Shown here in pieces: positions 1 to 55,274 of a stretch of DNA of 55,274 nucleotides. The notes beneath the pieces were generated by a model, which worked only from the letters and a program-made list of their open reading frames with translations, was not told where the DNA came from and ran no database searches. Where the stretch lies: the NCBI GenBank assembly GCA_030601755.1, contig JAUWBF010000014.1, positions 1 through 55,274 of the forward strand, given 5' to 3'. This DNA comes from Verrucomicrobiota bacterium. GTDB lineage: Bacteria; Verrucomicrobiota; Verrucomicrobiia; Opitutales; Opitutaceae. The translations under genes were made by a program, and so were the position numbers. Position 1 is the stretch's first letter. The number at the start of each line of letters is the position of its first letter.

Positions 1-2
1 CC

Positions 3-116
3 ATCGACGCCTACCTCGCCGCCCATAACCGCTCCCCCAAGCCCTTCATCTGGACCAAACGCGCCTCCGACATCCTCGCCAAAGTCCAACGCGCTCGCGC
101 CGCCCAAAATAAGTAA
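3..116 (+). CDS. IS630-family transposase, C-terminal end (cut by window edge)
   Basis: Only the last 37 residues are visible, in frame 3 from the window edge to a TAA. The peptide contains AAHNRSPKPFIWTK and then ASDILAKVQRAR, which is the usual tail of IS630-type DDE transposases (the 'HN..PKPF.WT' segment after the last catalytic carboxylate). No terminal inverted repeat can be judged from the 140 bases that follow. It lies outside the left attachment repeat, so it belongs to the chromosome rather than to the integrated element. Confidence 0.6.
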   Translation: MDAYLAAHNRSPKPFIWTKRASDILAKVQRARAAQNK

Positions 117-258
117 CGCTATTTATCGGGCACTACACTAGTTTCTTAGGGAAATAGATGGTAATCTCTTTTTTTATAATGCCTTGTGGCATTTGATTGG
201 GGGCGGCATGAGATGAAAAGTGGCCAAGAAATGGCCAAGACATATTAAAAGTTGTCAC

Positions 259-345
259 AAAAAAGCCCCAAAAACTTTTGCAAGTCTTTGGGGCAAAAAT
301 GGCTGCCCGGGTTGGGATCGAACCAACGACCAAGTGATTAACAGT
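259..345. repeat. Left attachment repeat (att copy, truncated tRNA-Asn)
   Basis: These 87 bases are identical to 27497-27583. They comprise the hairpin terminator GCCCCAAA...TTTGGGGC and the tRNA-Asn 3' half from CCA up to the anticodon loop. After position 345 the sequence diverges from the tRNA, so this copy cannot encode a tRNA. The surrounding 117-421 stretch holds no convincing gene; an ORF that runs through it reads across the repeat and is spurious. Confidence 0.93.
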
Positions 346-421
346 TATTTGCTTTGGCTGTGTTTCGCTGTCTTGAATTGTCTGCTTGTGTTATCATTTA
401 TACCGATGTTTTCATTCGTAA

Positions 422-1819
422 ATGGAAACGGAAGTTGAAGACAAAAGCGGGCAGGTTGAAAAAACTGAGGACATAAAAAACGGGACAGTAACGGGACAGA
501 GGAAACCTACTGTCCCGTTTTCACGGGCGGCAAAAACGCATCAGGACTACTGGAAAGAGCGGGTTGTCCGGCGCCCCTACGTTGATGCGGACGGCAAGCG
601 TTGTGTGCCGCCGGAGTTCTCGGTGCGGATGCGGTATCTTGGCCGTGACGTGTGGTTCAACTTGGAAACCGCCAACGCGGCGGCCGCGGCGGTGAAGGCG
701 CGGGACATTCATTTGTCATTGGTCGCCGCCGGCTGGGAGCCGACTCTGGAAAGATTCAAGCCGAGGCCGGAGGCCAAGGCGGAGGTTTGCACGGTCGGTG
801 AGTTTCTGGCCGACATTGGGCGGCGGGCCCACCTCAAGTCGATGACCCTGCGCCGCTACGCGGTAAAGCTGCGCAAGATGGTCGCGGACGTGGCCAAGCT
901 CGAGGATGGTCTGAAAAAGAAGGCCCGCCGCGCGAAATACGATTACGTCAACGGTGGCCGGGCGGCCTGGCTGGCAAAGGTGGACGGCCAGCCCCTGTCG
1001 ATACTGACCCCGGAGGCGGTGACGGCCTGGCGGAACGGCTACGTCGCCAAGGCTGGTGCCGATCCGGTGGCGAGGAAGTCGGCGGAACGCTCGGCGGCAT
1101 CGTATATGCGTTGCGTGAGGGCGTTGTTCTCGCCGGACGTGCTGAGCGTTCTGCAGGTGAAGCTGCCTGCGAATCCATTTGCGGGTGTGAAGCTCAAGGA
1201 CCCCGGGCCGCAGCGGTATTACAGCGACATTTCGGCGGAGTGGTTGCTGGCTTGCGCGGAAAGCGAGCTGCGCCAAGGCGAACCGCAGGCGTTCCTCGGG
1301 CTGACGCTGGCGCTGTGGGGTGGCCTGCGGCGTAAGGAGGCGGACTTATTGACCTGGAAGCAGGTTGATTTGCGCGAGGGGAAAATCCACATCCGGCGGA
1401 CGGAGTGGTTTGAGCCCAAGACGGAGGAGAGCGTGCGCGTGGTCGATCTGGCGCCGGCGGCGGTGGAAGTTCTCAAGGGCTTCAAAAATGGGGCACGCGG
1501 GGAGTTCGTCATGACCGGCGGGGAGCCGAATCCGACGGCGTCCTACGATTACTATCGATGCGACTGCACCTGGCGAAAGCTGGTGGCGTGGCTCAAGAAA
1601 AAGGGCGTAAAGCAGGCAAAGGCGGTGCACGGGCTGCGGAAAGAGTCCGGGTCGCTGATCGCGTCGGACTACGGCATCGAGGCCGCGCGGCACCACCTTG
1701 GCCACCGGGATATTCGCACCACGTCGGCGCACTACGTCGCCAAGCGAAAGCGGGTCGAGGTTGGCCTGGCGCTCAGAGACGGAGAGCTAAAGGCGCTGAA
1801 AGGAGGAGCGGGACGATGA
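422..1819 (+). CDS. int: Tyrosine site-specific integrase
   Basis: A 465-residue tyrosine recombinase, the likely enzyme for integration and excision at tRNA-Asn. The C-terminal catalytic domain shows the first Arg in GGLRRKEADLL (about residue 302), the HxxR box in HGLRKES (about 403-406), the second His in HHLGHRDIRTT, and the Tyr nucleophile in SAHYVAKRK (about 438). The N-terminal 200 residues, rich in Lys/Arg, would bind arm and core sites. ATG 422 is the first in-frame start. The 26-bp arm-like repeat lies inside codons 18-26, so the enzyme's own gene may carry its binding sites. The next gene overlaps its stop as ATGA. Confidence 0.93.
   Translation: METEVEDKSGQVEKTEDIKNGTVTGQRKPTVPFSRAAKTHQDYWKERVVRRPYVDADGKRCVPPEFSVRMRYLGRDVWFNLETANAAAAAVKARDIHLSLVAAGWEPTLERFKPRPEAKAEVCTVGEFLADIGRRAHLKSMTLRRYAVKLRKMVADVAKLEDGLKKKARRAKYDYVNGGRAAWLAKVDGQPLSILTPEAVTAWRNGYVAKAGADPVARKSAERSAASYMRCVRALFSPDVLSVLQVKLPANPFAGVKLKDPGPQRYYSDISAEWLLACAESELRQGEPQAFLGLTLALWGGLRRKEADLLTWKQVDLREGKIHIRRTEWFEPKTEESVRVVDLAPAAVEVLKGFKNGARGEFVMTGGEPNPTASYDYYRCDCTWRKLVAWLKKKGVKQAKAVHGLRKESGSLIASDYGIEAARHHLGHRDIRTTSAHYVAKRKRVEVGLALRDGELKALKGGAGR
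474..518. repeat. Arm-type repeat cluster, left end
   Basis: The 26 bases at 474-499 (T, six A, then two tandem ACGGGACAG units) recur exactly at 27452-27477 near the right attachment repeat. Downstream, TACTGTCCCGT (508-518) is a perfect 11-bp inverted copy of ACGGGACAGTA (480-490). Three copies of a 9-bp unit within 45 bp of the integrase start resemble integrase arm or excisionase sites. Assigning them that role is inference. Confidence 0.65.
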
Positions 1820-2475
1820 GCAACGAGGATTCTCCAGTTCGCCGCGTGGATGACTTCGACCGCCTTGTCTCGCCCATCTACATTCAGGCATCAGGAACGG
1901 GTGCGGCTGCGGGCAAAGCTCGGGCTAGGCTGGAGGATATGCGGGCGCGGCTTGATCGGCTCATTGACTCGTTGGACCGTCCATCGGCGGGCAAGCTGGC
2001 GGACTGGGCTCAAATCCGTCTGATGATGATAAAGGCTGGCGAATCGACCAGCGGTGACGCGGCGGCTGATGCGCGAATCCGTGAGCTTGGACCGCTTGGG
2101 ACGGACACGCTGAAAGCGTGGATCGACGAGGGCCGGGCGCTAATTAGGCAAGCCTGCAAGGACGGCAAGAATCGTGAGGCGGTGCCGTGGGCGGCCGCAA
2201 AAAAGGCAGGCTTAGCCGGGTTCAAACGAAAGCTCCCGAAGAGAAAACAAAGCGCCATCACGCTGATGCAGGTGGCAGAAAAAAAAGCCGCAAATGGACT
2301 CACGCACCCGAATAATTGGCCTGAATACGATGAGGCAATTGAGGAGCTGAAAGACGTAAATCGCGCCATGCTGACGGCCGCGCTCAAGGAATACACGGAC
2401 TACGCGGAGCGGCACTGGCTGGCCAGCAAGGGGGAAAAACGCGGCAAAGTCCCCCCCTCGGGAATAGGCTTGTGA
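1816..2475 (+). CDS. Hypothetical protein downstream of integrase
   Basis: A 219-residue soluble protein not recognised. The start ATG at 1816 overlaps the integrase stop (ATGA), and AGGAGG at 1801-1806 gives a good ribosome binding site, so it is translationally coupled to the integrase. The N-terminal third is predicted helical (RARLEDMRARLDRLIDSL), and the middle is Lys/Arg rich with a WAAAKKAGLAGFKRK segment. A role with the integrase is suggested only by coupling. A longer reading from 1558 would run antiparallel to nothing useful and lie inside the integrase gene, so it was rejected. Confidence 0.7.
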   Translation: MSNEDSPVRRVDDFDRLVSPIYIQASGTGAAAGKARARLEDMRARLDRLIDSLDRPSAGKLADWAQIRLMMIKAGESTSGDAAADARIRELGPLGTDTLKAWIDEGRALIRQACKDGKNREAVPWAAAKKAGLAGFKRKLPKRKQSAITLMQVAEKKAANGLTHPNNWPEYDEAIEELKDVNRAMLTAALKEYTDYAERHWLASKGEKRGKVPPSGIGL

Positions 2476-2508
2476 GTTCTCACTTGTCGGCAAAAGCGTG
2501 CATGTATC

Positions 2509-2760
2509 GTGGCCGTGAATACGTCCACGAGCCAAACGAAGTCCGCGACCGCCGAAGCAGGCGGTGCGCGTAGATTCAGCAAACCCCGTCAGCTTGCCGA
2601 GCGCGTCGGCATTTCCAAACGGACTTTGTTCCGTTGGGCCGACGCAGGGCACATCACCCGGCGCAAGATCAACGAGCGTGTCGTTCTCTTCGACGATGCC
2701 GAGGTGATCAGCTTCATCGAGTCGGCAGCCGTCCGAACAGGAACGAAGTCCGCCGCATGA
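2509..2760 (+). CDS. Excisionase/AlpA-like helix-turn-helix protein
   Basis: An 83-residue (GTG start) or 81-residue (second GTG at 2515) small DNA-binding protein. The core QLAERVGISKRTLFRWADAG is a MerR/excisionase-type winged helix-turn-helix, followed by INERVVLFDDAEVISFI, the usual strand and last helix of DNA-binding domain 17 (helix_turn_helix_17). In integrated elements such proteins act as recombination directionality factors or activators of integrase genes. The next small gene overlaps its stop (ATGA). Confidence 0.75.
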   Translation: MAVNTSTSQTKSATAEAGGARRFSKPRQLAERVGISKRTLFRWADAGHITRRKINERVVLFDDAEVISFIESAAVRTGTKSAA

Positions 2761-2936
2761 AGACCGCCGAGCAACAGGCCAAGCGGGAGCGGCTGGCCGC
2801 CGAAATCAGGGACGGAGAGGCGAAGCTGGCGCGGCTGCGCCAGGCCCTCGAAGTCCGCAAACGCAACCTTGCCCGCCTCGACGCTGAACTCGCCCTGCGG
2901 GGCGAGGAAGCGCGCGGCCCTCGCGACCATGGCTGA
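2757..2936 (+). CDS. Small coiled-coil protein
   Basis: A 59-residue protein starting at ATG 2757, overlapping the preceding stop as ATGA. Residues 3-50 form one charged heptad-like helix (AEQQAKRERLAAEIRDGEAK, then LARLRQALEVRKRNLARLDA). No known family is recognised. The arrangement suggests coupling with the HTH protein upstream and a dimerising accessory role, which is inference. Confidence 0.6.
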   Translation: MKTAEQQAKRERLAAEIRDGEAKLARLRQALEVRKRNLARLDAELALRGEEARGPRDHG

Positions 2937-3765
2937 TGCATCCAAGGGCTATATCATGATGACGCTCGGCGCACTTCGGGCAACAGACGAGACCCTTGAG
3001 GCGAGACTGGCCGCCGGCGCTATGGCTGACGGTGTGTTGCACCTCCTCGAAAGCACCGGGCGGGTGCAACGGCGCTGGAGTCATAAGAAAGGGTGTTATG
3101 GCGCTGCCATACTGGGCGGACACACTGAGGCCGACATTATGGAGTGGGCGCGAGAATACCTCGGATTTGCCGGGGGCGGACTCGATTACTTTTGTCTCGA
3201 AAGCGCGGAATATCGAAGAGTGTTATCTGGCCTTGTGAGGGAAGACGAAGCGTTGCCATTCGTGCGCCTGCCCGCCTCGCTACTGATGGAGCTGCGCGAC
3301 GGTGAACTCAGCCCGAGGGATTTCCGTGCGCACGTGTCGCTGTTGAGCATCGTTGGTGCGGCGGAGTATCGACGCGTAACATGGCAGACGATTGCGACTC
3401 GGAGCGGGGGCTATTTGCGCGACCCGTCGAAAGGGGACAGGGCGCTTTCTCGTTGGCAGGTTGATGCAGCGCTGGAAGTGCTACGAGGGCGGGGGCTATG
3501 GGTAGTGGCCAACTACCGTAGGAAAGGGCATCGCGGCGGCGGTGAACGCTGGTTTTCGAACCGGCTGCCGGTGGCCGATCTTGTGAAGGCGGTGTCGGCG
3601 ACGAAGGCGCGGGCAAGTGCCCGTGTGGAAGCGGCCAAGGTAGCCGAGCGCGCCGCATGGGATGGCTTGAGACCCACCCCGCAACCACCCCGCAAGTCCC
3701 CCGCAACCTCTCCGCAAGGTGGCCCGCAACTGCCCCCGCAACCCTCCCCGCAAGATAAAGAGTAA
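2929..3765 (+). CDS. Hypothetical protein, possible replication or regulatory protein
   Basis: A 278-residue protein not recognised with certainty. ATG 2929 overlaps the end of the coiled-coil gene; a longer reading from 2869 would overlap it entirely. The central part (about residues 140-200) has RVTWQTIATRSGGYL and LSRWQVDAALEVLRGRGLWVVA, which looks like a winged-helix pair as found in plasmid or satellite replication initiators. The last 45 residues are Pro/Gln rich and probably disordered. Position between an AlpA-like regulator and a terminase-like gene is where satellites carry replication functions, but no catalytic motif is seen. Confidence 0.65.
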   Translation: MADASKGYIMMTLGALRATDETLEARLAAGAMADGVLHLLESTGRVQRRWSHKKGCYGAAILGGHTEADIMEWAREYLGFAGGGLDYFCLESAEYRRVLSGLVREDEALPFVRLPASLLMELRDGELSPRDFRAHVSLLSIVGAAEYRRVTWQTIATRSGGYLRDPSKGDRALSRWQVDAALEVLRGRGLWVVANYRRKGHRGGGERWFSNRLPVADLVKAVSATKARASARVEAAKVAERAAWDGLRPTPQPPRKSPATSPQGGPQLPPQPSPQDKE

Positions 3766-3788
3766 CCTTTGTAGGAAGAACCTTTTTT

Positions 3789-4028
3789 ATGAATAACCCT
3801 GATAAGACGTTTGCCCCCGCGGGGGCAGGATGTGGTTTTGAAAACCTCCCTGCTTTGCGTGGCCTCCAGCGCCTGGCCGACCTGCGGCCGGTGGTGCTGA
3901 TCGACACCCGCGAGCAGGACCCGCTCGCTTTCAAGCGCCTGAGTGATTACCTCGCCGCCACCTTCACCCCTGTCGTGCCACTCCCACCGCCAACTGCCAT
4001 GGCCGGAGGCCCACAACCGCATTTATGA
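3789..4028 (+). pseudogene. ERCC4-type nuclease remnant
   Basis: The 79-residue reading contains RPVVLIDTREQDPLAF (about residues 33-48), the opening strand and first catalytic Asp of ERCC4/XPF-type nucleases. The family's following TGDYS and ERK motifs, which complete the active site, are missing. The sequence instead runs into TFTPVVPLPPPTAMAGG and stops within the next gene. It is best read as a gene that lost its 3' part, probably through a deletion fusing it to the terminase-like gene, whose ATG overlaps its stop. Confidence 0.6.
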
Positions 4029-4540
4029 AATCACCCCGACGCAAACGGCTTCCTGGGCAACTTGCTGCCATCAATACAAATAGGGCATACGTCTTCGCGG
4101 ACAACGCATTGAGGGCTTGGGCCTTAAAAGCCGAAGGCAAAACCACCTCTGAGATAGCCGATGCCCTTGGAGTCAGTGTGGTTTCGGCAAATAAGTATCT
4201 CAGGTGCGGCATGGAAGCCGCCCGCGACCATTACACGTCGGCGGCGATGGATCACATCCAGATCATCCTCAGCCAACTCGAAAGCATTATCAGCAAGTGG
4301 CGGAAGCTGGCTGACTGCCCCGCTGCCGAGGGCGCCGACCGTGCCGCGGCAATCGTGCTACGAGCGTTGGAGCAAAAGGCCAAACTCCTCGGCTTGGAGG
4401 GTAAGGCTGGAGGCCTCGTGATGGACGGCGGAGAGCAAGTGATGGACTTGACCGAGGCGCTCAAGTCGCAGGCTACGCGGGAGGCGTTGCGGCGGATGCT
4501 GGACGAGGCGGATCGGGCGGCGGCGACGGAGCGGATGTGA
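4025..4540 (+). CDS. Terminase-small-subunit-like HTH protein
   Basis: A 171-residue protein. The N-terminal ALRAWALKAEGKTTSEIADA-LGVS segment is a helix-turn-helix, and the later IVLRALEQKAKLLGLEGK is the characteristic C-terminal helix of many small-terminase-like phage proteins. In phages such a protein recognises packaging sites; in satellites it can redirect a helper's packaging. No large terminase gene is visible. Its last 180 bases overlap, on the opposite strand, the tail of the sigma-zeta reading frame, which marks a rearrangement junction near 4543. Confidence 0.65.
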   Translation: MKSPRRKRLPGQLAAINTNRAYVFADNALRAWALKAEGKTTSEIADALGVSVVSANKYLRCGMEAARDHYTSAAMDHIQIILSQLESIISKWRKLADCPAAEGADRAAAIVLRALEQKAKLLGLEGKAGGLVMDGGEQVMDLTEALKSQATREALRRMLDEADRAAATERM

Positions 4541-5923
4541 GTTGGTTCCGCGCTCGCGGTCGTTCTTGCGCTGCTCGTCAACGGAGTCGAGGACGGCGCG
4601 GGTGGCGCGGTCGGGGCCGGCGGGGTTGGCGAGGTTGGGATTGCCGACGGTGCGCTCGCCGTCGGCCTCGGGGTCGAGGGGTTGGGATAGGAGCGGGCGA
4701 GCTGCGCCGCCGGGGCTTACGGGACTTTGGGGAGGGGTAGGCCTTTGGCCTTGTCCGCCGCCAGTTTCGCCAGTGCCCGACGGTCCATCTCCAGCGCCGC
4801 TTCCATAGCGGGCGAGAGCTTGGGTGACTGAGGTTTCGAGTTCATGGAGTTCACGGTATTGGATACGGTTGAGGGCTTCATTCGTCAACGGGGTGCTGGT
4901 GCCTTTTTCTGCGTCGATCAGGGAAATGGCAACCTCGGGGTGCTCGGCGAGTAAGCGAGCGATGTTTTGCTGAGATTCCCAGTGAAGTTTAACCATCTGG
5001 TCCTTGGGGATGAAGCGGCCGATTTTGCTGGCGCGGTTGACCATCCACGCAACGGCGTCGCCAGCGGGTTTGAAGACGTAGCGCACTTGGACCATAGCGC
5101 CGGCCTTGATGAGTTTCTTGATGCGGTTTCGGTGGTTGAAGAACTCACCGCTGAATGTGCCGTCGATAATGTGGGTGACTGCTGGTTCTTCCACGAGTTT
5201 CTGAACCGTGGTGGATTTGCCAGAGGCGGGACCGCCCGCCATGAAGACAAACACGTCGCCGGGTTTGGCGGAGGCGATGGCGAGGTCCGTGCGCTTGCGC
5301 CAGACTTGGCCGGCGATGCGGCCTGTGCTCGGAGTGTGGTCGCGCGCGCCGTCCTTGCTGGTGGCGTAGGGCGCGTAAAGCGAGCGGGCAACATCGGTGT
5401 CGATGACCTTGCCGCCGTGGGCGAGCGGGAGCCGGTCGTAGGCGCGGAGGGTGGCAGGCCAGTCGGCGGAGGCCTGTTGCTCAAACTCGCGGTCGGCCTC
5501 GGCTATGGCCTGCGGGTCGAGCCGCGATGAAAGGAGGGGCATGGGCCCGTTTTCGCGCAGGCTGTCGAGTGTCTCGCCCTTGCGCAGGCGGGCTTTGAGG
5601 CGTGCGCGGGTCAGTCCGATGGCGGACTGGTAGAGGGACTGGGCGCGCTGGGCGGTGAATCCGTAGGCCTCGCCGATCTGGGCGAAGGTCTGGCCTCGGT
5701 CGAGGTGGCGGCGGATAATGTCGCGCGGACGGTCGGGGAGCTCCTTCATCAGCTCGCCAAACAGGCGGGCGGTATCGGCGCGGTCGGCGGCTTCGGCTGG
5801 GTTGGTTGCATCGAGGTCGGGCGTGAGGTCGAGACGGGTGTTGTCGGCGTCGGCGTTGAGCGGGGTGTCGAGGCTGCCGCCGGCGCGGCGGTAGCGCACC
5901 TGGGCCTTTTGCACGAGGTCCAC
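4358..5923 (-). CDS. Sigma-like/zeta-toxin-like P-loop kinase (first paralogue), probably truncated
   Basis: The N-terminal 110 residues resemble sigma-70 region 4: LMKELPDRPRDIIRRHLDRG then FAQIGEAYGFTAQRAQSLYQ. Residues about 160-330 form a zeta-toxin-like kinase with Walker A FMAGGPASGKST, EFFNHRNRIKK and WESQQNIARLLAE. The remainder is Gly/Pro rich. In phage polyvalent proteins zeta domains are common; free zeta toxins phosphorylate UDP-amino sugars. The reading continues upstream in frame beyond the first ATG to a TGA at 5980-5978, with sigma region-2-like sequence (RPFRPYVATAIRNHLVDLV) between. The last 60 residues are antisense to the terminase-like gene and are probably not native. 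Confidence 0.65.
   Translation of the reverse strand: MDLVQKAQVRYRRAGGSLDTPLNADADNTRLDLTPDLDATNPAEAADRADTARLFGELMKELPDRPRDIIRRHLDRGQTFAQIGEAYGFTAQRAQSLYQSAIGLTRARLKARLRKGETLDSLRENGPMPLLSSRLDPQAIAEADREFEQQASADWPATLRAYDRLPLAHGGKVIDTDVARSLYAPYATSKDGARDHTPSTGRIAGQVWRKRTDLAIASAKPGDVFVFMAGGPASGKSTTVQKLVEEPAVTHIIDGTFSGEFFNHRNRIKKLIKAGAMVQVRYVFKPAGDAVAWMVNRASKIGRFIPKDQMVKLHWESQQNIARLLAEHPEVAISLIDAEKGTSTPLTNEALNRIQYRELHELETSVTQALARYGSGAGDGPSGTGETGGGQGQRPTPPQSPVSPGGAARPLLSQPLDPEADGERTVGNPNLANPAGPDRATRAVLDSVDEQRKNDRERGTNSHPLRRRRPIRLVQHPPQRLPRSLRLERLGQVHHLLSAVHHEASSLTLQAEEFGLLLQRS
4717..4854 (-). CDS. Small ORF nested in the zeta-like gene with its own promoter-like leader
   Basis: A 45-residue reading in a different frame of the kinase gene's 3' part, beginning with GTG at 4854: start VNSMNSKPQSPKLSP, helical middle AMEAALEMDRRALAKLAADK, end KGLPLPKVP. 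I do not recognise a family. What supports it is that the six-member island leader motif (CGTTGAC ending 30 nt before the start, CGT with its T at -11) occurs here with exact spacing. Overlap with a real coding frame lowers confidence. Confidence 0.45.
   Translation of the reverse strand: MNSMNSKPQSPKLSPAMEAALEMDRRALAKLAADKAKGLPLPKVP
4860..4890 (-). promoter_or_regulatory. Island leader motif, copy 1
   Basis: CCGTTGAC followed at fixed distance by CGTATCCA and then 5 nt to the GTG at 4854. The 3' C of CGTTGAC is 30 nt and the T of CGT is 11 nt from the start codon, as in the five other copies. It lies inside the coding frame of the first zeta-like kinase. Confidence 0.45.
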
Positions 5924-5977
5924 GAGGTGGTTGCGGATGGCGGTCGCGACGTAGGGGCGGAAGGGCCGGGTGCGGTC

Positions 5978-6142
5978 TCAATCCTCACTGGCGCGGGCGA
6001 CGTAGATTTCGCCGATGGCTCCGATCTCTTCGCTGATTGCACTGCGGTCCTCGCTGTCGAGGCCGGGCGCGGCAAGGGCGGCTTGGAGTTCGGCGAGGAG
6101 TGCTTCGTGTTCTGGGCTGATTTTGATTCCGGCGATTTCCAT
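5978..6142 (-). CDS. 54-residue sigma-like N-terminal piece ending at an in-frame TGA
   Basis: ATG 6142 opens 54 codons (start MEIAGIKISPEHEALLAEL, end AIGEIYVARASED) closed by TGA 5980-5978. The reading frame after this TGA is the same one that continues for over 500 codons through sigma-like and zeta-like sequence. Sigma region 2 normally has about 30 residues between an 'ARxxED' helix and 'RPFRPYVATAIRNHL'; here they are missing. So either the two parts were one gene damaged by a deletion plus nonsense codon, or this is an independent small protein. Confidence 0.5.
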   Translation of the reverse strand: MEIAGIKISPEHEALLAELQAALAAPGLDSEDRSAISEEIGAIGEIYVARASED

Positions 6143-6149
6143 ACTTCGA

Positions 6150-6482
6150 TTAACCGCGGTGATTAGTAGTAGCTCGTTCGCGGAGACCGGCGATCAGCCA
6201 GATGAGCCATACGCCTTGCGAGGGTAGGCAGGCGAGCCATGCTACGAGTGCGGGCCAGCCCCAAGCGGATTGGGCACCCGTAGCACCGAGCCACGCCCAC
6301 ACACCGGGCACGATGCTCGACACGAAGGTGGCGGCTCCGGCTCCCAGAAAACTCCACCCTCGCCCGTGAACCAGGCCGGACCAGACCGCGCTGAAGGTGA
6401 TGAGCGAAGATAACGTGAAGAGGAGAGCGGCAATGATAGCGGAACAGCCTTTGGTTTGATCTTTCATAGTGATGAGGCGCAT
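6150..6482 (-). CDS. Small integral membrane protein
   Basis: A 110-residue protein (or 105 from the second Met, MKDQTKG) with three hydrophobic segments: SAIIAALLFTLSSLITFSAVW, FLGAGAATFVSSIVPGVWAWL and PALVAWLACLPSQGVWLIWL (approximate limits). No family recognised. It lies 3 bases after the stop of the upstream gene and 7 bases before the next start, so it is co-transcribed with the TPR-like protein and the sigma-zeta gene. Small membrane partners in toxin-containing clusters can be effectors or anchors, but nothing here proves that. Confidence 0.6.
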   Translation of the reverse strand: MRLITMKDQTKGCSAIIAALLFTLSSLITFSAVWSGLVHGRGWSFLGAGAATFVSSIVPGVWAWLGATGAQSAWGWPALVAWLACLPSQGVWLIWLIAGLRERATTNHRG

Positions 6483-6485
6483 GCG

Positions 6486-7643
6486 TTAGCCCTCGTCGGG
6501 TCCGCTCAAAAAACAGTGATTTGGGTCTGGCTCGGGTTGGTGATAGCAACACAGCGGTTTCGTCGATGTGAACTGGTTGGGTTTCGACGCGAGGCTGAGC
6601 GAGGCTCGATGGTCGCGCTCGCGCTGTTGAAAGAGCCCCGAAAGGCGAGCTCGGTTGTGGCGGACCACGTTCTCGTAATATTGCCGGTAGGCAGAGGTCA
6701 GGCGCGGGTGGCGGGCGACGGCGTTTGCATCGGTCTGATAAAGGACTTGAATGGGGTCGAAATTGAAGAGCGGGGCGAAGTGTCGCGGCATAGCGCGAAA
6801 GGTCGCGACATCGACCGTGCCCATGGCAGGGAGGGGCTCCGGGGCTCGCTCACCGTTCGGGCCAAAGAGCACCGAGAGCAGGCGGCGGGTGCTGCGCGAC
6901 TGGCTGCTAGTGGCGAGTGCCGTCCACATGGGCTCAAAGTCGGGATCGTAGAGGGCAAGCCCTGCAAATTGGCGTTCCTCGGCCTTCCAGAGGAGGACCT
7001 CAAGCGCATCGACCGGTAGGCCGAGTCGACTGAGAGCGCAGGCGAACTGGTAATGGTCGCAGAAGCAACCACCCCACGCGATCATCATAGCCGTTACTTG
7101 GGCGGCGGTGGCGTGATCTCCTTCGGCCCCGAGGATGACCGCAGCAAAATTATTCCGACGGCTTGGTGGATACTCATTGGGATTCTCGAGTCCTACCATG
7201 AGGCGACGCCATTGCTGGGCGAGGATGGAGGCGGCGTAGCGCCAGTCGCCCACCGCGCAGTGCAGCCGGGCGAGAAGGTCGGTGGTCTGCCACGCGTCTG
7301 CGGGCATCAAATCGGCGAAGTCGACGGAGAGCAGCCGGGCATGGGCCTGGGCGTAGAGGCCGAGCACAAACTCCGCGCTGGCGGCGGCCACTTCGCGTTG
7401 CGCAGGGGAGGCACCCGTGGGAGGCTGCAAAGGCCGATCGAGGCTCGGTTTCAACGGGATCAAGACGCGAGGGTCGTCGGCGTAGGGGCGGTGAAACCAA
7501 ACAGCGGCGGTGGCGGGTGATTCGCAAATGGCCGACTCGTCGGAGCGGTCCGGCGAGTCGGCGGCGGGGGCGACTTCGGGTTGCGGCGCGCCGGGTTCGG
7601 GCGCGCTGGCTGGGGCGGATGGATGAGGAGATGAAGTATTCAC
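6486..7643 (-). CDS. Hypothetical protein with helical repeat character
   Basis: A 385-residue protein starting with GTG at 7643. The first 45 residues are Pro/Ala rich and low complexity. Residues about 80-240 look like tetratricopeptide-type helix pairs (AASAEFVLGLYAQAHARLLS, AVGDWRYAASILAQQWRRL, ACALSRLGLPVDALEVLLWK). The tail is Arg rich. No family recognised. The island leader motif stands at the exact fixed distance upstream, so this is likely the first gene of a unit with the membrane protein and the sigma-zeta gene. Confidence 0.65.
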   Translation of the reverse strand: MNTSSPHPSAPASAPEPGAPQPEVAPAADSPDRSDESAICESPATAAVWFHRPYADDPRVLIPLKPSLDRPLQPPTGASPAQREVAAASAEFVLGLYAQAHARLLSVDFADLMPADAWQTTDLLARLHCAVGDWRYAASILAQQWRRLMVGLENPNEYPPSRRNNFAAVILGAEGDHATAAQVTAMMIAWGGCFCDHYQFACALSRLGLPVDALEVLLWKAEERQFAGLALYDPDFEPMWTALATSSQSRSTRRLLSVLFGPNGERAPEPLPAMGTVDVATFRAMPRHFAPLFNFDPIQVLYQTDANAVARHPRLTSAYRQYYENVVRHNRARLSGLFQQRERDHRASLSLASKPNQFTSTKPLCCYHQPEPDPNHCFLSGPDEG

Positions 7644-7648
7644 AGCCT

Positions 7649-7679
7649 TCCCGACGCACGAGGCCGCGGTGCGTCAACG
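7649..7679 (-). promoter_or_regulatory. Island leader motif, copy 2
   Basis: CCGTTGAC with its last C 30 nt upstream of the GTG at 7643, and CGTCGGGA with its T 11 nt upstream, then 5 nt to the start. The geometry is that of a -35/-10 promoter for a leaderless mRNA. Confidence 0.55.
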
Positions 7680-7706
7680 GGGGTGGGCATCCACTATTTG
7701 CGTCAC

Positions 7707-8579
7707 TCACGGCACTGCGATGAGGGCGCCGAGCGCGAAGCGGCGGCGGACCTCGCGCTCGACGGCGTAGGCTCGGTCGGCGACCGGCGATGACGCGGTG
7801 AGCAGGCGCGGTTCGGGCGGGTTTGGATCTTCCGAGTCTCTGCCTGCTTGGCCACCGGCAAGGGCGGCGGGGTCCGGCGCAGAGGCGTAGCGGATGCGCT
7901 CGGGCAAGGCGTGAGCGAGCATCTCGATGGCCCCGCCGCCGGCGTTGGACGTGTCGATGAGGCAGACCTTGACGGAGGGAAGTTCCGCGAGGAGGCGCGC
8001 GACGTTTTGCTGGGATTCCCAGTGGAGCCGCGCCATGGCATCGGGCGGGAGTTCGCGTCCGATGCGGGCGGCGCGTTTCACCATCCACGGCATGGCTTCG
8101 AAAACCGGCCGGAAGACGTAGTGGAACTCGACCTGGAGGCCGCGCTTGAGGGCTTTGAGCAGGCGATTTCGGTGGTGGTAAAACTCTCCGCCGAAAATGC
8201 CGTCCACCACCACGGCGACCTCGGGATCGCGGGCGTGGAGTTGGGCGCGGGTGCTCTTGCCGGAGGCCGGGCCGCCGGCGAACCAGACAAACCGCTGCCC
8301 GGGGCGGGCAGCATCCATCGCCGCATCGAGTCTTTTACGATAGACTGCGGCGGCGACCCGCCCGGTGACCGGGCTAAGCCGGCGCGCGCCTTCCGGGGAT
8401 GCGGCGTAAGGCGGATAGAGGGAGCGGGCGATGTCGATCTCGATGACCTTGCCCCCGTGCGCAAGCGGGAGCCGGTCGTAGGCGGCGAGCGTGGCGGGCC
8501 AGTCGGCCTCGACCTGACGGCGAAAGGCGGCTTCGTGGGGATCGGGCAGGCGCGGAGAATCGGACTGGGCTTCGCTCAT
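7707..8579 (-). CDS. Zeta-toxin-like P-loop kinase (second paralogue)
   Basis: A 290-residue protein clearly paralogous to the kinase part of the 4358-5923 gene: both have DWPATL-AYDRLPLAHGGKVI, a RSLY-PYA segment, Walker A AGGPASGKST (about residues 103-112), EF-HHRNR and HWESQQN-ARLLAE. Zeta-family kinases phosphorylate UDP-N-acetyl sugars, and zeta domains also occur in phage and conjugative polyvalent proteins. The ATG overlaps the stop of the alarmone hydrolase gene (ATGA), so synthesis is coupled. No classical epsilon antitoxin is visible beside it. Confidence 0.75.
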   Translation of the reverse strand: MSEAQSDSPRLPDPHEAAFRRQVEADWPATLAAYDRLPLAHGGKVIEIDIARSLYPPYAASPEGARRLSPVTGRVAAAVYRKRLDAAMDAARPGQRFVWFAGGPASGKSTRAQLHARDPEVAVVVDGIFGGEFYHHRNRLLKALKRGLQVEFHYVFRPVFEAMPWMVKRAARIGRELPPDAMARLHWESQQNVARLLAELPSVKVCLIDTSNAGGGAIEMLAHALPERIRYASAPDPAALAGGQAGRDSEDPNPPEPRLLTASSPVADRAYAVEREVRRRFALGALIAVP

Positions 8580-9118
8580 GTGCGATCCACTTTACGGCGG
8601 GCGCGGGCCTTGGTCTCGGCGACGAGTTTGGCCAGGGCGGCGCGGCCGGCTGCGATGGGCGGTTCATCCCCATAAGCCAGGACGGCAATGGCCTTCTCAG
8701 CCTTGGCGAGAGCGGTGGTGGGAATCTTGGCGTAAGCGCTGTCGAGCAGGTTGTCGTAGCCGTCGGCCATCTTGGCGACGCGGACGCGCCAGTCGGCGGC
8801 GGCGAGGGTGGCGTAGTAGGCCTCCTCACGGTCGTCGTGCGGCAGGCGGCTGTCCTTGGTCAGCGCGGCGACGAGGTTGGCGGCGTCGGAGCCAAAGGCC
8901 TTGGCGATGTCGTCGTAGTCGGTCGTGGTGTCTTCGATGGTGTCGTGAAGCAGGGCGGCGATGAGGGCGGCCTCGTCTTCGACGCCCCAACTGGCGGCCA
9001 GGGCGGCGACGCGCATGGGGTGGGCGTGGTAGGGCGTCTCATCGTCTTTGCGCATCTGGCCCAGGTGGGCGCTGGCGGAAAACGAAATGGCTTCGAGGAT
9101 TTTGTGGGTGATTTTCAT
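8576..9118 (-). CDS. HD-domain small alarmone hydrolase (RelA/SpoT-type)
   Basis: A 180-residue protein with the layout of stand-alone (p)ppGpp hydrolases (MESH1-like). HAHPMRVA lies near residue 31, the HD motif in ALLHDTIEDT at residues 58-59, and VRVAKMADGYDNL near 120-130 corresponds to the family's 'VKLADRxxN' box. No synthetase domain is present. Such enzymes cleave the 3' diphosphate from alarmones and serve as antitoxins to toxic small alarmone synthetases, but here the coupled gene is a zeta-type kinase (ATGA overlap). ATG 9118 is the natural start; longer readings lack the conserved N-terminus. Confidence 0.8.
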   Translation of the reverse strand: MKITHKILEAISFSASAHLGQMRKDDETPYHAHPMRVAALAASWGVEDEAALIAALLHDTIEDTTTDYDDIAKAFGSDAANLVAALTKDSRLPHDDREEAYYATLAAADWRVRVAKMADGYDNLLDSAYAKIPTTALAKAEKAIAVLAYGDEPPIAAGRAALAKLVAETKARARRKVDRT

Positions 9119-9132
9119 AGCGCGATTTGAGT

Positions 9133-9870
9133 TCAGTTGAAAGCGAGGGGGAGGCTGAGTTGCCCGGCGGCAGACGGTGTGGCGTAGCGTGAAACTGAAT
9201 TGGCCAGATCGCCGAGGGTAAGGAGCGCACTGGTGGGTTTGGGCGCGGCAAGGATCGGCAGGGCGATTTCCCGAAACGTGTTGGCGGTGGCTGTGCGGCG
9301 GTGGGGCTCGCAGTGCCGAACGATGGCGGAGAGGGCGGCGTTGAGGGTGAGAAACTCCTCCTCCAGCCACGGCACCCGGCAACGGCAGGCGCAAAGGCGG
9401 GGACGACCGTGGGCGCGATAGGAAACACGAAGGGGATCGAGCAGGACGATTTCCATCCAGAGCGCGTCCATCTGCCGGTAGGTCAGACCCCGCAGGGAAA
9501 GGCCGGTGCGAACGGCCCGCGAGTAGGCCCGCAGGGCGGGATCGACCGACGCGGTGCCGGCCGGGCGGTGTGCGTTGCGCAGCGTGTAGAGCGTTTCGCC
9601 GACGGCGCAGAGTTCCAATGACTCGCGGCGCAGATAGGCGGGGCGGGCGACGGGGGCGAGTTGGTCGCTCTCGACGATGACGGTGAGGGCGGCGTTCCGG
9701 CCGAGCGCGGCGAGGGGAAAATCGGCGGGGAGCACGAGGCGACCGTTCTCAAGTTTGGCCGAAAAGTGCAAAAGCGATGGGGGATCGATCGGGCGGGAGC
9801 CGGGCAGTGGATCACCAAGGGGCACAGCGGGCGCGGGCGGGTTGGCAAAGGCGGGAGAGGAAGCGTTCAC
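9133..9870 (-). CDS. Hypothetical protein with Cys-rich segment
   Basis: A 245-residue protein starting with GTG at 9870. The first 30 residues are Pro rich. The middle has LPADFPLAALGRNAALTVIV, and PRLCACRCRVPWLEEEF holds three closely spaced Cys that could bind metal. No family recognised. It is followed after 14 bases by the alarmone hydrolase gene, so it is probably the first gene of the 9870-to-7707 transcription unit. The island leader motif at fixed distance supports this start. Confidence 0.6.
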   Translation of the reverse strand: MNASSPAFANPPAPAVPLGDPLPGSRPIDPPSLLHFSAKLENGRLVLPADFPLAALGRNAALTVIVESDQLAPVARPAYLRRESLELCAVGETLYTLRNAHRPAGTASVDPALRAYSRAVRTGLSLRGLTYRQMDALWMEIVLLDPLRVSYRAHGRPRLCACRCRVPWLEEEFLTLNAALSAIVRHCEPHRRTATANTFREIALPILAAPKPTSALLTLGDLANSVSRYATPSAAGQLSLPLAFN

Positions 9871-9875
9871 AAGGG

Positions 9876-9906
9876 GGAAGACGAATCGGGCGGGCGAGAG
9901 TCAACG
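9876..9906 (-). promoter_or_regulatory. Island leader motif, copy 3
   Basis: CCGTTGAC ends 30 nt upstream of the GTG at 9870. CGTCTTCC has its T 11 nt upstream and leaves 5 nt to the start. There is no Shine-Dalgarno-like purine run in front of the GTG, consistent with a leaderless message. Confidence 0.55.
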
Positions 9907-10281
9907 GGGGGGATTGGCGATTATTTCCGGGGCCATCTGGCGGGCGAAGTCCCACGCGGAGAAAATCGGACGCTGGTCCGGACCGCACGGGACGGCGATC
10001 CAAGGGTCTTCACCGAAATCGACGTAAGCCTCGTAGAGTTGGTCGGCGGTCATGCCGGGCTTGTAGGCCTCGTGCAGGCTGCGGATGACGACGCGGGCGC
10101 ACGCGGCAACGGCTTCGTCGAGCGTGGGGTAAACGCCGAGGGTGTAGCGTTCGTCGGAGTCGCCATGGTGGAAGTTGTCGTCCACCTTGACGACGTAGCC
10201 TCCGGGTGGAGTTGCCGGGGGCGGTGAGGCGGGACCATCCACAGGCTGGGAGGTGGCGGGAGGATTGAGCGGATGTTCCAT
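9901..10281 (-). CDS. Hypothetical protein, acidic
   Basis: A 126-residue protein when started at ATG 10281 (MEHPLNPPATSQ). A longer version from 10308 adds nine residues but loses the leader-motif spacing that the 10281 start satisfies exactly. The C-terminal domain contains VKVDDNFHHGDSDERYTLG, ARVVIRSLHEAYKPGMTADQ and a DFGEDPWIAVP stretch, which looks like a small alpha/beta fold found in many phage and plasmid hypothetical proteins. Function unknown. Confidence 0.6.
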   Translation of the reverse strand: MEHPLNPPATSQPVDGPASPPPATPPGGYVVKVDDNFHHGDSDERYTLGVYPTLDEAVAACARVVIRSLHEAYKPGMTADQLYEAYVDFGEDPWIAVPCGPDQRPIFSAWDFARQMAPEIIANPPR

Positions 10282-10286
10282 ACGAG

Positions 10287-10317
10287 GGGATACGGTCGCG
10301 CCCTCCATTCATCAACG
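10287..10317 (-). promoter_or_regulatory. Island leader motif, copy 4
   Basis: CCGTTGAT ends 30 nt upstream of the ATG at 10281. CGTATCCC has its T 11 nt upstream, then 5 nt. This copy decides the start codon of the following gene. Confidence 0.5.
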
Positions 10318-10343
10318 GACCGACGCTCACTTTTTTGAAATAA

Positions 10344-10811
10344 TCAGGCCAACGCGTCGCCCTGCCGGGCAGGCGTGAGGTTTAACTCGCTGGTCTGCTC
10401 ACGGGACGGCGATGCTCTGGCAGCCTCACTTTTACGAGTAGCGCGGAGCGTGACTTCGAGAGCGCGCAGTCGGCGACGCTCCACGGGCAGAATTTCCGCC
10501 AACAGTTCTCCCAGTCCCTCCGCCGTAAGCCCGGCCCTCCGCATGATCTCATCGGCCGAAACGCCGACCGCGACCAAGTAGGCGACCCGCTTGCTGAGCA
10601 AAATCCGAGCATCGCCATCCAAAACACAACTCACAATCGCGGAGCCGCTCAGCCTGAGAACCGCGACGCCCATAATTACATCTTCGGGCGTGACGCCGTT
10701 TTCTCGAATCGCGGTTTCGAGTAGGTGCAGCCGTTCCATCGGGTCCATCTCACGGTAGGCCGTGGTCGGCTCGCTTACTTGCTCGTCGCAACCTTGTGGA
10801 GGTTTAGTCAC
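10344..10811 (-). CDS. Hypothetical protein divergent from the XRE regulator
   Basis: A 155-residue protein starting with GTG at 10811. It is mostly helical (MERLHLLETAIRENGVTPED, LVAVGVSADEIMRRAGL, LGELLAEILPVERRRLR) with a disordered Ser/Arg-rich tail. No family recognised. A TTGACA at 10848-10843 on this strand and TAAAAA at 10824-10819 form a good promoter with the start only a few bases after the -10. The first operator palindrome lies between these boxes, so the divergent XRE protein probably represses it. Confidence 0.6.
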   Translation of the reverse strand: MTKPPQGCDEQVSEPTTAYREMDPMERLHLLETAIRENGVTPEDVIMGVAVLRLSGSAIVSCVLDGDARILLSKRVAYLVAVGVSADEIMRRAGLTAEGLGELLAEILPVERRRLRALEVTLRATRKSEAARASPSREQTSELNLTPARQGDALA

Positions 10812-10823
10812 CAGTATTTTTTT

Positions 10824-10840
10824 ACGGCATGATGTGCCGT
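10824..10840. promoter_or_regulatory. Operator-like palindrome 1
   Basis: Perfect inverted repeat ACGGCA-TGATG-TGCCGT between the divergent genes at 10811 (minus) and 10874 (plus). It sits between the TTGACA and TAAAAA boxes of the minus-strand promoter, a classic repressor position. Confidence 0.7.
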
Positions 10841-10858
10841 TATGTCAAAGCACCGATT

Positions 10859-10875
10859 ACGGCATAATGGGGCGT
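10859..10875. promoter_or_regulatory. Operator-like palindrome 2 over the XRE start
   Basis: ACGGCA-TAATG-GGGCGT, the same 17-bp layout as the first palindrome with one perfect and one degenerate half-site. The centre is 35 bp from the first one. It covers a CATAAT -10 box (10863-10868) and the GTG start of the XRE gene, which suggests autorepression. Confidence 0.6.
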
Positions 10876-11098
10876 GTCACATTCGCCCGCTATTGCCCGC
10901 CAGCTCAAAGCCTTCGGGGCGAACTTGCGTCGTGAGCGGACCGCACGGGACGTGACCCAGGAAAAGCTCGCGGAGCTGGCCGATCTCAACATCCGCACGC
11001 TCCAGAAGATCGAGGCCGGGCAGACCAACATCCTCCTCACCACGGCCATACGGCTGCAACGCGCGGTAGGGTGCGAGTGGCACGCGTTGGTTCCGTGA
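10874..11098 (+). CDS. XRE-family transcriptional regulator
   Basis: A 74-residue single-domain helix-turn-helix protein. FGANLRRERTARDVTQEKLA, then ELADLNIRTLQKIEAGQTNI and LLTTAIRLQRAVG, is a complete Cro/C1-type five-helix fold with no effector domain. The GTG start lies 5 nt after a CATAAT box and lacks a ribosome binding site, so the message is probably leaderless. Two 17-bp palindromes in its promoter are likely its operators. It sits at the border between the defence operon and the accessory cluster, but controls at least itself and the divergent gene. Confidence 0.8.
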   Translation: MSHSPAIARQLKAFGANLRRERTARDVTQEKLAELADLNIRTLQKIEAGQTNILLTTAIRLQRAVGCEWHALVP

Positions 11099-11117
11099 TC
11101 GACAAGCGTAGCACCAC

Positions 11118-13952
11118 CTACTCCCAAGTTTTGGTTTTGAAGTTCAGGCTTCCCGCATTCTCCGACACGGCGCGCTTGATCTGATCGGATGCACCGCCCG
11201 GATACTCGGCGTTGATTTCGACCGTGACTTTCAGTGTGGCGTTCGGATCGGACGCGAGCACCGCGATGATCTCCTCGGCGATCTGCACCATGCGCATTTT
11301 GGCGGTCGAGGCGTTGACCTCGGCCGAACCGTAAAAGGATTTGGCCTTGGGCTGGGGCGTCGCACCGGCACCGGAGGTCGCCGGTGCGGTGCCTCCCGTT
11401 GGCAGGGCCAGGGGCGTGCCAGGCGTTGCCGCCGTGGTCGCCGAGGGTGCGGGGGCCACCGTCGCCGAGGCTGCGGCTTTCGCGGCGAGGGCAGCCTCGT
11501 GGGCCTTGGCGACCTCGGGCTCAATTAAGAGAAGGGTGTCGTCGAGCTGGACGTTGGCGTCGCCAAATTTGAAGCCCTCGAAGCCGTCAGCGGTCTGGCC
11601 GTAGGCGGTGGCGAAGAAATCTTTCGACGCCGCGCCTTTGACGATGGCTTGGGCGAGCACCTCGCGGTTTTTCAGGCGCGGCAAGTAGAGGTAACGCTGG
11701 GTGTCTTCCCAGAAGACCATGGCACCGACCGCCGGCTTTTCCGGCTTCCAATACAGCTCGCGCAGTTTGTTGCGAAGGTGAACCGGTGACCAAGTCGTGA
11801 TGATGAGTTCGTTCTCACTCGCGACGCGTTCGATCTCGGAGCCATAGGCGTTGCCGGCCGGATTGAGCGGAAAGGCCTCGACCGTGATTTGTTTGTCGGT
11901 CGGCTGGGACATGACCGGGCAAAGAAGCCACTTGTAGCACTCGCGGGCGACGCGAGGCAGCACCTCCTCGGCGGTCACCTGCTCCTTCTTGGCCTGCTGT
12001 TCTTGCAGGCGGTCGATGTTGAGGCGGCCGTCCTTCACATCGTCCGTGATTGAGGCCCATGCGAGTGCGGTGCGGATGCTGTCGCGCAGCCGGGCTAGCG
12101 AGCCTTGATCCGGCGCGACGAAAATGAGCCGGTTGCCACGGTAGCGGGGCTTAGTCCCGTTGTTGCGGATAAACTCGGTGACCTCATCGGCAGCGAGTCG
12201 TGGTTCACTCTTCAGGTAATACTTTTCGGGTGGGAGGAAACAGAGACGGAGCGCGCCGTCGTCGGGCACGTCGGCGTGCGGGGTGAAGACGTGGACGCCG
12301 TCGAAACCACCACCGGCACCGGCGAGCTTGCGCAGGACTTCGGCGAGTTTGCCGCGCACTTCGTTTTGCTCGTTGAAGCGCGATTTCCGGTCCTCCATCT
12401 CGCGCCGGAGGTTGGCGCGGGTATCGAACCAGAAGCGGGTCGCATCCTGGGCTTTGTCACCGGATGAGTTGAGGTAGTGGAGGCGGTCGGCGAGACGACC
12501 AAGCGCGTCCACGTAGGTTGAGGCGGTTTGCCCCGGCTGGAAGCAACCCAAGAGCACGCGCGCACGGTCAAGGCCACGGATGCCCGGCTTGGCTCCGGCA
12601 GCGGCCGGAGCACTGCCTAGGAATAGGGTGCGGGCAACACGTCGGGCGGCGTTGAGGGAACCGAAACGGGGTTCTTTGTTTTCGAGTTCGGTGGTCTCGG
12701 CGCGGTCGCCGTCGATGTCCTTGTCGAGCACGGCGTCCCATCCGGCGGCGAGGTAATAAGTGAGTTCGTTGCGGGTGCTGCCGTCGTAAAGCGGCAGGCT
12801 GCCGGGCAGGATCATCAGGTCGGCGTTGTTGTCCTTCCACAGCCGGTAGATGACCTTGGCCATGAGCTTGAGCACGCCACGGGTGCGCTGAAAGCCCTGG
12901 ATGGTCGTCCAGTCCTCGTAGAGACGGTCGAAGAGTTCGGGGTGGATCGGGTAGGCTTGCACGAGACGGTCGTAGTAGCGGGCCTCCTGGGTTTCGCCGG
13001 GCAGCTTGGCGCCCTCGGCGATGTAGGCTTGGGCGAAGGCGCGGCACACGGCCTCGCGCGTGGCAACATCGGAGACGGGCTCGAAGAGACGGCGGCGCAC
13101 GATCTCGAAGGCCTCCTCGGTGGCGACCGGCTTCCAGAGCGCCTGCACGCGGCCAAAGGTCTTTTCCAACGCGGCGAGCGCGGCCTGGCCCTTGGAGCTG
13201 CCAGCCTCGACCTCGGACTCGGGCAGCGAGGCGAGCAGGAGCGCGTTGGGCACCAACTTCGCGGCCTCGGTGAGGGCTTGGACAAACGACAAGTTGCTGT
13301 CGTAGGTGCCGCCACTGAGGGCCTGACTGTCGGGGAATTGGCGAATGTAGGCCACCAACTCGTCGATGAGCACCACGCAAGGCGCATGACGCTCCAGCAG
13401 AGTCTTGAGCACGTCTTTGCCGGGTGAGGTGCCGTTGGCGTCGGCATCCTTCACCAAGGCGAAGCCGGTTTCCCCGCCGAGCTGCCACGCAAGTTCACCC
13501 CAGAGCGTGTTGATCGTCTGGCTGCCCTGCTTCCACGGCTGACCGGGGGCGAGGTTGGTGCCGTCGAGGACGGCGATGCGCGACTTGGGCACATCCATGA
13601 GTCCGGCCTGATCGAGCAGCGCCGGAACACCGACGAGGTCCTTGATCGGGCACGACCGGGTGGCGAGGTGGTAAACCGCCAGCATGGTGTGCGTCTTGCC
13701 ACCGCCGAAAGCGGTCTGAAGCTGGATGACCGGATCGCCACCCTGCCCGTTGAGCCGCTTGGCGACGGAAGTGAGGAGCAAGCGCATGCCCTCCGTGATG
13801 AAGGTGCGCTGGAAGAAGGACGCAGCGTCCTGATACTCCTTGGTCGCCTTGCCCGTGCGGACGGCGGTGATGTCGGCCGCAAACTCGGATTGCTGGAACG
13901 TGCCTTCGAGCACGTCGGGATGGGGATGGGCTACTTCGCGCCAAGATTTCAT
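11118..13952 (-). CDS. DUF499-family ATPase (PglY/BrxC-like; Hma-type ATPase)
   Basis: A 944-residue P-loop ATPase. The N-terminus ([20 protein letters not shown]) and the GGGKTH Walker A at residues 83-88 ([10 protein letters not shown]) are typical of DUF499; Walker B is [11 protein letters not shown] near residue 195. A Pro/Ala-rich linker at about residues 810-870 precedes a last domain ending [18 protein letters not shown]499 ATPases occur in BREX (PglY/BrxC-like) and in helicase-methylase-ATPase clusters. It is the last gene of the seven-gene defence operon, 13 bp after the AlbA_2 gene, and also has a promoter-like sequence of its own. Confidence 0.9.
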
Positions 13953-13958
13953 GGTAAA

Positions 13959-13987
13959 ATTAAAGTTAAGGATGCTTTGCCAGCCAA
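13959..13987 (-). promoter_or_regulatory. Possible internal promoter of the DUF499 ATPase gene
   Basis: On the minus strand TTGGCT, 17 bases, then TTTAAT lie 6 nt before the ATG at 13952, overlapping the end of the AlbA_2 gene. The A/T-rich stretch stands out from its GC-rich surroundings and no ribosome binding site is seen. It could allow separate, leaderless expression of the ATPase. Confidence 0.35.
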
Positions 13988-15537
13988 GTGCGTCCGGCGT
14001 CGGTGATCCGGTATTTTTGCAGACGGCTGCTTGGCTTCTCCGGCAGCGTCATTTCGACAAGCGCTTGGGCAAGGGCCGGACGCAGGTAGTTTTTGCGGAA
14101 GGTCGGACGATGCTTAATCCCCAGTTTTTGCTGAATGATTGCCGGAGGCAGGGCCGCATCCGATAGCACTCGCAAAATGCGCGTGAGTGGGTCGCCGACT
14201 GGGTCGCCGACTGGGTCGCCGACTGGATTTCGACCGTGCCCAGACTTGGTCGCGGCAATCGCCGAAGCCGTCTGAGCGGCTTCTGATTCCGGGGCCGGGC
14301 GGAGCGGCAGTCTGACCAATAAAACAGTGCGGTCTTCGTCGGTCTCGAACCGAGCCGCTGGCGAGCCGTTGTCGGCCATGGCCTTTTGGATGGTGGGGAT
14401 GCCGGTGTTTCGCCCCTCGCTCAGTTCGAGTTCTTTTAGGAATTCGCCGATGCGGCGGTTCCGATAGCGGCGCCCCACCGGACGACCGGCGCGCAGCTCA
14501 TCCATCGGGATCGAGCGGTCAGGGCCGGGGAAACTTTGGACGAGGATTTCATCGGGCATGACGCGCACCTCGATGGGCTCCCGCTCCTCGTAGCTGCGAT
14601 GATAGACCGCATTGACCAAGACCTCCTCAAACGCGGCGTAGGGCAGATTCCAATATCGCTCGGCCTCCGCCTGGTCAGGGCGCTTGCGGATATACTCCAC
14701 CAGCAAGTTGTTTTTGAAGTAGGCCAGCGCGTCCCGGAGCATCACGTCCAGCGGCCCGGTGAACGTGCGCTCGATGATGTCGCCGCCGCCCGCGCCCTTG
14801 GGGAATTGAACAATGTCGATTTGCGTGCAGGGAAACCACGTCGCCGGTTGCGGGGTGAAAAACATCAACCCGACGTTGAGGGGAAACGGGGCCTCGGGTG
14901 GTCCTCCAAGCAGACGCATGTCCTGCGCGACCTCGGCCACGGGCCGACGGCCCGCCGTTTCCGCCAAGTCGCTCTTCACGCGGGAAAGTAAGCTCTGGAT
15001 CAGACTGGGTTGCAGGACGCCGACGGAGGCCCGTTGGTTCACCCGGTCGTCGAAAGGCACCTTGTTGGCCAGCGCGATCAGCTCTTGCTCGTCCTGACCC
15101 TTCGCTTCGACGGAGTTGGCATGGCGGCGGATGTAGTAGGCCCACTCGGTGTTGTCCTTCGCCAGGCTGACCGGAGCCTTGTAGGGTCGCAGGTCGCCCC
15201 CCGGCACCCAGATGACGAGAATCAACTTGTCCTGCACGGTGGCGGGAACGGCGATGGGATGGTAAGCCGGGCGAATTTTGTGGGACAGCTCCAAGAGCTT
15301 TTTCTGAATCGCATCGACCTGCTCGGGCTCCAAGCCCTTCGGAGGCAGCACGGGCTTACCGTCCACCTCGGCCACGCCGATGACGAGGTATCCGCCGCCC
15401 CAGTTGTGAAAATCGTTCGCGAACGCGCAGATGCTCCGAACGATGGTTTCCGGGTTCCACCCCTCCTTAAATTCCAAGCGCTCCCACTCGACCACGCGGC
15501 CGGTGAAGAGGTCCTGGATGTTGATGGGGAGCGGCAT
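13966..15537 (-). CDS. Schlafen/AlbA_2-domain protein with RecG-like C-terminal domain
   Basis: A 523-residue protein from ATG 15537; a longer reading overlaps the upstream gene. The AlbA_2 (divergent AAA_4/Schlafen) domain spans about residues 1-150: [20 protein letters not shown] and [17 protein letters not shown]. The middle ([20 protein letters not shown], then [14 protein letters not shown]) is the HATPase_c_4/RecG-like module usual in this family, followed by GDPV repeats and a winged-helix end. Such proteins act as regulators or nucleases in several defence contexts. Within the operon it follows the PD-(D/E)XK gene by 11 bp. Confidence 0.85.
14189..14224 (-). repeat. Three perfect 12-bp tandem repeats inside the AlbA_2 gene
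   Basis: GGGTCGCCGACT occurs three times without a mismatch, encoding [12 protein letters not shown] between the RecG-like part and the C-terminal winged helix. A unit of exactly four codons means copy-number change would keep the frame and only alter linker length. Confidence 0.9.
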
Positions 15538-15548
15538 GATCGAAAAAC

Positions 15549-16763
15549 CTAGGGGGTCGCTACCGTCTGCGTCGAGGTTTCGGCGGTTGGGCCGACACTT
15601 CGAAGCACCTCCACCAGCTGATCCACGATGGTCATGGCGTCCTCGATAAACTGACCGTATTGGATCGCGACGAAGGGCCCGCCCGCCGCCCAATTTTGAT
15701 ACGCTTCCCAGTAAATCCACGCCGGCCACGTCGTGCTTTGCTTGGGGCTGTGAAACCGCTTGGCGAACTCATCGCGCAACCGGTCGCGGATCTCCACCGG
15801 GAGTTTGCCGCCGTCGGCAAAACCAAAGGCGAAGTCTTGGTAATTGCCTTTGTCGAACTCGAACCGGATTTGCACCGGGAGCGCGCCGGGCTGGGTGGGT
15901 TGAAATTCAAAGCCCGCGCCTTTCCAGCCATAGTCGTTGTTGGTCGTGCCCTTGAACTTGAGATTCCGCTTCGTGGCCTCTTCTTCCAGACGTGCTTGCA
16001 GGCGACCGATGAGGGTCCGGCGCAGTTCACTCTCGGTCTGCCGGAGTGCGAAGAAGGCTTCGAGTGCTTCACGGCTATCGGTCGCGGCTTTGATGAGATC
16101 GGCGTTCATGGGCGTTTGGGGACTTTGCTGGGTTAGCTCCTGCAACAGGTGCAGGTATTGGCTGAGCGATTCTCGCACCGTCGGGGCCGACACGGCTTCT
16201 TTGCGGCACTGCTTGATCCATTCGATGACGTGCACCGCGTAGGACCGGCACAGCAGATTGGATGGTCGCTCCCCCTCCGTCAGGTTTTCGGGGCTGCGCC
16301 CATCTAGGGTCAGGTAAATCAGCGAAGCCCCCGGGGCGTAGTTGAGATAACGGGTCACCCAGCGATTCTGCTCCCCGGCGTAGATTTTGTTTTCGATCAA
16401 CAGCGCTGGTTGGACGCCGCAGTTCACCACGAGATCCAATCTGCCTCCGCTATCCTCGGTCACGGTGCCGATACCGACCTCGGCCGACACCTTCACCTTG
16501 CCTGGTGGCAACGGCGGCAGCCCCATCACCGATACGAAGCGCTGCAAAAACACATCGCCCTGACCGTGGCTGCCCTCGGGGTCGAGTAGGTCGCGGAGCA
16601 AGCTGGAGTGGGTGGAGACTTCCAGATGCCCAACGCCGAGGAGGTGAAACAGATTAAACCGCTCTCCCTGTGCGCCCCGCTTTAGCGGCTCGTAGATTCG
16701 GCCGATGCGCTGCGCGGCGGTGAGCAGGGCGCGAACATGCACCACGGTGTCCGCTTGGGTCAT
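15549..16763 (-). CDS. PD-(D/E)XK nuclease superfamily protein (PDDEXK_4-like)
   Basis: A 404-residue predicted nuclease. The start ATG 16763 overlaps the methylase stop (ATGA). Residues 49-75 (E49, [20 protein letters not shown]) match the family's 'E..hS.flawLLdP.gsHgqgd' signature. The catalytic core is RLDLVV (D110) and LLIENKI (E124, K126). The C-terminal half ([31 protein letters not shown]) resembles the DUF-type sensor domain common in these proteins. In this operon it probably supplies DNA cleavage, or is an additional effector nested between methylase and ATPase. Confidence 0.85.
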
Positions 16764-19651
16764 TGAAACAACTCCCCTTGGCCTTCGGGGACGGCGCCGG
16801 CGGCGGCCTCGATGGCGGTCCAGGAGGTGATTAGTTCGTTGTAGGCGCGGGCGTCTTCGGCCCAGCCTTGGCGTTCGCACAACGTGTAGAGGCGGTAGGA
16901 GAGCTGGCGCACGGCTTCGCTCTGCGCCTTCACTCCACCGAGGAGTTTGCCCGCCGCCGTTTCGCCGTCCTGCTTGAGGGCGCGGATGAGGTGGTGGAGC
17001 GTTTCCCAGACGGGGTTGCGAGTATCTTTGCGCGGGTCCCAATCGGCGGGGTAGTCAGCCCATTTGAGCAGGCTGACTTTGCCGCCGCCGCTGGCGACGA
17101 CGCCGGCCTCGGCGAGGCCGCCGACGCTGATGGATTTGGAGCGGGCGAGCACATCGGCTTCTCCGTAAAGGCCTTCGTGCCATTCGTGCTGCTCGAACCA
17201 CGCGAGGCACCACTGGGTGTCGGCATCGAAATCGTCCTCGGCGAGGAAGCGGTTGATGAGCTGCAAGGCGGTGCGGACGCTCATGGGCGTGCCGTCGGCC
17301 TCCAGCACGGCGGCGTATTTGGAGAAGACCGCCATGCCGGGGCCAATGATGGCTTGGGACAAGTCCACCGGCGCGACGGGCGAGCGGCCGTCGGCCGAGC
17401 CCTTGGTCATTTCGTCGAGCGCCTCGGGCAGGACGGCGTTTAGTTCGCGGATGAACTCGCGGCGAGAAACGGTCGGCGCGTCAGCGGGGCGTTTGCGGCA
17501 GACGAGGACAACACTGGAGGCGAGAGCGTTGGTGCCATTTCCGATAACGCGGCCTTCCTTTTCCGTGCGTATCGGCCATGTGCCGGTCAAAGCAAAGCCG
17601 GACGCATTAACCGCACTGAGAAATGTTTCCCAGCCCGTCGAGGAAGTCGCATTTTCACCATCCAGCTCACTCTGCTTGAACGCGTAGTAGATGGCGACAG
17701 GCGCTCCGGGATGCGAAAGATCGGCTAACCGCCGCATCGCATCAGTCATCCCATTCAAAAAGAACCGCTCGGCCTTCTCCTTGCTGCCATGTCGGTAAGG
17801 AGTCGCGACCAGCTCTTCCATCTTTGGAACGCTCATGGTTGAGAGAAGGCTCGGGAAGAACTCCCGCAGTGCCCGGCGAAGCCACAAATAGAAGAAGTCG
17901 GAGAGATCAGCGTATCCGATGTTGTCGTAATACGGCGGATCGGTGGAGATTAGCTTATTGGCTGAGATGGTCTGAGATTGCGCATCGGCTTGCGCGACTA
18001 CGCCGGGAAAATTGCCGTAGCCCAGAGCCTCGAAGCCCTTAATCTGACGCTCAAACAGGTTATTGTAGCTACCGGACGAATCGCTGAAGACGTTTGCCTC
18101 GGCATAGTCCCAAGTCATCGGAAGTGCCTGCCGCGCGAAAACGGAACGCATCTGAGTGTTGGGATGGTTCCATCCGCAGATCGTGGCGGAGTGATTCGCT
18201 ACCTGGCACACTAAGAACGCCAGATACACGCTGACGGCTTCGGCGTAGGCTTGGGGGCCGATGCCGCCGACTTCGAAGCCGCGGGAGTCATCAGATAAGC
18301 CGGCGGCAAGGGCGTCTTGGCGGATGCGCTCCCGCGCCTCGCCCACCAAATCGCTGAACGTCGTTAGCGCCACCAGTTGCCGCGGCGTGAAAAGGTCGCC
18401 GTAGGTGGTGAGGCCGTAGTTGAGTGTCCAAAAATTGCGCGGGTCGTCGGGCAGCGAGAGTTCCGGTTTCCACGTCGGCTGTGCCTTGGCGGCGACCGCC
18501 TCCATCACGTCGGACGGCGAAAGATACACGCGACCGCGTGTGCCCTCGGCGACCACGGCCATGAGCCGTGCGCCGATGCGCTTGGCGATGCCCTCGGCTT
18601 TGATGTAAGCGGGCTCGATGGCTGCGTCTGAGAGCACGCAACGGAAATTGGCCCCGCGAGCGAGCTTGGTGCCGGCCTTGGCCTCCGGCGGCGGCGTGCC
18701 GACCTTGACGGTGAAGCGGTAGCGGTCGCCCTCGACGACGGGCTGCACGTAGCTCTCTTTGCCCGCCTTGCTCGACAGGATGAAGGTCGAGGCGAGTGGC
18801 ACGTCCACGTGGGAAAAGGCCGGGTTGGGGCTTTTGACGGTGCGCGCCCAGAGCCAGGCGATGACGGTGAGTTTTTGGCCGACGAGGGGTTTGAGGTCGG
18901 GTCGTTCGCGGGCCATCTCGGCGGTGATCTCGACCGGCGGGTAGAGGTGGCCGATGCGTTTCTCCGCCTCGGCGCGCATCCACGCGCCGTAGTGGCGAAC
19001 GTCCTCGGCGAGGCCGGTGGCGCCGGGGTAAGAACCGGAGCCGCCGCCGATCTTGGCGCGGGTGGCGGGGTTGACCGGAGGCCGCCCGGCGAACTTGGGC
19101 GGGATCTCGATCATGGCCTTGTTGATGAGCACCGGCACGGGGTTGAGGTCGGAGGCGTAGGCCTCCAGCCCGAGCCGCTGCGCCTCCAGCGGGATAGCGC
19201 CACCGCCGGCGAAGGGATCGTGCAGGGCGGGGAGTTTTTCCGGGTTAAAAAGTTCGGCGGCCTGCGGGTGGTCCTTGTTGAGTTCGCAGACCTCGCGCCA
19301 CGAGCGGCGAATCTCGGCGCGGGCGCGCTCCAGCACGGCCTCGTTGGTGGTGTTTTCCCACTGCACGAGGTCTTCGATGATTTTGAACAGCTCCTGCCGT
19401 TTTTTCGCGGCCTCCTGCTTGTTGACGCCGTATTTAAAGCCCTGCCCCTGCTGGTAGCCGGGGTCGTTGACGAGCTGGGCGAAGATGACGGCGCGGGCGG
19501 CGGCGAGCGGTCGCCGCGCCCACCAAAGATGAAGCGTGGACGGATGCCCGTGGCGGATGGATTTCTCCCGTGCGGAAGCGACGTTGATCGCATCGAGCGG
19601 CAACGCGACCTCGATGAGTTTGCGGGGGGATTTGATGGGATGGGCGGACAT
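16760..19651 (-). CDS. DUF1156 adenine-specific DNA methylase (Hma/BREX-3-type)
   Basis: A 963-residue predicted N6-adenine methyltransferase. DUF1156 forms the N-terminus ([40 protein letters not shown]). The SAM-binding motif is [18 protein letters not shown] (about residues 143-160). The catalytic motif IV is [20 protein letters not shown] near residue 571, in the circularly permuted order expected for the group. It should modify host DNA as self. It abuts the HNH nuclease gene upstream with no gap (TAA then ATG) and overlaps the PD-(D/E)XK gene downstream. Confidence 0.92.
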
Positions 19652-20248
19652 TTAGGCGGTAAGGCGGCGAAGAATGTAGCGGAAGGGTTTGTCGGCGATG
19701 AAGGCCTCAAAGTCGGCCACCGATGTTTGCAGCAGAGTCAGGCTGGAATTGATCCACTTTTCCCGCTCTACGCGTAGAGCTGAATAGTTTAGCCCGAGCT
19801 GGTCGCGGGTGGTGCGAACGAGATGCCTCTCTTGGCGCGAAAGATCGGTTCGCGCGTCGATCTCGCCGTTGGTGCTGAGGGTGAACCGATCGTTGCAGCC
19901 GGCCGGGCCAGGCTCAATGTGGAGCAGGCGATCGGCTTTCTTCTGCCCGCAATGCCGCGGCTCGTGGCAGCAGCCGTGGACGTAGTTGTCGTAAACGAAG
20001 GTGAGGTGCGGATGGGCGTGAGGACCGCCCTTGGGCTTTACGTGGTCGATCTGTCCAGCATCAGGCCCCAAGGGCGATTCGCAATAAGCGCAGAGGCCGC
20101 CTTGGTCGCTGTGCAGGGCACGTTTCACCGCCTGTTTGGTGGGATGAAACGTAGCCGAGCTGAAGTCTGCGGGTCCGGCGCTCGGATTGGCCCCGCGGTA
20201 GGCGGCCAGTTCAGGAGGTTCGGGATGGCGGCGGGTAAACTCGACCAT
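19652..20248 (-). CDS. ptuB: Septu HNH endonuclease PtuB
   Basis: A 198-residue HNH nuclease of the TIGR02646/PtuB type. The zinc ribbon and active site are seen in CAYCESPLG (C53, C56), IDHVKPK (D68, H69), FVYDNYVHGCC (N88, C93) and CGQKKADR (C100). With the AAA ATPase gene immediately upstream (3 bp gap) it forms the two-gene Septu module, in which PtuA holds PtuB and releases degradation of phage nucleic acid. Retron Ec78 uses the same pair, but no reverse transcriptase gene is present here. Confidence 0.88.
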   Translation of the reverse strand: MVEFTRRHPEPPELAAYRGANPSAGPADFSSATFHPTKQAVKRALHSDQGGLCAYCESPLGPDAGQIDHVKPKGGPHAHPHLTFVYDNYVHGCCHEPRHCGQKKADRLLHIEPGPAGCNDRFTLSTNGEIDARTDLSRQERHLVRTTRDQLGLNYSALRVEREKWINSSLTLLQTSVADFEAFIADKPFRYILRRLTA

Positions 20249-20251
20249 GGC

Positions 20252-21682
20252 TCAGCCCTGTTTGCGGTTGCCCAAGAACTCCCAGAGGGTGAGGTCGGCC
20301 GCTGGGATTTCATAGCCAGCGGCGTCGATCTCGCCGCGAAGGCGTCGCGCATTGTCGGAATCCTTATGGCCTTGGCGAACGAGTTGCTCGTAGGCGCGCA
20401 GCTTGTCTTGAAAGGCTCTTTGCTCGTCCGTTTTGAGCGGGAGCGGGTCCACGCCCATGACGAAGGCGAGCGCATCTTTCGACTCGCGGGCGAAGGGGCT
20501 GTGCTCAGGAGGCCGAGCCTGCCATTTGCCATCAGCATCGCGACCGAGCACTCGGATGTTTTCGCTCTTTACCGTGGTCAGCACCTGCGGGCTGTGGGTG
20601 GTGACGATGAACTGGGTATGCGGGAAGGCGCGCATGAGATCGCCGAGCACGCGCTGTTGCCATGAGGGGTGGAGGTGAAGGTCCACCTCGTCGATAAGCA
20701 TGATGGCGGGGGCGAGGGCAGGACCGTGCATCAGCCCGTCGTCCATACCTCCGGGGTGCCATTGTCGAACGTAGGCGAAGGCCGCTTCCAGCAGGGGGGA
20801 GTCTTCCTGATACCCCATTTCTAGATGGGGGTTGGCGATAGCCAGCCGCCGAGCGAAATCGAAGGCCAAGGCCAACATGCTCTGGTAGCCTTGGCTGAGT
20901 TGATCGATTTGCACTTCGTCGGGGCCGTTTTTGGCAGTGACGACGAATTTGTGTTTTTTGGTGAAGCGCGGATTGGTGTATTCACCGCCCAGCATGAGAT
21001 TCACAGTATCGCGAATCTGGCGGAGGGTGTGGAATGGGTAATAATCGTCTGCATCCGCACCTTTATTGGCACGAAGTTCGGAGGCCTCCTCGGCATCAAA
21101 CCATTTGAGCAGCTCCTTAAAGTCGGTGAAGGCGTCGAGAGAGCCCCACAGTGCGTAGGTGGGGTAGTCGTAGTTGAGGGATTTGGATTTTGAGGCTCGA
21201 AGCCGTTTGGGCACATCAACCTCGCCACGGCTAGTGCCGTAGTAGGCAAACACGGGCAGGTCCAGAGGTTCAGCTGTCTTAAAACGGTCCAAGATCGCGC
21301 TGAGCTTTTGCAGGTCGGATTGGCCGATTTTGACCGGAGGTGTCTTGCCCTTGCTGGAAGGCCGCCAGTGATCCCATTTCATACCGTCTCGGGCTTCGAG
21401 AATGACTTGGGCATAGTCGCTGGCGCTCCATTTGGTTGTGCCCTTGGAGTCTTGGTAGGACTCCAAACGGAAGTCGGCATCGCGGATGGCTGGACCAGAG
21501 AGGCGCTGGTTGGCCGAGGTGAGGCCGTGCAATACCTTGGTGAGGCCGACAGCGATACCGTCCAAAACGGAAGTTTTACCACCCGCGTTCTCGGCAACAA
21601 AAACGGTCAGGCGCGGATGCAGATCGACGGTCAGAGAGTCGAAGCACCGGAAGTTATTTAGAGTGACAGTTTTTAGGTGCAT
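20252..21682 (-). CDS. ptuA: Septu ATPase PtuA (AAA15 family)
   Basis: A 476-residue ABC/RecF-like ATPase. It begins with [20 protein letters not shown] and has Walker [11 protein letters not shown] (residues 30-38, with A where many relatives have G or S). The signature is [17 protein letters not shown]. Walker B and the D-loop are [17 protein letters not shown] near residue 325, and the H-loop is [10 protein letters not shown]. It starts within the last 10 bases of the helicase gene and is followed by ptuB. As PtuA it is the sensor and regulator of the HNH nuclease. Confidence 0.88.
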
Positions 21683-24600
21683 GGCTTGGCGCGGGCGAGA
21701 AGTTCGGTGAGGTCGTAGTTGATGGAAGAAACGCCCCAGTCGGGCTCCTTAGTGAAGGGTTTTGAGAGATAAAACGGGCCTTCGGTGGCGTCGTCGGGAG
21801 CGACGGTGACGATGGCCAACAGGAATTTATCGGCCTGATTCAGGGCGTAGAGGATTTCGTTGCGGGTGATGGTGACGGTGGTCGCACCTTTAACGCGGCC
21901 TTTGACCTCAATGTGGCGGGGCTCGGGCTGGCGGCCATCGGGACCGGCGGGCGGGTAGGACGTGAGGTCCCAGCCGCATTTCTGGGCGGAGACATCGTCC
22001 ACGCGGCAACCGCGCGCCTCCTCGGCCTGGCGGACTGCTTTCATGGCGAGGTCTTCGATGCGCTTGCGAGCGGCGGCATCGGCGGCGAAGGCGGCTGCGA
22101 CCGGGTCGGCTGCGGGTTCACCCCTGAGCTGGCGGAGCAGGCCGGCGGGGATGACGAGTGCGCCACCGAGGGCAACGGGCGTGCCGTTGACGACGTGGCG
22201 CATGGCTTGGAGTTCCTTGCGGCGATTCTCCAAACGGCCTTCGAGATCGGCGACGGTGCGGCGGGCGTTCTCCAGATTGAGGCGCACGTCTTTGCCTGCC
22301 TCTTGGTCCTCCCTGAGCTTGAGCCAACGGTCGGACCAGAAGGCGATTTCCTTGGAGAGGCGTTCGTGGACGGCGGCGAGCGTCTTGTCCACGTGGGAGA
22401 TGCGGCGGCTCGCGACCTCGTCGTAGTGGGTGGGGACGAGGGAGGACGCGGCGAGACCGAGGGCGCGTTGCTCTTGGTCGGCGCATATCCACGGTGCGGT
22501 CAAGGTGCCTTGCAGCAAGGGCCGGTCGGCGGGCGCGAGCGGTTCGAGGTCGAGGTGGGGCGCCCATCCGGCAAATGTGGCGGAGCCGTCAGGCGCTACG
22601 CGCACGAACTGAAGGCGCTTTGATAGGACTTGCCCGTCTCCGGATGCGATTTCGTGCGTGAGCAAGAAGAGGAGGTGTGGCTCGGTGCCCTCGTCGGCCG
22701 GGTCCACGAGCAGTGCGCCTTGGCGGAGGAGGTTGCCGTGTTGTTCGAGAATCAAGTCGCTGATCGAGAGTAGCAGCGGGTGACCGGGGTGGATCAGCTG
22801 GGCGAAGGCCGCGCCGGGGCGGTCGAGCGGGCGCACGGCCTCCTTGGTAAAGCATACGCGCTCGTAGCGCTTGAGCACCGGGGCGAGGTCGCGACGGTTG
22901 CGGCCGGAGATGAGGCGGTCGCGCTCGCGGATGGTAGCGGGAACGTGGGTGATCTCGAAGCGCTCGGCCTCGCGCGGGTGAATGGAGCCACCGAGGGCGG
23001 CGAAGGCCTTCTGAAAAAACGAGCGGACGAAGAAGGGTTGGAGTCGGCGGGCCTCGGCTTTCTCCATCTCCTCTTTCACGGCGAAAAGGCGCTCGGCGCT
23101 CATGCTCTCTTGGGCGAGCGCGTTGCGATTGAGGAGAGAGCGCAGGTGCGACTGGTCGAGGGCGGAGTCCACTTTCTGGAGCAGGCGCGCGCGAATCTCG
23201 GGTTGGTCCCCGTAGCGAATGGCGCGGATGAGCAGGTCCTTGAGGCTCTCCTCCTCGAAGACTTCGCCGAGGATGTCGAAGACGCGTCCTTGGAGCGCGT
23301 CGGACTCGGTTTCGAGCTTTTGGAGCAGACGGTGGTAAACGTCGCCCTCGCGGGTCTCCTTGGCGACAAGGTTCCAGAGGTGGCAGACCTCCTGTTGACC
23401 GATACGGTGAATGCGGCCGAAACGCTGCTCCAACCGGTTGGGGTTCCACGGGAGATCGTAGTTCACCATCAGGTTGGCGTTTTGGAGGTTCACGCCTTCG
23501 CCGGCGGCATCGGTGGCGATGAGCACGCGGACCTGTGGATCGGAGCGGAAGAGCGACTGCACCTTGCGACGTTCGTCGCGATGGGTGCCGCCGTGGATGG
23601 TGACGATGGCTTCGGGGGTGCCAAGCACGCCGGCGATCTTGGCCTGAAGGTAGTTCAGGGTGTCGCGGTGCTCGGAGAAGATGATGAGCTTGCGCAGACG
23701 CTTGGTCTGCGGGTCGTGCATGCGGTCGTCGTGCTGGAGGATTTTGGAAAGCTCCTCCCACTTGCGGTCCACACCGGAGGCGACGACGGCGGCTGCCTGT
23801 GATTGGAGGCCTTCGAGGATGTGGATTTCCGCCTCCAACTCGGAGATGGTGCGGGCGGCGGTGGCCTGATCGACCAGCGTTTCTTCCATGTTCTCCTGCT
23901 CCTCGGCGGTTTGATCATCGTCGTCCTCGGGTGGAATGAGGGACGGCGGCAATTCGCCGAGTGCCTGCTGGCCGCGCGCGTTGACCTTTTCCTCACGGAG
24001 GCGGCGTTCGAGGCGTTCGCGGCGGCGTTTGAGCGACTGGAAAATGGCCTCGGGGGAGGAGGCGAGACGGCGCTGGAGCGCGGTGAGCGCGAAGCCGACG
24101 GAGCCCTTGCGCGCGCCATCGAGGGCGTCGGCCTTGCCCATCTCCGTCTCCACGTAGTGGGTGACGGCGTGATATAGGGCGGCTTCGAGGTCGGAGAGCT
24201 TGTAGTTGACGGTGTAGGCCCTGCGCTCGGGGAAAAGAGGGGTGTTGTCGAACTTGACCAGCTCCTCTTTCACCATGCGGCGCATGAGGTCGGAAGCGTC
24301 GATCTTGTGGGACGCGTCCTTATCGCGATTGCGGCCGTAAAAGCGGTCGGAATCGAGCAGGGCAAGGAAGAGCTGGAAGTCCTCGGTTTTGCCGTTGTGC
24401 GGCGTGGCCGTCATGAGAAGCAGGTGACGGGTGCGAGCACCGATGCGCTCGGCGAGTCGGTAACGACTGGTTTTCTCCAGCTTGTTGCCGAAGAAATGGG
24501 CCGAGAGTTTGTGCGCCTCGTCGAAGACGACGAGATCCCAACCGGCTTCGAGAAGCTTGGACTGGGTCGGGCCGGGGCGGCGGTTGCCGGCATCGTCGGA

Positions 24601-25245
24601 TTCCTCGTCACGGGCGATCTGGTCAAGACGGACGACGAGCTGAGCGTGTTCCTCGAAGGGATTGCCGCTGGGGGATGCCGCGTCGAGATCGGACGAATAG
24701 ACACGAAATTCGAGGCCGAACTTCTCGTAGAGTTCATCGCGCCACTGTTCGACCAGACTGCCGGGCGAAATGATCAGGATGCGCCGCGCGTCGGCCCGCA
24801 TGATGAGTTCGCGGATGTAGAGGCCCGCCATGATCGTCTTGCCCGCGCCGGGGTCGTCGGCGAGGACGAAGCGGAGCGGCTGACGCGGGAGCATAGATTC
24901 ATAAACCGCCGTGATCTGGTGCGGGAGCGGGTCCACGTTGGACGTGTGGACCGCCATCATCGGGTCGAAGAGGAACGCGAGGTCGATACGTTTGGCCTCG
25001 GCGGTGAGCTTGAAGGCCTCGCCGTCACCCTCGAAGGACCACGGACGTTCCACGGTGGCGACTGACAGCGTGCCGATGTCGGCGGCGGTGACGAGACGCT
25101 CGCGGATGGTGCCGGAGGGGAGCTTGTAGATGACCTGAACCGCGCCTTCGCCGATGGGGACGGCGGCCATGACGGACACGATCACGCTGGGTTCTAAACC
25201 AACGAGTGAAAGGCCGGGTTTTAGGTCGGAGAGCAGCATGGACAC
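21673..25245 (-). CDS. SNF2-family helicase with DUF3883 C-terminus (Hma/DrmD-like)
   Basis: A 1190-residue (GTG 25245) or 1188-residue (ATG 25239) superfamily 2 ATPase. Motif I is [13 protein letters not shown] (about 130-141), motif II is [10 protein letters not shown] (about 240), motif III is [12 protein letters not shown], and motif VI is [15 protein letters not shown]. Residues about 440-480 are a charged insertion. The end carries DUF3883 ([20 protein letters not shown]), a domain resembling PD-(D/E)XK nucleases with an E-x-K pair. It is the first gene of the defence operon and probably the DNA-tracking motor of the system. Confidence 0.92.
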
Positions 25246-25255
25246 AATGTTGTGT
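25242..25255. promoter_or_regulatory. Palindrome over the start of the defence operon
   Basis: ACACAA-TG-TTGTGT, two perfect 6-bp arms, covers the GTG start codon of the helicase gene. Position at the start of a 14-kb operon suggests an operator. The cognate protein is unknown, and the sequence differs from the XRE palindromes. Confidence 0.4.
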
Positions 25256-25341
25256 AACTATGTCGGAGAAGGGGCGCTGGTGGCTAGCATCTAAATTTAC
25301 AAATATCAGAAGATTATCGTGATTGGGCGATAGCTTAGCAG

Positions 25342-26367
25342 ATGGGGTGGGACATTGGTGGGGACAGGGTGCGGCTATATCGGGAAAAGTTTAGAACTGG
25401 AAAACAGATTGTTTACGAAGACAGGGTGGGGCGTATTCAGTGGATGCTGGGGTGTGCTCAGGCCTGCGACATGGAAAAAACAGCGGAACAATTTGAATTG
25501 GGCTTGGGCGGTGACGGCCCGGTGCCTGCACCGCCCCCCCCGCCGTCTCAGATGGAGCTGTTTAACGCGCACATGGAACTGGCCCGGACGATCGCTCGGA
25601 GTTTCAAAACCACGCGCAACTCGGCGGACCACGATGACATAGAGCAGGCAGCGTTGCTCGCCCTGCACCGGGCAAGTGAGGCGTTCCGACCTGACGAGGG
25701 GCGGGAGTTCGCACCCTATGCGGGCCAGGCAGTGCGGAATGCGTTGACGGACTTTTACCGCAAGACGCGGAGGATCGACGCGAGGGAGGCATTCTCGCTC
25801 GATGCTCAAGCAGTGGGGACCGGTTCTGGCGAAGTGAGCGGTGAGGGTGCGACGTGGAAAGATAACTGGGCAGATGTTGAAGCGGAGATCGCGTCGCTGG
25901 CGGCGGCGGCGAACGAAAGTTCGGGATTGTTGCATCAAGCGATCACCAAATTGATGCCAAACCAACGGCTGATTGTCGAAGCCGTGTTGGCTGGGCGTTC
26001 GTTCGTCGAAATCGCAGAAGAACGTCGCGTAAGTAAGCAGGCGGTGCACAACACTTATCGCCGGGCGCTAGTCCAGATGAAGATCGAACTGTATGCATTG
26101 GGAGTTCAGGGTTTTGAGCCTGCTACGGCTGACGTTTATGAGTCGCAGGCCCGTTACTCAGGAGCATTACTCAGTTCACCGATTAGAGGTCTGGAGGTGG
26201 ATCCGGAGGTCGATTTTGCTACTGCAGTTTCGGCTACGCATGAGACCAAGCATGAGACCAACAAAGAACGAACGAGTCTGGCAGAGTCGCCCGTCACGTC
26301 GTCTCGATTTGTTTGGTGGGCAAAGGTGCTATCGTGGTGGCGAGGGTTGTGGCAGAAGTGGAATTGA
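25342..26367 (+). CDS. Sigma-70-like factor with Trp-rich tail
   Basis: A 341-residue protein from ATG 25342 (a TAGCTT box 5 nt upstream fits a leaderless start); ATG 25471 (MEKTAEQFELG) is an alternative. Residues about 74-145 resemble sigma region 2 (LARTIARSFKTTRNSADHDD, IEQAALLALHRASEAFRP, FAPYAGQAVRNALTDFYRK). Residues about 198-245 resemble region 4 (AITKLMPNQRLIVEAVLAG, VEIAEERRVSKQAVHNTYRR). A 100-residue tail ends in SRFVWWAKVLSWWRGLWQKW, an unusual amphipathic Trp/Lys segment. It diverges from the defence operon and could read an island-specific promoter class. Confidence 0.75.
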   Translation: MGWDIGGDRVRLYREKFRTGKQIVYEDRVGRIQWMLGCAQACDMEKTAEQFELGLGGDGPVPAPPPPPSQMELFNAHMELARTIARSFKTTRNSADHDDIEQAALLALHRASEAFRPDEGREFAPYAGQAVRNALTDFYRKTRRIDAREAFSLDAQAVGTGSGEVSGEGATWKDNWADVEAEIASLAAAANESSGLLHQAITKLMPNQRLIVEAVLAGRSFVEIAEERRVSKQAVHNTYRRALVQMKIELYALGVQGFEPATADVYESQARYSGALLSSPIRGLEVDPEVDFATAVSATHETKHETNKERTSLAESPVTSSRFVWWAKVLSWWRGLWQKWN

Positions 26368-26857
26368 GCTCATCGAACGCGAGAGATAGAACGCGAGTGG
26401 TGTAGTCTCCAATGGTGGGGGCTTTGCTCGCCCGAGAACCGGCGACGTTGAGACGGCCGATGCGGTTTTTGCGGATCCATGCGGATAGTAAATCCGCCGC
26501 GGCGGCCACGGGTAGGTCGAGGTGAAGGACGAGGCAAGGTTTCCAATGGGCGGCGGCGAAGCGGACGGTGCGCCTGGTGCCGCCGGTCGGGCGAGCGTTG
26601 GCGGAGAAAACGAGTGTGGCGTCGCTATCGCGGACGTTCCATTCGGTGCGTTGGAGGTAGTTGGTCGATGGTGTTTCGCGCAGGAGATACCGTGCAGCTA
26701 AAGGACCGTCCTCTGCGAGTCGCCCGCGTGGACACCAGCCGTCGTGTGGCAGGCCGGTGGCGAGGGCGAAATCGAGGGCGGCGCGGTCCGCCCCGGTCTG
26801 GCCGCCACTGATGAGCGTGAGCGGTGGAGAATTTAGGACGGGTGAATGGTTGGACAC
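26294..26857 (-). CDS. YpsA/SLOG-like 'putative molybdenum carrier' protein
   Basis: A 187-residue Rossmann-like protein beginning with GTG 26857. LISGGQTGADRAALDFALAT, then WCPRGRLAEDGPL, YLQRTEWNVRDSDATLVFS and GGTRRTVRFAAAH, are the conserved blocks of the family annotated as molybdenum carrier. That family belongs to the SLOG superfamily of nucleotide-binding domains, linked to nucleotide signals in conflict systems. The last 74 bases overlap tail-to-tail with the sigma-like gene on the other strand. Its start carries an exact copy of the island leader motif. Confidence 0.8.
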   Translation of the reverse strand: MSNHSPVLNSPPLTLISGGQTGADRAALDFALATGLPHDGWCPRGRLAEDGPLAARYLLRETPSTNYLQRTEWNVRDSDATLVFSANARPTGGTRRTVRFAAAHWKPCLVLHLDLPVAAAADLLSAWIRKNRIGRLNVAGSRASKAPTIGDYTTRVLSLAFDELNSTSATTLATTIAPLPTKQIETT

Positions 26858-26862
26858 CCCAT

Positions 26863-26893
26863 TCCAGACGAAGCAGAGACCACTTCGTCAACG
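26863..26893 (-). promoter_or_regulatory. Island leader motif, copy 5
   Basis: CGTTGAC ends 30 nt upstream of the GTG at 26857. CGTCTGGA has its T 11 nt upstream and leaves 5 nt to the start. This copy is 16 kb away from the other minus-strand ones, which argues against simple tandem duplication. Confidence 0.55.
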
Positions 26894-26900
26894 AAGGGGC

Positions 26901-27044
26901 TTAGTGATGCTTTCGGATGCCTTGGTCGCGCAGGATGTCCAACTCACGCATGATCTCGTAGGCGGCGTGGCCCACGCTATCGTTTTTCGGTGGCGATGGG
27001 TGGGGGATTCGACCCAGCGGTTTTAGGCAAAGCGCACGCGTCAT
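26901..27044 (-). CDS. Possible gene remnant in the 26858-27162 gap
   Basis: A 47-residue reading from ATG 27044 ends with NDSVGHAAYEIMRELDILRD-QGIRKHH, a plausible protein C-terminus, preceded by Pro-rich sequence without character. No family recognised and no ribosome binding site or leader motif is present. The rest of this 300-base gap shows nothing further apart from leader motifs at both ends. Confidence 0.25.
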   Translation of the reverse strand: MTRALCLKPLGRIPHPSPPKNDSVGHAAYEIMRELDILRDQGIRKHH

Positions 27045-27126
27045 TTGTCGTCTCGGTAGCACTGGCCCGGGATGGGGCGCTTGATGTCGAGGTTGGAGAG
27101 ATGGCCAGGCTGACACGGCATCACCC

Positions 27127-27157
27127 GGTTGATTTTCCGCTGTGGTGGGCGTATCAA
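27127..27157 (+). promoter_or_regulatory. Island leader motif, copy 6 (plus strand)
   Basis: GGTTGAT ends 30 nt upstream of the ATG at 27163. CGTATCAA has its T 11 nt upstream, then GGGGG and the start. It is the only plus-strand copy, and it decides for ATG 27163 over the GTG 21 bases earlier. Confidence 0.5.
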
Positions 27158-27162
27158 GGGGG

Positions 27163-27387
27163 ATGAAATTCTCCGATGTCCCGGTTAACGCCCGGTGGGC
27201 GCTCAACCGAGAGAACGATGTATTGGTCGCAGAGTTTGACGGCAATTCGGTCCGATTCTGGCCCGGCAAGACGGAGTCAGGGCCGGTTGCGCCGATGCGC
27301 CCACTGACAGACATTGAACGGTCTTGGAGGGAGCCGATCTTGCGTGAGGTCGCCGAGTCGATGCTGACAGGGGCCGACGCCAAGTAA
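27163..27387 (+). CDS. Hypothetical protein at the right end of the island
   Basis: A 74-residue protein from ATG 27163. VPVNARWALNRENDVLVAEF and GNSVRFWPGKTESGPVAPM suggest a small beta-rich fold, and IERSWREPILREVAESML a final helix. No family recognised. The GGGGG before the start could be a ribosome binding site, but it also falls in the 5-nt spacer of the leader motif. It is the last gene before the arm repeat and the right attachment site. Confidence 0.55.
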   Translation: MKFSDVPVNARWALNRENDVLVAEFDGNSVRFWPGKTESGPVAPMRPLTDIERSWREPILREVAESMLTGADAK

Positions 27388-27451
27388 CAGTCGCGCTCCT
27401 CCGATCAGCTGCTTGGGGAGGCCGCAGCGGGTGGGCGTTGTCGGCAGCATC

Positions 27452-27477
27452 TAAAAAACGGGACAGTAACGGGACAG
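27452..27477. repeat. Arm-type repeat, right end
   Basis: Exact 26-bp copy of 474-499 in the same orientation (T, six A, then ACGGGACAGT and ACGGGACAG). It lies 19 bp inside the right attachment repeat. Confidence 0.65.
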
Positions 27478-27494
27478 CGGTAAAACAGGGAGCT

Positions 27495-27532
27495 AAAAAA
27501 AAGCCCCAAAAACTTTTGCAAGTCTTTGGGGC
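27495..27532 (-). terminator. Terminator of tRNA-Asn (also within the attachment core)
   Basis: On the minus strand GCCCCAAA pairs with TTTGGGGC around an A/T-rich loop and is followed by eight T. The same hairpin is present in the left repeat, so site-specific recombination exchanges the tRNA 3' half together with its terminator. Confidence 0.8.
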
Positions 27533-27583
27533 AAAAATGGCTGCCCGGGTTGGGATCGAACCAACGACCAAGTGATTAACAGT
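27497..27583. repeat. Right attachment repeat within intact tRNA-Asn
   Basis: Perfect 87-bp match to 259-345. The match ends in the anticodon loop/stem of tRNA-Asn at 27583; the 5' half of the tRNA beyond it is unique. Confidence 0.93.
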
Positions 27584-27612
27584 CACCTGCTCTGCCACTG
27601 AGCTACCAGGCA
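27538..27612 (-). tRNA. tRNA-Asn (GTT)
   Basis: 75 nt including encoded CCA. Acceptor TGCCTGG pairs with CCGGGCA, the D-arm has AGCTCAGTGGCAGAGC, the anticodon loop CTGTTAA gives GTT, and the T-arm has GGTTCGATCC. TTGACA about 30 bases upstream (27651 region, minus strand) may be its -35 box. It is the integration target of the island. Confidence 0.95.
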
Positions 27613-27792
27613 ATGAAAAAGGAGGGATGAAAAACGTTTCTCGCGCCGGGGTTGTCAACGCTTGTTTTGGGAAAATCGCGGTTTTTGCCCGTTCAAAGTT
27701 TTGATTGCCTTCAACCGGGCCGCACGTATGCACTGATCCTCTTTTCTATTACGCCTGCCCTCAATTCTGGGGGACCAGGGGGAACGATAATC

Positions 27793-28422
27793 ATGAACGA
27801 ACAACTGATCCTTAATGTCTCGCCCCGCCCGCAAACCGGTCGCTCCGCTTCCCGTCGCGTGCGCAAGGCCAACCAAATCCCGGCCATCCTCTACGGAAAG
27901 CACAGCGATCCGCAGACCCTCGCCGTCGACGCCCCCGAGTTCACCCGCCTGCTGAAGGCGGTCGCCGGTCGCGCCCTCATCATCGAGCTGAAAGGCGTCG
28001 GCCAGGACGGCCACGCCCTCGGTTTCCTCCAGGAGGTCCAGCGCGACCCGATCACCGACCGCTTCCTCCATGTCGACTTCCAAGAGGTCAAGTCCGACGA
28101 GAAGGTCGAGGTCAACGTCGCCGTCCTCGTGGTCGGCGAGTGCTATGGCGTGAAGACCGAGGGCGGCGTCCTCGAGACCGCCATTCACACCGTGCGCGTG
28201 CGCTGCCTGCCCAAAGATCTGCCCGCCGTCGTCGAGGTGGACGTCACCGAGCTGCGCGCCGGCGATTCCATCAAGGTCGCCAACCTCAAGGCCATCCCCG
28301 GCGTCGAGTTCCGCGACGCCCCCGGCCAGCCGGTCGTCTCCTGCATCGAGCCCGAGGAGGAACCCGCCGCGGCCACTCCCGCCGCCGGTGCCGCCGCTCC
28401 GGCCGCCGCCGCCAAGAAGTAA
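27793..28422 (+). CDS. rplY: 50S ribosomal protein bL25 (long, CTC type)
   Basis: A 209-residue protein with the 5S-rRNA-binding domain at residues 1-95 (GRSASRRVRKANQIPAILYG, LKAVAGRALIIELKG) and the TL5/CTC C-terminal domain (LPAVVEVDVTELRAGDSIKV), plus an Ala-rich tail. ATG 27793 is the family start; upstream in-frame sequence is not conserved. It opens a core operon with pth 62 bp downstream, the common rplY-pth order. Confidence 0.95.
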   Translation: MNEQLILNVSPRPQTGRSASRRVRKANQIPAILYGKHSDPQTLAVDAPEFTRLLKAVAGRALIIELKGVGQDGHALGFLQEVQRDPITDRFLHVDFQEVKSDEKVEVNVAVLVVGECYGVKTEGGVLETAIHTVRVRCLPKDLPAVVEVDVTELRAGDSIKVANLKAIPGVEFRDAPGQPVVSCIEPEEEPAAATPAAGAAAPAAAAKK

Positions 28423-28484
28423 ATTCCCCGCCGCCCGGGTCGACGTCCTTGAACACGTTGATCCGGACGACTGTTCTTTGAGTC

Positions 28485-29069
28485 ATGTCCATCTCCCTTG
28501 TTGCCGGCCTCGGCAACCCGGGCCGCGAATACGAAGGCACCCGCCACAACGTCGGGTTCGTCGTCGTCGACGCCCTGGCCCGTCAGCTCGGCCTGACCTG
28601 GCAAAAGCAGCGCTCCTTTCTGGCGGAAACCGCCCGCTGGGACGCCGCCCCCGGCCGGACCGTGCTGCTGGCGAAGCCGCTCACCTACATGAACGAGAGC
28701 GGACGCTCCGTGCAGGCGATGACCGGGTATTACAAGATACCCGCCACCGCCGTGGTCGCCGTCTATGACGACCTCACCATGGATGTCGCCCGCCTCAAGG
28801 TCAGCGTCACCGGCAGCGCCGGCGGACACAACGGAGTCGCCAGTCTGATCGCCGCGCTCGGCGGCGGGTTCGCCCGCTACCGCATCGGCATCGGCCCGAA
28901 GACTCCGCCCCAGATGGACCTCAAGGACTTCGTCCTCGGCAAATTCACTTCCGAACAACAACTCCTCATCGACCAATCGCTCGATCACTACACCGCCGGA
29001 CTCCGGCTCCTCCTCGCCGAGGGCCCGGACCGTGCAATGAACCAACTTAACCGCAGAGACACCCAATGA
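28485..29069 (+). CDS. pth: Peptidyl-tRNA hydrolase
   Basis: A 194-residue enzyme that releases tRNA from dropped peptidyl-tRNA. LVAGLGNPGREYEGTRHNVG holds the Asn and catalytic His near residue 20. KPLTYMNESG (Asn about 71), YDDLTMDVARLKV (Asp about 96) and GGHNGVASL are all present. The stop overlaps the start of rpsF (ATGA). Confidence 0.96.
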   Translation: MSISLVAGLGNPGREYEGTRHNVGFVVVDALARQLGLTWQKQRSFLAETARWDAAPGRTVLLAKPLTYMNESGRSVQAMTGYYKIPATAVVAVYDDLTMDVARLKVSVTGSAGGHNGVASLIAALGGGFARYRIGIGPKTPPQMDLKDFVLGKFTSEQQLLIDQSLDHYTAGLRLLLAEGPDRAMNQLNRRDTQ

Positions 29070-29362
29070 ACTCCACCAAACGCAACTACCGCGCGACCTT
29101 CATCCTCGACAACCGCGGTCAGGAAGACTCCGTCGACCAAATCATCGACGGCGTCAAAGCCGTCATCGCCGAAGCCCAGGGCGAGGTCACCCAGGTCGAG
29201 AACCTCGGCCGCCGCGACTTCATTCGCGTCACCAACCCGAAGTTCACCGCCGCCAGCTACGTGCAGATCGACTTCTCCGCCCCCGCCTCCGGCCCGGCCG
29301 ACCTCAAGGACCGCCTGAAGCTCAACAACAGCGTTTACCGCACCTTCATCCAGTCCCTCTGA
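29066..29362 (+). CDS. rpsF: 30S ribosomal protein bS6
   Basis: A 98-residue ferredoxin-like small-subunit protein: NYRATFILDNRGQEDSVDQI, VTQVENLGRRDFIRVTNP and VQIDFSAPASGPADLKDRL. The end LKLNNSVYRTFIQSL is the usual helix and last strand. It is coupled to pth and followed 42 bp later by ssb. The rpsR gene often found between ssb and rplI is absent here. Confidence 0.92.
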   Translation: MNSTKRNYRATFILDNRGQEDSVDQIIDGVKAVIAEAQGEVTQVENLGRRDFIRVTNPKFTAASYVQIDFSAPASGPADLKDRLKLNNSVYRTFIQSL

Positions 29363-29404
29363 TCCGGGACCGGTCGAACGCAGCGCGCACCACGCCTCAC
29401 CGCC

Positions 29405-29887
29405 ATGGCCTCCTACAACAAAGTCATCCTTCTCGGCAACCTGACCCGCGACCCCGAGTTGCGCGTCACGCCCAAGGGCACCGCGATTTGTCAGTTCGGT
29501 CTGGCCGTCAACCGCAAGTTCCGCGACGCCTCCGGGTCCACCCGCGAGGAGACCACCTTCGTTGACATCGAGGCCTGGGACAAGCAGGGCGAAAACATCT
29601 CCAAGTTCTGCTCCAAGGGCAGCCCCCTCCTCGTCGAGGGACGTCTGAAGCTCGACACCTGGGATGACAAGACCTCCGGCCAGAAGCGCAGCAAGCTCAA
29701 GGTCGTGCTGGAAAACTTCCAACTGGTCGGCGGCCGTGGCGAAGGCTCCGGCTCCGGCGGCGGCTCCTCCTACGGGGCCGACGACGGCATCGACCAGACC
29801 GTGGAGCGCCACACCCCCCCCCCGCGCACCCCGTCGCGTCCCGCCGCTCCCGCGCAGGACATCAACGACGAGGACGTGCCGTTCTAA
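29405..29887 (+). CDS. ssb: Single-stranded DNA-binding protein
   Basis: A 160-residue SSB. The OB fold covers residues 1-110 (NKVILLGNLTRDPELRVTPK, FVDIEAWDKQGENISKFCSK, PLLVEGRLKLDTWDD), followed by a Gly/Pro-rich linker and the partner-binding tip DINDEDVPF. It functions with the nearby DnaB at replication forks. Confidence 0.96.
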   Translation: MASYNKVILLGNLTRDPELRVTPKGTAICQFGLAVNRKFRDASGSTREETTFVDIEAWDKQGENISKFCSKGSPLLVEGRLKLDTWDDKTSGQKRSKLKVVLENFQLVGGRGEGSGSGGGSSYGADDGIDQTVERHTPPPRTPSRPAAPAQDINDEDVPF

Positions 29888-29950
29888 AGGCCGCGCCGCA
29901 CCGTTCGACCACCCGCATCGTTTAAAAAACTCACAACAAAACCAACCATC

Positions 29951-30439
29951 ATGGCTCACAGCGAAATTCTCCTCATCAAGCCCGTCGAGGGCCTCGGCTC
30001 CGAAGGCGACCAAGTCAAGGTCCGCGCCGGCTACGCCCGCAACTACCTCCTCCCCCAGAAGCTGGCCGTCACCCTGACCCAGTCCAACCGCAAGCAGGTC
30101 GAGTCGCTCAAGAAGCGTCGCGCCGAGCGCGAGGCCGCCGAGCTCAACGGCGCCCAGGAACTGGCCAAGAAGCTCGAGAAGGCCTCCATCGTCTTCGCCG
30201 TCACCACCGGTGAGGGCGGCAAGATGTTCGGCGCCATCACCGCCTCCGACCTCCACGCCAAGCTCGTCGAGGCCGGCATCGAGATCGACCGCAAGAAGAT
30301 CCACCTCTTCACCCCCGTGAAGACCCTCGGCAAGCACGAGGTGAAGATCAAGCTGCACCACGACGTCAGCGTGGAGCTCGCCTTCGAGGTCGTCTCCGAG
30401 AACCCGATCGACACCGGCGCCGCCGAGGAGTCGAAGTAA
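29951..30439 (+). CDS. rplI: 50S ribosomal protein bL9
   Basis: A 162-residue protein with the conserved N-domain (EILLIKPVEGLGSEGDQVKV, AGYARNYLLPQKLAV), the long connecting helix (about 45-75), and the C-domain (GKMFGAITASDLHAKLVEAG). It is followed by a strong hairpin terminator before dnaB. Confidence 0.96.
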   Translation: MAHSEILLIKPVEGLGSEGDQVKVRAGYARNYLLPQKLAVTLTQSNRKQVESLKKRRAEREAAELNGAQELAKKLEKASIVFAVTTGEGGKMFGAITASDLHAKLVEAGIEIDRKKIHLFTPVKTLGKHEVKIKLHHDVSVELAFEVVSENPIDTGAAEESK

Positions 30440-30470
30440 TCCGGATTCCCGGATCACCCTGGTCCTTTGC

Positions 30471-30504
30471 AAAGCCGCGTCCGACACCGGACGCGGCTTT
30501 TTCT
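30471..30504 (+). terminator. Terminator after rplI
   Basis: AAAGCCGCGTCC and GGACGCGGCTTT form a 12-bp perfect stem with a 6-base loop and a T-rich tail, 31 bp after the rplI stop. It separates the ribosomal operon from dnaB. Confidence 0.85.
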
Positions 30505-30655
30505 TTGGCGTTTTCCACGCCGCCTTCGCCCGCTTGTCCCGCTCGACGTCCATAGCGCCCGCGCGGTTCGCCGCGGCTGTGAACAACTGTATCAACTTTT
30601 TCGACGCGGACCTTGCCAGCGAAGCCGCTCGGCCTTCGCATCACACCTCGCCCGC

Positions 30656-32065
30656 ATGTCCGACGACGCCAAGTTCTCCCGCCGCCGCCCCCGCAACAAC
30701 GACGAGCCTCCGATGGACGCCGCCGCGCTCATCGGCCGCCTGCCGCCGCACTCGCTCGAGGCCGAGGAATACCTGCTTTCCTGCTGTCTGCTCGACGGCA
30801 ACGACGTCGTCGCGCGCTGTCTCGAGGGCAAGCTCGCCGCCTCCGCCTTTTACTCCGCGGCCAACCGGATTGTTTATCAAAAGCTGATCGATCTCTACAA
30901 CGCCGGCACCACCATCGACCTCGCGATCGTCGCCGAGGAGTTGAAGACCAGCCGGCAGCTCGAGGAGATCGGCGGCTACGCCTACCTGACCCGCATCAGC
31001 GGCGCCATTCCCACGACGGCGCAGGCCGGCTACTTCATTGAAAAAGTCCGCGAGCTCGCGCTGCTGCGCGAACTCATCCGCGTGGCCACCGGAGCGGTCG
31101 AGAGCTGCTACAACTACGACGGCGGCCTCGAGGAGTTCATCGACAAGGTCGAGCAGGACATCTTCAAGGTCACCCAGGACCGCATCTCCGACGCGGCCAA
31201 GCAGATGAAGGGCCCGACCATCGAGGCCATGGCCGTCATCCAAAAGATGATGATGAAGAAGGGCGAGCTCACCGGCGTCAGCTCGGGCTTCAAGGACCTC
31301 GACCAGTTCACCTTCGGCTTTCAGCGACAGGAAATGATCGTGCTCGCGGCCCGTCCCTCCATGGGCAAGACCTCGCTCGCGCTGAACTTTGCCGAGGCCG
31401 CCGCGATGCCGAAGAAAGGGCAGGGGGTCGTCACCCTTGTGTTCTCGTTGGAAATGGGCGCCGCCCAGCTCGCCTTGCGTCTGCTCTGCTCGCGCGCCCG
31501 GGTGAACATGAAACTTTTGCGTGACGGCCTCCTGTCGAAAAACGGCGAGGAGCAGCAGCGCCTGTTGCACGTGGCCGACGAATTCTCCAAGTCGCCCATC
31601 TATATCGACGACTCCAGCCACCTCACGATCATGGAGCTGCGCGCCAAGGCCCGCCGTCTCGCGGCGCGCGGCAAGATCGGCTTCATCATCGTCGACTACC
31701 TCCAGCTCCTTGCTCCGACCGACGCGCGCGTGCCGCGCGAACAGCAGGTTGCGGAAATCTCCCGCGGTCTCAAGGCCCTCGCCAAGGAGCTCGACGTGCC
31801 CGTGCTCGTGTTGTCGCAGCTCAACCGCGCCGCCGAGAAGGAAAACCGCACGCCCAAGCTCTCCGACCTCCGTGAATCCGGATCGATCGAGCAGGACGCC
31901 GACGTGGTGCTCATGCTGGCCCGTCCGAAGGACGCGGACGAGAAGTTCCAGGTCGCCGCCGACTCGGCGGAGTTAATCGTTGCCAAGCAACGAAACGGAC
32001 CGGTAGGAGAACTGCGACTAACCTTCCTTCGGGACATCACACGCTTTGAAAACTACACCCAGTAA
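30656..32065 (+). CDS. dnaB: Replicative DNA helicase DnaB
   Basis: A 469-residue helicase; ATG 30656 is chosen because the N-terminal domain (LPPHSLEAEEYLLSCCLLDG) begins soon after it and upstream sequence contains the rplI terminator. Walker A is AARPSMGKTSLALN, Walker B is GFIIVDYLQLL, and DnaB motifs H3-H4 are VLVLSQLNRAAEKENRTPKL and LRESGSIEQDADVVLMLARP. It unwinds DNA ahead of the replisome. Its 3' end overlaps the bamA start by 20 bp. Confidence 0.95.
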   Translation: MSDDAKFSRRRPRNNDEPPMDAAALIGRLPPHSLEAEEYLLSCCLLDGNDVVARCLEGKLAASAFYSAANRIVYQKLIDLYNAGTTIDLAIVAEELKTSRQLEEIGGYAYLTRISGAIPTTAQAGYFIEKVRELALLRELIRVATGAVESCYNYDGGLEEFIDKVEQDIFKVTQDRISDAAKQMKGPTIEAMAVIQKMMMKKGELTGVSSGFKDLDQFTFGFQRQEMIVLAARPSMGKTSLALNFAEAAAMPKKGQGVVTLVFSLEMGAAQLALRLLCSRARVNMKLLRDGLLSKNGEEQQRLLHVADEFSKSPIYIDDSSHLTIMELRAKARRLAARGKIGFIIVDYLQLLAPTDARVPREQQVAEISRGLKALAKELDVPVLVLSQLNRAAEKENRTPKLSDLRESGSIEQDADVVLMLARPKDADEKFQVAADSAELIVAKQRNGPVGELRLTFLRDITRFENYTQ

Positions 32066-34427
32066 CCCTGCTTTCAGGGTAGCCCGTCTCCTCGTTGTTT
32101 TTGTCATGCTGGCCGCGCCCTTTCTGCGGCTGGCCGGCCAGTCGGCCGCGGCCGACGAATCCGCGGCCCGGGTGGGGGCGCTGAGCGTGCGTTTCAACGG
32201 CACCGCCAACGTCAGCGAACAGGTCGTGCGCGCCAACATGCAGACCCAGGAGGGCTCGCCCTTCGACCAGGCGCAGCTCGACCGCGACATCCGCTCGCTC
32301 TACCGCACCGGGCTCTTTGAGTTCATCGAGTTCAAGCGTCAGCCTGCCGGCGAGGGCAAGATCGACCTCGTCGTGGAGGTCACGCCCAAGTATCGCGTCA
32401 GCGCCGTCAACTACGTCGGCAACAAGAAGGTCAAGACCCGCCGCCTCGAGAAGGAGAGCAAGACCAAGGTCAACGGCGCCATCGACGAGCGCCAGATCAA
32501 GGAGGACGCCGAGAGCATCCTGCGCTATTACCAAAAGTCCGGCTACAACCAGGCCGCCGTCGATTACTCCATCGAGCGCAACGCCGCCACCGGCTTCGGC
32601 ACCGTGACCTTCACCATCGAGGAGGGCTTCAAGGTGAAGATCAAAAAGATCAACTTCACCGGCAACGACCACGTCTCCACCCGCAAGCTCCGCAAGGAGA
32701 TGAGCACCCGCAAGTGGGGCTGGTTCTCCTGGCTCACCTCCACCGGCCGCTTCAAGGACGACGACTTCGAGGCCGACCTCGACAAGCTCCGCGACTACTA
32801 CCGCGACCAGGGCTACCTCGACGTCGAGATCGACCCCGCCGCCATCCGCTTCGACTACCCGTCCAAGACCAAGCTCGTCATCACCATTCCCGTGATCGAG
32901 GGCCGCCGCTACAACGTCGGCGACATCACCATCACCGGCAACACCCTCTACACCACCGAGGAGCTGCGCGCCCTTGTCCGCCAGGACACCGGCAAGATCT
33001 TCGCGCCCTCGCTCGTCGACAAGGACCGCGCCGCGCTCGAGGAATACTACGGCAAGGACGGCTACCTCGACGCCCGCGTGCGCCTGACCCGCAAGCCCAA
33101 CCTCGAGACCGGCGCCATCGACATCGAATACTCCATCACCGAGAGCGAGAAGTTCTACGTCGAGTCCATCCGCATCGAGGGCAACACCAAGACCAAGAGC
33201 GTCGTCATCCTCCGCGAGCTCAACCTCGGCCCCGGCGACGTGTTCAACGTCACCCGCATGAACATCTCCAAGACCCGTCTCGAGAACACCCGCTTCTTCG
33301 AGAACCCGGTCAACGTCACGCCCGAGTCCACCAACATCCCCGGCCGCAAGAACCTCAAGATCTCGGTCAAGGAAGGCCGCACGGGTAACATCAGCTTCGG
33401 CGCCGGCTTCAGCTCGCTCGACAGCGTCGTTGTCTTCACCGAGCTCACCCAGTCCAACTTCGACCTCTTTAACCGCAAGTCGCTCTTCCAGGGCGACGGC
33501 CAGAAGTTCCGCCTGCGCCTCCAGCTCGGCGCCCGCTCCAGCGAGGCCATTCTCTCCTTCGAGGAACCCTGGCTCTTCGAGCGCGAACTCGCCCTCGGCT
33601 TCTCGATCTACCGCACCTCGACCAACTACGACAGCCAGCTCTACGACGAGGTCCGCACCGGTCTGGAGGTCTACCTGCGCAAGCGCCTCATCGAGCTTAT
33701 CGAGGGCCGTCTCTCCTACACCATCGAGAACGTCCAGATCGACGACGTCGACGCCACCGCGCCCAACTACCTCAAGCCGCCGCCCGTCGGCCAGCTCGAG
33801 TCCGACCAGACCGTTTCCAAGCTCGGCCTGCAGCTCCTGCGCGACACCCGCGACCGCCTGATCAACACCAGCACCGGCAACCGCGTCGAGGTCATCACCG
33901 AGGTCGCCGGCGGTCCGTTCGGCTTCGACGCCGACTACTACCGCTTCGAGCTGCGCGGCGCCCAGTATATCCCCACCTTCGAGGTCCAGAACCAGGTGCT
34001 CTCGCTCATCGCCCGCGGCGGCGTCATCGACGCCTACGGCTCCAGCAACAGCGTGCCTTACTTCGACCGCTTCTTCCTCGGCGGCCCCAACAACATGCGC
34101 GGTTTCGGTTACCGCGAGGTCGGTCCCAAGGACCCCACCGGCGCCACCAACGAGCCCTTCGGCGGCGGCACCTACGGCTTCTTCAGCGCCGAATATACCC
34201 TCGATATCGTGGAACCAATCCGCTTCGCGATGTTCTATGATGCTGGCTTCGTCAACGTGGACGCCTACGATTTCGATCCCACCGATTACAACGACAACGT
34301 TGGCATCGGCTTCCGTATCCTCATCGCCGGCGCACCCCTCAGTCTTGATCTGGGTTTCCCGATCACGTCCGACGCCGTCAACGATGACGGGTTGCAGTTC
34401 AACTTCTCGTTCGGCACCCGTTTCTAA
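32046..34427 (+). CDS. bamA: Outer-membrane assembly factor BamA
   Basis: A 793-residue Omp85 protein. The TTG at 32046 opens a signal peptide (ARLLVVFVMLAAPFLRLAGQ); the next ATG (32106) would cut into it. Five POTRA domains span about residues 40-400 (FNGTANVSEQVVRANMQTQE, VSAVNYVGNKKVKTRRLEKE, KINFTGNDHVSTRKLRKEMS). The beta-barrel follows with the conserved FFLGGPNNMRGFGYREVGPK motif of strand 16/L6 (VRGF/Y type) and a terminal aromatic F. It folds barrel proteins into the outer membrane, next to the Skp-like chaperone gene. Confidence 0.95.
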   Translation: MKTTPSNPAFRVARLLVVFVMLAAPFLRLAGQSAAADESAARVGALSVRFNGTANVSEQVVRANMQTQEGSPFDQAQLDRDIRSLYRTGLFEFIEFKRQPAGEGKIDLVVEVTPKYRVSAVNYVGNKKVKTRRLEKESKTKVNGAIDERQIKEDAESILRYYQKSGYNQAAVDYSIERNAATGFGTVTFTIEEGFKVKIKKINFTGNDHVSTRKLRKEMSTRKWGWFSWLTSTGRFKDDDFEADLDKLRDYYRDQGYLDVEIDPAAIRFDYPSKTKLVITIPVIEGRRYNVGDITITGNTLYTTEELRALVRQDTGKIFAPSLVDKDRAALEEYYGKDGYLDARVRLTRKPNLETGAIDIEYSITESEKFYVESIRIEGNTKTKSVVILRELNLGPGDVFNVTRMNISKTRLENTRFFENPVNVTPESTNIPGRKNLKISVKEGRTGNISFGAGFSSLDSVVVFTELTQSNFDLFNRKSLFQGDGQKFRLRLQLGARSSEAILSFEEPWLFERELALGFSIYRTSTNYDSQLYDEVRTGLEVYLRKRLIELIEGRLSYTIENVQIDDVDATAPNYLKPPPVGQLESDQTVSKLGLQLLRDTRDRLINTSTGNRVEVITEVAGGPFGFDADYYRFELRGAQYIPTFEVQNQVLSLIARGGVIDAYGSSNSVPYFDRFFLGGPNNMRGFGYREVGPKDPTGATNEPFGGGTYGFFSAEYTLDIVEPIRFAMFYDAGFVNVDAYDFDPTDYNDNVGIGFRILIAGAPLSLDLGFPITSDAVNDDGLQFNFSFGTRF

Positions 34428-34463
34428 CCCCGTCCATTCATCCTTCCAGCTCACAACTCACGC

Positions 34464-35141
34464 ATGAAAAACAAACTCTTCTCCCTCGCCGCCGCCGCCC
34501 TGTTCGGCGTCACCGCGCTCACCGCCTCCGCCCAGCCCGCTCCCAAGATCCTCGTGGTCGACATGGCAAAGCTCCTCGACAGCCACTACAAGACCGAGGA
34601 GCAGAACGCCAAGCTGAAGGGCGACGAGCAAAAGGCCCGCGAGCAGATCGAGCAGCTCAACAAGGAAGGCAACGCCCTCGTCGAGGAATACAAGGCCTCC
34701 GTCGAGAAGGCCAAGAACCCTGCCCTCAGCAACGACGCCAAGGGCAAGGCCGAGGAAGAGGCCAAGGCCAAGCTCGAGGACATCCAGAAGAAGCAGAACC
34801 AGGTCCAGAGCTTCCAGCAGCAGACCCAGCGCGCCTTCCAGCAACGCATCAAGAGCTTCCGCGACCTCATGCTCGAGGAGATCGGCAAGACCGCCACCGA
34901 GATCGCCAAGAAGAAGGGCGCCACGCTCCTCCTCGACAAGTCCGGTCCTTCGCTGATCGGCATCTCCAACCTTGTTTACTTTGACCCCTCCTACGACATC
35001 ACCGACGAGGTCCTCAAGGAGATCAACAAGGGCCGTCCCGCCGGTTCCGCCGCCGCTTCCAGCAGCAAGCCCGCCGCGTCGTCCGCCGCCGCCACCGAGA
35101 CCAAGAGCGAGGACAAGCCGCTCTTCGTGATGCCCAAGTAA
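34464..35141 (+). CDS. skp: Periplasmic chaperone of OmpH/Skp family
   Basis: A 225-residue secreted protein with signal peptide (MKNKLFSLAAAALFG...ASAQ). The Skp core has VVDMAKLLDSHYKTEEQNAK, two long coiled-coil helices (about 45-150) and ATLLLDKSGPS-LIGISNLVYFDPSYDIT. The tail is Ala/Ser rich and longer than in proteobacterial Skp. It carries outer-membrane proteins to the Bam complex, which fits its place 36 bp after bamA. Confidence 0.88.
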   Translation: MKNKLFSLAAAALFGVTALTASAQPAPKILVVDMAKLLDSHYKTEEQNAKLKGDEQKAREQIEQLNKEGNALVEEYKASVEKAKNPALSNDAKGKAEEEAKAKLEDIQKKQNQVQSFQQQTQRAFQQRIKSFRDLMLEEIGKTATEIAKKKGATLLLDKSGPSLIGISNLVYFDPSYDITDEVLKEINKGRPAGSAAASSSKPAASSAAATETKSEDKPLFVMPK

Positions 35142-35171
35142 GCGCGCAATCACCGTTACGCTCCCTTTCAC

Positions 35172-35200
35172 AACCCCGCCGATCACCGGCGGGGTTTTTT
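35172..35200 (+). terminator. Terminator after skp
   Basis: AACCCCGCCG pairs with CGGCGGGGTT around a 5-base loop, followed by six T, 30 bp after the skp stop. Confidence 0.88.
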
Positions 35201-35254
35201 GTTTTCGACGCCCGCCGGATTTTGCCGAAAGGTCCACCCCTTCCATCTTCGCCC

Positions 35255-36310
35255 ATGCACGCCCTCTTTTCCCTCCAGGAGATCGAGACCCTCGTCACCC
35301 CGCGTTCCGTGCGCGGCTGCACCGAGGCCACACTCACCGGCATCGCCGCGCTCAAGGATGCCGCCCCCGGCGACATCTCCTTTCTGGGCAATCCGAAATA
35401 CAAGGCCGACGTCGCCGCCTCCAAGGCCTCGCTGATCCTCGTGCCCGCCGATTACGACGCCGAGCCCGCCGCCGGCCAATGCCTTCTGCTGGTCGACAAC
35501 CCCTCGGCCGCCCTCGCCAAACTCTGCGCGCGTCTCGAGCAGCGTCTCTGGCCGCGGCCCGCCGCCGGCATTCACCCGAGCGCCATCGTCGACCCGACGG
35601 CCAAGATCGCCGCCGACGCCACCGTCGGGCCGCTCTGCGTCATCGAGGCCGGCGTCACCGTCGGTGCGCGCACCCACGTTCAGGCGCAGGCTTACCTCGG
35701 TCGCGACGTCGTCGTCGGCGAGGACTGCTGGTTCTTGCCCGGAGTGAAAATTTACAACGAGTGCGTCGTCCGCGACCGCGTGCGCCTGCATGCCGGAGTG
35801 GTCATCGGCTCCGACGGCTTTGGCTATGAGTTCAACGCCGGTCGTCACGAGAAGGTCCCGCAGGTCGGCAACGTCGTCGTCGAGTCCGACGTCGAGATCG
35901 GCGCCAACACCACCATCGACCGCGCCCGTTTCAGCCGCACCGTGATCGGGGAGGGGACCAAGATCGATAACCTCGTCCAGATCGGCCACAACGTCCTCGT
36001 CGGCAAGCACTGCCTGCTCTGCTCGCAAGTCGGCATCTCCGGCAGCACCACGCTCGGCGACTACGTCGTGCTCGGCGGCCAGGTCGGCGTGGCCGGCCAC
36101 CTGCACATCGCCAAGGGCACCAAGGCCGGCGGCCAGACCGGCATCGGCGCCGACACCCAGCCCGGCAGCTACATCAACGGCAGCCCCGCGCTGCCCTACA
36201 TGCTCGAGCGCCGCATCACCGTCCTGCGCGAGCGCATACCGGGCTTGTTCCGCCAAGTAGACACCCTGCAAAGAGAGCTCGCGGAACTAAAAAAGTCTTC
36301 CGCCTCGTAA
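35255..36310 (+). CDS. lpxD: UDP-3-O-acylglucosamine N-acyltransferase LpxD
   Basis: A 351-residue left-handed beta-helix acyltransferase, the third step of lipid A synthesis. The N-terminal LpxD domain (GDISFLGNPKYKADVAASKA) precedes hexapeptide repeats (IHPSAIVDPTAKIAADATVG onward) with the catalytic-His region VQIGHNVLVGKHCLL. The end has a coiled coil (FRQVDTLQRELAELKKSS). ATG 35255 is chosen over an upstream TTG in the leader after the terminator. Confidence 0.95.
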   Translation: MHALFSLQEIETLVTPRSVRGCTEATLTGIAALKDAAPGDISFLGNPKYKADVAASKASLILVPADYDAEPAAGQCLLLVDNPSAALAKLCARLEQRLWPRPAAGIHPSAIVDPTAKIAADATVGPLCVIEAGVTVGARTHVQAQAYLGRDVVVGEDCWFLPGVKIYNECVVRDRVRLHAGVVIGSDGFGYEFNAGRHEKVPQVGNVVVESDVEIGANTTIDRARFSRTVIGEGTKIDNLVQIGHNVLVGKHCLLCSQVGISGSTTLGDYVVLGGQVGVAGHLHIAKGTKAGGQTGIGADTQPGSYINGSPALPYMLERRITVLRERIPGLFRQVDTLQRELAELKKSSAS

Positions 36311-36335
36311 CAAAACCTTCACGCTTCGCACCTCC

Positions 36336-37283
36336 ATGAGCACACCTCGGCTGAAAGTCTTTTCGGGTAATTCCAACCGGCCCCTGGCCGAGGAAATCTG
36401 CAAACACATCGGAATCCCCCTCGGCGAGGCCACCGTCACCGCGTTCCCCGACGGCGAGTCCTTCGTCAAGATCAACGAGAACATCCGCGGCCACGACGTC
36501 TACATCGTCCAGTCGACCTGCACGCCGACCAACCATCACCTGATGGAGCTGCTGATCATGATCGACGCGGCCAAGCGCGCCTCGGCCCAGCGCATCACCG
36601 CCGTGCTGCCCTTCTACGGCTACGCCCGTCAGGACCGCAAGGACCAGCCCCGCGTGCCCATCACCGCCAAGCTCGTGGCCAACCTGCTCACCTCCGCCGG
36701 CGCCAACCGCGTGCTCACCATGGACCTGCACTCGCAGCAGATCCAGGGCTTCTTCGACATCCCCGTTGACCACCTCTTCGCCTCGCCCGTCTTCTTCAAA
36801 TACCTCGAGAGCTTCCGCGGTGAAAACCTCGTCGTCGTCTCGCCCGATGTCGGCGGCATGAAGATGGCCGCCGCCTACGCCGGCATCCTCGGCGCCGGTC
36901 TCGGCATGGTTTGGAAGAAGCGCACCAGCGCCACCACCGTCGAGTCCGTCAACATCGTCGGCGACGTCGCCGGCAAGGACGTGCTCATCATCGACGACAT
37001 CACCGAGACCGCAGGCACCCTCGTCAACGCCGCCAAGCTCCTCCGCGCCAACGGTGCCGTCAGCGTGCGCGCCGCCGTCAGCCACGCCCTCCTCGGCGAG
37101 GTCGCCTACGAGCGCCTGCAGGGCGGACTCATCGACGAGCTCATCACCACCAACTCCATCCCCCTCGACTGCCGCGGCCTGCCGATCAAGGTCCTCAGCG
37201 TCGCCGACCTGCTGGCCGAGGCCATCGTGCGCATCAACAACAACGAGAGCGTGACGAGCCTTTTCAAGGTGAAGGGCTTCTGA
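36336..37283 (+). CDS. prs: Ribose-phosphate pyrophosphokinase
   Basis: A 315-residue PRPP synthetase. It has KVFSGNSNRPLAEEICKHIG at the start, RQDRKDQPRVPITAKLVANL for the ATP site, MDLHSQQIQGFFDIPVDHL, and VLIIDDITETAGTLVNAA, the PRPP loop. It supplies PRPP for pyrE and purine synthesis (both pathways have genes in the window). Confidence 0.96.
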   Translation: MSTPRLKVFSGNSNRPLAEEICKHIGIPLGEATVTAFPDGESFVKINENIRGHDVYIVQSTCTPTNHHLMELLIMIDAAKRASAQRITAVLPFYGYARQDRKDQPRVPITAKLVANLLTSAGANRVLTMDLHSQQIQGFFDIPVDHLFASPVFFKYLESFRGENLVVVSPDVGGMKMAAAYAGILGAGLGMVWKKRTSATTVESVNIVGDVAGKDVLIIDDITETAGTLVNAAKLLRANGAVSVRAAVSHALLGEVAYERLQGGLIDELITTNSIPLDCRGLPIKVLSVADLLAEAIVRINNNESVTSLFKVKGF

Positions 37284-37301
37284 GCTCCTCACCGCGTTTG
37301 G

Positions 37302-37335
37302 AAAGGAGGGCGGGCATTCTTGCCCGCCCTTTTTT
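37302..37335 (+). terminator. Terminator of prs built on a REP-like hairpin
   Basis: GGGCGGGCATTCTTGCCCGCCC folds into a perfect stem with a T run. The 28 bases 37302-37329 match, with one mismatch, the reverse complement of 37380-37407. Confidence 0.75.
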
Positions 37336-37379
37336 GTGCCCCGTGCGTGGTGGCGCCCATTTGTAGATAACGTCTCCCG

Positions 37380-37407
37380 GGGCGGGCAGGAATGCCCGCC
37401 CTCCTTT
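37380..37407. repeat. REP-like palindromic repeat, inverted partner
   Basis: GGGCGGGCAGGAATGCCCGCC plus CTCCTTT (8 + 20 nt overall), inverted copy of 37302-37329. Another member lies at 41292-41317, and a variant family with CGGACAGGAATGTCCG at 48143-48222. Confidence 0.7.
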
Positions 37408-37493
37408 GGCCAACCGCGCCGCGCCTGCGTCATCCGCAAATTTTTCGGGAACCGGTTGGAAATCGGACGGGTCATTGCACACCTTCAATATCC

Positions 37494-38930
37494 ATGAAAA
37501 CTCCGTCACTCCTGCTGATTGCGACAACGTTTCTGGGTGTGGGCGCGCTCGCCTTTTGCGCCCCCGGTCGTGATGCCGACAAGGGCAAGCACCCCGCGCC
37601 CGAGTTCAAGATCGACGCCAAGCCGCTGAACCGCAGCGCCGGCGCCGTCACCAGCTACGCCGACGTCGTCGAGCCTGTGCAGGACGCCGTCGTCTCCGTT
37701 TACTCCTCGAAGATCATCCGCCAGCAGGTCGCCATCGACCCGTTCCTGCGCGACTTCTTTTTCGGCGGCCGCAACCCGCAGCCCCGCGAGGAAAAGGTCG
37801 AGGGGCTCGGCTCCGGCGTGCTCGTGACCGCCGACGGCTACATCCTCACCAACAACCACGTCGTCGAGGGCGCCGACAAGATCAACGTCTCCCTCAACGA
37901 CGGCCGCGAGGTCGAGGCCACCGTCATCGGCACCGACCCCAAGACCGACGTCGCCGTCATCAAGATCGACGCCGGCAAGCTCCCCTACGTCACCATCGGC
38001 GATAGCGACCAGATCCGCGTCGGCGACGTCGTCTTCGCCGTCGGCAATCCCCTCGGCATCGGCCAGACCGTCACCATGGGCATCGTCTCCGCCACCGGCC
38101 GCAACAACCTCGGCATCCTTGCCGACGCCGGCGGCTACGAGAACTTTATCCAGACCGACGCCGCCATCAATCAGGGCAACTCCGGCGGCGCGCTCATCGA
38201 CGCGCAGGGCCGTCTGCTCGGCATCAACACCGCGATCATTTCCTCCAGCCGCGGCAACATCGGCCTCGGCTTCGCCATCCCCGTGAACCAGGCCGTCGCG
38301 GTCATGCGCAGCCTCATCGAGACCGGCACCGTGCAGCGCGGGTTCCTCGGCATCAGCAGCGATCCCGCCAACCCCGGTCTCACCCCCGAACTCGCCGAGA
38401 GCCTCGGCCTGCCGCGCGAGACCAAGGGCGTGCTCGTGACCAACGTCAGCGACGACAGCCCCGCCGAGAAGGCCGGCATCGAGCGCAACGACGTCATCAT
38501 CGCCGTCGACGGCGTCGACATCCGCACCATCTACGACCTGCGCAACGCCGTCTCGCAGCGCCTGCCCGGCACCGAGATCAGCGTGAAATTCCTCCGCAAC
38601 GCCAAGGAGAAGACCGTGAAGGTGAAACTCGGCACCCTCGACGAGGTCGCCTCCAGCGGCATGCTCGAAGGCGTGCGCGTCGAGCAGCTCACCTCCGACC
38701 AGGCCAAGCGCCTGCAGGCTCCGTCCGACCTCGCCGGCCTGCTCATCACGGAGGTCTCGCCCAACTCGCCCTACGCCGATCGCCTCGCGCCCGGCATGGT
38801 GATCGTCGAGATCAACCGCGAGCCCGTGAAGACCGTCGACGACGCCGCCAAGCAGATCAAGACCGGCCGCAACCTGCTCATGGTCTTCTACCGCGGCTAC
38901 TACCGTCCGCTCGCGCTGACCGTGAAGTAA
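37494..38930 (+). CDS. degP: Do-type periplasmic serine protease (DegP/HtrA-like)
   Basis: A 478-residue protease-chaperone. A hydrophobic N-terminus (SLLLIATTFLGVGALAFCAP) suggests export. The trypsin-like domain has the triad His in ILTNNHVVEG, Asp in TDVAVIKID and Ser in NQGNSGGALID. Two PDZ domains follow (LGISSDPANPGLTPELAESL, then GVRVEQLTSDQAKRLQAPSD). It degrades or refolds damaged envelope proteins. ATG 37494 gives a proper signal peptide; the upstream in-frame stretch contains the REP repeat. Confidence 0.93.
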   Translation: MKTPSLLLIATTFLGVGALAFCAPGRDADKGKHPAPEFKIDAKPLNRSAGAVTSYADVVEPVQDAVVSVYSSKIIRQQVAIDPFLRDFFFGGRNPQPREEKVEGLGSGVLVTADGYILTNNHVVEGADKINVSLNDGREVEATVIGTDPKTDVAVIKIDAGKLPYVTIGDSDQIRVGDVVFAVGNPLGIGQTVTMGIVSATGRNNLGILADAGGYENFIQTDAAINQGNSGGALIDAQGRLLGINTAIISSSRGNIGLGFAIPVNQAVAVMRSLIETGTVQRGFLGISSDPANPGLTPELAESLGLPRETKGVLVTNVSDDSPAEKAGIERNDVIIAVDGVDIRTIYDLRNAVSQRLPGTEISVKFLRNAKEKTVKVKLGTLDEVASSGMLEGVRVEQLTSDQAKRLQAPSDLAGLLITEVSPNSPYADRLAPGMVIVEINREPVKTVDDAAKQIKTGRNLLMVFYRGYYRPLALTVK

Positions 38931-38936
38931 CGGGAC

Positions 38937-39056
38937 GGAAAAATCCCAAACTCCAAAGGTTCAAACTCCAAATCAGACAGCCATAGCAAAAAGCCTCCGG
39001 CGTATGACCGGAGGCTTTTTTGTGATTTGGAATTTTGGCCTTTGGGATTTTTCCCG
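38937..39056. terminator. Bidirectional terminator in a larger imperfect palindrome (degP/pyrE)
   Basis: AAAAAGCCTCCGG (38988-39000) and CCGGAGGCTTTTT (39008-39020) form the terminator shared by the convergent degP and pyrE genes. Around it, AAAAATCCCAAA with CCAAATC on the left and GATTTGG with TTTGGGATTTTT on the right extend the symmetry to about 120 bp. Confidence 0.8.
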
Positions 39057-39061
39057 AAAAC

Positions 39062-39631
39062 TCAGCTTCCCGGTTTCTCCACCGGCAGCTTGGCCAGCTC
39101 GGGCGGCAGCTTGTTGGCCTCGAAGGTCGGGAAGCTCAGCTCGAGCAGCGACACGGCCGGCACGTCGAAGCGAATCGTGCCCGAGCTGCGGTCGACCAGC
39201 ATGGCGACGGCCACCGGGGTGGCGCCGGCCTCGCGCAGCAGGTTGAGGCATTCGACCACGCGGCCGCCGCGGGTGACCACGTCCTCGACGACGAGGACCT
39301 TCTCGCCCGGCTCGAACTTGAAGCCGCGGCGGATGGCCAGCACGTCGTTGACCTTCTCGGCGAACAGGAAGCGCGCGCCGGCCTGACGGGCCACCTCCTG
39401 GCCGATCACGAGGCCGCCCATCGCGGGGGCGAGCACCGTGGTGTATTTGTGGCCCTTCAGCTTGCCCAGCAGCAGCTCGGCCAGCCGGGTGACGGCGTCC
39501 ATGCGCTCGCACACGCGGGCGCACTGAAAATAGTGGCCGCTGTGCAGGCCGGAGCGGAGGACAAAGTGCCCGTGGAGGAGCGCCTTGGTGCGGATGAAAA
39601 TGTCGAGGACTTCCTGTTGCTGCGAATCCAT
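39062..39631 (-). CDS. pyrE: Orotate phosphoribosyltransferase
   Basis: A 189-residue enzyme converting orotate and PRPP to OMP. The start ATG 39631 (MDSQQQEVLDIF) is favoured over 39685, whose extra 18 residues (with VFFKPALQRGR) are not typical. HFVLRSGLHSGHYFQCARV is the N-terminal signature, VLVVEDVVTRGGRVVE is the PRPP-binding motif, and APAMGGLVIGQEVARQ the orotate-side loop. Confidence 0.92.
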   Translation of the reverse strand: MDSQQQEVLDIFIRTKALLHGHFVLRSGLHSGHYFQCARVCERMDAVTRLAELLLGKLKGHKYTTVLAPAMGGLVIGQEVARQAGARFLFAEKVNDVLAIRRGFKFEPGEKVLVVEDVVTRGGRVVECLNLLREAGATPVAVAMLVDRSSGTIRFDVPAVSLLELSFPTFEANKLPPELAKLPVEKPGS

Positions 39632-39702
39632 CCGGCCACGCTGCAAAGCCGGCTTGAAAAAAACAAAATCAATTTTGCCGACCATCGGGGAATCCCCGCA
39701 AT

Positions 39703-40572
39703 ATGCCCCCGATGACGTGCGAACGCGTGCCCATGGAAGACGAGCTGGGGGATGTGCTCGAGAAAGCCCTCGCCCTGACCGGCCTGACCGCGGCCGAGGC
39801 CGCCGCGCGCGCCCGCCTGCCGGAGAGCCGCCTGCGCGACGCCATCGACTACCGCTACGAGTTCGGGGACGACGAGCTGGACCGGCTGGCCGGCGTGCTC
39901 GACCTGCGCGTCGGCGGACTGCGCGCGCTGCTCGCGGGCGAGTATCCGCTGCCGTGCATCGACGGCCTGCCGTTCTGCGTGCGCGCGCTGCGCTGCGAGC
40001 ACGGCATCGGCGTGGCCAACGCCTATCTGGTCGGCGGCTGTTCGTCCGACTCGGCCGTGCTCTTTGACGCCGGCTGCGGCTTTGAGAAACTGGAGCCGCT
40101 CTGGCCGAAAAACGTGCGGCGGCTGGACGGCATCTGCATCACCCACGAGGAGCGCGAGCACTGCGGCGGCGTCGCAGAGAGCCTGCGGCGCTTCGGCCCC
40201 GCGCCGGTTTTCGCCCCGGCCGCCCTGCGCGGCACCTGCGCCGCCACGCTCGGCGAGGGGGCGAAGGTCACGCTGGGCGCGTTGTCGATCGAGGTGCTGG
40301 CCACGCCGGGCCACGCGGCCGCGCACAATTGTTATCTGGTCACGACCCCGCGCGCGCCCGCGGCGTCGCCGCTGCTGATCGCGGGCGACCTGATCTTCGC
40401 CGGCTCGGTCGGCGGCGGCTACTGGAACGGCGAACTGTTGCAGCGCCAGGTGCGTCGTTTGGTCGAGCGTCTGCCGGCCGACACGGTGATCGCCCCCGGC
40501 CACGGCCCGATGACCACGCTCGCCAACGAGCTGGCGAACAATCCGTTCCTGCACCCGGAAGATTTTCGATAA
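39703..40572 (+). CDS. Metallo-beta-lactamase-fold protein with HTH-like N-terminus
   Basis: A 289-residue protein (or 279 from ATG 39733). Residues about 10-80 resemble a small helix-turn-helix (LTAAEAAARARLPESRLRDA). The remainder is an MBL fold, but the metal motif HxHxDH reads THEEREHCGG, keeping one His at each end only. Later GHAAAHNCYLV, GDLIFAG and APGHGPM correspond to the remaining metal ligands. Catalysis may be altered or lost. Divergent from pyrE, 17 to 71 bp away. Confidence 0.75.
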   Translation: MPPMTCERVPMEDELGDVLEKALALTGLTAAEAAARARLPESRLRDAIDYRYEFGDDELDRLAGVLDLRVGGLRALLAGEYPLPCIDGLPFCVRALRCEHGIGVANAYLVGGCSSDSAVLFDAGCGFEKLEPLWPKNVRRLDGICITHEEREHCGGVAESLRRFGPAPVFAPAALRGTCAATLGEGAKVTLGALSIEVLATPGHAAAHNCYLVTTPRAPAASPLLIAGDLIFAGSVGGGYWNGELLQRQVRRLVERLPADTVIAPGHGPMTTLANELANNPFLHPEDFR

Positions 40573-40587
40573 GAACAGCGGGCACGA

Positions 40588-40616
40588 AAAAGGCCGGTCG
40601 TTTGGACCGGCCTTTT
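40588..40616. terminator. Bidirectional terminator between MBL gene and tRNA-Pro
   Basis: AAAAGGCCGGTC and GACCGGCCTTTT form a 12-bp perfect stem with a GTTTG loop, usable from both sides. Confidence 0.85.
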
Positions 40617-40626
40617 GGCGATAAAA

Positions 40627-40703
40627 TGGTCGGGGTGGAGAGATTCGAACTCTCGGCCTCTACGTCCCGAACGTAGCGCTCTACCAGGCTAAGCTACACC
40701 CCG
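40627..40703 (-). tRNA. tRNA-Pro (CGG)
   Basis: 77 nt with encoded CCA. Acceptor CGGGGTG pairs with CACCCCG, the D-arm contains AGCTTAGCCTGGTAGAGC, the anticodon loop TTCGGGA reads CGG, and the T-arm is GAGTTCGAATC. Confidence 0.95.
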
Positions 40704-40822
40704 ATGGTGATGACGCCGATATCAGCGGCGAAGGGACACTAAAGTTGGTTCCGGAGCATGCCAGCAAGCACAATTTGGCGCCGGACCTGATTTCGCGGCC
40801 GAGTCGGCCCGAGGACGGCGGC

Positions 40823-41191
40823 TCAGGGTTTTTCGGCCGACCGCAAACGCATCTCCGCGCGGCACATCGGCATGGCGTCGACGACCGCAAACAACTCGTC
40901 CGTCGCCAACGGCGCGGAGCGGCGCAGCTTTTCGCCGCCGTCCTTGCCGATCAACACGACGGCAAACGCCGGCGCGCCGAACCGGCTTTCGATCACAAAA
41001 TCGCGTTCGATCAATCCGCTCCACTCGGGGAGCAACGCGACGGCCTGCTCCCGATAGGCGGGGTGGGCGGCGTCCGGCGCGGAAATCACCAGCACACGTT
41101 TCGCGGCGGACAGCTCCGTGGCGTTCATCGAACCAGCAAACGGCGCGCCGAACAACGCGCCAAACAGCAGCAGGCAAACGGGCGTTTTCAT
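40823..41191 (-). CDS. DUF4174 family secreted protein
   Basis: A 122-residue protein with signal peptide (KTPVCLLLFGALFGAPFAGS). The DUF4174 domain shows KRVLVISAPDAAHPAYREQA, LIERDFVIESRF, VVLIGKDGGEKLRRSAPLA and ending ELFAVVDAMPMCRAEMRLRS. These match the family's thioredoxin-like pattern, without the CxxC. Function is unknown. Upstream 41192-41324 holds only a REP-like repeat. Confidence 0.85.
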   Translation of the reverse strand: MKTPVCLLLFGALFGAPFAGSMNATELSAAKRVLVISAPDAAHPAYREQAVALLPEWSGLIERDFVIESRFGAPAFAVVLIGKDGGEKLRRSAPLATDELFAVVDAMPMCRAEMRLRSAEKP

Positions 41192-41291
41192 GCGGCAACG
41201 TGCGCGTGATTAGTTGTCGCGCCAGTCGAAAATGCGGCCGCGGCCACTGCCACGCGGCATCGGCGTGGTTGTCCGTTGCGAACGCGGAGGC

Positions 41292-41317
41292 GGGGTGGGC
41301 AGGAGTGCCCGCCCTCC
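41292..41317. repeat. REP-like palindromic repeat
   Basis: GGTGGGCAGGAGTGCCCGCC followed by CTCC, a member of the same family as 37302-37329 and 37380-37407, located between two minus-strand genes. Confidence 0.65.
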
Positions 41318-41324
41318 GGTTTGT

Positions 41325-41843
41325 TCAGGGGAGGGACAACGCCGGATCGGCAGCGCCGTTGCGGCGGGCGAGCATCGTGATGAGGCGTTGTAGCTCGAGC
41401 TCGGCGGTTTGTTTGGCGATGCGGCTGCGCTCGACGTCGAGGCCGGCGGCGAGGTTTTGTGCGCGCAGTTGCTCGCGGCGGGTTTCCAGGCCCGCGAGGG
41501 TTTTTTGCGCGGCGGTGACTTCGGCGGTGAGCCGGTCGGCCTTGGTCTGAAGTTCGGCGACCTCGGCGGTGAGGCGCGTTTGCTCGGCCTGCCATTTTTC
41601 GCGGCGTTCGGTCTCGGCCTTGGTCTCGGCCTCGGCGCGCTCGATGGCGCGTTTCTCGGCGGCCTCGCGGGCGGCCTGCTCGGCGGCGGCCTGCTGGTCG
41701 GCCTCGGCCTGGGCGACGCGGGCCTGTTCGGCGGCGAGGGCGGCGGTCTCGGCGCGGGCGGTGCGGGCGTGGTTCCAGTAGAATCCGCCGAAGAGGACCA
41801 GCAGCACGCAGGGGACGAGGATGTAGAGTCGCGGCATGTTCAT
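41325..41843 (-). CDS. Membrane-anchored coiled-coil protein (second of pair)
   Basis: A 172-residue protein with one N-terminal membrane segment (LYILVPCVLLVLFGGFYWNH) and a long Ala/Glu/Arg-rich coiled coil (about residues 30-150). Its ATG overlaps the preceding gene's stop (TGATG). It closely resembles that neighbour in layout, so the two probably arose by duplication. Coupled to the TonB operon, it may be a periplasmic scaffold, which is inference. Confidence 0.75.
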   Translation of the reverse strand: MNMPRLYILVPCVLLVLFGGFYWNHARTARAETAALAAEQARVAQAEADQQAAAEQAAREAAEKRAIERAEAETKAETERREKWQAEQTRLTAEVAELQTKADRLTAEVTAAQKTLAGLETRREQLRAQNLAAGLDVERSRIAKQTAELELQRLITMLARRNGAADPALSLP

Positions 41844-42355
41844 CAGCGGGAGGCGGCGGTGGTGGCGGCGGGGGCCGGCGGGGTTTGCAGGAGCCGGGTG
41901 ACGGCGGCCTGATTGGCGGCGGCCTTGGCGGCGAGTTCCTTGAGGGCGGTCTGCTCGGAGGCGAGGGCGGTGGTCTCGCGCTCGAGGATGGCGACGGCGT
42001 CGCGTTCGTTGGCGATGGCGGTGTTGAGGCGGGCGAGATCGCGCTCGGCGGAGGCGATGCGGGTGGCGAGTTCGTCGCGGCGATCGAGGAGTTGCTGACG
42101 GGCGGCTTCGTCGGCCTGACGGCGGGCGTCGCGCTCGGCGCGTTCGGCGCGGCGTTGTTCCTGGGCGGCGATGGCCTCGGCGAAAGCGGCCTTGCGGGCG
42201 GCCTGCTCGGCCTCTCGGCGGGCGGCGAGTTCGGCTCGCTCGGCGGCGACGCGCTCGGCCTCGGCCTCGCGGTGTTGGATGTTCCAGACAACGAAGGCGC
42301 CGGCGAAGAGCAGGAGCGCGAGCAGGGGGGCGAGCAGGTAGATCTTGGTTCTCAT
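41843..42355 (-). CDS. Membrane-anchored coiled-coil protein (first of pair)
   Basis: A 170-residue protein with an N-terminal membrane segment (KIYLLAPLLALLLFAGAFVV) and a continuous charged coiled coil (EAEAERVAAERAELAARREA onward to about residue 150), ending in a Pro/Ala-rich tail. No family name applies. It starts within the last codons of the TPR gene (4-bp overlap), so it is translated as part of the TonB operon. Confidence 0.75.
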   Translation of the reverse strand: MRTKIYLLAPLLALLLFAGAFVVWNIQHREAEAERVAAERAELAARREAEQAARKAAFAEAIAAQEQRRAERAERDARRQADEAARQQLLDRRDELATRIASAERDLARLNTAIANERDAVAILERETTALASEQTALKELAAKAAANQAAVTRLLQTPPAPAATTAASR

Positions 42356-43632
42356 TTGGTCTTGAGGGCGGCGCGCAGGCGGGCGAGGTCGTCGGGCTTG
42401 GCGTCGGCGAAGGTGGCGGCGGTGTCGAGGTGACGGGCGGCGGCGGCGTGGTCGCCGCGCTCGTAGGCGAGGTAGGCGAGGAAGCTGAGCGAGCGGCCGG
42501 GATGTTCGATTTTCGCCGGTTCCTTGGTGGCGGCGAGGGCGAGGTCGTAGGCCTCGGCGGTGCGGCCGGCAGCGTGGAGCTGGCGGGCGAGTTCAAGGGC
42601 GAGACCGGCGTGATCGGGGAAGCGTTTCACGGCCTCGCGCAGGGTGTCGATGGCGGCGTCGGCGGAGGCGTGTTCCTGGTCGAGGGCGGCGAGGAATTGC
42701 CAGGTGCGGGCGGTGCTTTCGATGGTGCCGTCGCGCAGGCCGGCGGCGAGCAGTTCGCGGGCGCGGTCCTCGCCGGCGACCTGTAGGTAGGCGTGCACGA
42801 GGTTGAGGCGGCTTTGCGAGTCGGTGAGTTTGCCGGCGGCCTGTGCGCGCTCGAGGGTGAGGATGGCGCGGAGGTTGTTCTCGCGCGAGGGCGTGGCGAG
42901 GTAGCTGGCGGCGAGCTGACGCCAGAGGGTGGCGTTGTCGGGCTGGCGGGCGACGAGGAACTCGAGTTGAGGGATGGTCTCGGCGACGCGGTCGAGTTGT
43001 TGCAGGATGGCGACGCCGAGCAGGCGGAGTTGCGCGGGCGGATCAAGCTGCGCGAGCAGGCCTTCGCGGACCTCGGCGAGGGCTTCGGCGAGCAGGGCTT
43101 GGTCGGGCCGGTCGGGATCGACGGTGGCGAGGCTGTAGCGGAGGGACGCGGCGAAGTAGCGGGCGTTGGCGTCGGGGGCGGGCGCGGCGGCGAGCCAGCG
43201 GCGGGTGTAGTCGAGGGCGCGGCGGTAACCGGCGGTCTTGGCGGCGGCGTCCGGCTGGTCGGCGGCGACCTGGTAGTGAAGTTGCGCGAGGGTTTGCAGC
43301 AGTTCGACGCGGGAGGCGTCGTCGAGGAACTCGGCCTGCGATTCGCCGAGCCGCAGGGCTTCGTCGAGCGAACGGGCGGCGGCGGGGAGTTGGTTTTGCG
43401 AGACGAGCAGGCGGCCTTGGATTTGGAGCAGGACGAAGCGGTCGTAGCTGTCGGGTTTGCTCTTGGCGATGGCGGGGGCGAGGACCTCGAGAGCGGCGGC
43501 GTTTTTTTGTTCGTTGGTGAGGGTGCGCAGCTGGCCGAGGGTGGGCGCGAGGCCGGGCGAGAGCTGGGGCGCGGCGAGGACGAACGTGTGGCCAAGGAGC
43601 AGGGCGGCGGCGATGAGCAGGCGGCGCGGCAT
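42352..43632 (-). CDS. TPR-repeat periplasmic protein
   Basis: A 426-residue protein with signal peptide (RRLLIAAALLLGHTFVLAAP) and TPR-like helix pairs through its length (LQIQGRLLVSQNQLPAAARS, LEFLVARQPDNATLWRQLAA, LARQLHAAGRTAEAYDLALA, LAYLAYERGDHAAAARHLDT). It directly follows tonB (1-base overlap), so it probably assembles with the TonB-ExbBD complex in the periplasm, as TPR proteins do in many such operons. Confidence 0.82.
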   Translation of the reverse strand: MPRRLLIAAALLLGHTFVLAAPQLSPGLAPTLGQLRTLTNEQKNAAALEVLAPAIAKSKPDSYDRFVLLQIQGRLLVSQNQLPAAARSLDEALRLGESQAEFLDDASRVELLQTLAQLHYQVAADQPDAAAKTAGYRRALDYTRRWLAAAPAPDANARYFAASLRYSLATVDPDRPDQALLAEALAEVREGLLAQLDPPAQLRLLGVAILQQLDRVAETIPQLEFLVARQPDNATLWRQLAASYLATPSRENNLRAILTLERAQAAGKLTDSQSRLNLVHAYLQVAGEDRARELLAAGLRDGTIESTARTWQFLAALDQEHASADAAIDTLREAVKRFPDHAGLALELARQLHAAGRTAEAYDLALAATKEPAKIEHPGRSLSFLAYLAYERGDHAAAARHLDTAATFADAKPDDLARLRAALKTK

Positions 43633-44300
43633 CAGAGGTTCTCCAGGTTGAAGGTGACGGGGACCTGCATGCGGGTGTTGACGGGCACGCCGTCCTTGGT
43701 GCCGGGCTTGAAGCGCCAGCGACGCACGGCCTGCAGGGCGGCTTCCTCGAAGCGCTGGTGGGTGGAGCGGACGGCGCGGGCGTTGGCGACGTTGCCGTCG
43801 GCGGTGGCGACAAACTCGATGACGACGCTGCCGTTGATGCCGCTGCGGCGCAGATCGTAGGGGTAGATCGGTTGCGGCTGGAAGGTGGGCACGGGGGCCT
43901 GGTCGAGCGCGGCAAGGTCGAAGAGGTTGCCGAGTCCGGAGCCGGTGCCGCGGCCGGAGCCGCCGAGCGAGGGAATGGTGACGAGGCCGGCGGTGACGGG
44001 CAGGCCCGGCGGAGGCGGCGGTTGGAGGCGCTGCACGAAGGGCGACTCGACGAGCGTGACGGGGCTGTCGGCGATCTGGGGCGCGGCGACCGCGGCGGGG
44101 CCGCCGCCGGCGTCGACGGCGTATTCACGATCTTGTGACGGCTCGGGCTCGGGCGGGGGCGCGAGCAGGACCTCGATGGGCGGAGGCGGCTCGGGCGCGG
44201 CCTCGGGCTTGGCGTCGGCTGTCCAGAAGCGGCCGGCGAGAGCGAGTCCGCCGTGGATGAAGAGGGATGCCGCCAGGGCGATGAGGATGTCGCGTCGCAT
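43632..44300 (-). CDS. tonB: TonB-family energy transducer
   Basis: A 222-residue protein with an N-terminal membrane anchor (LIALAASLFIHGGLALAGRF), a Pro-rich periplasmic spacer (APEPPPPIEVLLAPPPEPEP), and a C-terminal TonB domain (YPYDLRRSGINGSVVIEFVA, AALQAVRRWRFKPGTKDGVP). It transmits the proton-motive force to outer-membrane receptors. The genes for its motor are immediately upstream in the same operon. Confidence 0.92.
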   Translation of the reverse strand: MRRDILIALAASLFIHGGLALAGRFWTADAKPEAAPEPPPPIEVLLAPPPEPEPSQDREYAVDAGGGPAAVAAPQIADSPVTLVESPFVQRLQPPPPPGLPVTAGLVTIPSLGGSGRGTGSGLGNLFDLAALDQAPVPTFQPQPIYPYDLRRSGINGSVVIEFVATADGNVANARAVRSTHQRFEEAALQAVRRWRFKPGTKDGVPVNTRMQVPVTFNLENL

Positions 44301-44309
44301 GGTGTCCGG

Positions 44310-44747
44310 TCAGCGGCCGCGGGAGCGGGGGGCGGTTTCGAGGGAGACGAGGGCGATGCCGGCGGCGCGGGTCTGGTCGAGCACGGAGACGACGTCGCCG
44401 TAGCGGGCGGTGGAGTCGCCGGTGACGAGGATCTTGGGATTGGGCGCGGCCAGGCGGTGGGCGGAGAGGCGGGCGGGCAGATCGGCGAGGGGGATGAGTT
44501 CCTGATTCCAGTAGGCCTGGTCGTTTTCGGTGACCTGGATGACGACCTGGTCCTCGTCGATGCCGGCGGGGGCGTTGGCGCTGGCCTGCGGCAGGTCGAC
44601 GGGCACGGACTGGATGCGGGTGAGCGTCAGCGTGAAGAGCACGAAGGTGGCCAGCAGGAAGAAGATGACGTCGATCAGCGGGATGATCTCGACGCGGGCC
44701 TGGCGCTTGGCGCCGGAGGGCTGGACGGACTGGGCGAGTGTATCCAT
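44310..44747 (-). CDS. exbD: ExbD/TolR-family protein (second copy)
   Basis: A 145-residue protein with the ExbD layout: a short cytoplasmic N-terminus, a single membrane helix with the functional Asp (RVEIIPLIDVIFFLLATFVL), then a periplasmic domain (DLPARLSAHRLAAPNPKILV). It is paralogous to the ExbD directly upstream (same helix sequence), so the operon encodes two different ExbD subunits. Confidence 0.92.
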   Translation of the reverse strand: MDTLAQSVQPSGAKRQARVEIIPLIDVIFFLLATFVLFTLTLTRIQSVPVDLPQASANAPAGIDEDQVVIQVTENDQAYWNQELIPLADLPARLSAHRLAAPNPKILVTGDSTARYGDVVSVLDQTRAAGIALVSLETAPRSRGR

Positions 44748-44754
44748 GGCGCGG

Positions 44755-45177
44755 TTACTTGGCGGCCGGGTGGGTCTCGACGAGGACCTTGGCGATGCCG
44801 GCCTTGCGCACCTCGTCGATGACGTAGCGCACCTGGTTGTAGAGGGCGTCGCGGTCGCCGTTGATCAGCACGCGGGGTTCGCGGGTGATGTCGCGGTAGG
44901 CCTGCAGGCGGATGAGGAACTGGTCGGGCGTGATGATTTCCTTGTCCCAGGCGAGGGTGCCGTCGGCGGCGATGGTGAGAGTGACGGCGTCGGCGGGGTT
45001 GCGCGACTCGGCGGTGGTGGCGTCGGGCAGGGCGACCTTGAGGCCCTTGGTCTGGTTGAGCGACAACGTGAACAGGACGAAGGTGGCCAGCAGGAAGAAG
45101 ATCACGTCGATGAGCGGGATGATCTCGATGCGGGCCTTGCGGCGTGCACCCGGGGCTATGCCGGCGGCGAGGGACAT
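44755..45177 (-). CDS. exbD: ExbD/TolR-family protein (first copy)
   Basis: A 140-residue ExbD-type protein with the membrane helix RIEIIPLIDVIFFLLATFVL carrying the proton-path Asp, and the periplasmic part VTLTIAADGTLAWDKEIIT then DQFLIRLQAYRDITREPRVL. It lies 31 bp after exbB and 7 bp before the second exbD. Confidence 0.92.
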   Translation of the reverse strand: MSLAAGIAPGARRKARIEIIPLIDVIFFLLATFVLFTLSLNQTKGLKVALPDATTAESRNPADAVTLTIAADGTLAWDKEIITPDQFLIRLQAYRDITREPRVLINGDRDALYNQVRYVIDEVRKAGIAKVLVETHPAAK

Positions 45178-45208
45178 GCGGGGAGGCGAGGGGGCGGCGG
45201 TGGGCTGC

Positions 45209-45880
45209 TCAGGAGACGCGCGGACAGTTGGCCGGGCCGGATTTTTTCAGGATGAGCTCGAGCGCGTTGGCGGCGTCGGAGATGTGGTGGCGGGCCTCCT
45301 CGACGCGGCTGTTGAGCAGGTTGAAGGGCAGCAGCGCGATGATGGCGATGGCCAGGCCGCATGAGGTGGCGATGAGGGCCTCGCCCACGCCGCCGGTGAT
45401 CTGGCCGGCGTTGGCGGCGATGTCGCCGGTGCCAAGCGCGCCGAAGGTGTTCATCATGCCGACGACGGTGCCGAGCAGGCCGAGCAGAGGGGCGGCGGTG
45501 ATGCAGGTGTCGATGATGGCGAGGCCCTGCTGGAAGCGGTTGAGTTCCTGGTTGGCGGCGCGGGTGAAGGCGTTGGCCAGGGAGTGATCCTTGTGGGTGA
45601 GGGCGTAGACCATGATGCGGGCGACGTAGTCCTTGCTGCGTCCGCCGAGGGCGAGCGCGCCGGTGATGTCCTGGTTCTCGACCTTCTCGAGCATCTTTTC
45701 GACGACCTCGGGCTCGCGGTGGGCGTTTTCGCGCCAGAGGAACATCAGGCGCTCGATCACAACGGTGATGGCGATGAACGAAACCAGCAGGATGGGCCAC
45801 ATGATGGGGCCGCCATGGGCGAACAGCTCCATGGGTGACATGCCCATCAGGAAGGCGAGCGGGAGAGTCGGAAGATGCAT
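45209..45880 (-). CDS. exbB: ExbB/TolQ/MotA proton-channel protein
   Basis: A 223-residue protein with three membrane segments. The first is near residues 20-45 (GGPIMWPILLVSFIAITVVI); the second and third are in the MotA_ExbB domain (GLAIIDTCITAAPLLGLLGT, VGEALIATSCGLAIAIIALL). It forms the pentameric motor with ExbD subunits. As first gene of the operon it has a 157-bp region between it and the divergent dinB for promoters. Confidence 0.92.
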   Translation of the reverse strand: MHLPTLPLAFLMGMSPMELFAHGGPIMWPILLVSFIAITVVIERLMFLWRENAHREPEVVEKMLEKVENQDITGALALGGRSKDYVARIMVYALTHKDHSLANAFTRAANQELNRFQQGLAIIDTCITAAPLLGLLGTVVGMMNTFGALGTGDIAANAGQITGGVGEALIATSCGLAIAIIALLPFNLLNSRVEEARHHISDAANALELILKKSGPANCPRVS

Positions 45881-46037
45881 GGGAAAATGGAATTGAGAAT
45901 CTGTCTCACAAGGCGGTGCAAGCGCTAAAAACCGTCTAGGTCACATTTCCCGGCGATGTGTCGCGGTGATTGTTGGAGCGAAGGTTTTTTTCATCGGCGT
46001 TGCTCCGGCGCGAACAGCGGTGGAACCTGTGGAAATC

Positions 46038-47231
46038 ATGCCGGAACGCGTGCCGATGATCGTGCATTTGGACGCCGACGCGTTTTTCGTGTCGGTGGAG
46101 CTGGCGTTGCAGCCGCAGTATCGGGGCAAGAAGGTCGCGGTGGGCGGGCGCGAGCGCGGCATCATCGCGTCGGCGAGCTACGAGGCGCGCGCGGCGGGGG
46201 TTTACACGCCGATGCCGACGGCGCGGGCGCTGCGGGTGTGTCCGGACCTGATTCTGCTGCCGCACAAGGGGAACTACGGCGCGGTGTCGCGGCGGATGTT
46301 CGACCTGTGCGAGGAGCTGACGCCGCTGGTGCAGCGCAACTCGATCGACGAGGGTTACCTGGATTTGTCGCCGTGCGGACTGCGCACGACCGAGGCGGTG
46401 GTGGCGGCGGTGCGGGGTTTGCAGGCGCGGATCTGGAACGCGTTGGAGATCCCGGTGTCGATGGGCATCGCGAGCAACAAGCTGGTGTCGCAGATCGCCT
46501 CGAAGCTGCGCAAGCCGCGGGGCTTCGTGGTGGTGGCGCCGGGGGACGAGGCGGCGTTTCTCGCGCCGCTGGGCATCGGCAAGCTGCCGGGCGTGGGGCC
46601 GAAGACCGAGGCGGCGCTGGAGGCGCGGGGCGTGCGTTTGATCGGCGACGTGATCAAGAGGTCCGAGCGCGAGCTGGAGTCGCTGGTCGGCTCGGGCTGG
46701 CGCGGGCTGGTGGCGGCGGCGTGCGGCGAGGACAACGGCGTGGTCGAGACCGAGCGCGAGGACGCCAAGAGTTACTCGCAGCAGGAGACGTTCGCGAAGG
46801 ACACGGCGGATCTCGCGGCGTTGGAGCGCACGGTGAAGGGCATGGTCGACGAGCTGATGCGCAAGGTGCGCGCCGACGGCAAACGGGTGCGCACGGCGAC
46901 GGTGAAGGTGCGGTATCCGGATTTTGGGCACGACTCGGCGGGGCGCAGCCTGCCGGAGGCCTCGGACCTGGAGGCGCCGTTTTATCCGTTGGTGTCGACA
47001 TTGCTGCGGCAGGCGTGGAAACGACCGGGACCGGTGCGGCTGGTGGGCGTGCGGCTGTCGGGCGTGGACGACGGGCCGCGGCAGCTGGATTTGTTCGGCG
47101 GCGCCAGCGCGGGCGTTGCGGGCGAGGGGACCGGCCTGGTCGACGAGGAGAAACGTCGCAAGCTGGCGGCGGTGCTGGACCGGCTCAACGCGGGCAAGGA
47201 CGTGCGCGTGCGGCACGGACACCAGTTGTGA
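46038..47231 (+). CDS. dinB: DNA polymerase IV (Y-family)
   Basis: A 397-residue translesion polymerase from ATG 46038; longer starts add non-conserved residues. The palm has VHLDADAFFVSVELAL and the catalytic RNSIDEGYLDLS (Asp-Glu pair). The HhH segment is IGKLPGVGPKTEAALEARGV, and the little finger follows. RQLDLFGG near the end is a beta-clamp-binding motif. No LexA-type box was recognised in the 157-bp divergent region with exbB. Confidence 0.94.
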   Translation: MPERVPMIVHLDADAFFVSVELALQPQYRGKKVAVGGRERGIIASASYEARAAGVYTPMPTARALRVCPDLILLPHKGNYGAVSRRMFDLCEELTPLVQRNSIDEGYLDLSPCGLRTTEAVVAAVRGLQARIWNALEIPVSMGIASNKLVSQIASKLRKPRGFVVVAPGDEAAFLAPLGIGKLPGVGPKTEAALEARGVRLIGDVIKRSERELESLVGSGWRGLVAAACGEDNGVVETEREDAKSYSQQETFAKDTADLAALERTVKGMVDELMRKVRADGKRVRTATVKVRYPDFGHDSAGRSLPEASDLEAPFYPLVSTLLRQAWKRPGPVRLVGVRLSGVDDGPRQLDLFGGASAGVAGEGTGLVDEEKRRKLAAVLDRLNAGKDVRVRHGHQL

Positions 47232-47287
47232 GGCGGGGACGGTTATCGCGTTGAACTGCGATGGTTGGTGGTCGAGCATGGACAGTC

Positions 47288-48085
47288 ATGCATTCGCCCG
47301 AACTTCTCGCCCGCATCGCCGCCGCCAAACGTGTCGTGTCCGCCCAAGCCGACGTGCTCATCGCCGGGTTCGGCAAGACGGAGAGCAACTGGAAGGGCGA
47401 CGGCTCGCGGGTGACGCCGGTCGACATCGCGATCTCGGAGGCGATTCAGGCGGCGATCGAGGGTGAGTTTCCCGGCGACCAGTTTTTCAGCGAGGAGCTG
47501 ACCCGCGCCGACGCGCCGATCCCGGTGACGTCGCGGTTTTGCTGGGTGCTCGATCCGATCGACGGCACCAACAACTTCGCGCTGGGCATTCCCTACTGCG
47601 CGATTTCGCTGGCCCTGCTGGAGGACGGGATGCCCGTCTATGGCGTGGTCTACGACTATGCGCGGCGTTGCCTGATGCACGGCGGGCCGGCGTTTGGCTG
47701 CTTCGACAACGACAAGCCGGTGAAGGTGAAGTCGTCGCCGGTCGACCACCAGAGCCTGCTGGGCTTCCACAGTCCGCATGAGAAACGCTATGCGAGCGAC
47801 GCGGCGATCCTGATCGAGCGTTTCAAAATCCGCGGCCTTGGCAGCAGCACGCTTCACCTGGCCTACGTGGCGGCGGGGCTGTTCGACGGCACGGTGGACC
47901 ACAACGTGAAGGTGTGGGACATCGCCGCGTCGGTCGCGTTGTGCCTCGGCGCGGGCGGCGAGCTGCGCTACCTGAACACGGAACTGTTTCCGTTGCGGGT
48001 GTTCGACCTGAAGCAGGCGCGCATCCGCTACTACGCGGGCGGCGCGCCGATGTGCGCGGCGCTGGCCGAGCTGCTGCCGGAGTGA
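47288..48085 (+). CDS. Inositol-monophosphatase-family phosphatase
   Basis: A 265-residue metal-dependent sugar or inositol phosphatase. Metal motif 1 is FFSEEL (Glu), motif 2 is WVLDPIDGTNNFALGIPYCA, and motif 3 is VKVWDIAASVAL. The substrate could be inositol phosphate, histidinol phosphate or a nucleotide; the sequence does not decide. ATG 47288 is preferred to an upstream TTG/ATG region of 27 bases. Confidence 0.9.
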   Translation: MHSPELLARIAAAKRVVSAQADVLIAGFGKTESNWKGDGSRVTPVDIAISEAIQAAIEGEFPGDQFFSEELTRADAPIPVTSRFCWVLDPIDGTNNFALGIPYCAISLALLEDGMPVYGVVYDYARRCLMHGGPAFGCFDNDKPVKVKSSPVDHQSLLGFHSPHEKRYASDAAILIERFKIRGLGSSTLHLAYVAAGLFDGTVDHNVKVWDIAASVALCLGAGGELRYLNTELFPLRVFDLKQARIRYYAGGAPMCAALAELLPE

Positions 48086-48142
48086 GCGGCGGTCGAGGCG
48101 CGGAGGACGTTGGTTTTAACCACGAAGTTCACGAAGGCGCAC

Positions 48143-48222
48143 GAAGGCGGAGAACGGACATGCTTGTCCGTTCAGGTTAATCGTTAGTTTGAAACGGACA
48201 GGAATGTCCGTTCTCCGCCTTC
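48143..48222. repeat. REP-like inverted pair
   Basis: GAAGGCGGAGAACGGACATG and CTTGTCCGTTC (48143-48173) recur in reverse complement at 48191-48222 with few mismatches, 17 bp apart. The core CGGACAGGAATGTCCG differs only in stem bases from the CGGGCAGGAATGCCCG family at 37.3 kb. It fills most of the 48086-48235 gap between two convergent genes. Confidence 0.65.
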
Positions 48223-48235
48223 GGCCCGACGATGC

Positions 48236-49594
48236 TCAGACCTGATACAGCTGGCCCGGCACCGGGTCGATGACCTTGGTCGAGGGCATGCGCGTGGTGA
48301 GCTCCTTCTCGAACCATTTGCGGGCGTCGGGGTCGCCGTGCACGAGGATGATGCTGCGGGCCTCGGTCTGCACGGCGAACTCGAGCAGCTCCTCGCGGTC
48401 GGCGTGGCCGCTGAGCTCGAAGCGCTCGACCTTGGCGTTGATCTTGGCGGTGACGTTGGCGGTCTCGAAGAGGAACTCCTCGCCGTGCTTGCTGGCGAGC
48501 AGCTTGCCGCCGGGGCTGTCGGGATCGCAGAAGCCGACGAAGCCGATGGTGTTCCTGGCGTTGCCGAGCATGCAGGAGGCGAGGGCGTAGCTGGGCGTGC
48601 GCTCGACCATCATGCCGGAGCCAACGAGGTAGATGGCGTTGGTCTTGGGATCCTGGCCGGCGTTGATCTTGCGGGGGACGGGCTTGATCTTGAGGTCCTT
48701 GACGACCGAGCGGCTGAAGGTGAGGGCCTTGGTCTTGCGGGCGATCTGGTCGAAGTAGTCGACGATGTCCATGCCTAGGCCGGAGGCGTAGACGGGGCAG
48801 TCGACGAGGTGGCCGAACTTGCGGGCGTCGGCGAGCACGGTGAGCAGCTCCTGCAGGCGGCCGAGGGCGAAGACGGGGATGAGGAAACAGCCGCCGCGCT
48901 TGATGGTGTCGTTGATGGCGGCGATGAGGCGGGTGATCTCGCTGAGGCGGTCCTTGCCGGCGGGGCGTTCGGTGGAGCCGCGGGTGGTCTCGGTGATGAG
49001 CGTGTCGAAGTGGCCGGCGGGGAAACGCGCGCCGGGGAGGATGCGCTGGTTCTCGAAGAGCACGTCGCCGGTGATGAAGATGTGGCGGTGCTTGTGGCGG
49101 ATCTCCACGGCGGCGGCACCGGCGACGTGGCCGGCGGGGTGCAGGGTGATCTCGATCTCGTCGTTGCGGCCGCGGAAGAGGCGGGGGGTGTTGAAGGGGA
49201 AGCCGGTGAAGCGGCCGGCCATGCGGTCGATCTCGTCGTGGGTGAAGAGCGGGTAGCCCTGGATGCCGGACTCGTCGCGCTGGCGGAGCATGACGTTGGC
49301 GGAGTTGTGCAGCATGCGCTCGATGAGGATGCGGCTGGGCTGGCTCATGACGACGGCGGCCTCGGGATGCTCGCGCATGGCCACGGGCACGCTGCCGATG
49401 TGGTCGAGGTGGCAATGGGTGACAATGATGAGGTCGATGTGCTTGCCGCGGATCTTGCCGAGATCGGGCATGCCCTCGGGACCGGGAATCTTGGGGTGGA
49501 GACCGCTGTCGATGAGAATGTTGATGCCCCCGATTTCGAGGTGCATGGCGCTCGCGCCGATACCGCCGGCGCTGTTCAGATCAGTTAACTTCAT
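48236..49594 (-). CDS. Beta-CASP metallo-beta-lactamase RNA nuclease
   Basis: A 452-residue protein of the CPSF73/YSH1-like group. The metal motif is VTHCHLDHIGSV, followed by LHPAGHVAGAAAVEI and FITGDVLFENQ. The beta-CASP domain has LIPVFALGRLQELLTVLAD, and the end carries the RMMBL motifs FELSGHADREELLEF and IILVHGDPDARKWFE. Bacterial members process or degrade RNA. ATG 49594 is the family start; longer readings reach into the low-complexity 49595-49779 gap, which holds nothing else recognisable. Confidence 0.92.
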   Translation of the reverse strand: MKLTDLNSAGGIGASAMHLEIGGINILIDSGLHPKIPGPEGMPDLGKIRGKHIDLIIVTHCHLDHIGSVPVAMREHPEAAVVMSQPSRILIERMLHNSANVMLRQRDESGIQGYPLFTHDEIDRMAGRFTGFPFNTPRLFRGRNDEIEITLHPAGHVAGAAAVEIRHKHRHIFITGDVLFENQRILPGARFPAGHFDTLITETTRGSTERPAGKDRLSEITRLIAAINDTIKRGGCFLIPVFALGRLQELLTVLADARKFGHLVDCPVYASGLGMDIVDYFDQIARKTKALTFSRSVVKDLKIKPVPRKINAGQDPKTNAIYLVGSGMMVERTPSYALASCMLGNARNTIGFVGFCDPDSPGGKLLASKHGEEFLFETANVTAKINAKVERFELSGHADREELLEFAVQTEARSIILVHGDPDARKWFEKELTTRMPSTKVIDPVPGQLYQV

Positions 49595-49779
49595 TAGATA
49601 TAAACAATCAGCAGGCAGGACTCCAGCGGCGAGGGCAAGCGCAACATTTGCGCAAGAGGCGACGGGGCGGCCGCGGGCGCGAGGTGCGGCGGGTGTGCGG
49701 CGAACGCGGCGTGTCGCGGGGCGCTTCGCGGGGAGTGGGCGCGGCGTTGTCCGTGCGTGTCGACGACGGGACGCGACGC

Positions 49780-50181
49780 TCAGTTGTCGGGGATGTTGAG
49801 CTCGAAGGGCGCGAGCTGCACGTGGATGCGGGCGCCGGCCTCGTCGACACCGTGGAAACAGCCGTGCGCGACGGCGTCGCGGTCGGTGACGTGGTAGCTG
49901 TTGTAGGAAAACTCTTCGCCGGGAGAGAGGCGCGGGGTCTCGCCGACGATGCGGTCGCCCTCGATGATCATGCGGGTGCCGTCGGCGTGGGTGATGACCC
50001 ACTTGCGTCCGAGCAGGGTGACGGTGCGGTCCGAGCCGTTGCGGATGGTGATGAAGTAGACGAACGCGTGGGGCTTGTCCGCGGGCAGACACTTGCCGCC
50101 GTGATGATAGACGAGCTTATCAAGACGGGCGGTCAGGCCGGCGGGTTGTTGCGAAGCGGACACGGTGCGAAAAGGTTCCAT
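49780..50181 (-). CDS. apaG: ApaG domain protein
   Basis: A 133-residue ApaG/DUF525 protein: LVYHHGGKCLPADKPHAFVY, FITIRNGSDRTVTLLGRKWV and GEEFSYNSYHVTDRDAVAHG are the conserved blocks of this fibronectin-like fold. Bacterial ApaG binds pyrophosphates; its exact role is unsettled. Confidence 0.9.
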   Translation of the reverse strand: MEPFRTVSASQQPAGLTARLDKLVYHHGGKCLPADKPHAFVYFITIRNGSDRTVTLLGRKWVITHADGTRMIIEGDRIVGETPRLSPGEEFSYNSYHVTDRDAVAHGCFHGVDEAGARIHVQLAPFELNIPDN

Positions 50182-50351
50182 ACCAAACGGAGGGCGGCGG
50201 GCATTGCAACCATTGGAGTAAAGACGGGTCCGCGCGGGCGCGCGGCGGGGCCGTCGGGCGTGGAGCGGGTGGAGCAGGGAGGGCGGCGTGGTATCGGCGG
50301 CGCAAATACCGGTTGCGCGGCGCGGCGGGAGCGGGGAATGTGCGGGCGATC

Positions 50352-51104
50352 ATGACTTTTGCGGACATGCTGGGCGTCGTCGTCATCGGCCTGCTGGGCA
50401 GCGGGCATTGCGTCGGCATGTGCGCGCCGTTCGCGCTGGCGGTGTCGGCCGGCGCGCGCGGTGCGGGTTGGGTGATCGCCCGGCAGACCGCCTATCAGTT
50501 GGGCAAGGCGACGTCGTATGTGTTCATCGGACTCTTGTTGCTGCTGGCGAGCGAGGCGGGCGTGGCGGTGACGGGCTCGGTGGAGCGCATGCAGGCGGTG
50601 CTGGCTTGGGTCGCGGGCGGGGCGATGATCGTGGTCGGCGCGGCCTACGCGTTGGAGTGGCGGGGTCTGGCGGGATGGTTCGCGGGCGAGCGGGGCGGGC
50701 TGGGGGGGCGGTTGTGCGGCATGGCGGGGGCGTTGTGGCGCTCGCCGTCGCTGGCGCGGGCGTTGTTGATCGGTTGGGTGAACGGGTTTCTGCCCTGCGG
50801 GTTGTCGCTTACGGCGCTGTTGTATCTGGCGAGCTTCGGCTCGGTGGCCGGCGTGGCGGTGGGAGCGTATGTGTTCGGTTTGGCGACAATGCCGGCGCTG
50901 CTGGCGGTGGCGTTGCTGGGACGGCGGATCAGCTTGGGTGCGCGCCGCTGGTTCGTGAGGGCGGGGGGCGTGCTGCTGGTGGTGTTCGGCGTGCTGACGT
51001 TGGTGCGCGGCGACGCGGCGGTGCACCACTGGTTTCATGAGCACACGGTGGTGCCGGGCGGGCCGATGAACGGCGACGGCGGGCACGAGGGGCACGGACA
51101 CTGA
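50352..51104 (+). CDS. TauE/SafE-like sulfite exporter family (UreH-type) membrane protein
   Basis: A 250-residue integral membrane protein from ATG 50352. It contains [20 protein letters not shown], the Cys/His signature of the UreH_2/cytochrome-biogenesis-linked subfamily, six hydrophobic segments (for example [20 protein letters not shown] and [14 protein letters not shown]), and [13 protein letters not shown]. The C-terminus is His rich ([17 protein letters not shown]), suggesting metal binding. Substrate unknown, possibly copper or nickel handling. Confidence 0.8.
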
Positions 51105-51184
51105 GCGCCAGACCGATCCCGACGAGGGGCGGGCAGTGGAGGCTTGCCAGCCGCGAGGGGCGAACCAAGAACAGCCCCTTTATT

Positions 51185-52744
51185 ATGGAAAAACTGGCCC
51201 TCCTCTCCGTCAGCGACAAACAGGGACTCGTCGAGTTCGCCACCGCGCTCGTTCGCGAGCACGGTTACAAGCTCCTCTCCACCGGCGGCACCGCCAAGCT
51301 CCTCGCGCAGAGCGGCCTGCCCGTGACGGAGGTCAGCGAGCACACCGGCTTCCCCGAGATGATGGAGGGGCGCGTCAAGACCCTGCACCCCAAGATCCAC
51401 GGCGGTCTGCTCTGCCGTCGCGACAAAGAGGACCACCTCGCCGCCGCCAAGGCCCACGGCATCGGCCTGATCGACCTCGTGGTGGTCAACCTCTACCCGT
51501 TCGAGGCCACCGTCGCGAAGCCGGACGTCACCTTTGAGGACGCCATCGAGAACATCGACATCGGCGGTCCCTCCATGCTGCGCAGCGCGGCCAAGAACCA
51601 CGAGAGCGTCACCGTCGTTTGCGATCCCGCCGACTACACCCGCGTGCTCGCCGCCATGAACGTGCCGGCCAATCTCCACGCGCTCCGCCGCGAGCTCGCT
51701 CTGAAGGTCTTTCAACGCACCGGCTCCTACGACACCGCCATCGCTGCCTACCTGGCCAAGCAGGCCGCCGCCTCCGCCGACGCGCCCGACTTCGACGCGC
51801 TGAGCGGCCTGCCCGCCAGGCTCACGCTTTCCTACGACAAGGCCCAGTCGCTCCGCTACGGCGAGAACCCTCACCAAAAGGCCGCCCTCTACGGCACCTT
51901 CCACGACCACTTTGAGCAGCTCCAGGGCAAGGAACTCAGCTATAACAACATCCTCGATATCACCTCGGCCACCTACCTGATCGGTGAGTTCGAGCGTCCC
52001 ACCGTCGCGATTCTCAAGCACACCAACCCCTGCGGCGTCGGTTGCGCCGACACGCTCGAGGAGGCCTGGGAAAAGGCCTATGCCACCGACCGCCAGGCGC
52101 CCTTCGGCGGCATCATCATCGTCAACCGCACCCTCGGCGGCGAGCTCGCGCAGACCATCTCCGGCATCTTCACCGAGGTCATCATCGCCCCGCGCTTCAG
52201 CGAGGACGCCCTCGCCATCCTCGGCAAAAAGAAGAACCTCCGCCTCATGATCGCCAAGGACGGCATCGGCGCCGACTCGCTCCAGGATGTGCGCTCCGTG
52301 GTCGGCGGCCTGCTCGTGCAGGATCGCAACAAGGTTCTGGGCAACCCCGCCGACTTCAAGGTCGTCACCAAGCGCCAACCCACGGCCGCCGAGTGGGCCG
52401 ACATGATGTTCGGCTGGCGCGTGTGCAAACACGTCAAATCCAACGCCATCGTCTATTGCCACAACGAGCAGACCCTCGGCGTCGGCGCCGGTCAGATGGC
52501 CCGTGTCGACAGCTCGCGCATCGCGGTCTGGAAGGCCGGCGAGGCCAAGCTTGACCTGCGCGGCTCCGTCGTCGTGTCCGAGGCGCTGTTCCCCTTCGCC
52601 GACGGCCTGATCGCCGCCGCCGAGGCCGGCGCCACCGCCGCCATCCAGCCGGGTGGTTCCGTCCGCGACGAGGAGGTCATTGCCGCCGCCGACGCGCGCA
52701 ACATGGCCATGGTCTTCACCGGCCTGCGCCACTTCAAACACTGA
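51185..52744 (+). CDS. purH: Bifunctional AICAR formyltransferase / IMP cyclohydrolase
   Basis: A 519-residue purine enzyme catalysing the last two steps to IMP. The MGS-like cyclohydrolase domain covers residues 1-150 ([46 protein letters not shown]). The AICAR transformylase domain follows ([44 protein letters not shown]). An upstream 80-bp spacer separates it from the membrane protein gene. Confidence 0.97.
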
Positions 52745-52894
52745 TGCGGTTGCGGTGGGCGAGGGAAGTGCGATTCTCCTCTCGCCCACGTCGACCTTGT
52801 GCTTGCGAAAAAAATCACGCCGAATGGAAAAATCCGCGAAATCGGCGTTGACAGATCAACGTCAGTCCTGAGTGTTTCGCCCCTCGTTCGTTTT

Positions 52895-52969
<75 letters not shown>

Positions 52970-53060
52970 CTTTCCTCCTCCCGTAGGTCAACGGGGTTCT
53001 TTTTAGGTTTCTCGTCTGGCGCTGGCGAAGCGACTGTCACAGTCGTTGAGCGAAGATTTC

Positions 53061-53135
53061 GCCGGTGTAGCTCAATGGTAGAGCACCTGTTTTGTAAACA
53101 GGCGGTTGCGGGTTCGACTCCAGTCGCCGGCTCCA
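53061..53135 (+). tRNA. tRNA-Thr (TGT)
   Basis: 75 nt with CCA. Acceptor GCCGGTG pairs with CGCCGGC, the anticodon loop TTTGTAA reads TGT, and the T-arm is GCGGGTTCGACTCC. Second of three tandem tRNA genes. Confidence 0.95.
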
Positions 53136-53164
53136 TTTCCCAGACGACCTTGCAGCGATTTCAC

Positions 53165-53238
53165 TGCCCGATGGTGTAATGGTAGCACAGCAGATTCTGA
53201 CTCTGCTTGTTAAGGTTCGAGTCCTTATCGGGCAGCCA
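53165..53238 (+). tRNA. tRNA-Gln (CTG)
   Basis: 74 nt with CCA. Acceptor TGCCCGA pairs with TCGGGCA, the anticodon loop TTCTGAC reads CTG, and the D-arm is TGGTGTAATGGTAGCA. Third of the tandem tRNA genes. Confidence 0.95.
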
Positions 53239-53253
53239 CTCTCAGACGCAGAT

Positions 53254-53289
53254 CGAAGGCCGGCCGGGTTTACGCCCCGCCGGCCTTCG
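53254..53289 (+). terminator. GC-rich hairpin after the tRNA cluster
   Basis: CGAAGGCCGGC and GCCGGCCTTCG form an 11-bp perfect stem with a 14-base loop. The T tract is weak, so termination is probable but not certain. Confidence 0.6.
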
Positions 53290-53375
53290 GCGTTTGCGGC
53301 CCGCTTCACTCGGCAAAAGGGTAAAAATCCCCTTGCCAAACCCGTCGCCGGTCTGTGTTTTGACCAACTTTCCTC

Positions 53376-53570
53376 ATGCAAAAGACCAAAAAGTCCGTCG
53401 CCAAGCGCTTCAAGCTCTCCGCCAAGGGTAAGCTGATGCGTCGCACGCCCGGCTTCCGTCACTTGCTTGCCTCCAAGAGCACCAAGGCCAAGCGCCGTGC
53501 TACCAAGGACAAGCAGGTTGCCGAAGGCCATGCCGCGCCGCTCAAGGCCTGCCTCCCGTTCGGCCTCTGA
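53376..53570 (+). CDS. rpmI: 50S ribosomal protein bL35
   Basis: A 64-residue basic protein: KTKKSVAKRFKLSAKGKLMR and RRTPGFRHLLASKSTKAKRR are the bL35 signature. It is followed 92 bp later by rplT. The infC gene that usually precedes rpmI is not upstream; three tRNA genes are there instead. Confidence 0.95.
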   Translation: MQKTKKSVAKRFKLSAKGKLMRRTPGFRHLLASKSTKAKRRATKDKQVAEGHAAPLKACLPFGL

Positions 53571-53662
53571 GCCAGCAGCGTTTGAACAACCGCAATCAGC
53601 CAGGTCGGGTGATTCCTAACGAGACGACCCACCGGCTCCAAAAACACAAAACCTAATCCAAC

Positions 53663-54034
53663 ATGCCTCGTGCCACCAACTCCCCCGCTTCCCGCAAGCG
53701 GCATAAAAAAGTCCTGAAGTATGCCAAGGGCTACTTCGGCAACAAGTCCCGCCTCTTCCGCTACGCGAAGGATGCCGTCCAGCATGCCTGGCAGCACGCC
53801 TACATCGCCCGTCGCAAGAAGAAGGCCGACTTCCGCGGTCTCTGGATCGTGCGTCTGAACGCCGCCTGCCGCGAGAACGGCATCTCCTACAGCCGCTTCA
53901 TCGAGGGCCTCAAGGCCGCCAATATCCAGATGGACCGCAAGGTCCTCTCCGATCTGGCCATCCGCGACGAAGTCGCCTTCGCCGCCGTCGTCAACCAGGT
54001 CAAGGACGCGCTCAAGGCCAAGGCCGCCGCCTGA
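53663..54034 (+). CDS. rplT: 50S ribosomal protein bL20
   Basis: A 123-residue protein with RATNSPASRKRHKKVLKYAK, GYFGNKSRLFRYAKDAVQHA and FRGLWIVRLNAACRENGISY. All are conserved bL20 segments binding 23S rRNA; the last domain (FIEGLKAANIQMDRKVLSDL) is also the autoregulatory part in other bacteria. Confidence 0.96.
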   Translation: MPRATNSPASRKRHKKVLKYAKGYFGNKSRLFRYAKDAVQHAWQHAYIARRKKKADFRGLWIVRLNAACRENGISYSRFIEGLKAANIQMDRKVLSDLAIRDEVAFAAVVNQVKDALKAKAAA

Positions 54035-54049
54035 TAAACCTTCTCTCCC

Positions 54050-54080
54050 GAGGCGGACCTTCACCGGTCCGCCTCTTTTT
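54050..54080 (+). terminator. Terminator after rplT
   Basis: GAGGCGGACC pairs with GGTCCGCCTC around a short loop, followed by five T, 16 bp after the rplT stop. Confidence 0.88.
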
Positions 54081-54232
54081 GTGTCCGGACGGGACGGCTT
54101 TCGCGATGCGAGGCCGTCCTCTTTTTTGCGTCTATCTCGCCTCCGCGTCCTTGCGTTGAAAATCAGTCCGCTCCGCCCCGCATTTTTGCGTGCCCTCCGC
54201 CCCGTTTCGTGGGCAATCTCTTCCCTTTCTCC

Positions 54233-55274
54233 ATGCAAGACCAACTCTCCGCCCTTCTCGACCAGGCCTCGGCCGAGCTGCCCGCGCTGAAAACCCGTCC
54301 CGAGTTCGAAGCCGCCAAGGCCCGCTACGTCGGCCCCAACGGCAGCCTCACTCAGCTCATGAAGCAGATGGGCTCCGTGCCCAAGGAGCAGAAGCCCGTC
54401 GTCGGCAAGCTCATCAACGAGACCAAGACCGCCCTGCAAGTCCACCTCGACGCCGCGCTCGCCCGCATCGAGTCCGCTGAACTCGCCGCCAAGCTCGGTC
54501 CCGCGGTCGACGCCACCCTGCCTTCGCCCGACCTGCTGCCCGGCACCTTCCATCCGCTCACCCTCGTCCGCGAGGAGATGACCCGCATCCTCGCCAAGGT
54601 CGGTTTCACCGTCGTCGAGGGCCCCGAGGTCGAGACCGAGTATTACTGCTTCGACGCGCTCAACACGCCCGCCGACCACCCGGCCCGCGACGCGCAGGAC
54701 ACCTTCTACCTCCCTGGTCAGGCTCGCTTTGCCAACGTCGCGAAAAAAAATCCCGACGAGAAATACCTGCTCCGCACCCACACCTCGTCGGTGCAGATTC
54801 GCACCATGCTGAAGGGCAACCCGCCCATCCGCGTTGTCTCGCCCGGCCGCGTCTATCGCCGCGACACCACCGACGCCACCCACTCGGCCAACTTCCACCA
54901 GCTTGAGTGCCTCTACGTCGACAAGAACGTCACCGTGCGCGACCTCAAGGCGCTCCTCGATTACATCTTCGCGTCCCTGCTCGGCAAGGACACCAAGACC
55001 CGTTTCCGCCCGCACTACTTCAGCTACACCGAGCCTTCCTTCGAGGTCGACCTCTCCGCCAAGCACCTGCCCAAGGTCAACAAGGAGTGGATCGAGATCG
55101 GCGGCTGCGGCATGGTCGACCCCACCGTGTTCTCCGAGGTCGGCTACGACCCCGAGGTCTGGAGCGGCTACGCCTTCGGCATGGGCCTCGAGCGCCTCGC
55201 CATGCTCATGTATGGCATCGATGACATCCGTCTCTTCTACCAGAACGACGCCCGCTTCCTCCGCCAATTCGCCT
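54233..55274 (+). CDS. pheS: Phenylalanyl-tRNA synthetase alpha subunit (cut by window end)
   Basis: 347 codons are visible from ATG 54233 without a stop; the reading is within a few residues of the usual end (DDIRLFYQNDARFLRQF). The N-terminal coiled coil spans about 1-85. Class II motifs follow: EVETEYYCFDALNTPADHPA, RTHTSSVQIRTM, RVVSPGRVYRRDTTDATHSA with HQLECLYVD, and GYAFGMGLERLAMLMYGIDD (motif 3). It charges tRNA-Phe with PheT, whose gene is expected to follow. Confidence 0.95.
   Translation, partial: MQDQLSALLDQASAELPALKTRPEFEAAKARYVGPNGSLTQLMKQMGSVPKEQKPVVGKLINETKTALQVHLDAALARIESAELAAKLGPAVDATLPSPDLLPGTFHPLTLVREEMTRILAKVGFTVVEGPEVETEYYCFDALNTPADHPARDAQDTFYLPGQARFANVAKKNPDEKYLLRTHTSSVQIRTMLKGNPPIRVVSPGRVYRRDTTDATHSANFHQLECLYVDKNVTVRDLKALLDYIFASLLGKDTKTRFRPHYFSYTEPSFEVDLSAKHLPKVNKEWIEIGGCGMVDPTVFSEVGYDPEVWSGYAFGMGLERLAMLMYGIDDIRLFYQNDARFLRQFA

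What the first reader, a model, noticed from the sequence alone, without database searches (positions are those of the whole stretch)
7707..9118. Small alarmone hydrolase translationally coupled to a zeta-type kinase
An HD-type (p)ppGpp hydrolase overlaps the kinase start by ATGA. Known small hydrolases neutralise toxic alarmone synthetases; here the partner is a P-loop kinase instead. The pair could form a new kind of nucleotide-signal module, in which the hydrolase removes a modified nucleotide or alarmone linked to the kinase's action.
Basis: partly seen in the sequence, partly recalled or inferred. Interest (0 to 1): 0.65.

Follow-up and report, generated by a model that had tools for sequence, protein, structure and literature searches.

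The report
Nucleotide hydrolase beside zeta-type kinase
Two real, overlapping genes, one for a small nucleotide-cutting enzyme and one for a kinase related to a known bacterial cell-wall toxin, ride on a mobile defence island; both enzyme types are known and no closely matching pair turned up in the sequences searched, so a dedicated signalling pair remains an untested idea.

Summary
In detail: an HD_4 small alarmone hydrolase (8576-9118, minus) overlaps a kinase gene (7707-8579, minus) by ATGA. The hydrolase is MESH1-like with its catalytic residues intact. The kinase misses Pfam's Zeta_toxin cut-off; a family profile and an AF2 model both place it with the block-swapped gonococcal zeta_1 kinase (PDB profile E 7e-15; Foldseek E 2e-8; Z 16.7), with the catalytic Lys, Asp and two Arg conserved. 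Both genes lie in a run of seven same-strand ORFs on a 27.2-kb tRNA-Asn integrative element that also carries Hma defence genes. Recurrence does not support a module: no pair in 21 loci of kinase relatives, 30 of 58 Pfam zeta places, or 4 hydrolase loci of the order; 1 of 80 viral hydrolase loci has a zeta-like kinase next door, of the other topology. Most likely: two known nucleotide-modifying enzymes carried as co-expressed cargo. An enzymatic toxin-eraser pair stays possible (0.15). Side finding: the same kinase domain sits inside methionine synthase MetH in seven genomes.

The parts
8576..9118 (-). HD_4 small alarmone hydrolase (MESH1-like), 180 aa
   Evidence: HD_4 57 bits; R23, K24, H33, H58, D59, E62, D63, K116, D119, N123 invariant among 7 aligned sequences
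7707..8579 (-). stand-alone zeta_1-type (block-swapped) P-loop kinase, 290 aa
8576..8579 (-). ATGA overlap of hydrolase stop and kinase start
4358..5923 (-). paralogous kinase domain (about 4838-5485, 55% identical) behind a sigma-70 region 4; an in-frame TGA precedes the ORF
9133..9870 (-). ORFan, 245 aa, 14 bases upstream of the hydrolase
   Evidence: only this genome of 132
6486..7643 (-). ORFan, 385 aa, 63 bases downstream of the kinase
   Evidence: only this genome of 132
6150..6482 (-). ORF of 110 aa, same strand, hydrophobic by eye
   Evidence: no family search made
9901..10308 (-). ORF without family match, 135 aa, same strand
10344..10811 (-). ORF without family match, 155 aa, same strand
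10874..11098 (+). HTH_3 regulator, divergent to the run
422..1819 (+). tyrosine recombinase (Phage_integrase)
259..345 (.). 87-base direct repeat, distal end of the element (copy of tRNA-Asn 3' part)
27497..27583 (.). 87-base direct repeat at the tRNA-Asn end of the element
27538..27612 (-). tRNA-Asn (gtt), inferred integration target
21673..25245 (-). HmaA helicase
16760..19651 (-). HmaB methylase
11118..13952 (-). HmaC ATPase (DUF499)
20252..21682 (-). PtuA-like ATPase

Best explanation
A tRNA-Asn integrative element with defence genes holds a short same-strand cargo run in which a MESH1-type nucleotide hydrolase and a zeta_1-type kinase are probably made together. Shown: positions and overlap; family of each by sequence and, for the kinase, by predicted fold; conserved catalytic residues; the element's repeats and recombinase; no recognisable alarmone synthetase in the genome; near-absence of the pair in the sequences searched. 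Inferred: the kinase uses Asp49 to activate a hydroxyl of a UDP-sugar or similar nucleotide and Lys108, Arg169 and Arg175 to place phosphate on it, draining cell-wall precursors as gonococcal zeta_1 does; the hydrolase removes phosphate or pyrophosphate from nucleotides ((p)ppGpp, (p)ppApp, NADPH), perhaps alarmones made by invaders or cofactors, since the host shows no maker of the usual alarmones. Most likely the two act independently and are neighbours because accessory genes are packed tightly there.
For: Kinase: a profile of 11 relatives hits gonococcal zeta_1 colinearly (17-188 to 46-215, E 7e-15); all six Foldseek matches with E up to 0.001 are zeta_1 chains; VIA Z 16.7, rmsd 5.0, 218 aligned, next zeta 9.2; catalytic residues conserved. 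Hydrolase. Element. No synthetase. Pair not found again. Two neighbouring ORFs found only in this genome of 132.
Against: The hydrolase sits, with overlapping stop/start, where an antidote gene often lies, and the listed ORFs of 25 aa or more show no other candidate in the gaps beside the kinase, only nested frames. In viral contig L069 a hydrolase is again directly followed by a zeta-like kinase. The genome samples (273 order, 387 phylum and 286 class genomes, overlapping) are small for a rare mobile pair, and 30 of 58 zeta places were looked at.
Confidence: 0.6

Rival explanations
1. Enzymatic toxin and eraser: the kinase phosphorylates a sugar-nucleotide or dinucleotide and the hydrolase removes that phosphate, so the pair is a toxin-antidote or writer-eraser module.
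For: Overlap with the hydrolase first; catalytic residues intact in both; no RelA_SpoT synthetase to give the hydrolase its usual substrate; zeta-fold kinases phosphorylate UDP-sugars (PMC5923241 sections) and NAD at 3' (PMC5087710 abstract and discussion), and an orphan small alarmone hydrolase acts on several alarmones and NADPH (PMC9765508 abstract); one further adjacency in a viral contig (L069).
Against: Pair absent from 21 loci of kinase relatives, 30 zeta loci and 4 order hydrolase loci; relatives of the L069 kinase occur in 206 phage records and the four regions opened show no hydrolase relative within 2.5 kb. I know of no report that MESH1-type enzymes act on phosphorylated sugar hydroxyls (recall; not searched).
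Confidence: 0.15
2. Steric antitoxin: the hydrolase protein binds and blocks the kinase, in place of the small zeta_1 antitoxin, with its enzyme activity beside the point.
For: Gene order and overlap; no other small ORF in the gaps beside the kinase.
Against: The hydrolase keeps its catalytic residues, which a pure binder would not need; the known antitoxin is an extended peptide (PMC5923241 section 8).
Confidence: 0.08
3. The kinase is no toxin but a domain recruited for another role, as in the large proteins and MetH where its relatives sit; the hydrolase is a phage-type accessory gene.
For: 15 of the 21 places of relatives lie in reading frames of more than 1000 aa: 7 in MetH, 8 in other large proteins; the window paralogue follows a sigma-70 region 4.
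Against: The window kinase stands alone and keeps Asp49, Lys108, Arg169 and Arg175, whereas three of four MetH copies aligned have Asn for the Asp.
Confidence: 0.17

Closest known systems
ng_zeta1 of the gonococcal epsilon_1/zeta_1 toxin-antitoxin system (6EPG/6EPH/6EPI; PMC5923241)
   Same: Same swapped order of blocks (catalytic Asp block before the P-loop), same fold (Z 16.7), same catalytic Lys, Asp and two Arg
   Different: 13-17% identical in the structural alignments; 290 aa against a 401-residue chain; no Asn where zeta_1 has Asn75, which contacts the muramyl group; the overlapping upstream gene encodes an HD hydrolase, not the extended antitoxin peptide
Small alarmone hydrolases / MESH1
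   Same: HD_4 domain, catalytic set, single-domain length
   Different: 30-36% identical to the six relatives aligned; no RelA_SpoT synthetase in the genome; neighbour is a kinase
Zeta-like kinases of polyvalent proteins (PMC5512222, passages)
   Same: Zeta-like kinase on mobile DNA; that paper names conjugative elements of Verrucomicrobium and Proteobacteria and MuF fusions
   Different: The window kinase is a separate gene with no other family match
toxSAS modules with small alarmone hydrolase antitoxins (PMC9765508 abstract)
   Same: Small hydrolase beside a partner gene
   Different: Partner is a kinase, not a RelA_SpoT synthetase
AvrRxo1 (3'-NAD kinase; PMC5087710)
   Same: Zeta-like kinase fold
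   Different: Z 6.5 only, a level the tool calls common; different context

Membership tests
zeta_1-type (block-swapped) zeta kinases | Catalytic-Asp block lies before the P-loop in the chain | tested here: met
   Colinear profile match 17-188 to 46-215 of 6EPH; nine canonical-order zeta-like sequences align only from the P-loop on, with about 47 of their columns unmatched behind it
zeta_1-type (block-swapped) zeta kinases | Equivalents of Lys115, Asp56, Arg175, Arg181 | tested here: met
   K108, D49, R169, R175, read from the alignment and A3 columns; roles from PMC5923241 sections 6 and 9
zeta_1-type (block-swapped) zeta kinases | Kinase-domain fold | tested here: met
   AF2 model of residues 1-235, pLDDT 72.8, pTM 0.71, 3 sequences; Foldseek E 2.1e-8; VIA Z 16.7, rmsd 5.0, 218 aligned
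zeta_1-type (block-swapped) zeta kinases | C4'-OH phosphorylation of UDP-sugars | not testable with these tools
   Lys59 equivalent is Arg52; no Asn at the Asn75 position in a gap-prone stretch
epsilon_1/zeta_1 toxin-antitoxin operon | Small antitoxin gene in a bicistronic operon with the kinase | tested here: not met
   The overlapping upstream gene is an HD_4 hydrolase; ORFs of 25 aa or more beside the kinase are only nested frames
Canonical Zeta_toxin (PF06414) | Score over Pfam cut-off of 22.3 bits | tested here: not met
   Full kinase not listed, C-terminal fragment 14.5 bits; the paralogue passes with 35.6 bits
Small alarmone hydrolase (HD_4 / MESH1) | HD_4 domain over cut-off | tested here: met
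   57 against 27.2 bits
Small alarmone hydrolase (HD_4 / MESH1) | Conserved R-K, H, HD, ED, D..N residues (set recalled) | tested here: met
   Invariant in A2, 7 sequences
Small alarmone hydrolase (HD_4 / MESH1) | Hydrolysis of (p)ppGpp or NADPH | not testable with these tools
   No assay
toxSAS-hydrolase toxin-antitoxin | Adjacent RelA_SpoT synthetase | tested here: not met
   No PF04607 match in the held genome, 96.14% complete
Polyvalent protein | Kinase domain within a large multidomain protein | tested here: not met
   290-aa stand-alone gene, no second family match

The most novel reading that the evidence does not exclude
The pair is an enzymatic writer-eraser: a zeta_1-type kinase puts a phosphate on a nucleotide or dinucleotide (a UDP-sugar, or NAD at 3' as AvrRxo1 does) and a MESH1-type hydrolase, in a host without a (p)ppGpp synthetase, takes it off, giving a toxin whose antidote works on the product rather than on the toxin.
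Probability: 0.12. Interest if true: 0.75.

Novelty: new member of a known kind. Interest (0 to 1): 0.35.

Why it matters
That last point bears on what orphan MESH1-type enzymes in bacteria act on. If the eraser reading were true, it would give these hydrolases a partner and substrate outside alarmones. The same kinase domain inside methionine synthase is, to my eye, the stranger lead.

Tried and rejected
Canonical zeta toxin: rejected for the window kinase, which misses the Pfam cut-off and fits the zeta_1 layout. I first took the swapped block order as new; it is in print (PMC5923241 sections 6, 8, 11 part 1). A direct profile test of the N-terminal block against canonical zeta failed (hhalign E 0.29, reversed control 0.65), though the same block of relative L040 matches Zeta_toxin 35-92 at E 8.7e-4; the window kinase's and paralogue's own N-terminal blocks matched nothing.

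Single-sequence AF2 of the kinase was poor (pLDDT 54.8) and not used for fold search. A hydrolase scan with one sequence found none in viral contigs; the profile did.

How the counts were made. The 21 kinase-relative loci are 1 place, 11, 1 and 8 new; flanks scanned ran from 1.5 to about 13 kb where contigs allowed. Of 15 places outside this genome, one (G050, L176) was dropped because the printed sequence reads as an FtsY/SRP-type GTPase, my judgement. Of the 30 zeta loci fetched (of 58 places), 8 match only the first half to two thirds of the profile and may be other P-loop proteins. MetH status was shown by Pfam for four genomes and read by eye from flanking sequence for three (L166, L168, L173).

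Paper searches (held open-licence library only): 'small alarmone hydrolase' with 'zeta toxin' 0 papers; 'methionine synthase' with 'zeta toxin' 0; 'polyvalent proteins' with 'zeta toxin' and 'bacteriophage' 0, although PMC5512222 does treat a 'zeta-toxin-like kinase', so wording matters; 'zeta toxin' with 'circular permutation' 2, judged by listing not relevant, judged by its listing of 8 of 18, showed no HD antidote to zeta.

Full report
What is there. On the minus strand an HD-domain gene (8576-9118, 180 aa) is followed by a P-loop kinase gene (7707-8579, 290 aa); the stop of the first and the start of the second share ATGA. The HD protein matches HD_4 at 57 bits (cut-off 27.2) and the phage phosphohydrolase family PHROG 990 (E 2.9e-30). 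Its best solved relatives are CG11900, HDDC3 and MESH1 (the first two are fly and human MESH1 by recall), with RelA/SpoT enzymes and small alarmone hydrolases further down. Aligned with six relatives, R23, K24, H33, H58, D59, E62, D63, K116, D119 and N123 are invariant; they fit the catalytic set of RelA/SpoT HD domains as I recall it.

The kinase. The protein as a whole is not recognised by Pfam's Zeta_toxin model, but a 55%-identical domain 2.2 kb further on (ORF 4358-5923, behind a sigma-70 region 4) is. A profile of these two and a relative in genome G187 found matches in 11 of 387 phylum genomes, this one included; the broadened family of 11 sequences (A3) in 15 of 286 class genomes, this one included and one judged false. 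Against the PDB, A3's best match is the gonococcal zeta_1 kinase (E 7e-15), colinear over 172 profile positions; streptococcal zeta structures are not among the 60 rows shown of 126. An AF2 model of residues 1-235 from three sequences (window kinase, paralogue, viral locus L160; pLDDT 72.8, pTM 0.71) gives zeta_1 chains as all six Foldseek matches with E up to 0.001, and in the second look Z 16.7 for zeta_1, 9.2 for PezT, 8.8 and 8.2 for streptococcal zeta and 6.5 for AvrRxo1 (the tool warns that Z under 8 may mean little). Rocker and colleagues describe zeta_1 as a subclass in which two sequence blocks changed places, so that the P-loop comes later (PMC5923241, sections 6, 8, 9 and part 1 of 11 read). 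The window kinase has that layout: Asp49 (their Asp56) before Lys108 (Lys115), then Arg169 and Arg175 (Arg175 and Arg181). Arg52 stands at their Lys59 and no Asn at their Asn75, so preference for UDP-MurNAc cannot be assumed. At 290 aa against 401 it has no room for their C-terminal OB domain, which that paper found in one non-gonococcal homologue only.

The surroundings. An 87-base direct repeat (259-345 and 27497-27583) contains the 3' part of tRNA-Asn (27538-27612, minus), and a tyrosine recombinase gene lies just inside the left copy (422-1819). I read this as a 27.2-kb integrative element. It carries strong matches to HmaA, HmaB and HmaC (the full Hma set by recall), a PtuA-like ATPase, a PD-(D/E)XK protein and a Schlafen/AlbA protein. 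The hydrolase and kinase lie in a run of seven same-strand ORFs from 10811 down to 6150. Two neighbours, 245 and 385 aa, are found only in this genome among 132 of the order.

The missing synthetase. The held genome is 96.14% complete. RelA_SpoT (PF04607) has no match in it, and matches in 2 of 61 genomes of its family sample. HD_4 has one match, the protein studied here. The usual reading of a small hydrolase on mobile DNA, as antidote to a toxic synthetase next door, therefore does not apply; the unseen 4% leaves a little room. An orphan small alarmone hydrolase with activity on several alarmones and NADPH is described (PMC9765508, abstract only).

Does the pair recur? Kinase side: in 21 loci of relatives outside this genome I found no hydrolase relative in the flanks held. 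In 30 loci fetched of 58 Pfam zeta places from 177 order genomes there is none either; 8 of these 30 match only part of the profile. Hydrolase side: 4 loci in 273 order genomes outside this one have no such kinase. L097's kinase lies about 3 kb away on the other strand, and L122's looks like another nucleotide kinase by eye. L069's kinase has the canonical, not the swapped, order. Its relatives occur in 206 phage records, and the four regions opened show no hydrolase relative. So adjacency is rare. This is against a dedicated module, but a rare pair could be missed by these samples.

How it most likely works. The kinase probably phosphorylates a UDP-sugar or another nucleotide and so hampers growth of the host or an incoming element; Iyer and colleagues suggested cell-wall weakening for zeta-like kinases of conjugative elements, naming Verrucomicrobium (PMC5512222, passages only). 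The hydrolase probably cleaves phosphate or pyrophosphate from nucleotides made during infection, or from cofactors. I give independent action 0.6, an eraser pair 0.15, a steric antitoxin 0.08 and a non-toxic kinase role 0.17. It has no direct evidence here.

Where the kinase family lives. Of the 21 places, 15 lie in reading frames of more than 1000 aa. Eight are large proteins, of which L040, L035 and L037 carry other recognised domains (MuF and ART-PolyVal in L040, LPD38 in L035, InPase, RadC and methyltransferase domains in L037), L034 and L160 showed only the kinase, and the others were not scanned. Seven are, unexpectedly, cobalamin-dependent methionine synthase, with the kinase between the cap and B12-binding domains: shown by Pfam in four genomes (in L036 neither the homocysteine domain nor Zeta_toxin was listed) and read by eye in three. 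In three of the four aligned copies the catalytic Asp is Asn; in the fourth, L036, the P-loop is degenerate though its Lys remains. In G467 the frame loses the kinase half. Five relatives are small stand-alone genes (G187, G630, G480, G736, G750), none with a hydrolase relative in the flanks scanned.

Verdict. A true observation of two known enzyme kinds in an unusual neighbourhood, of modest interest; the module idea stays a testable minority reading.

Noticed in passing
L031, L032, L033, L036 (Pfam); L166, L168, L173 (by eye): A zeta_1-type kinase domain is inserted inside methionine synthase MetH, between the B12 cap domain and the B12-binding domain, in seven genomes of the same class; in each of the four aligned copies the catalytic Asp or the P-loop is altered, and in G467 the kinase half is missing.
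   Followed up: partly
L069 588-2051: Viral contig with an HD hydrolase followed 27 bases later by a canonical-order zeta-like kinase; relatives of the kinase occur in 206 phage records, mostly annotated as hypothetical in the 40 rows shown.
   Followed up: partly
L159 2501-3845 (Citrobacter phage Miller): The phage zeta-domain kinase is followed by a gene annotated as a HAD-like 5'-3' deoxyribonucleotidase, another kinase next to a nucleotide phosphatase.
   Followed up: no
window 4358-6162: The paralogous kinase follows a sigma-70 region 4; an in-frame TGA separates it from a short upstream stretch of the same frame, so the gene may be decayed or start late.
   Followed up: partly
window 474-499 and 27452-27477: A second direct repeat, 26 bases, near both ends of the element; perhaps integrase arm sites.
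   Followed up: no
window 11118-25245: HmaA, HmaB and HmaC matches with PtuA-like, PD-(D/E)XK and Schlafen/AlbA genes among them.
   Followed up: no
L038 1334-2437 and L039 4022-5124: Two stand-alone relatives of the kinase are each followed by a second, 152-aa P-loop protein that looks like another small kinase.
   Followed up: no
L015 7751-8317 and 10434-11000: Two nearly identical MESH1-like genes, each beside a copy of what reads as an efflux-pump gene, in genome G126: apparently a recent tandem duplication.
   Followed up: no
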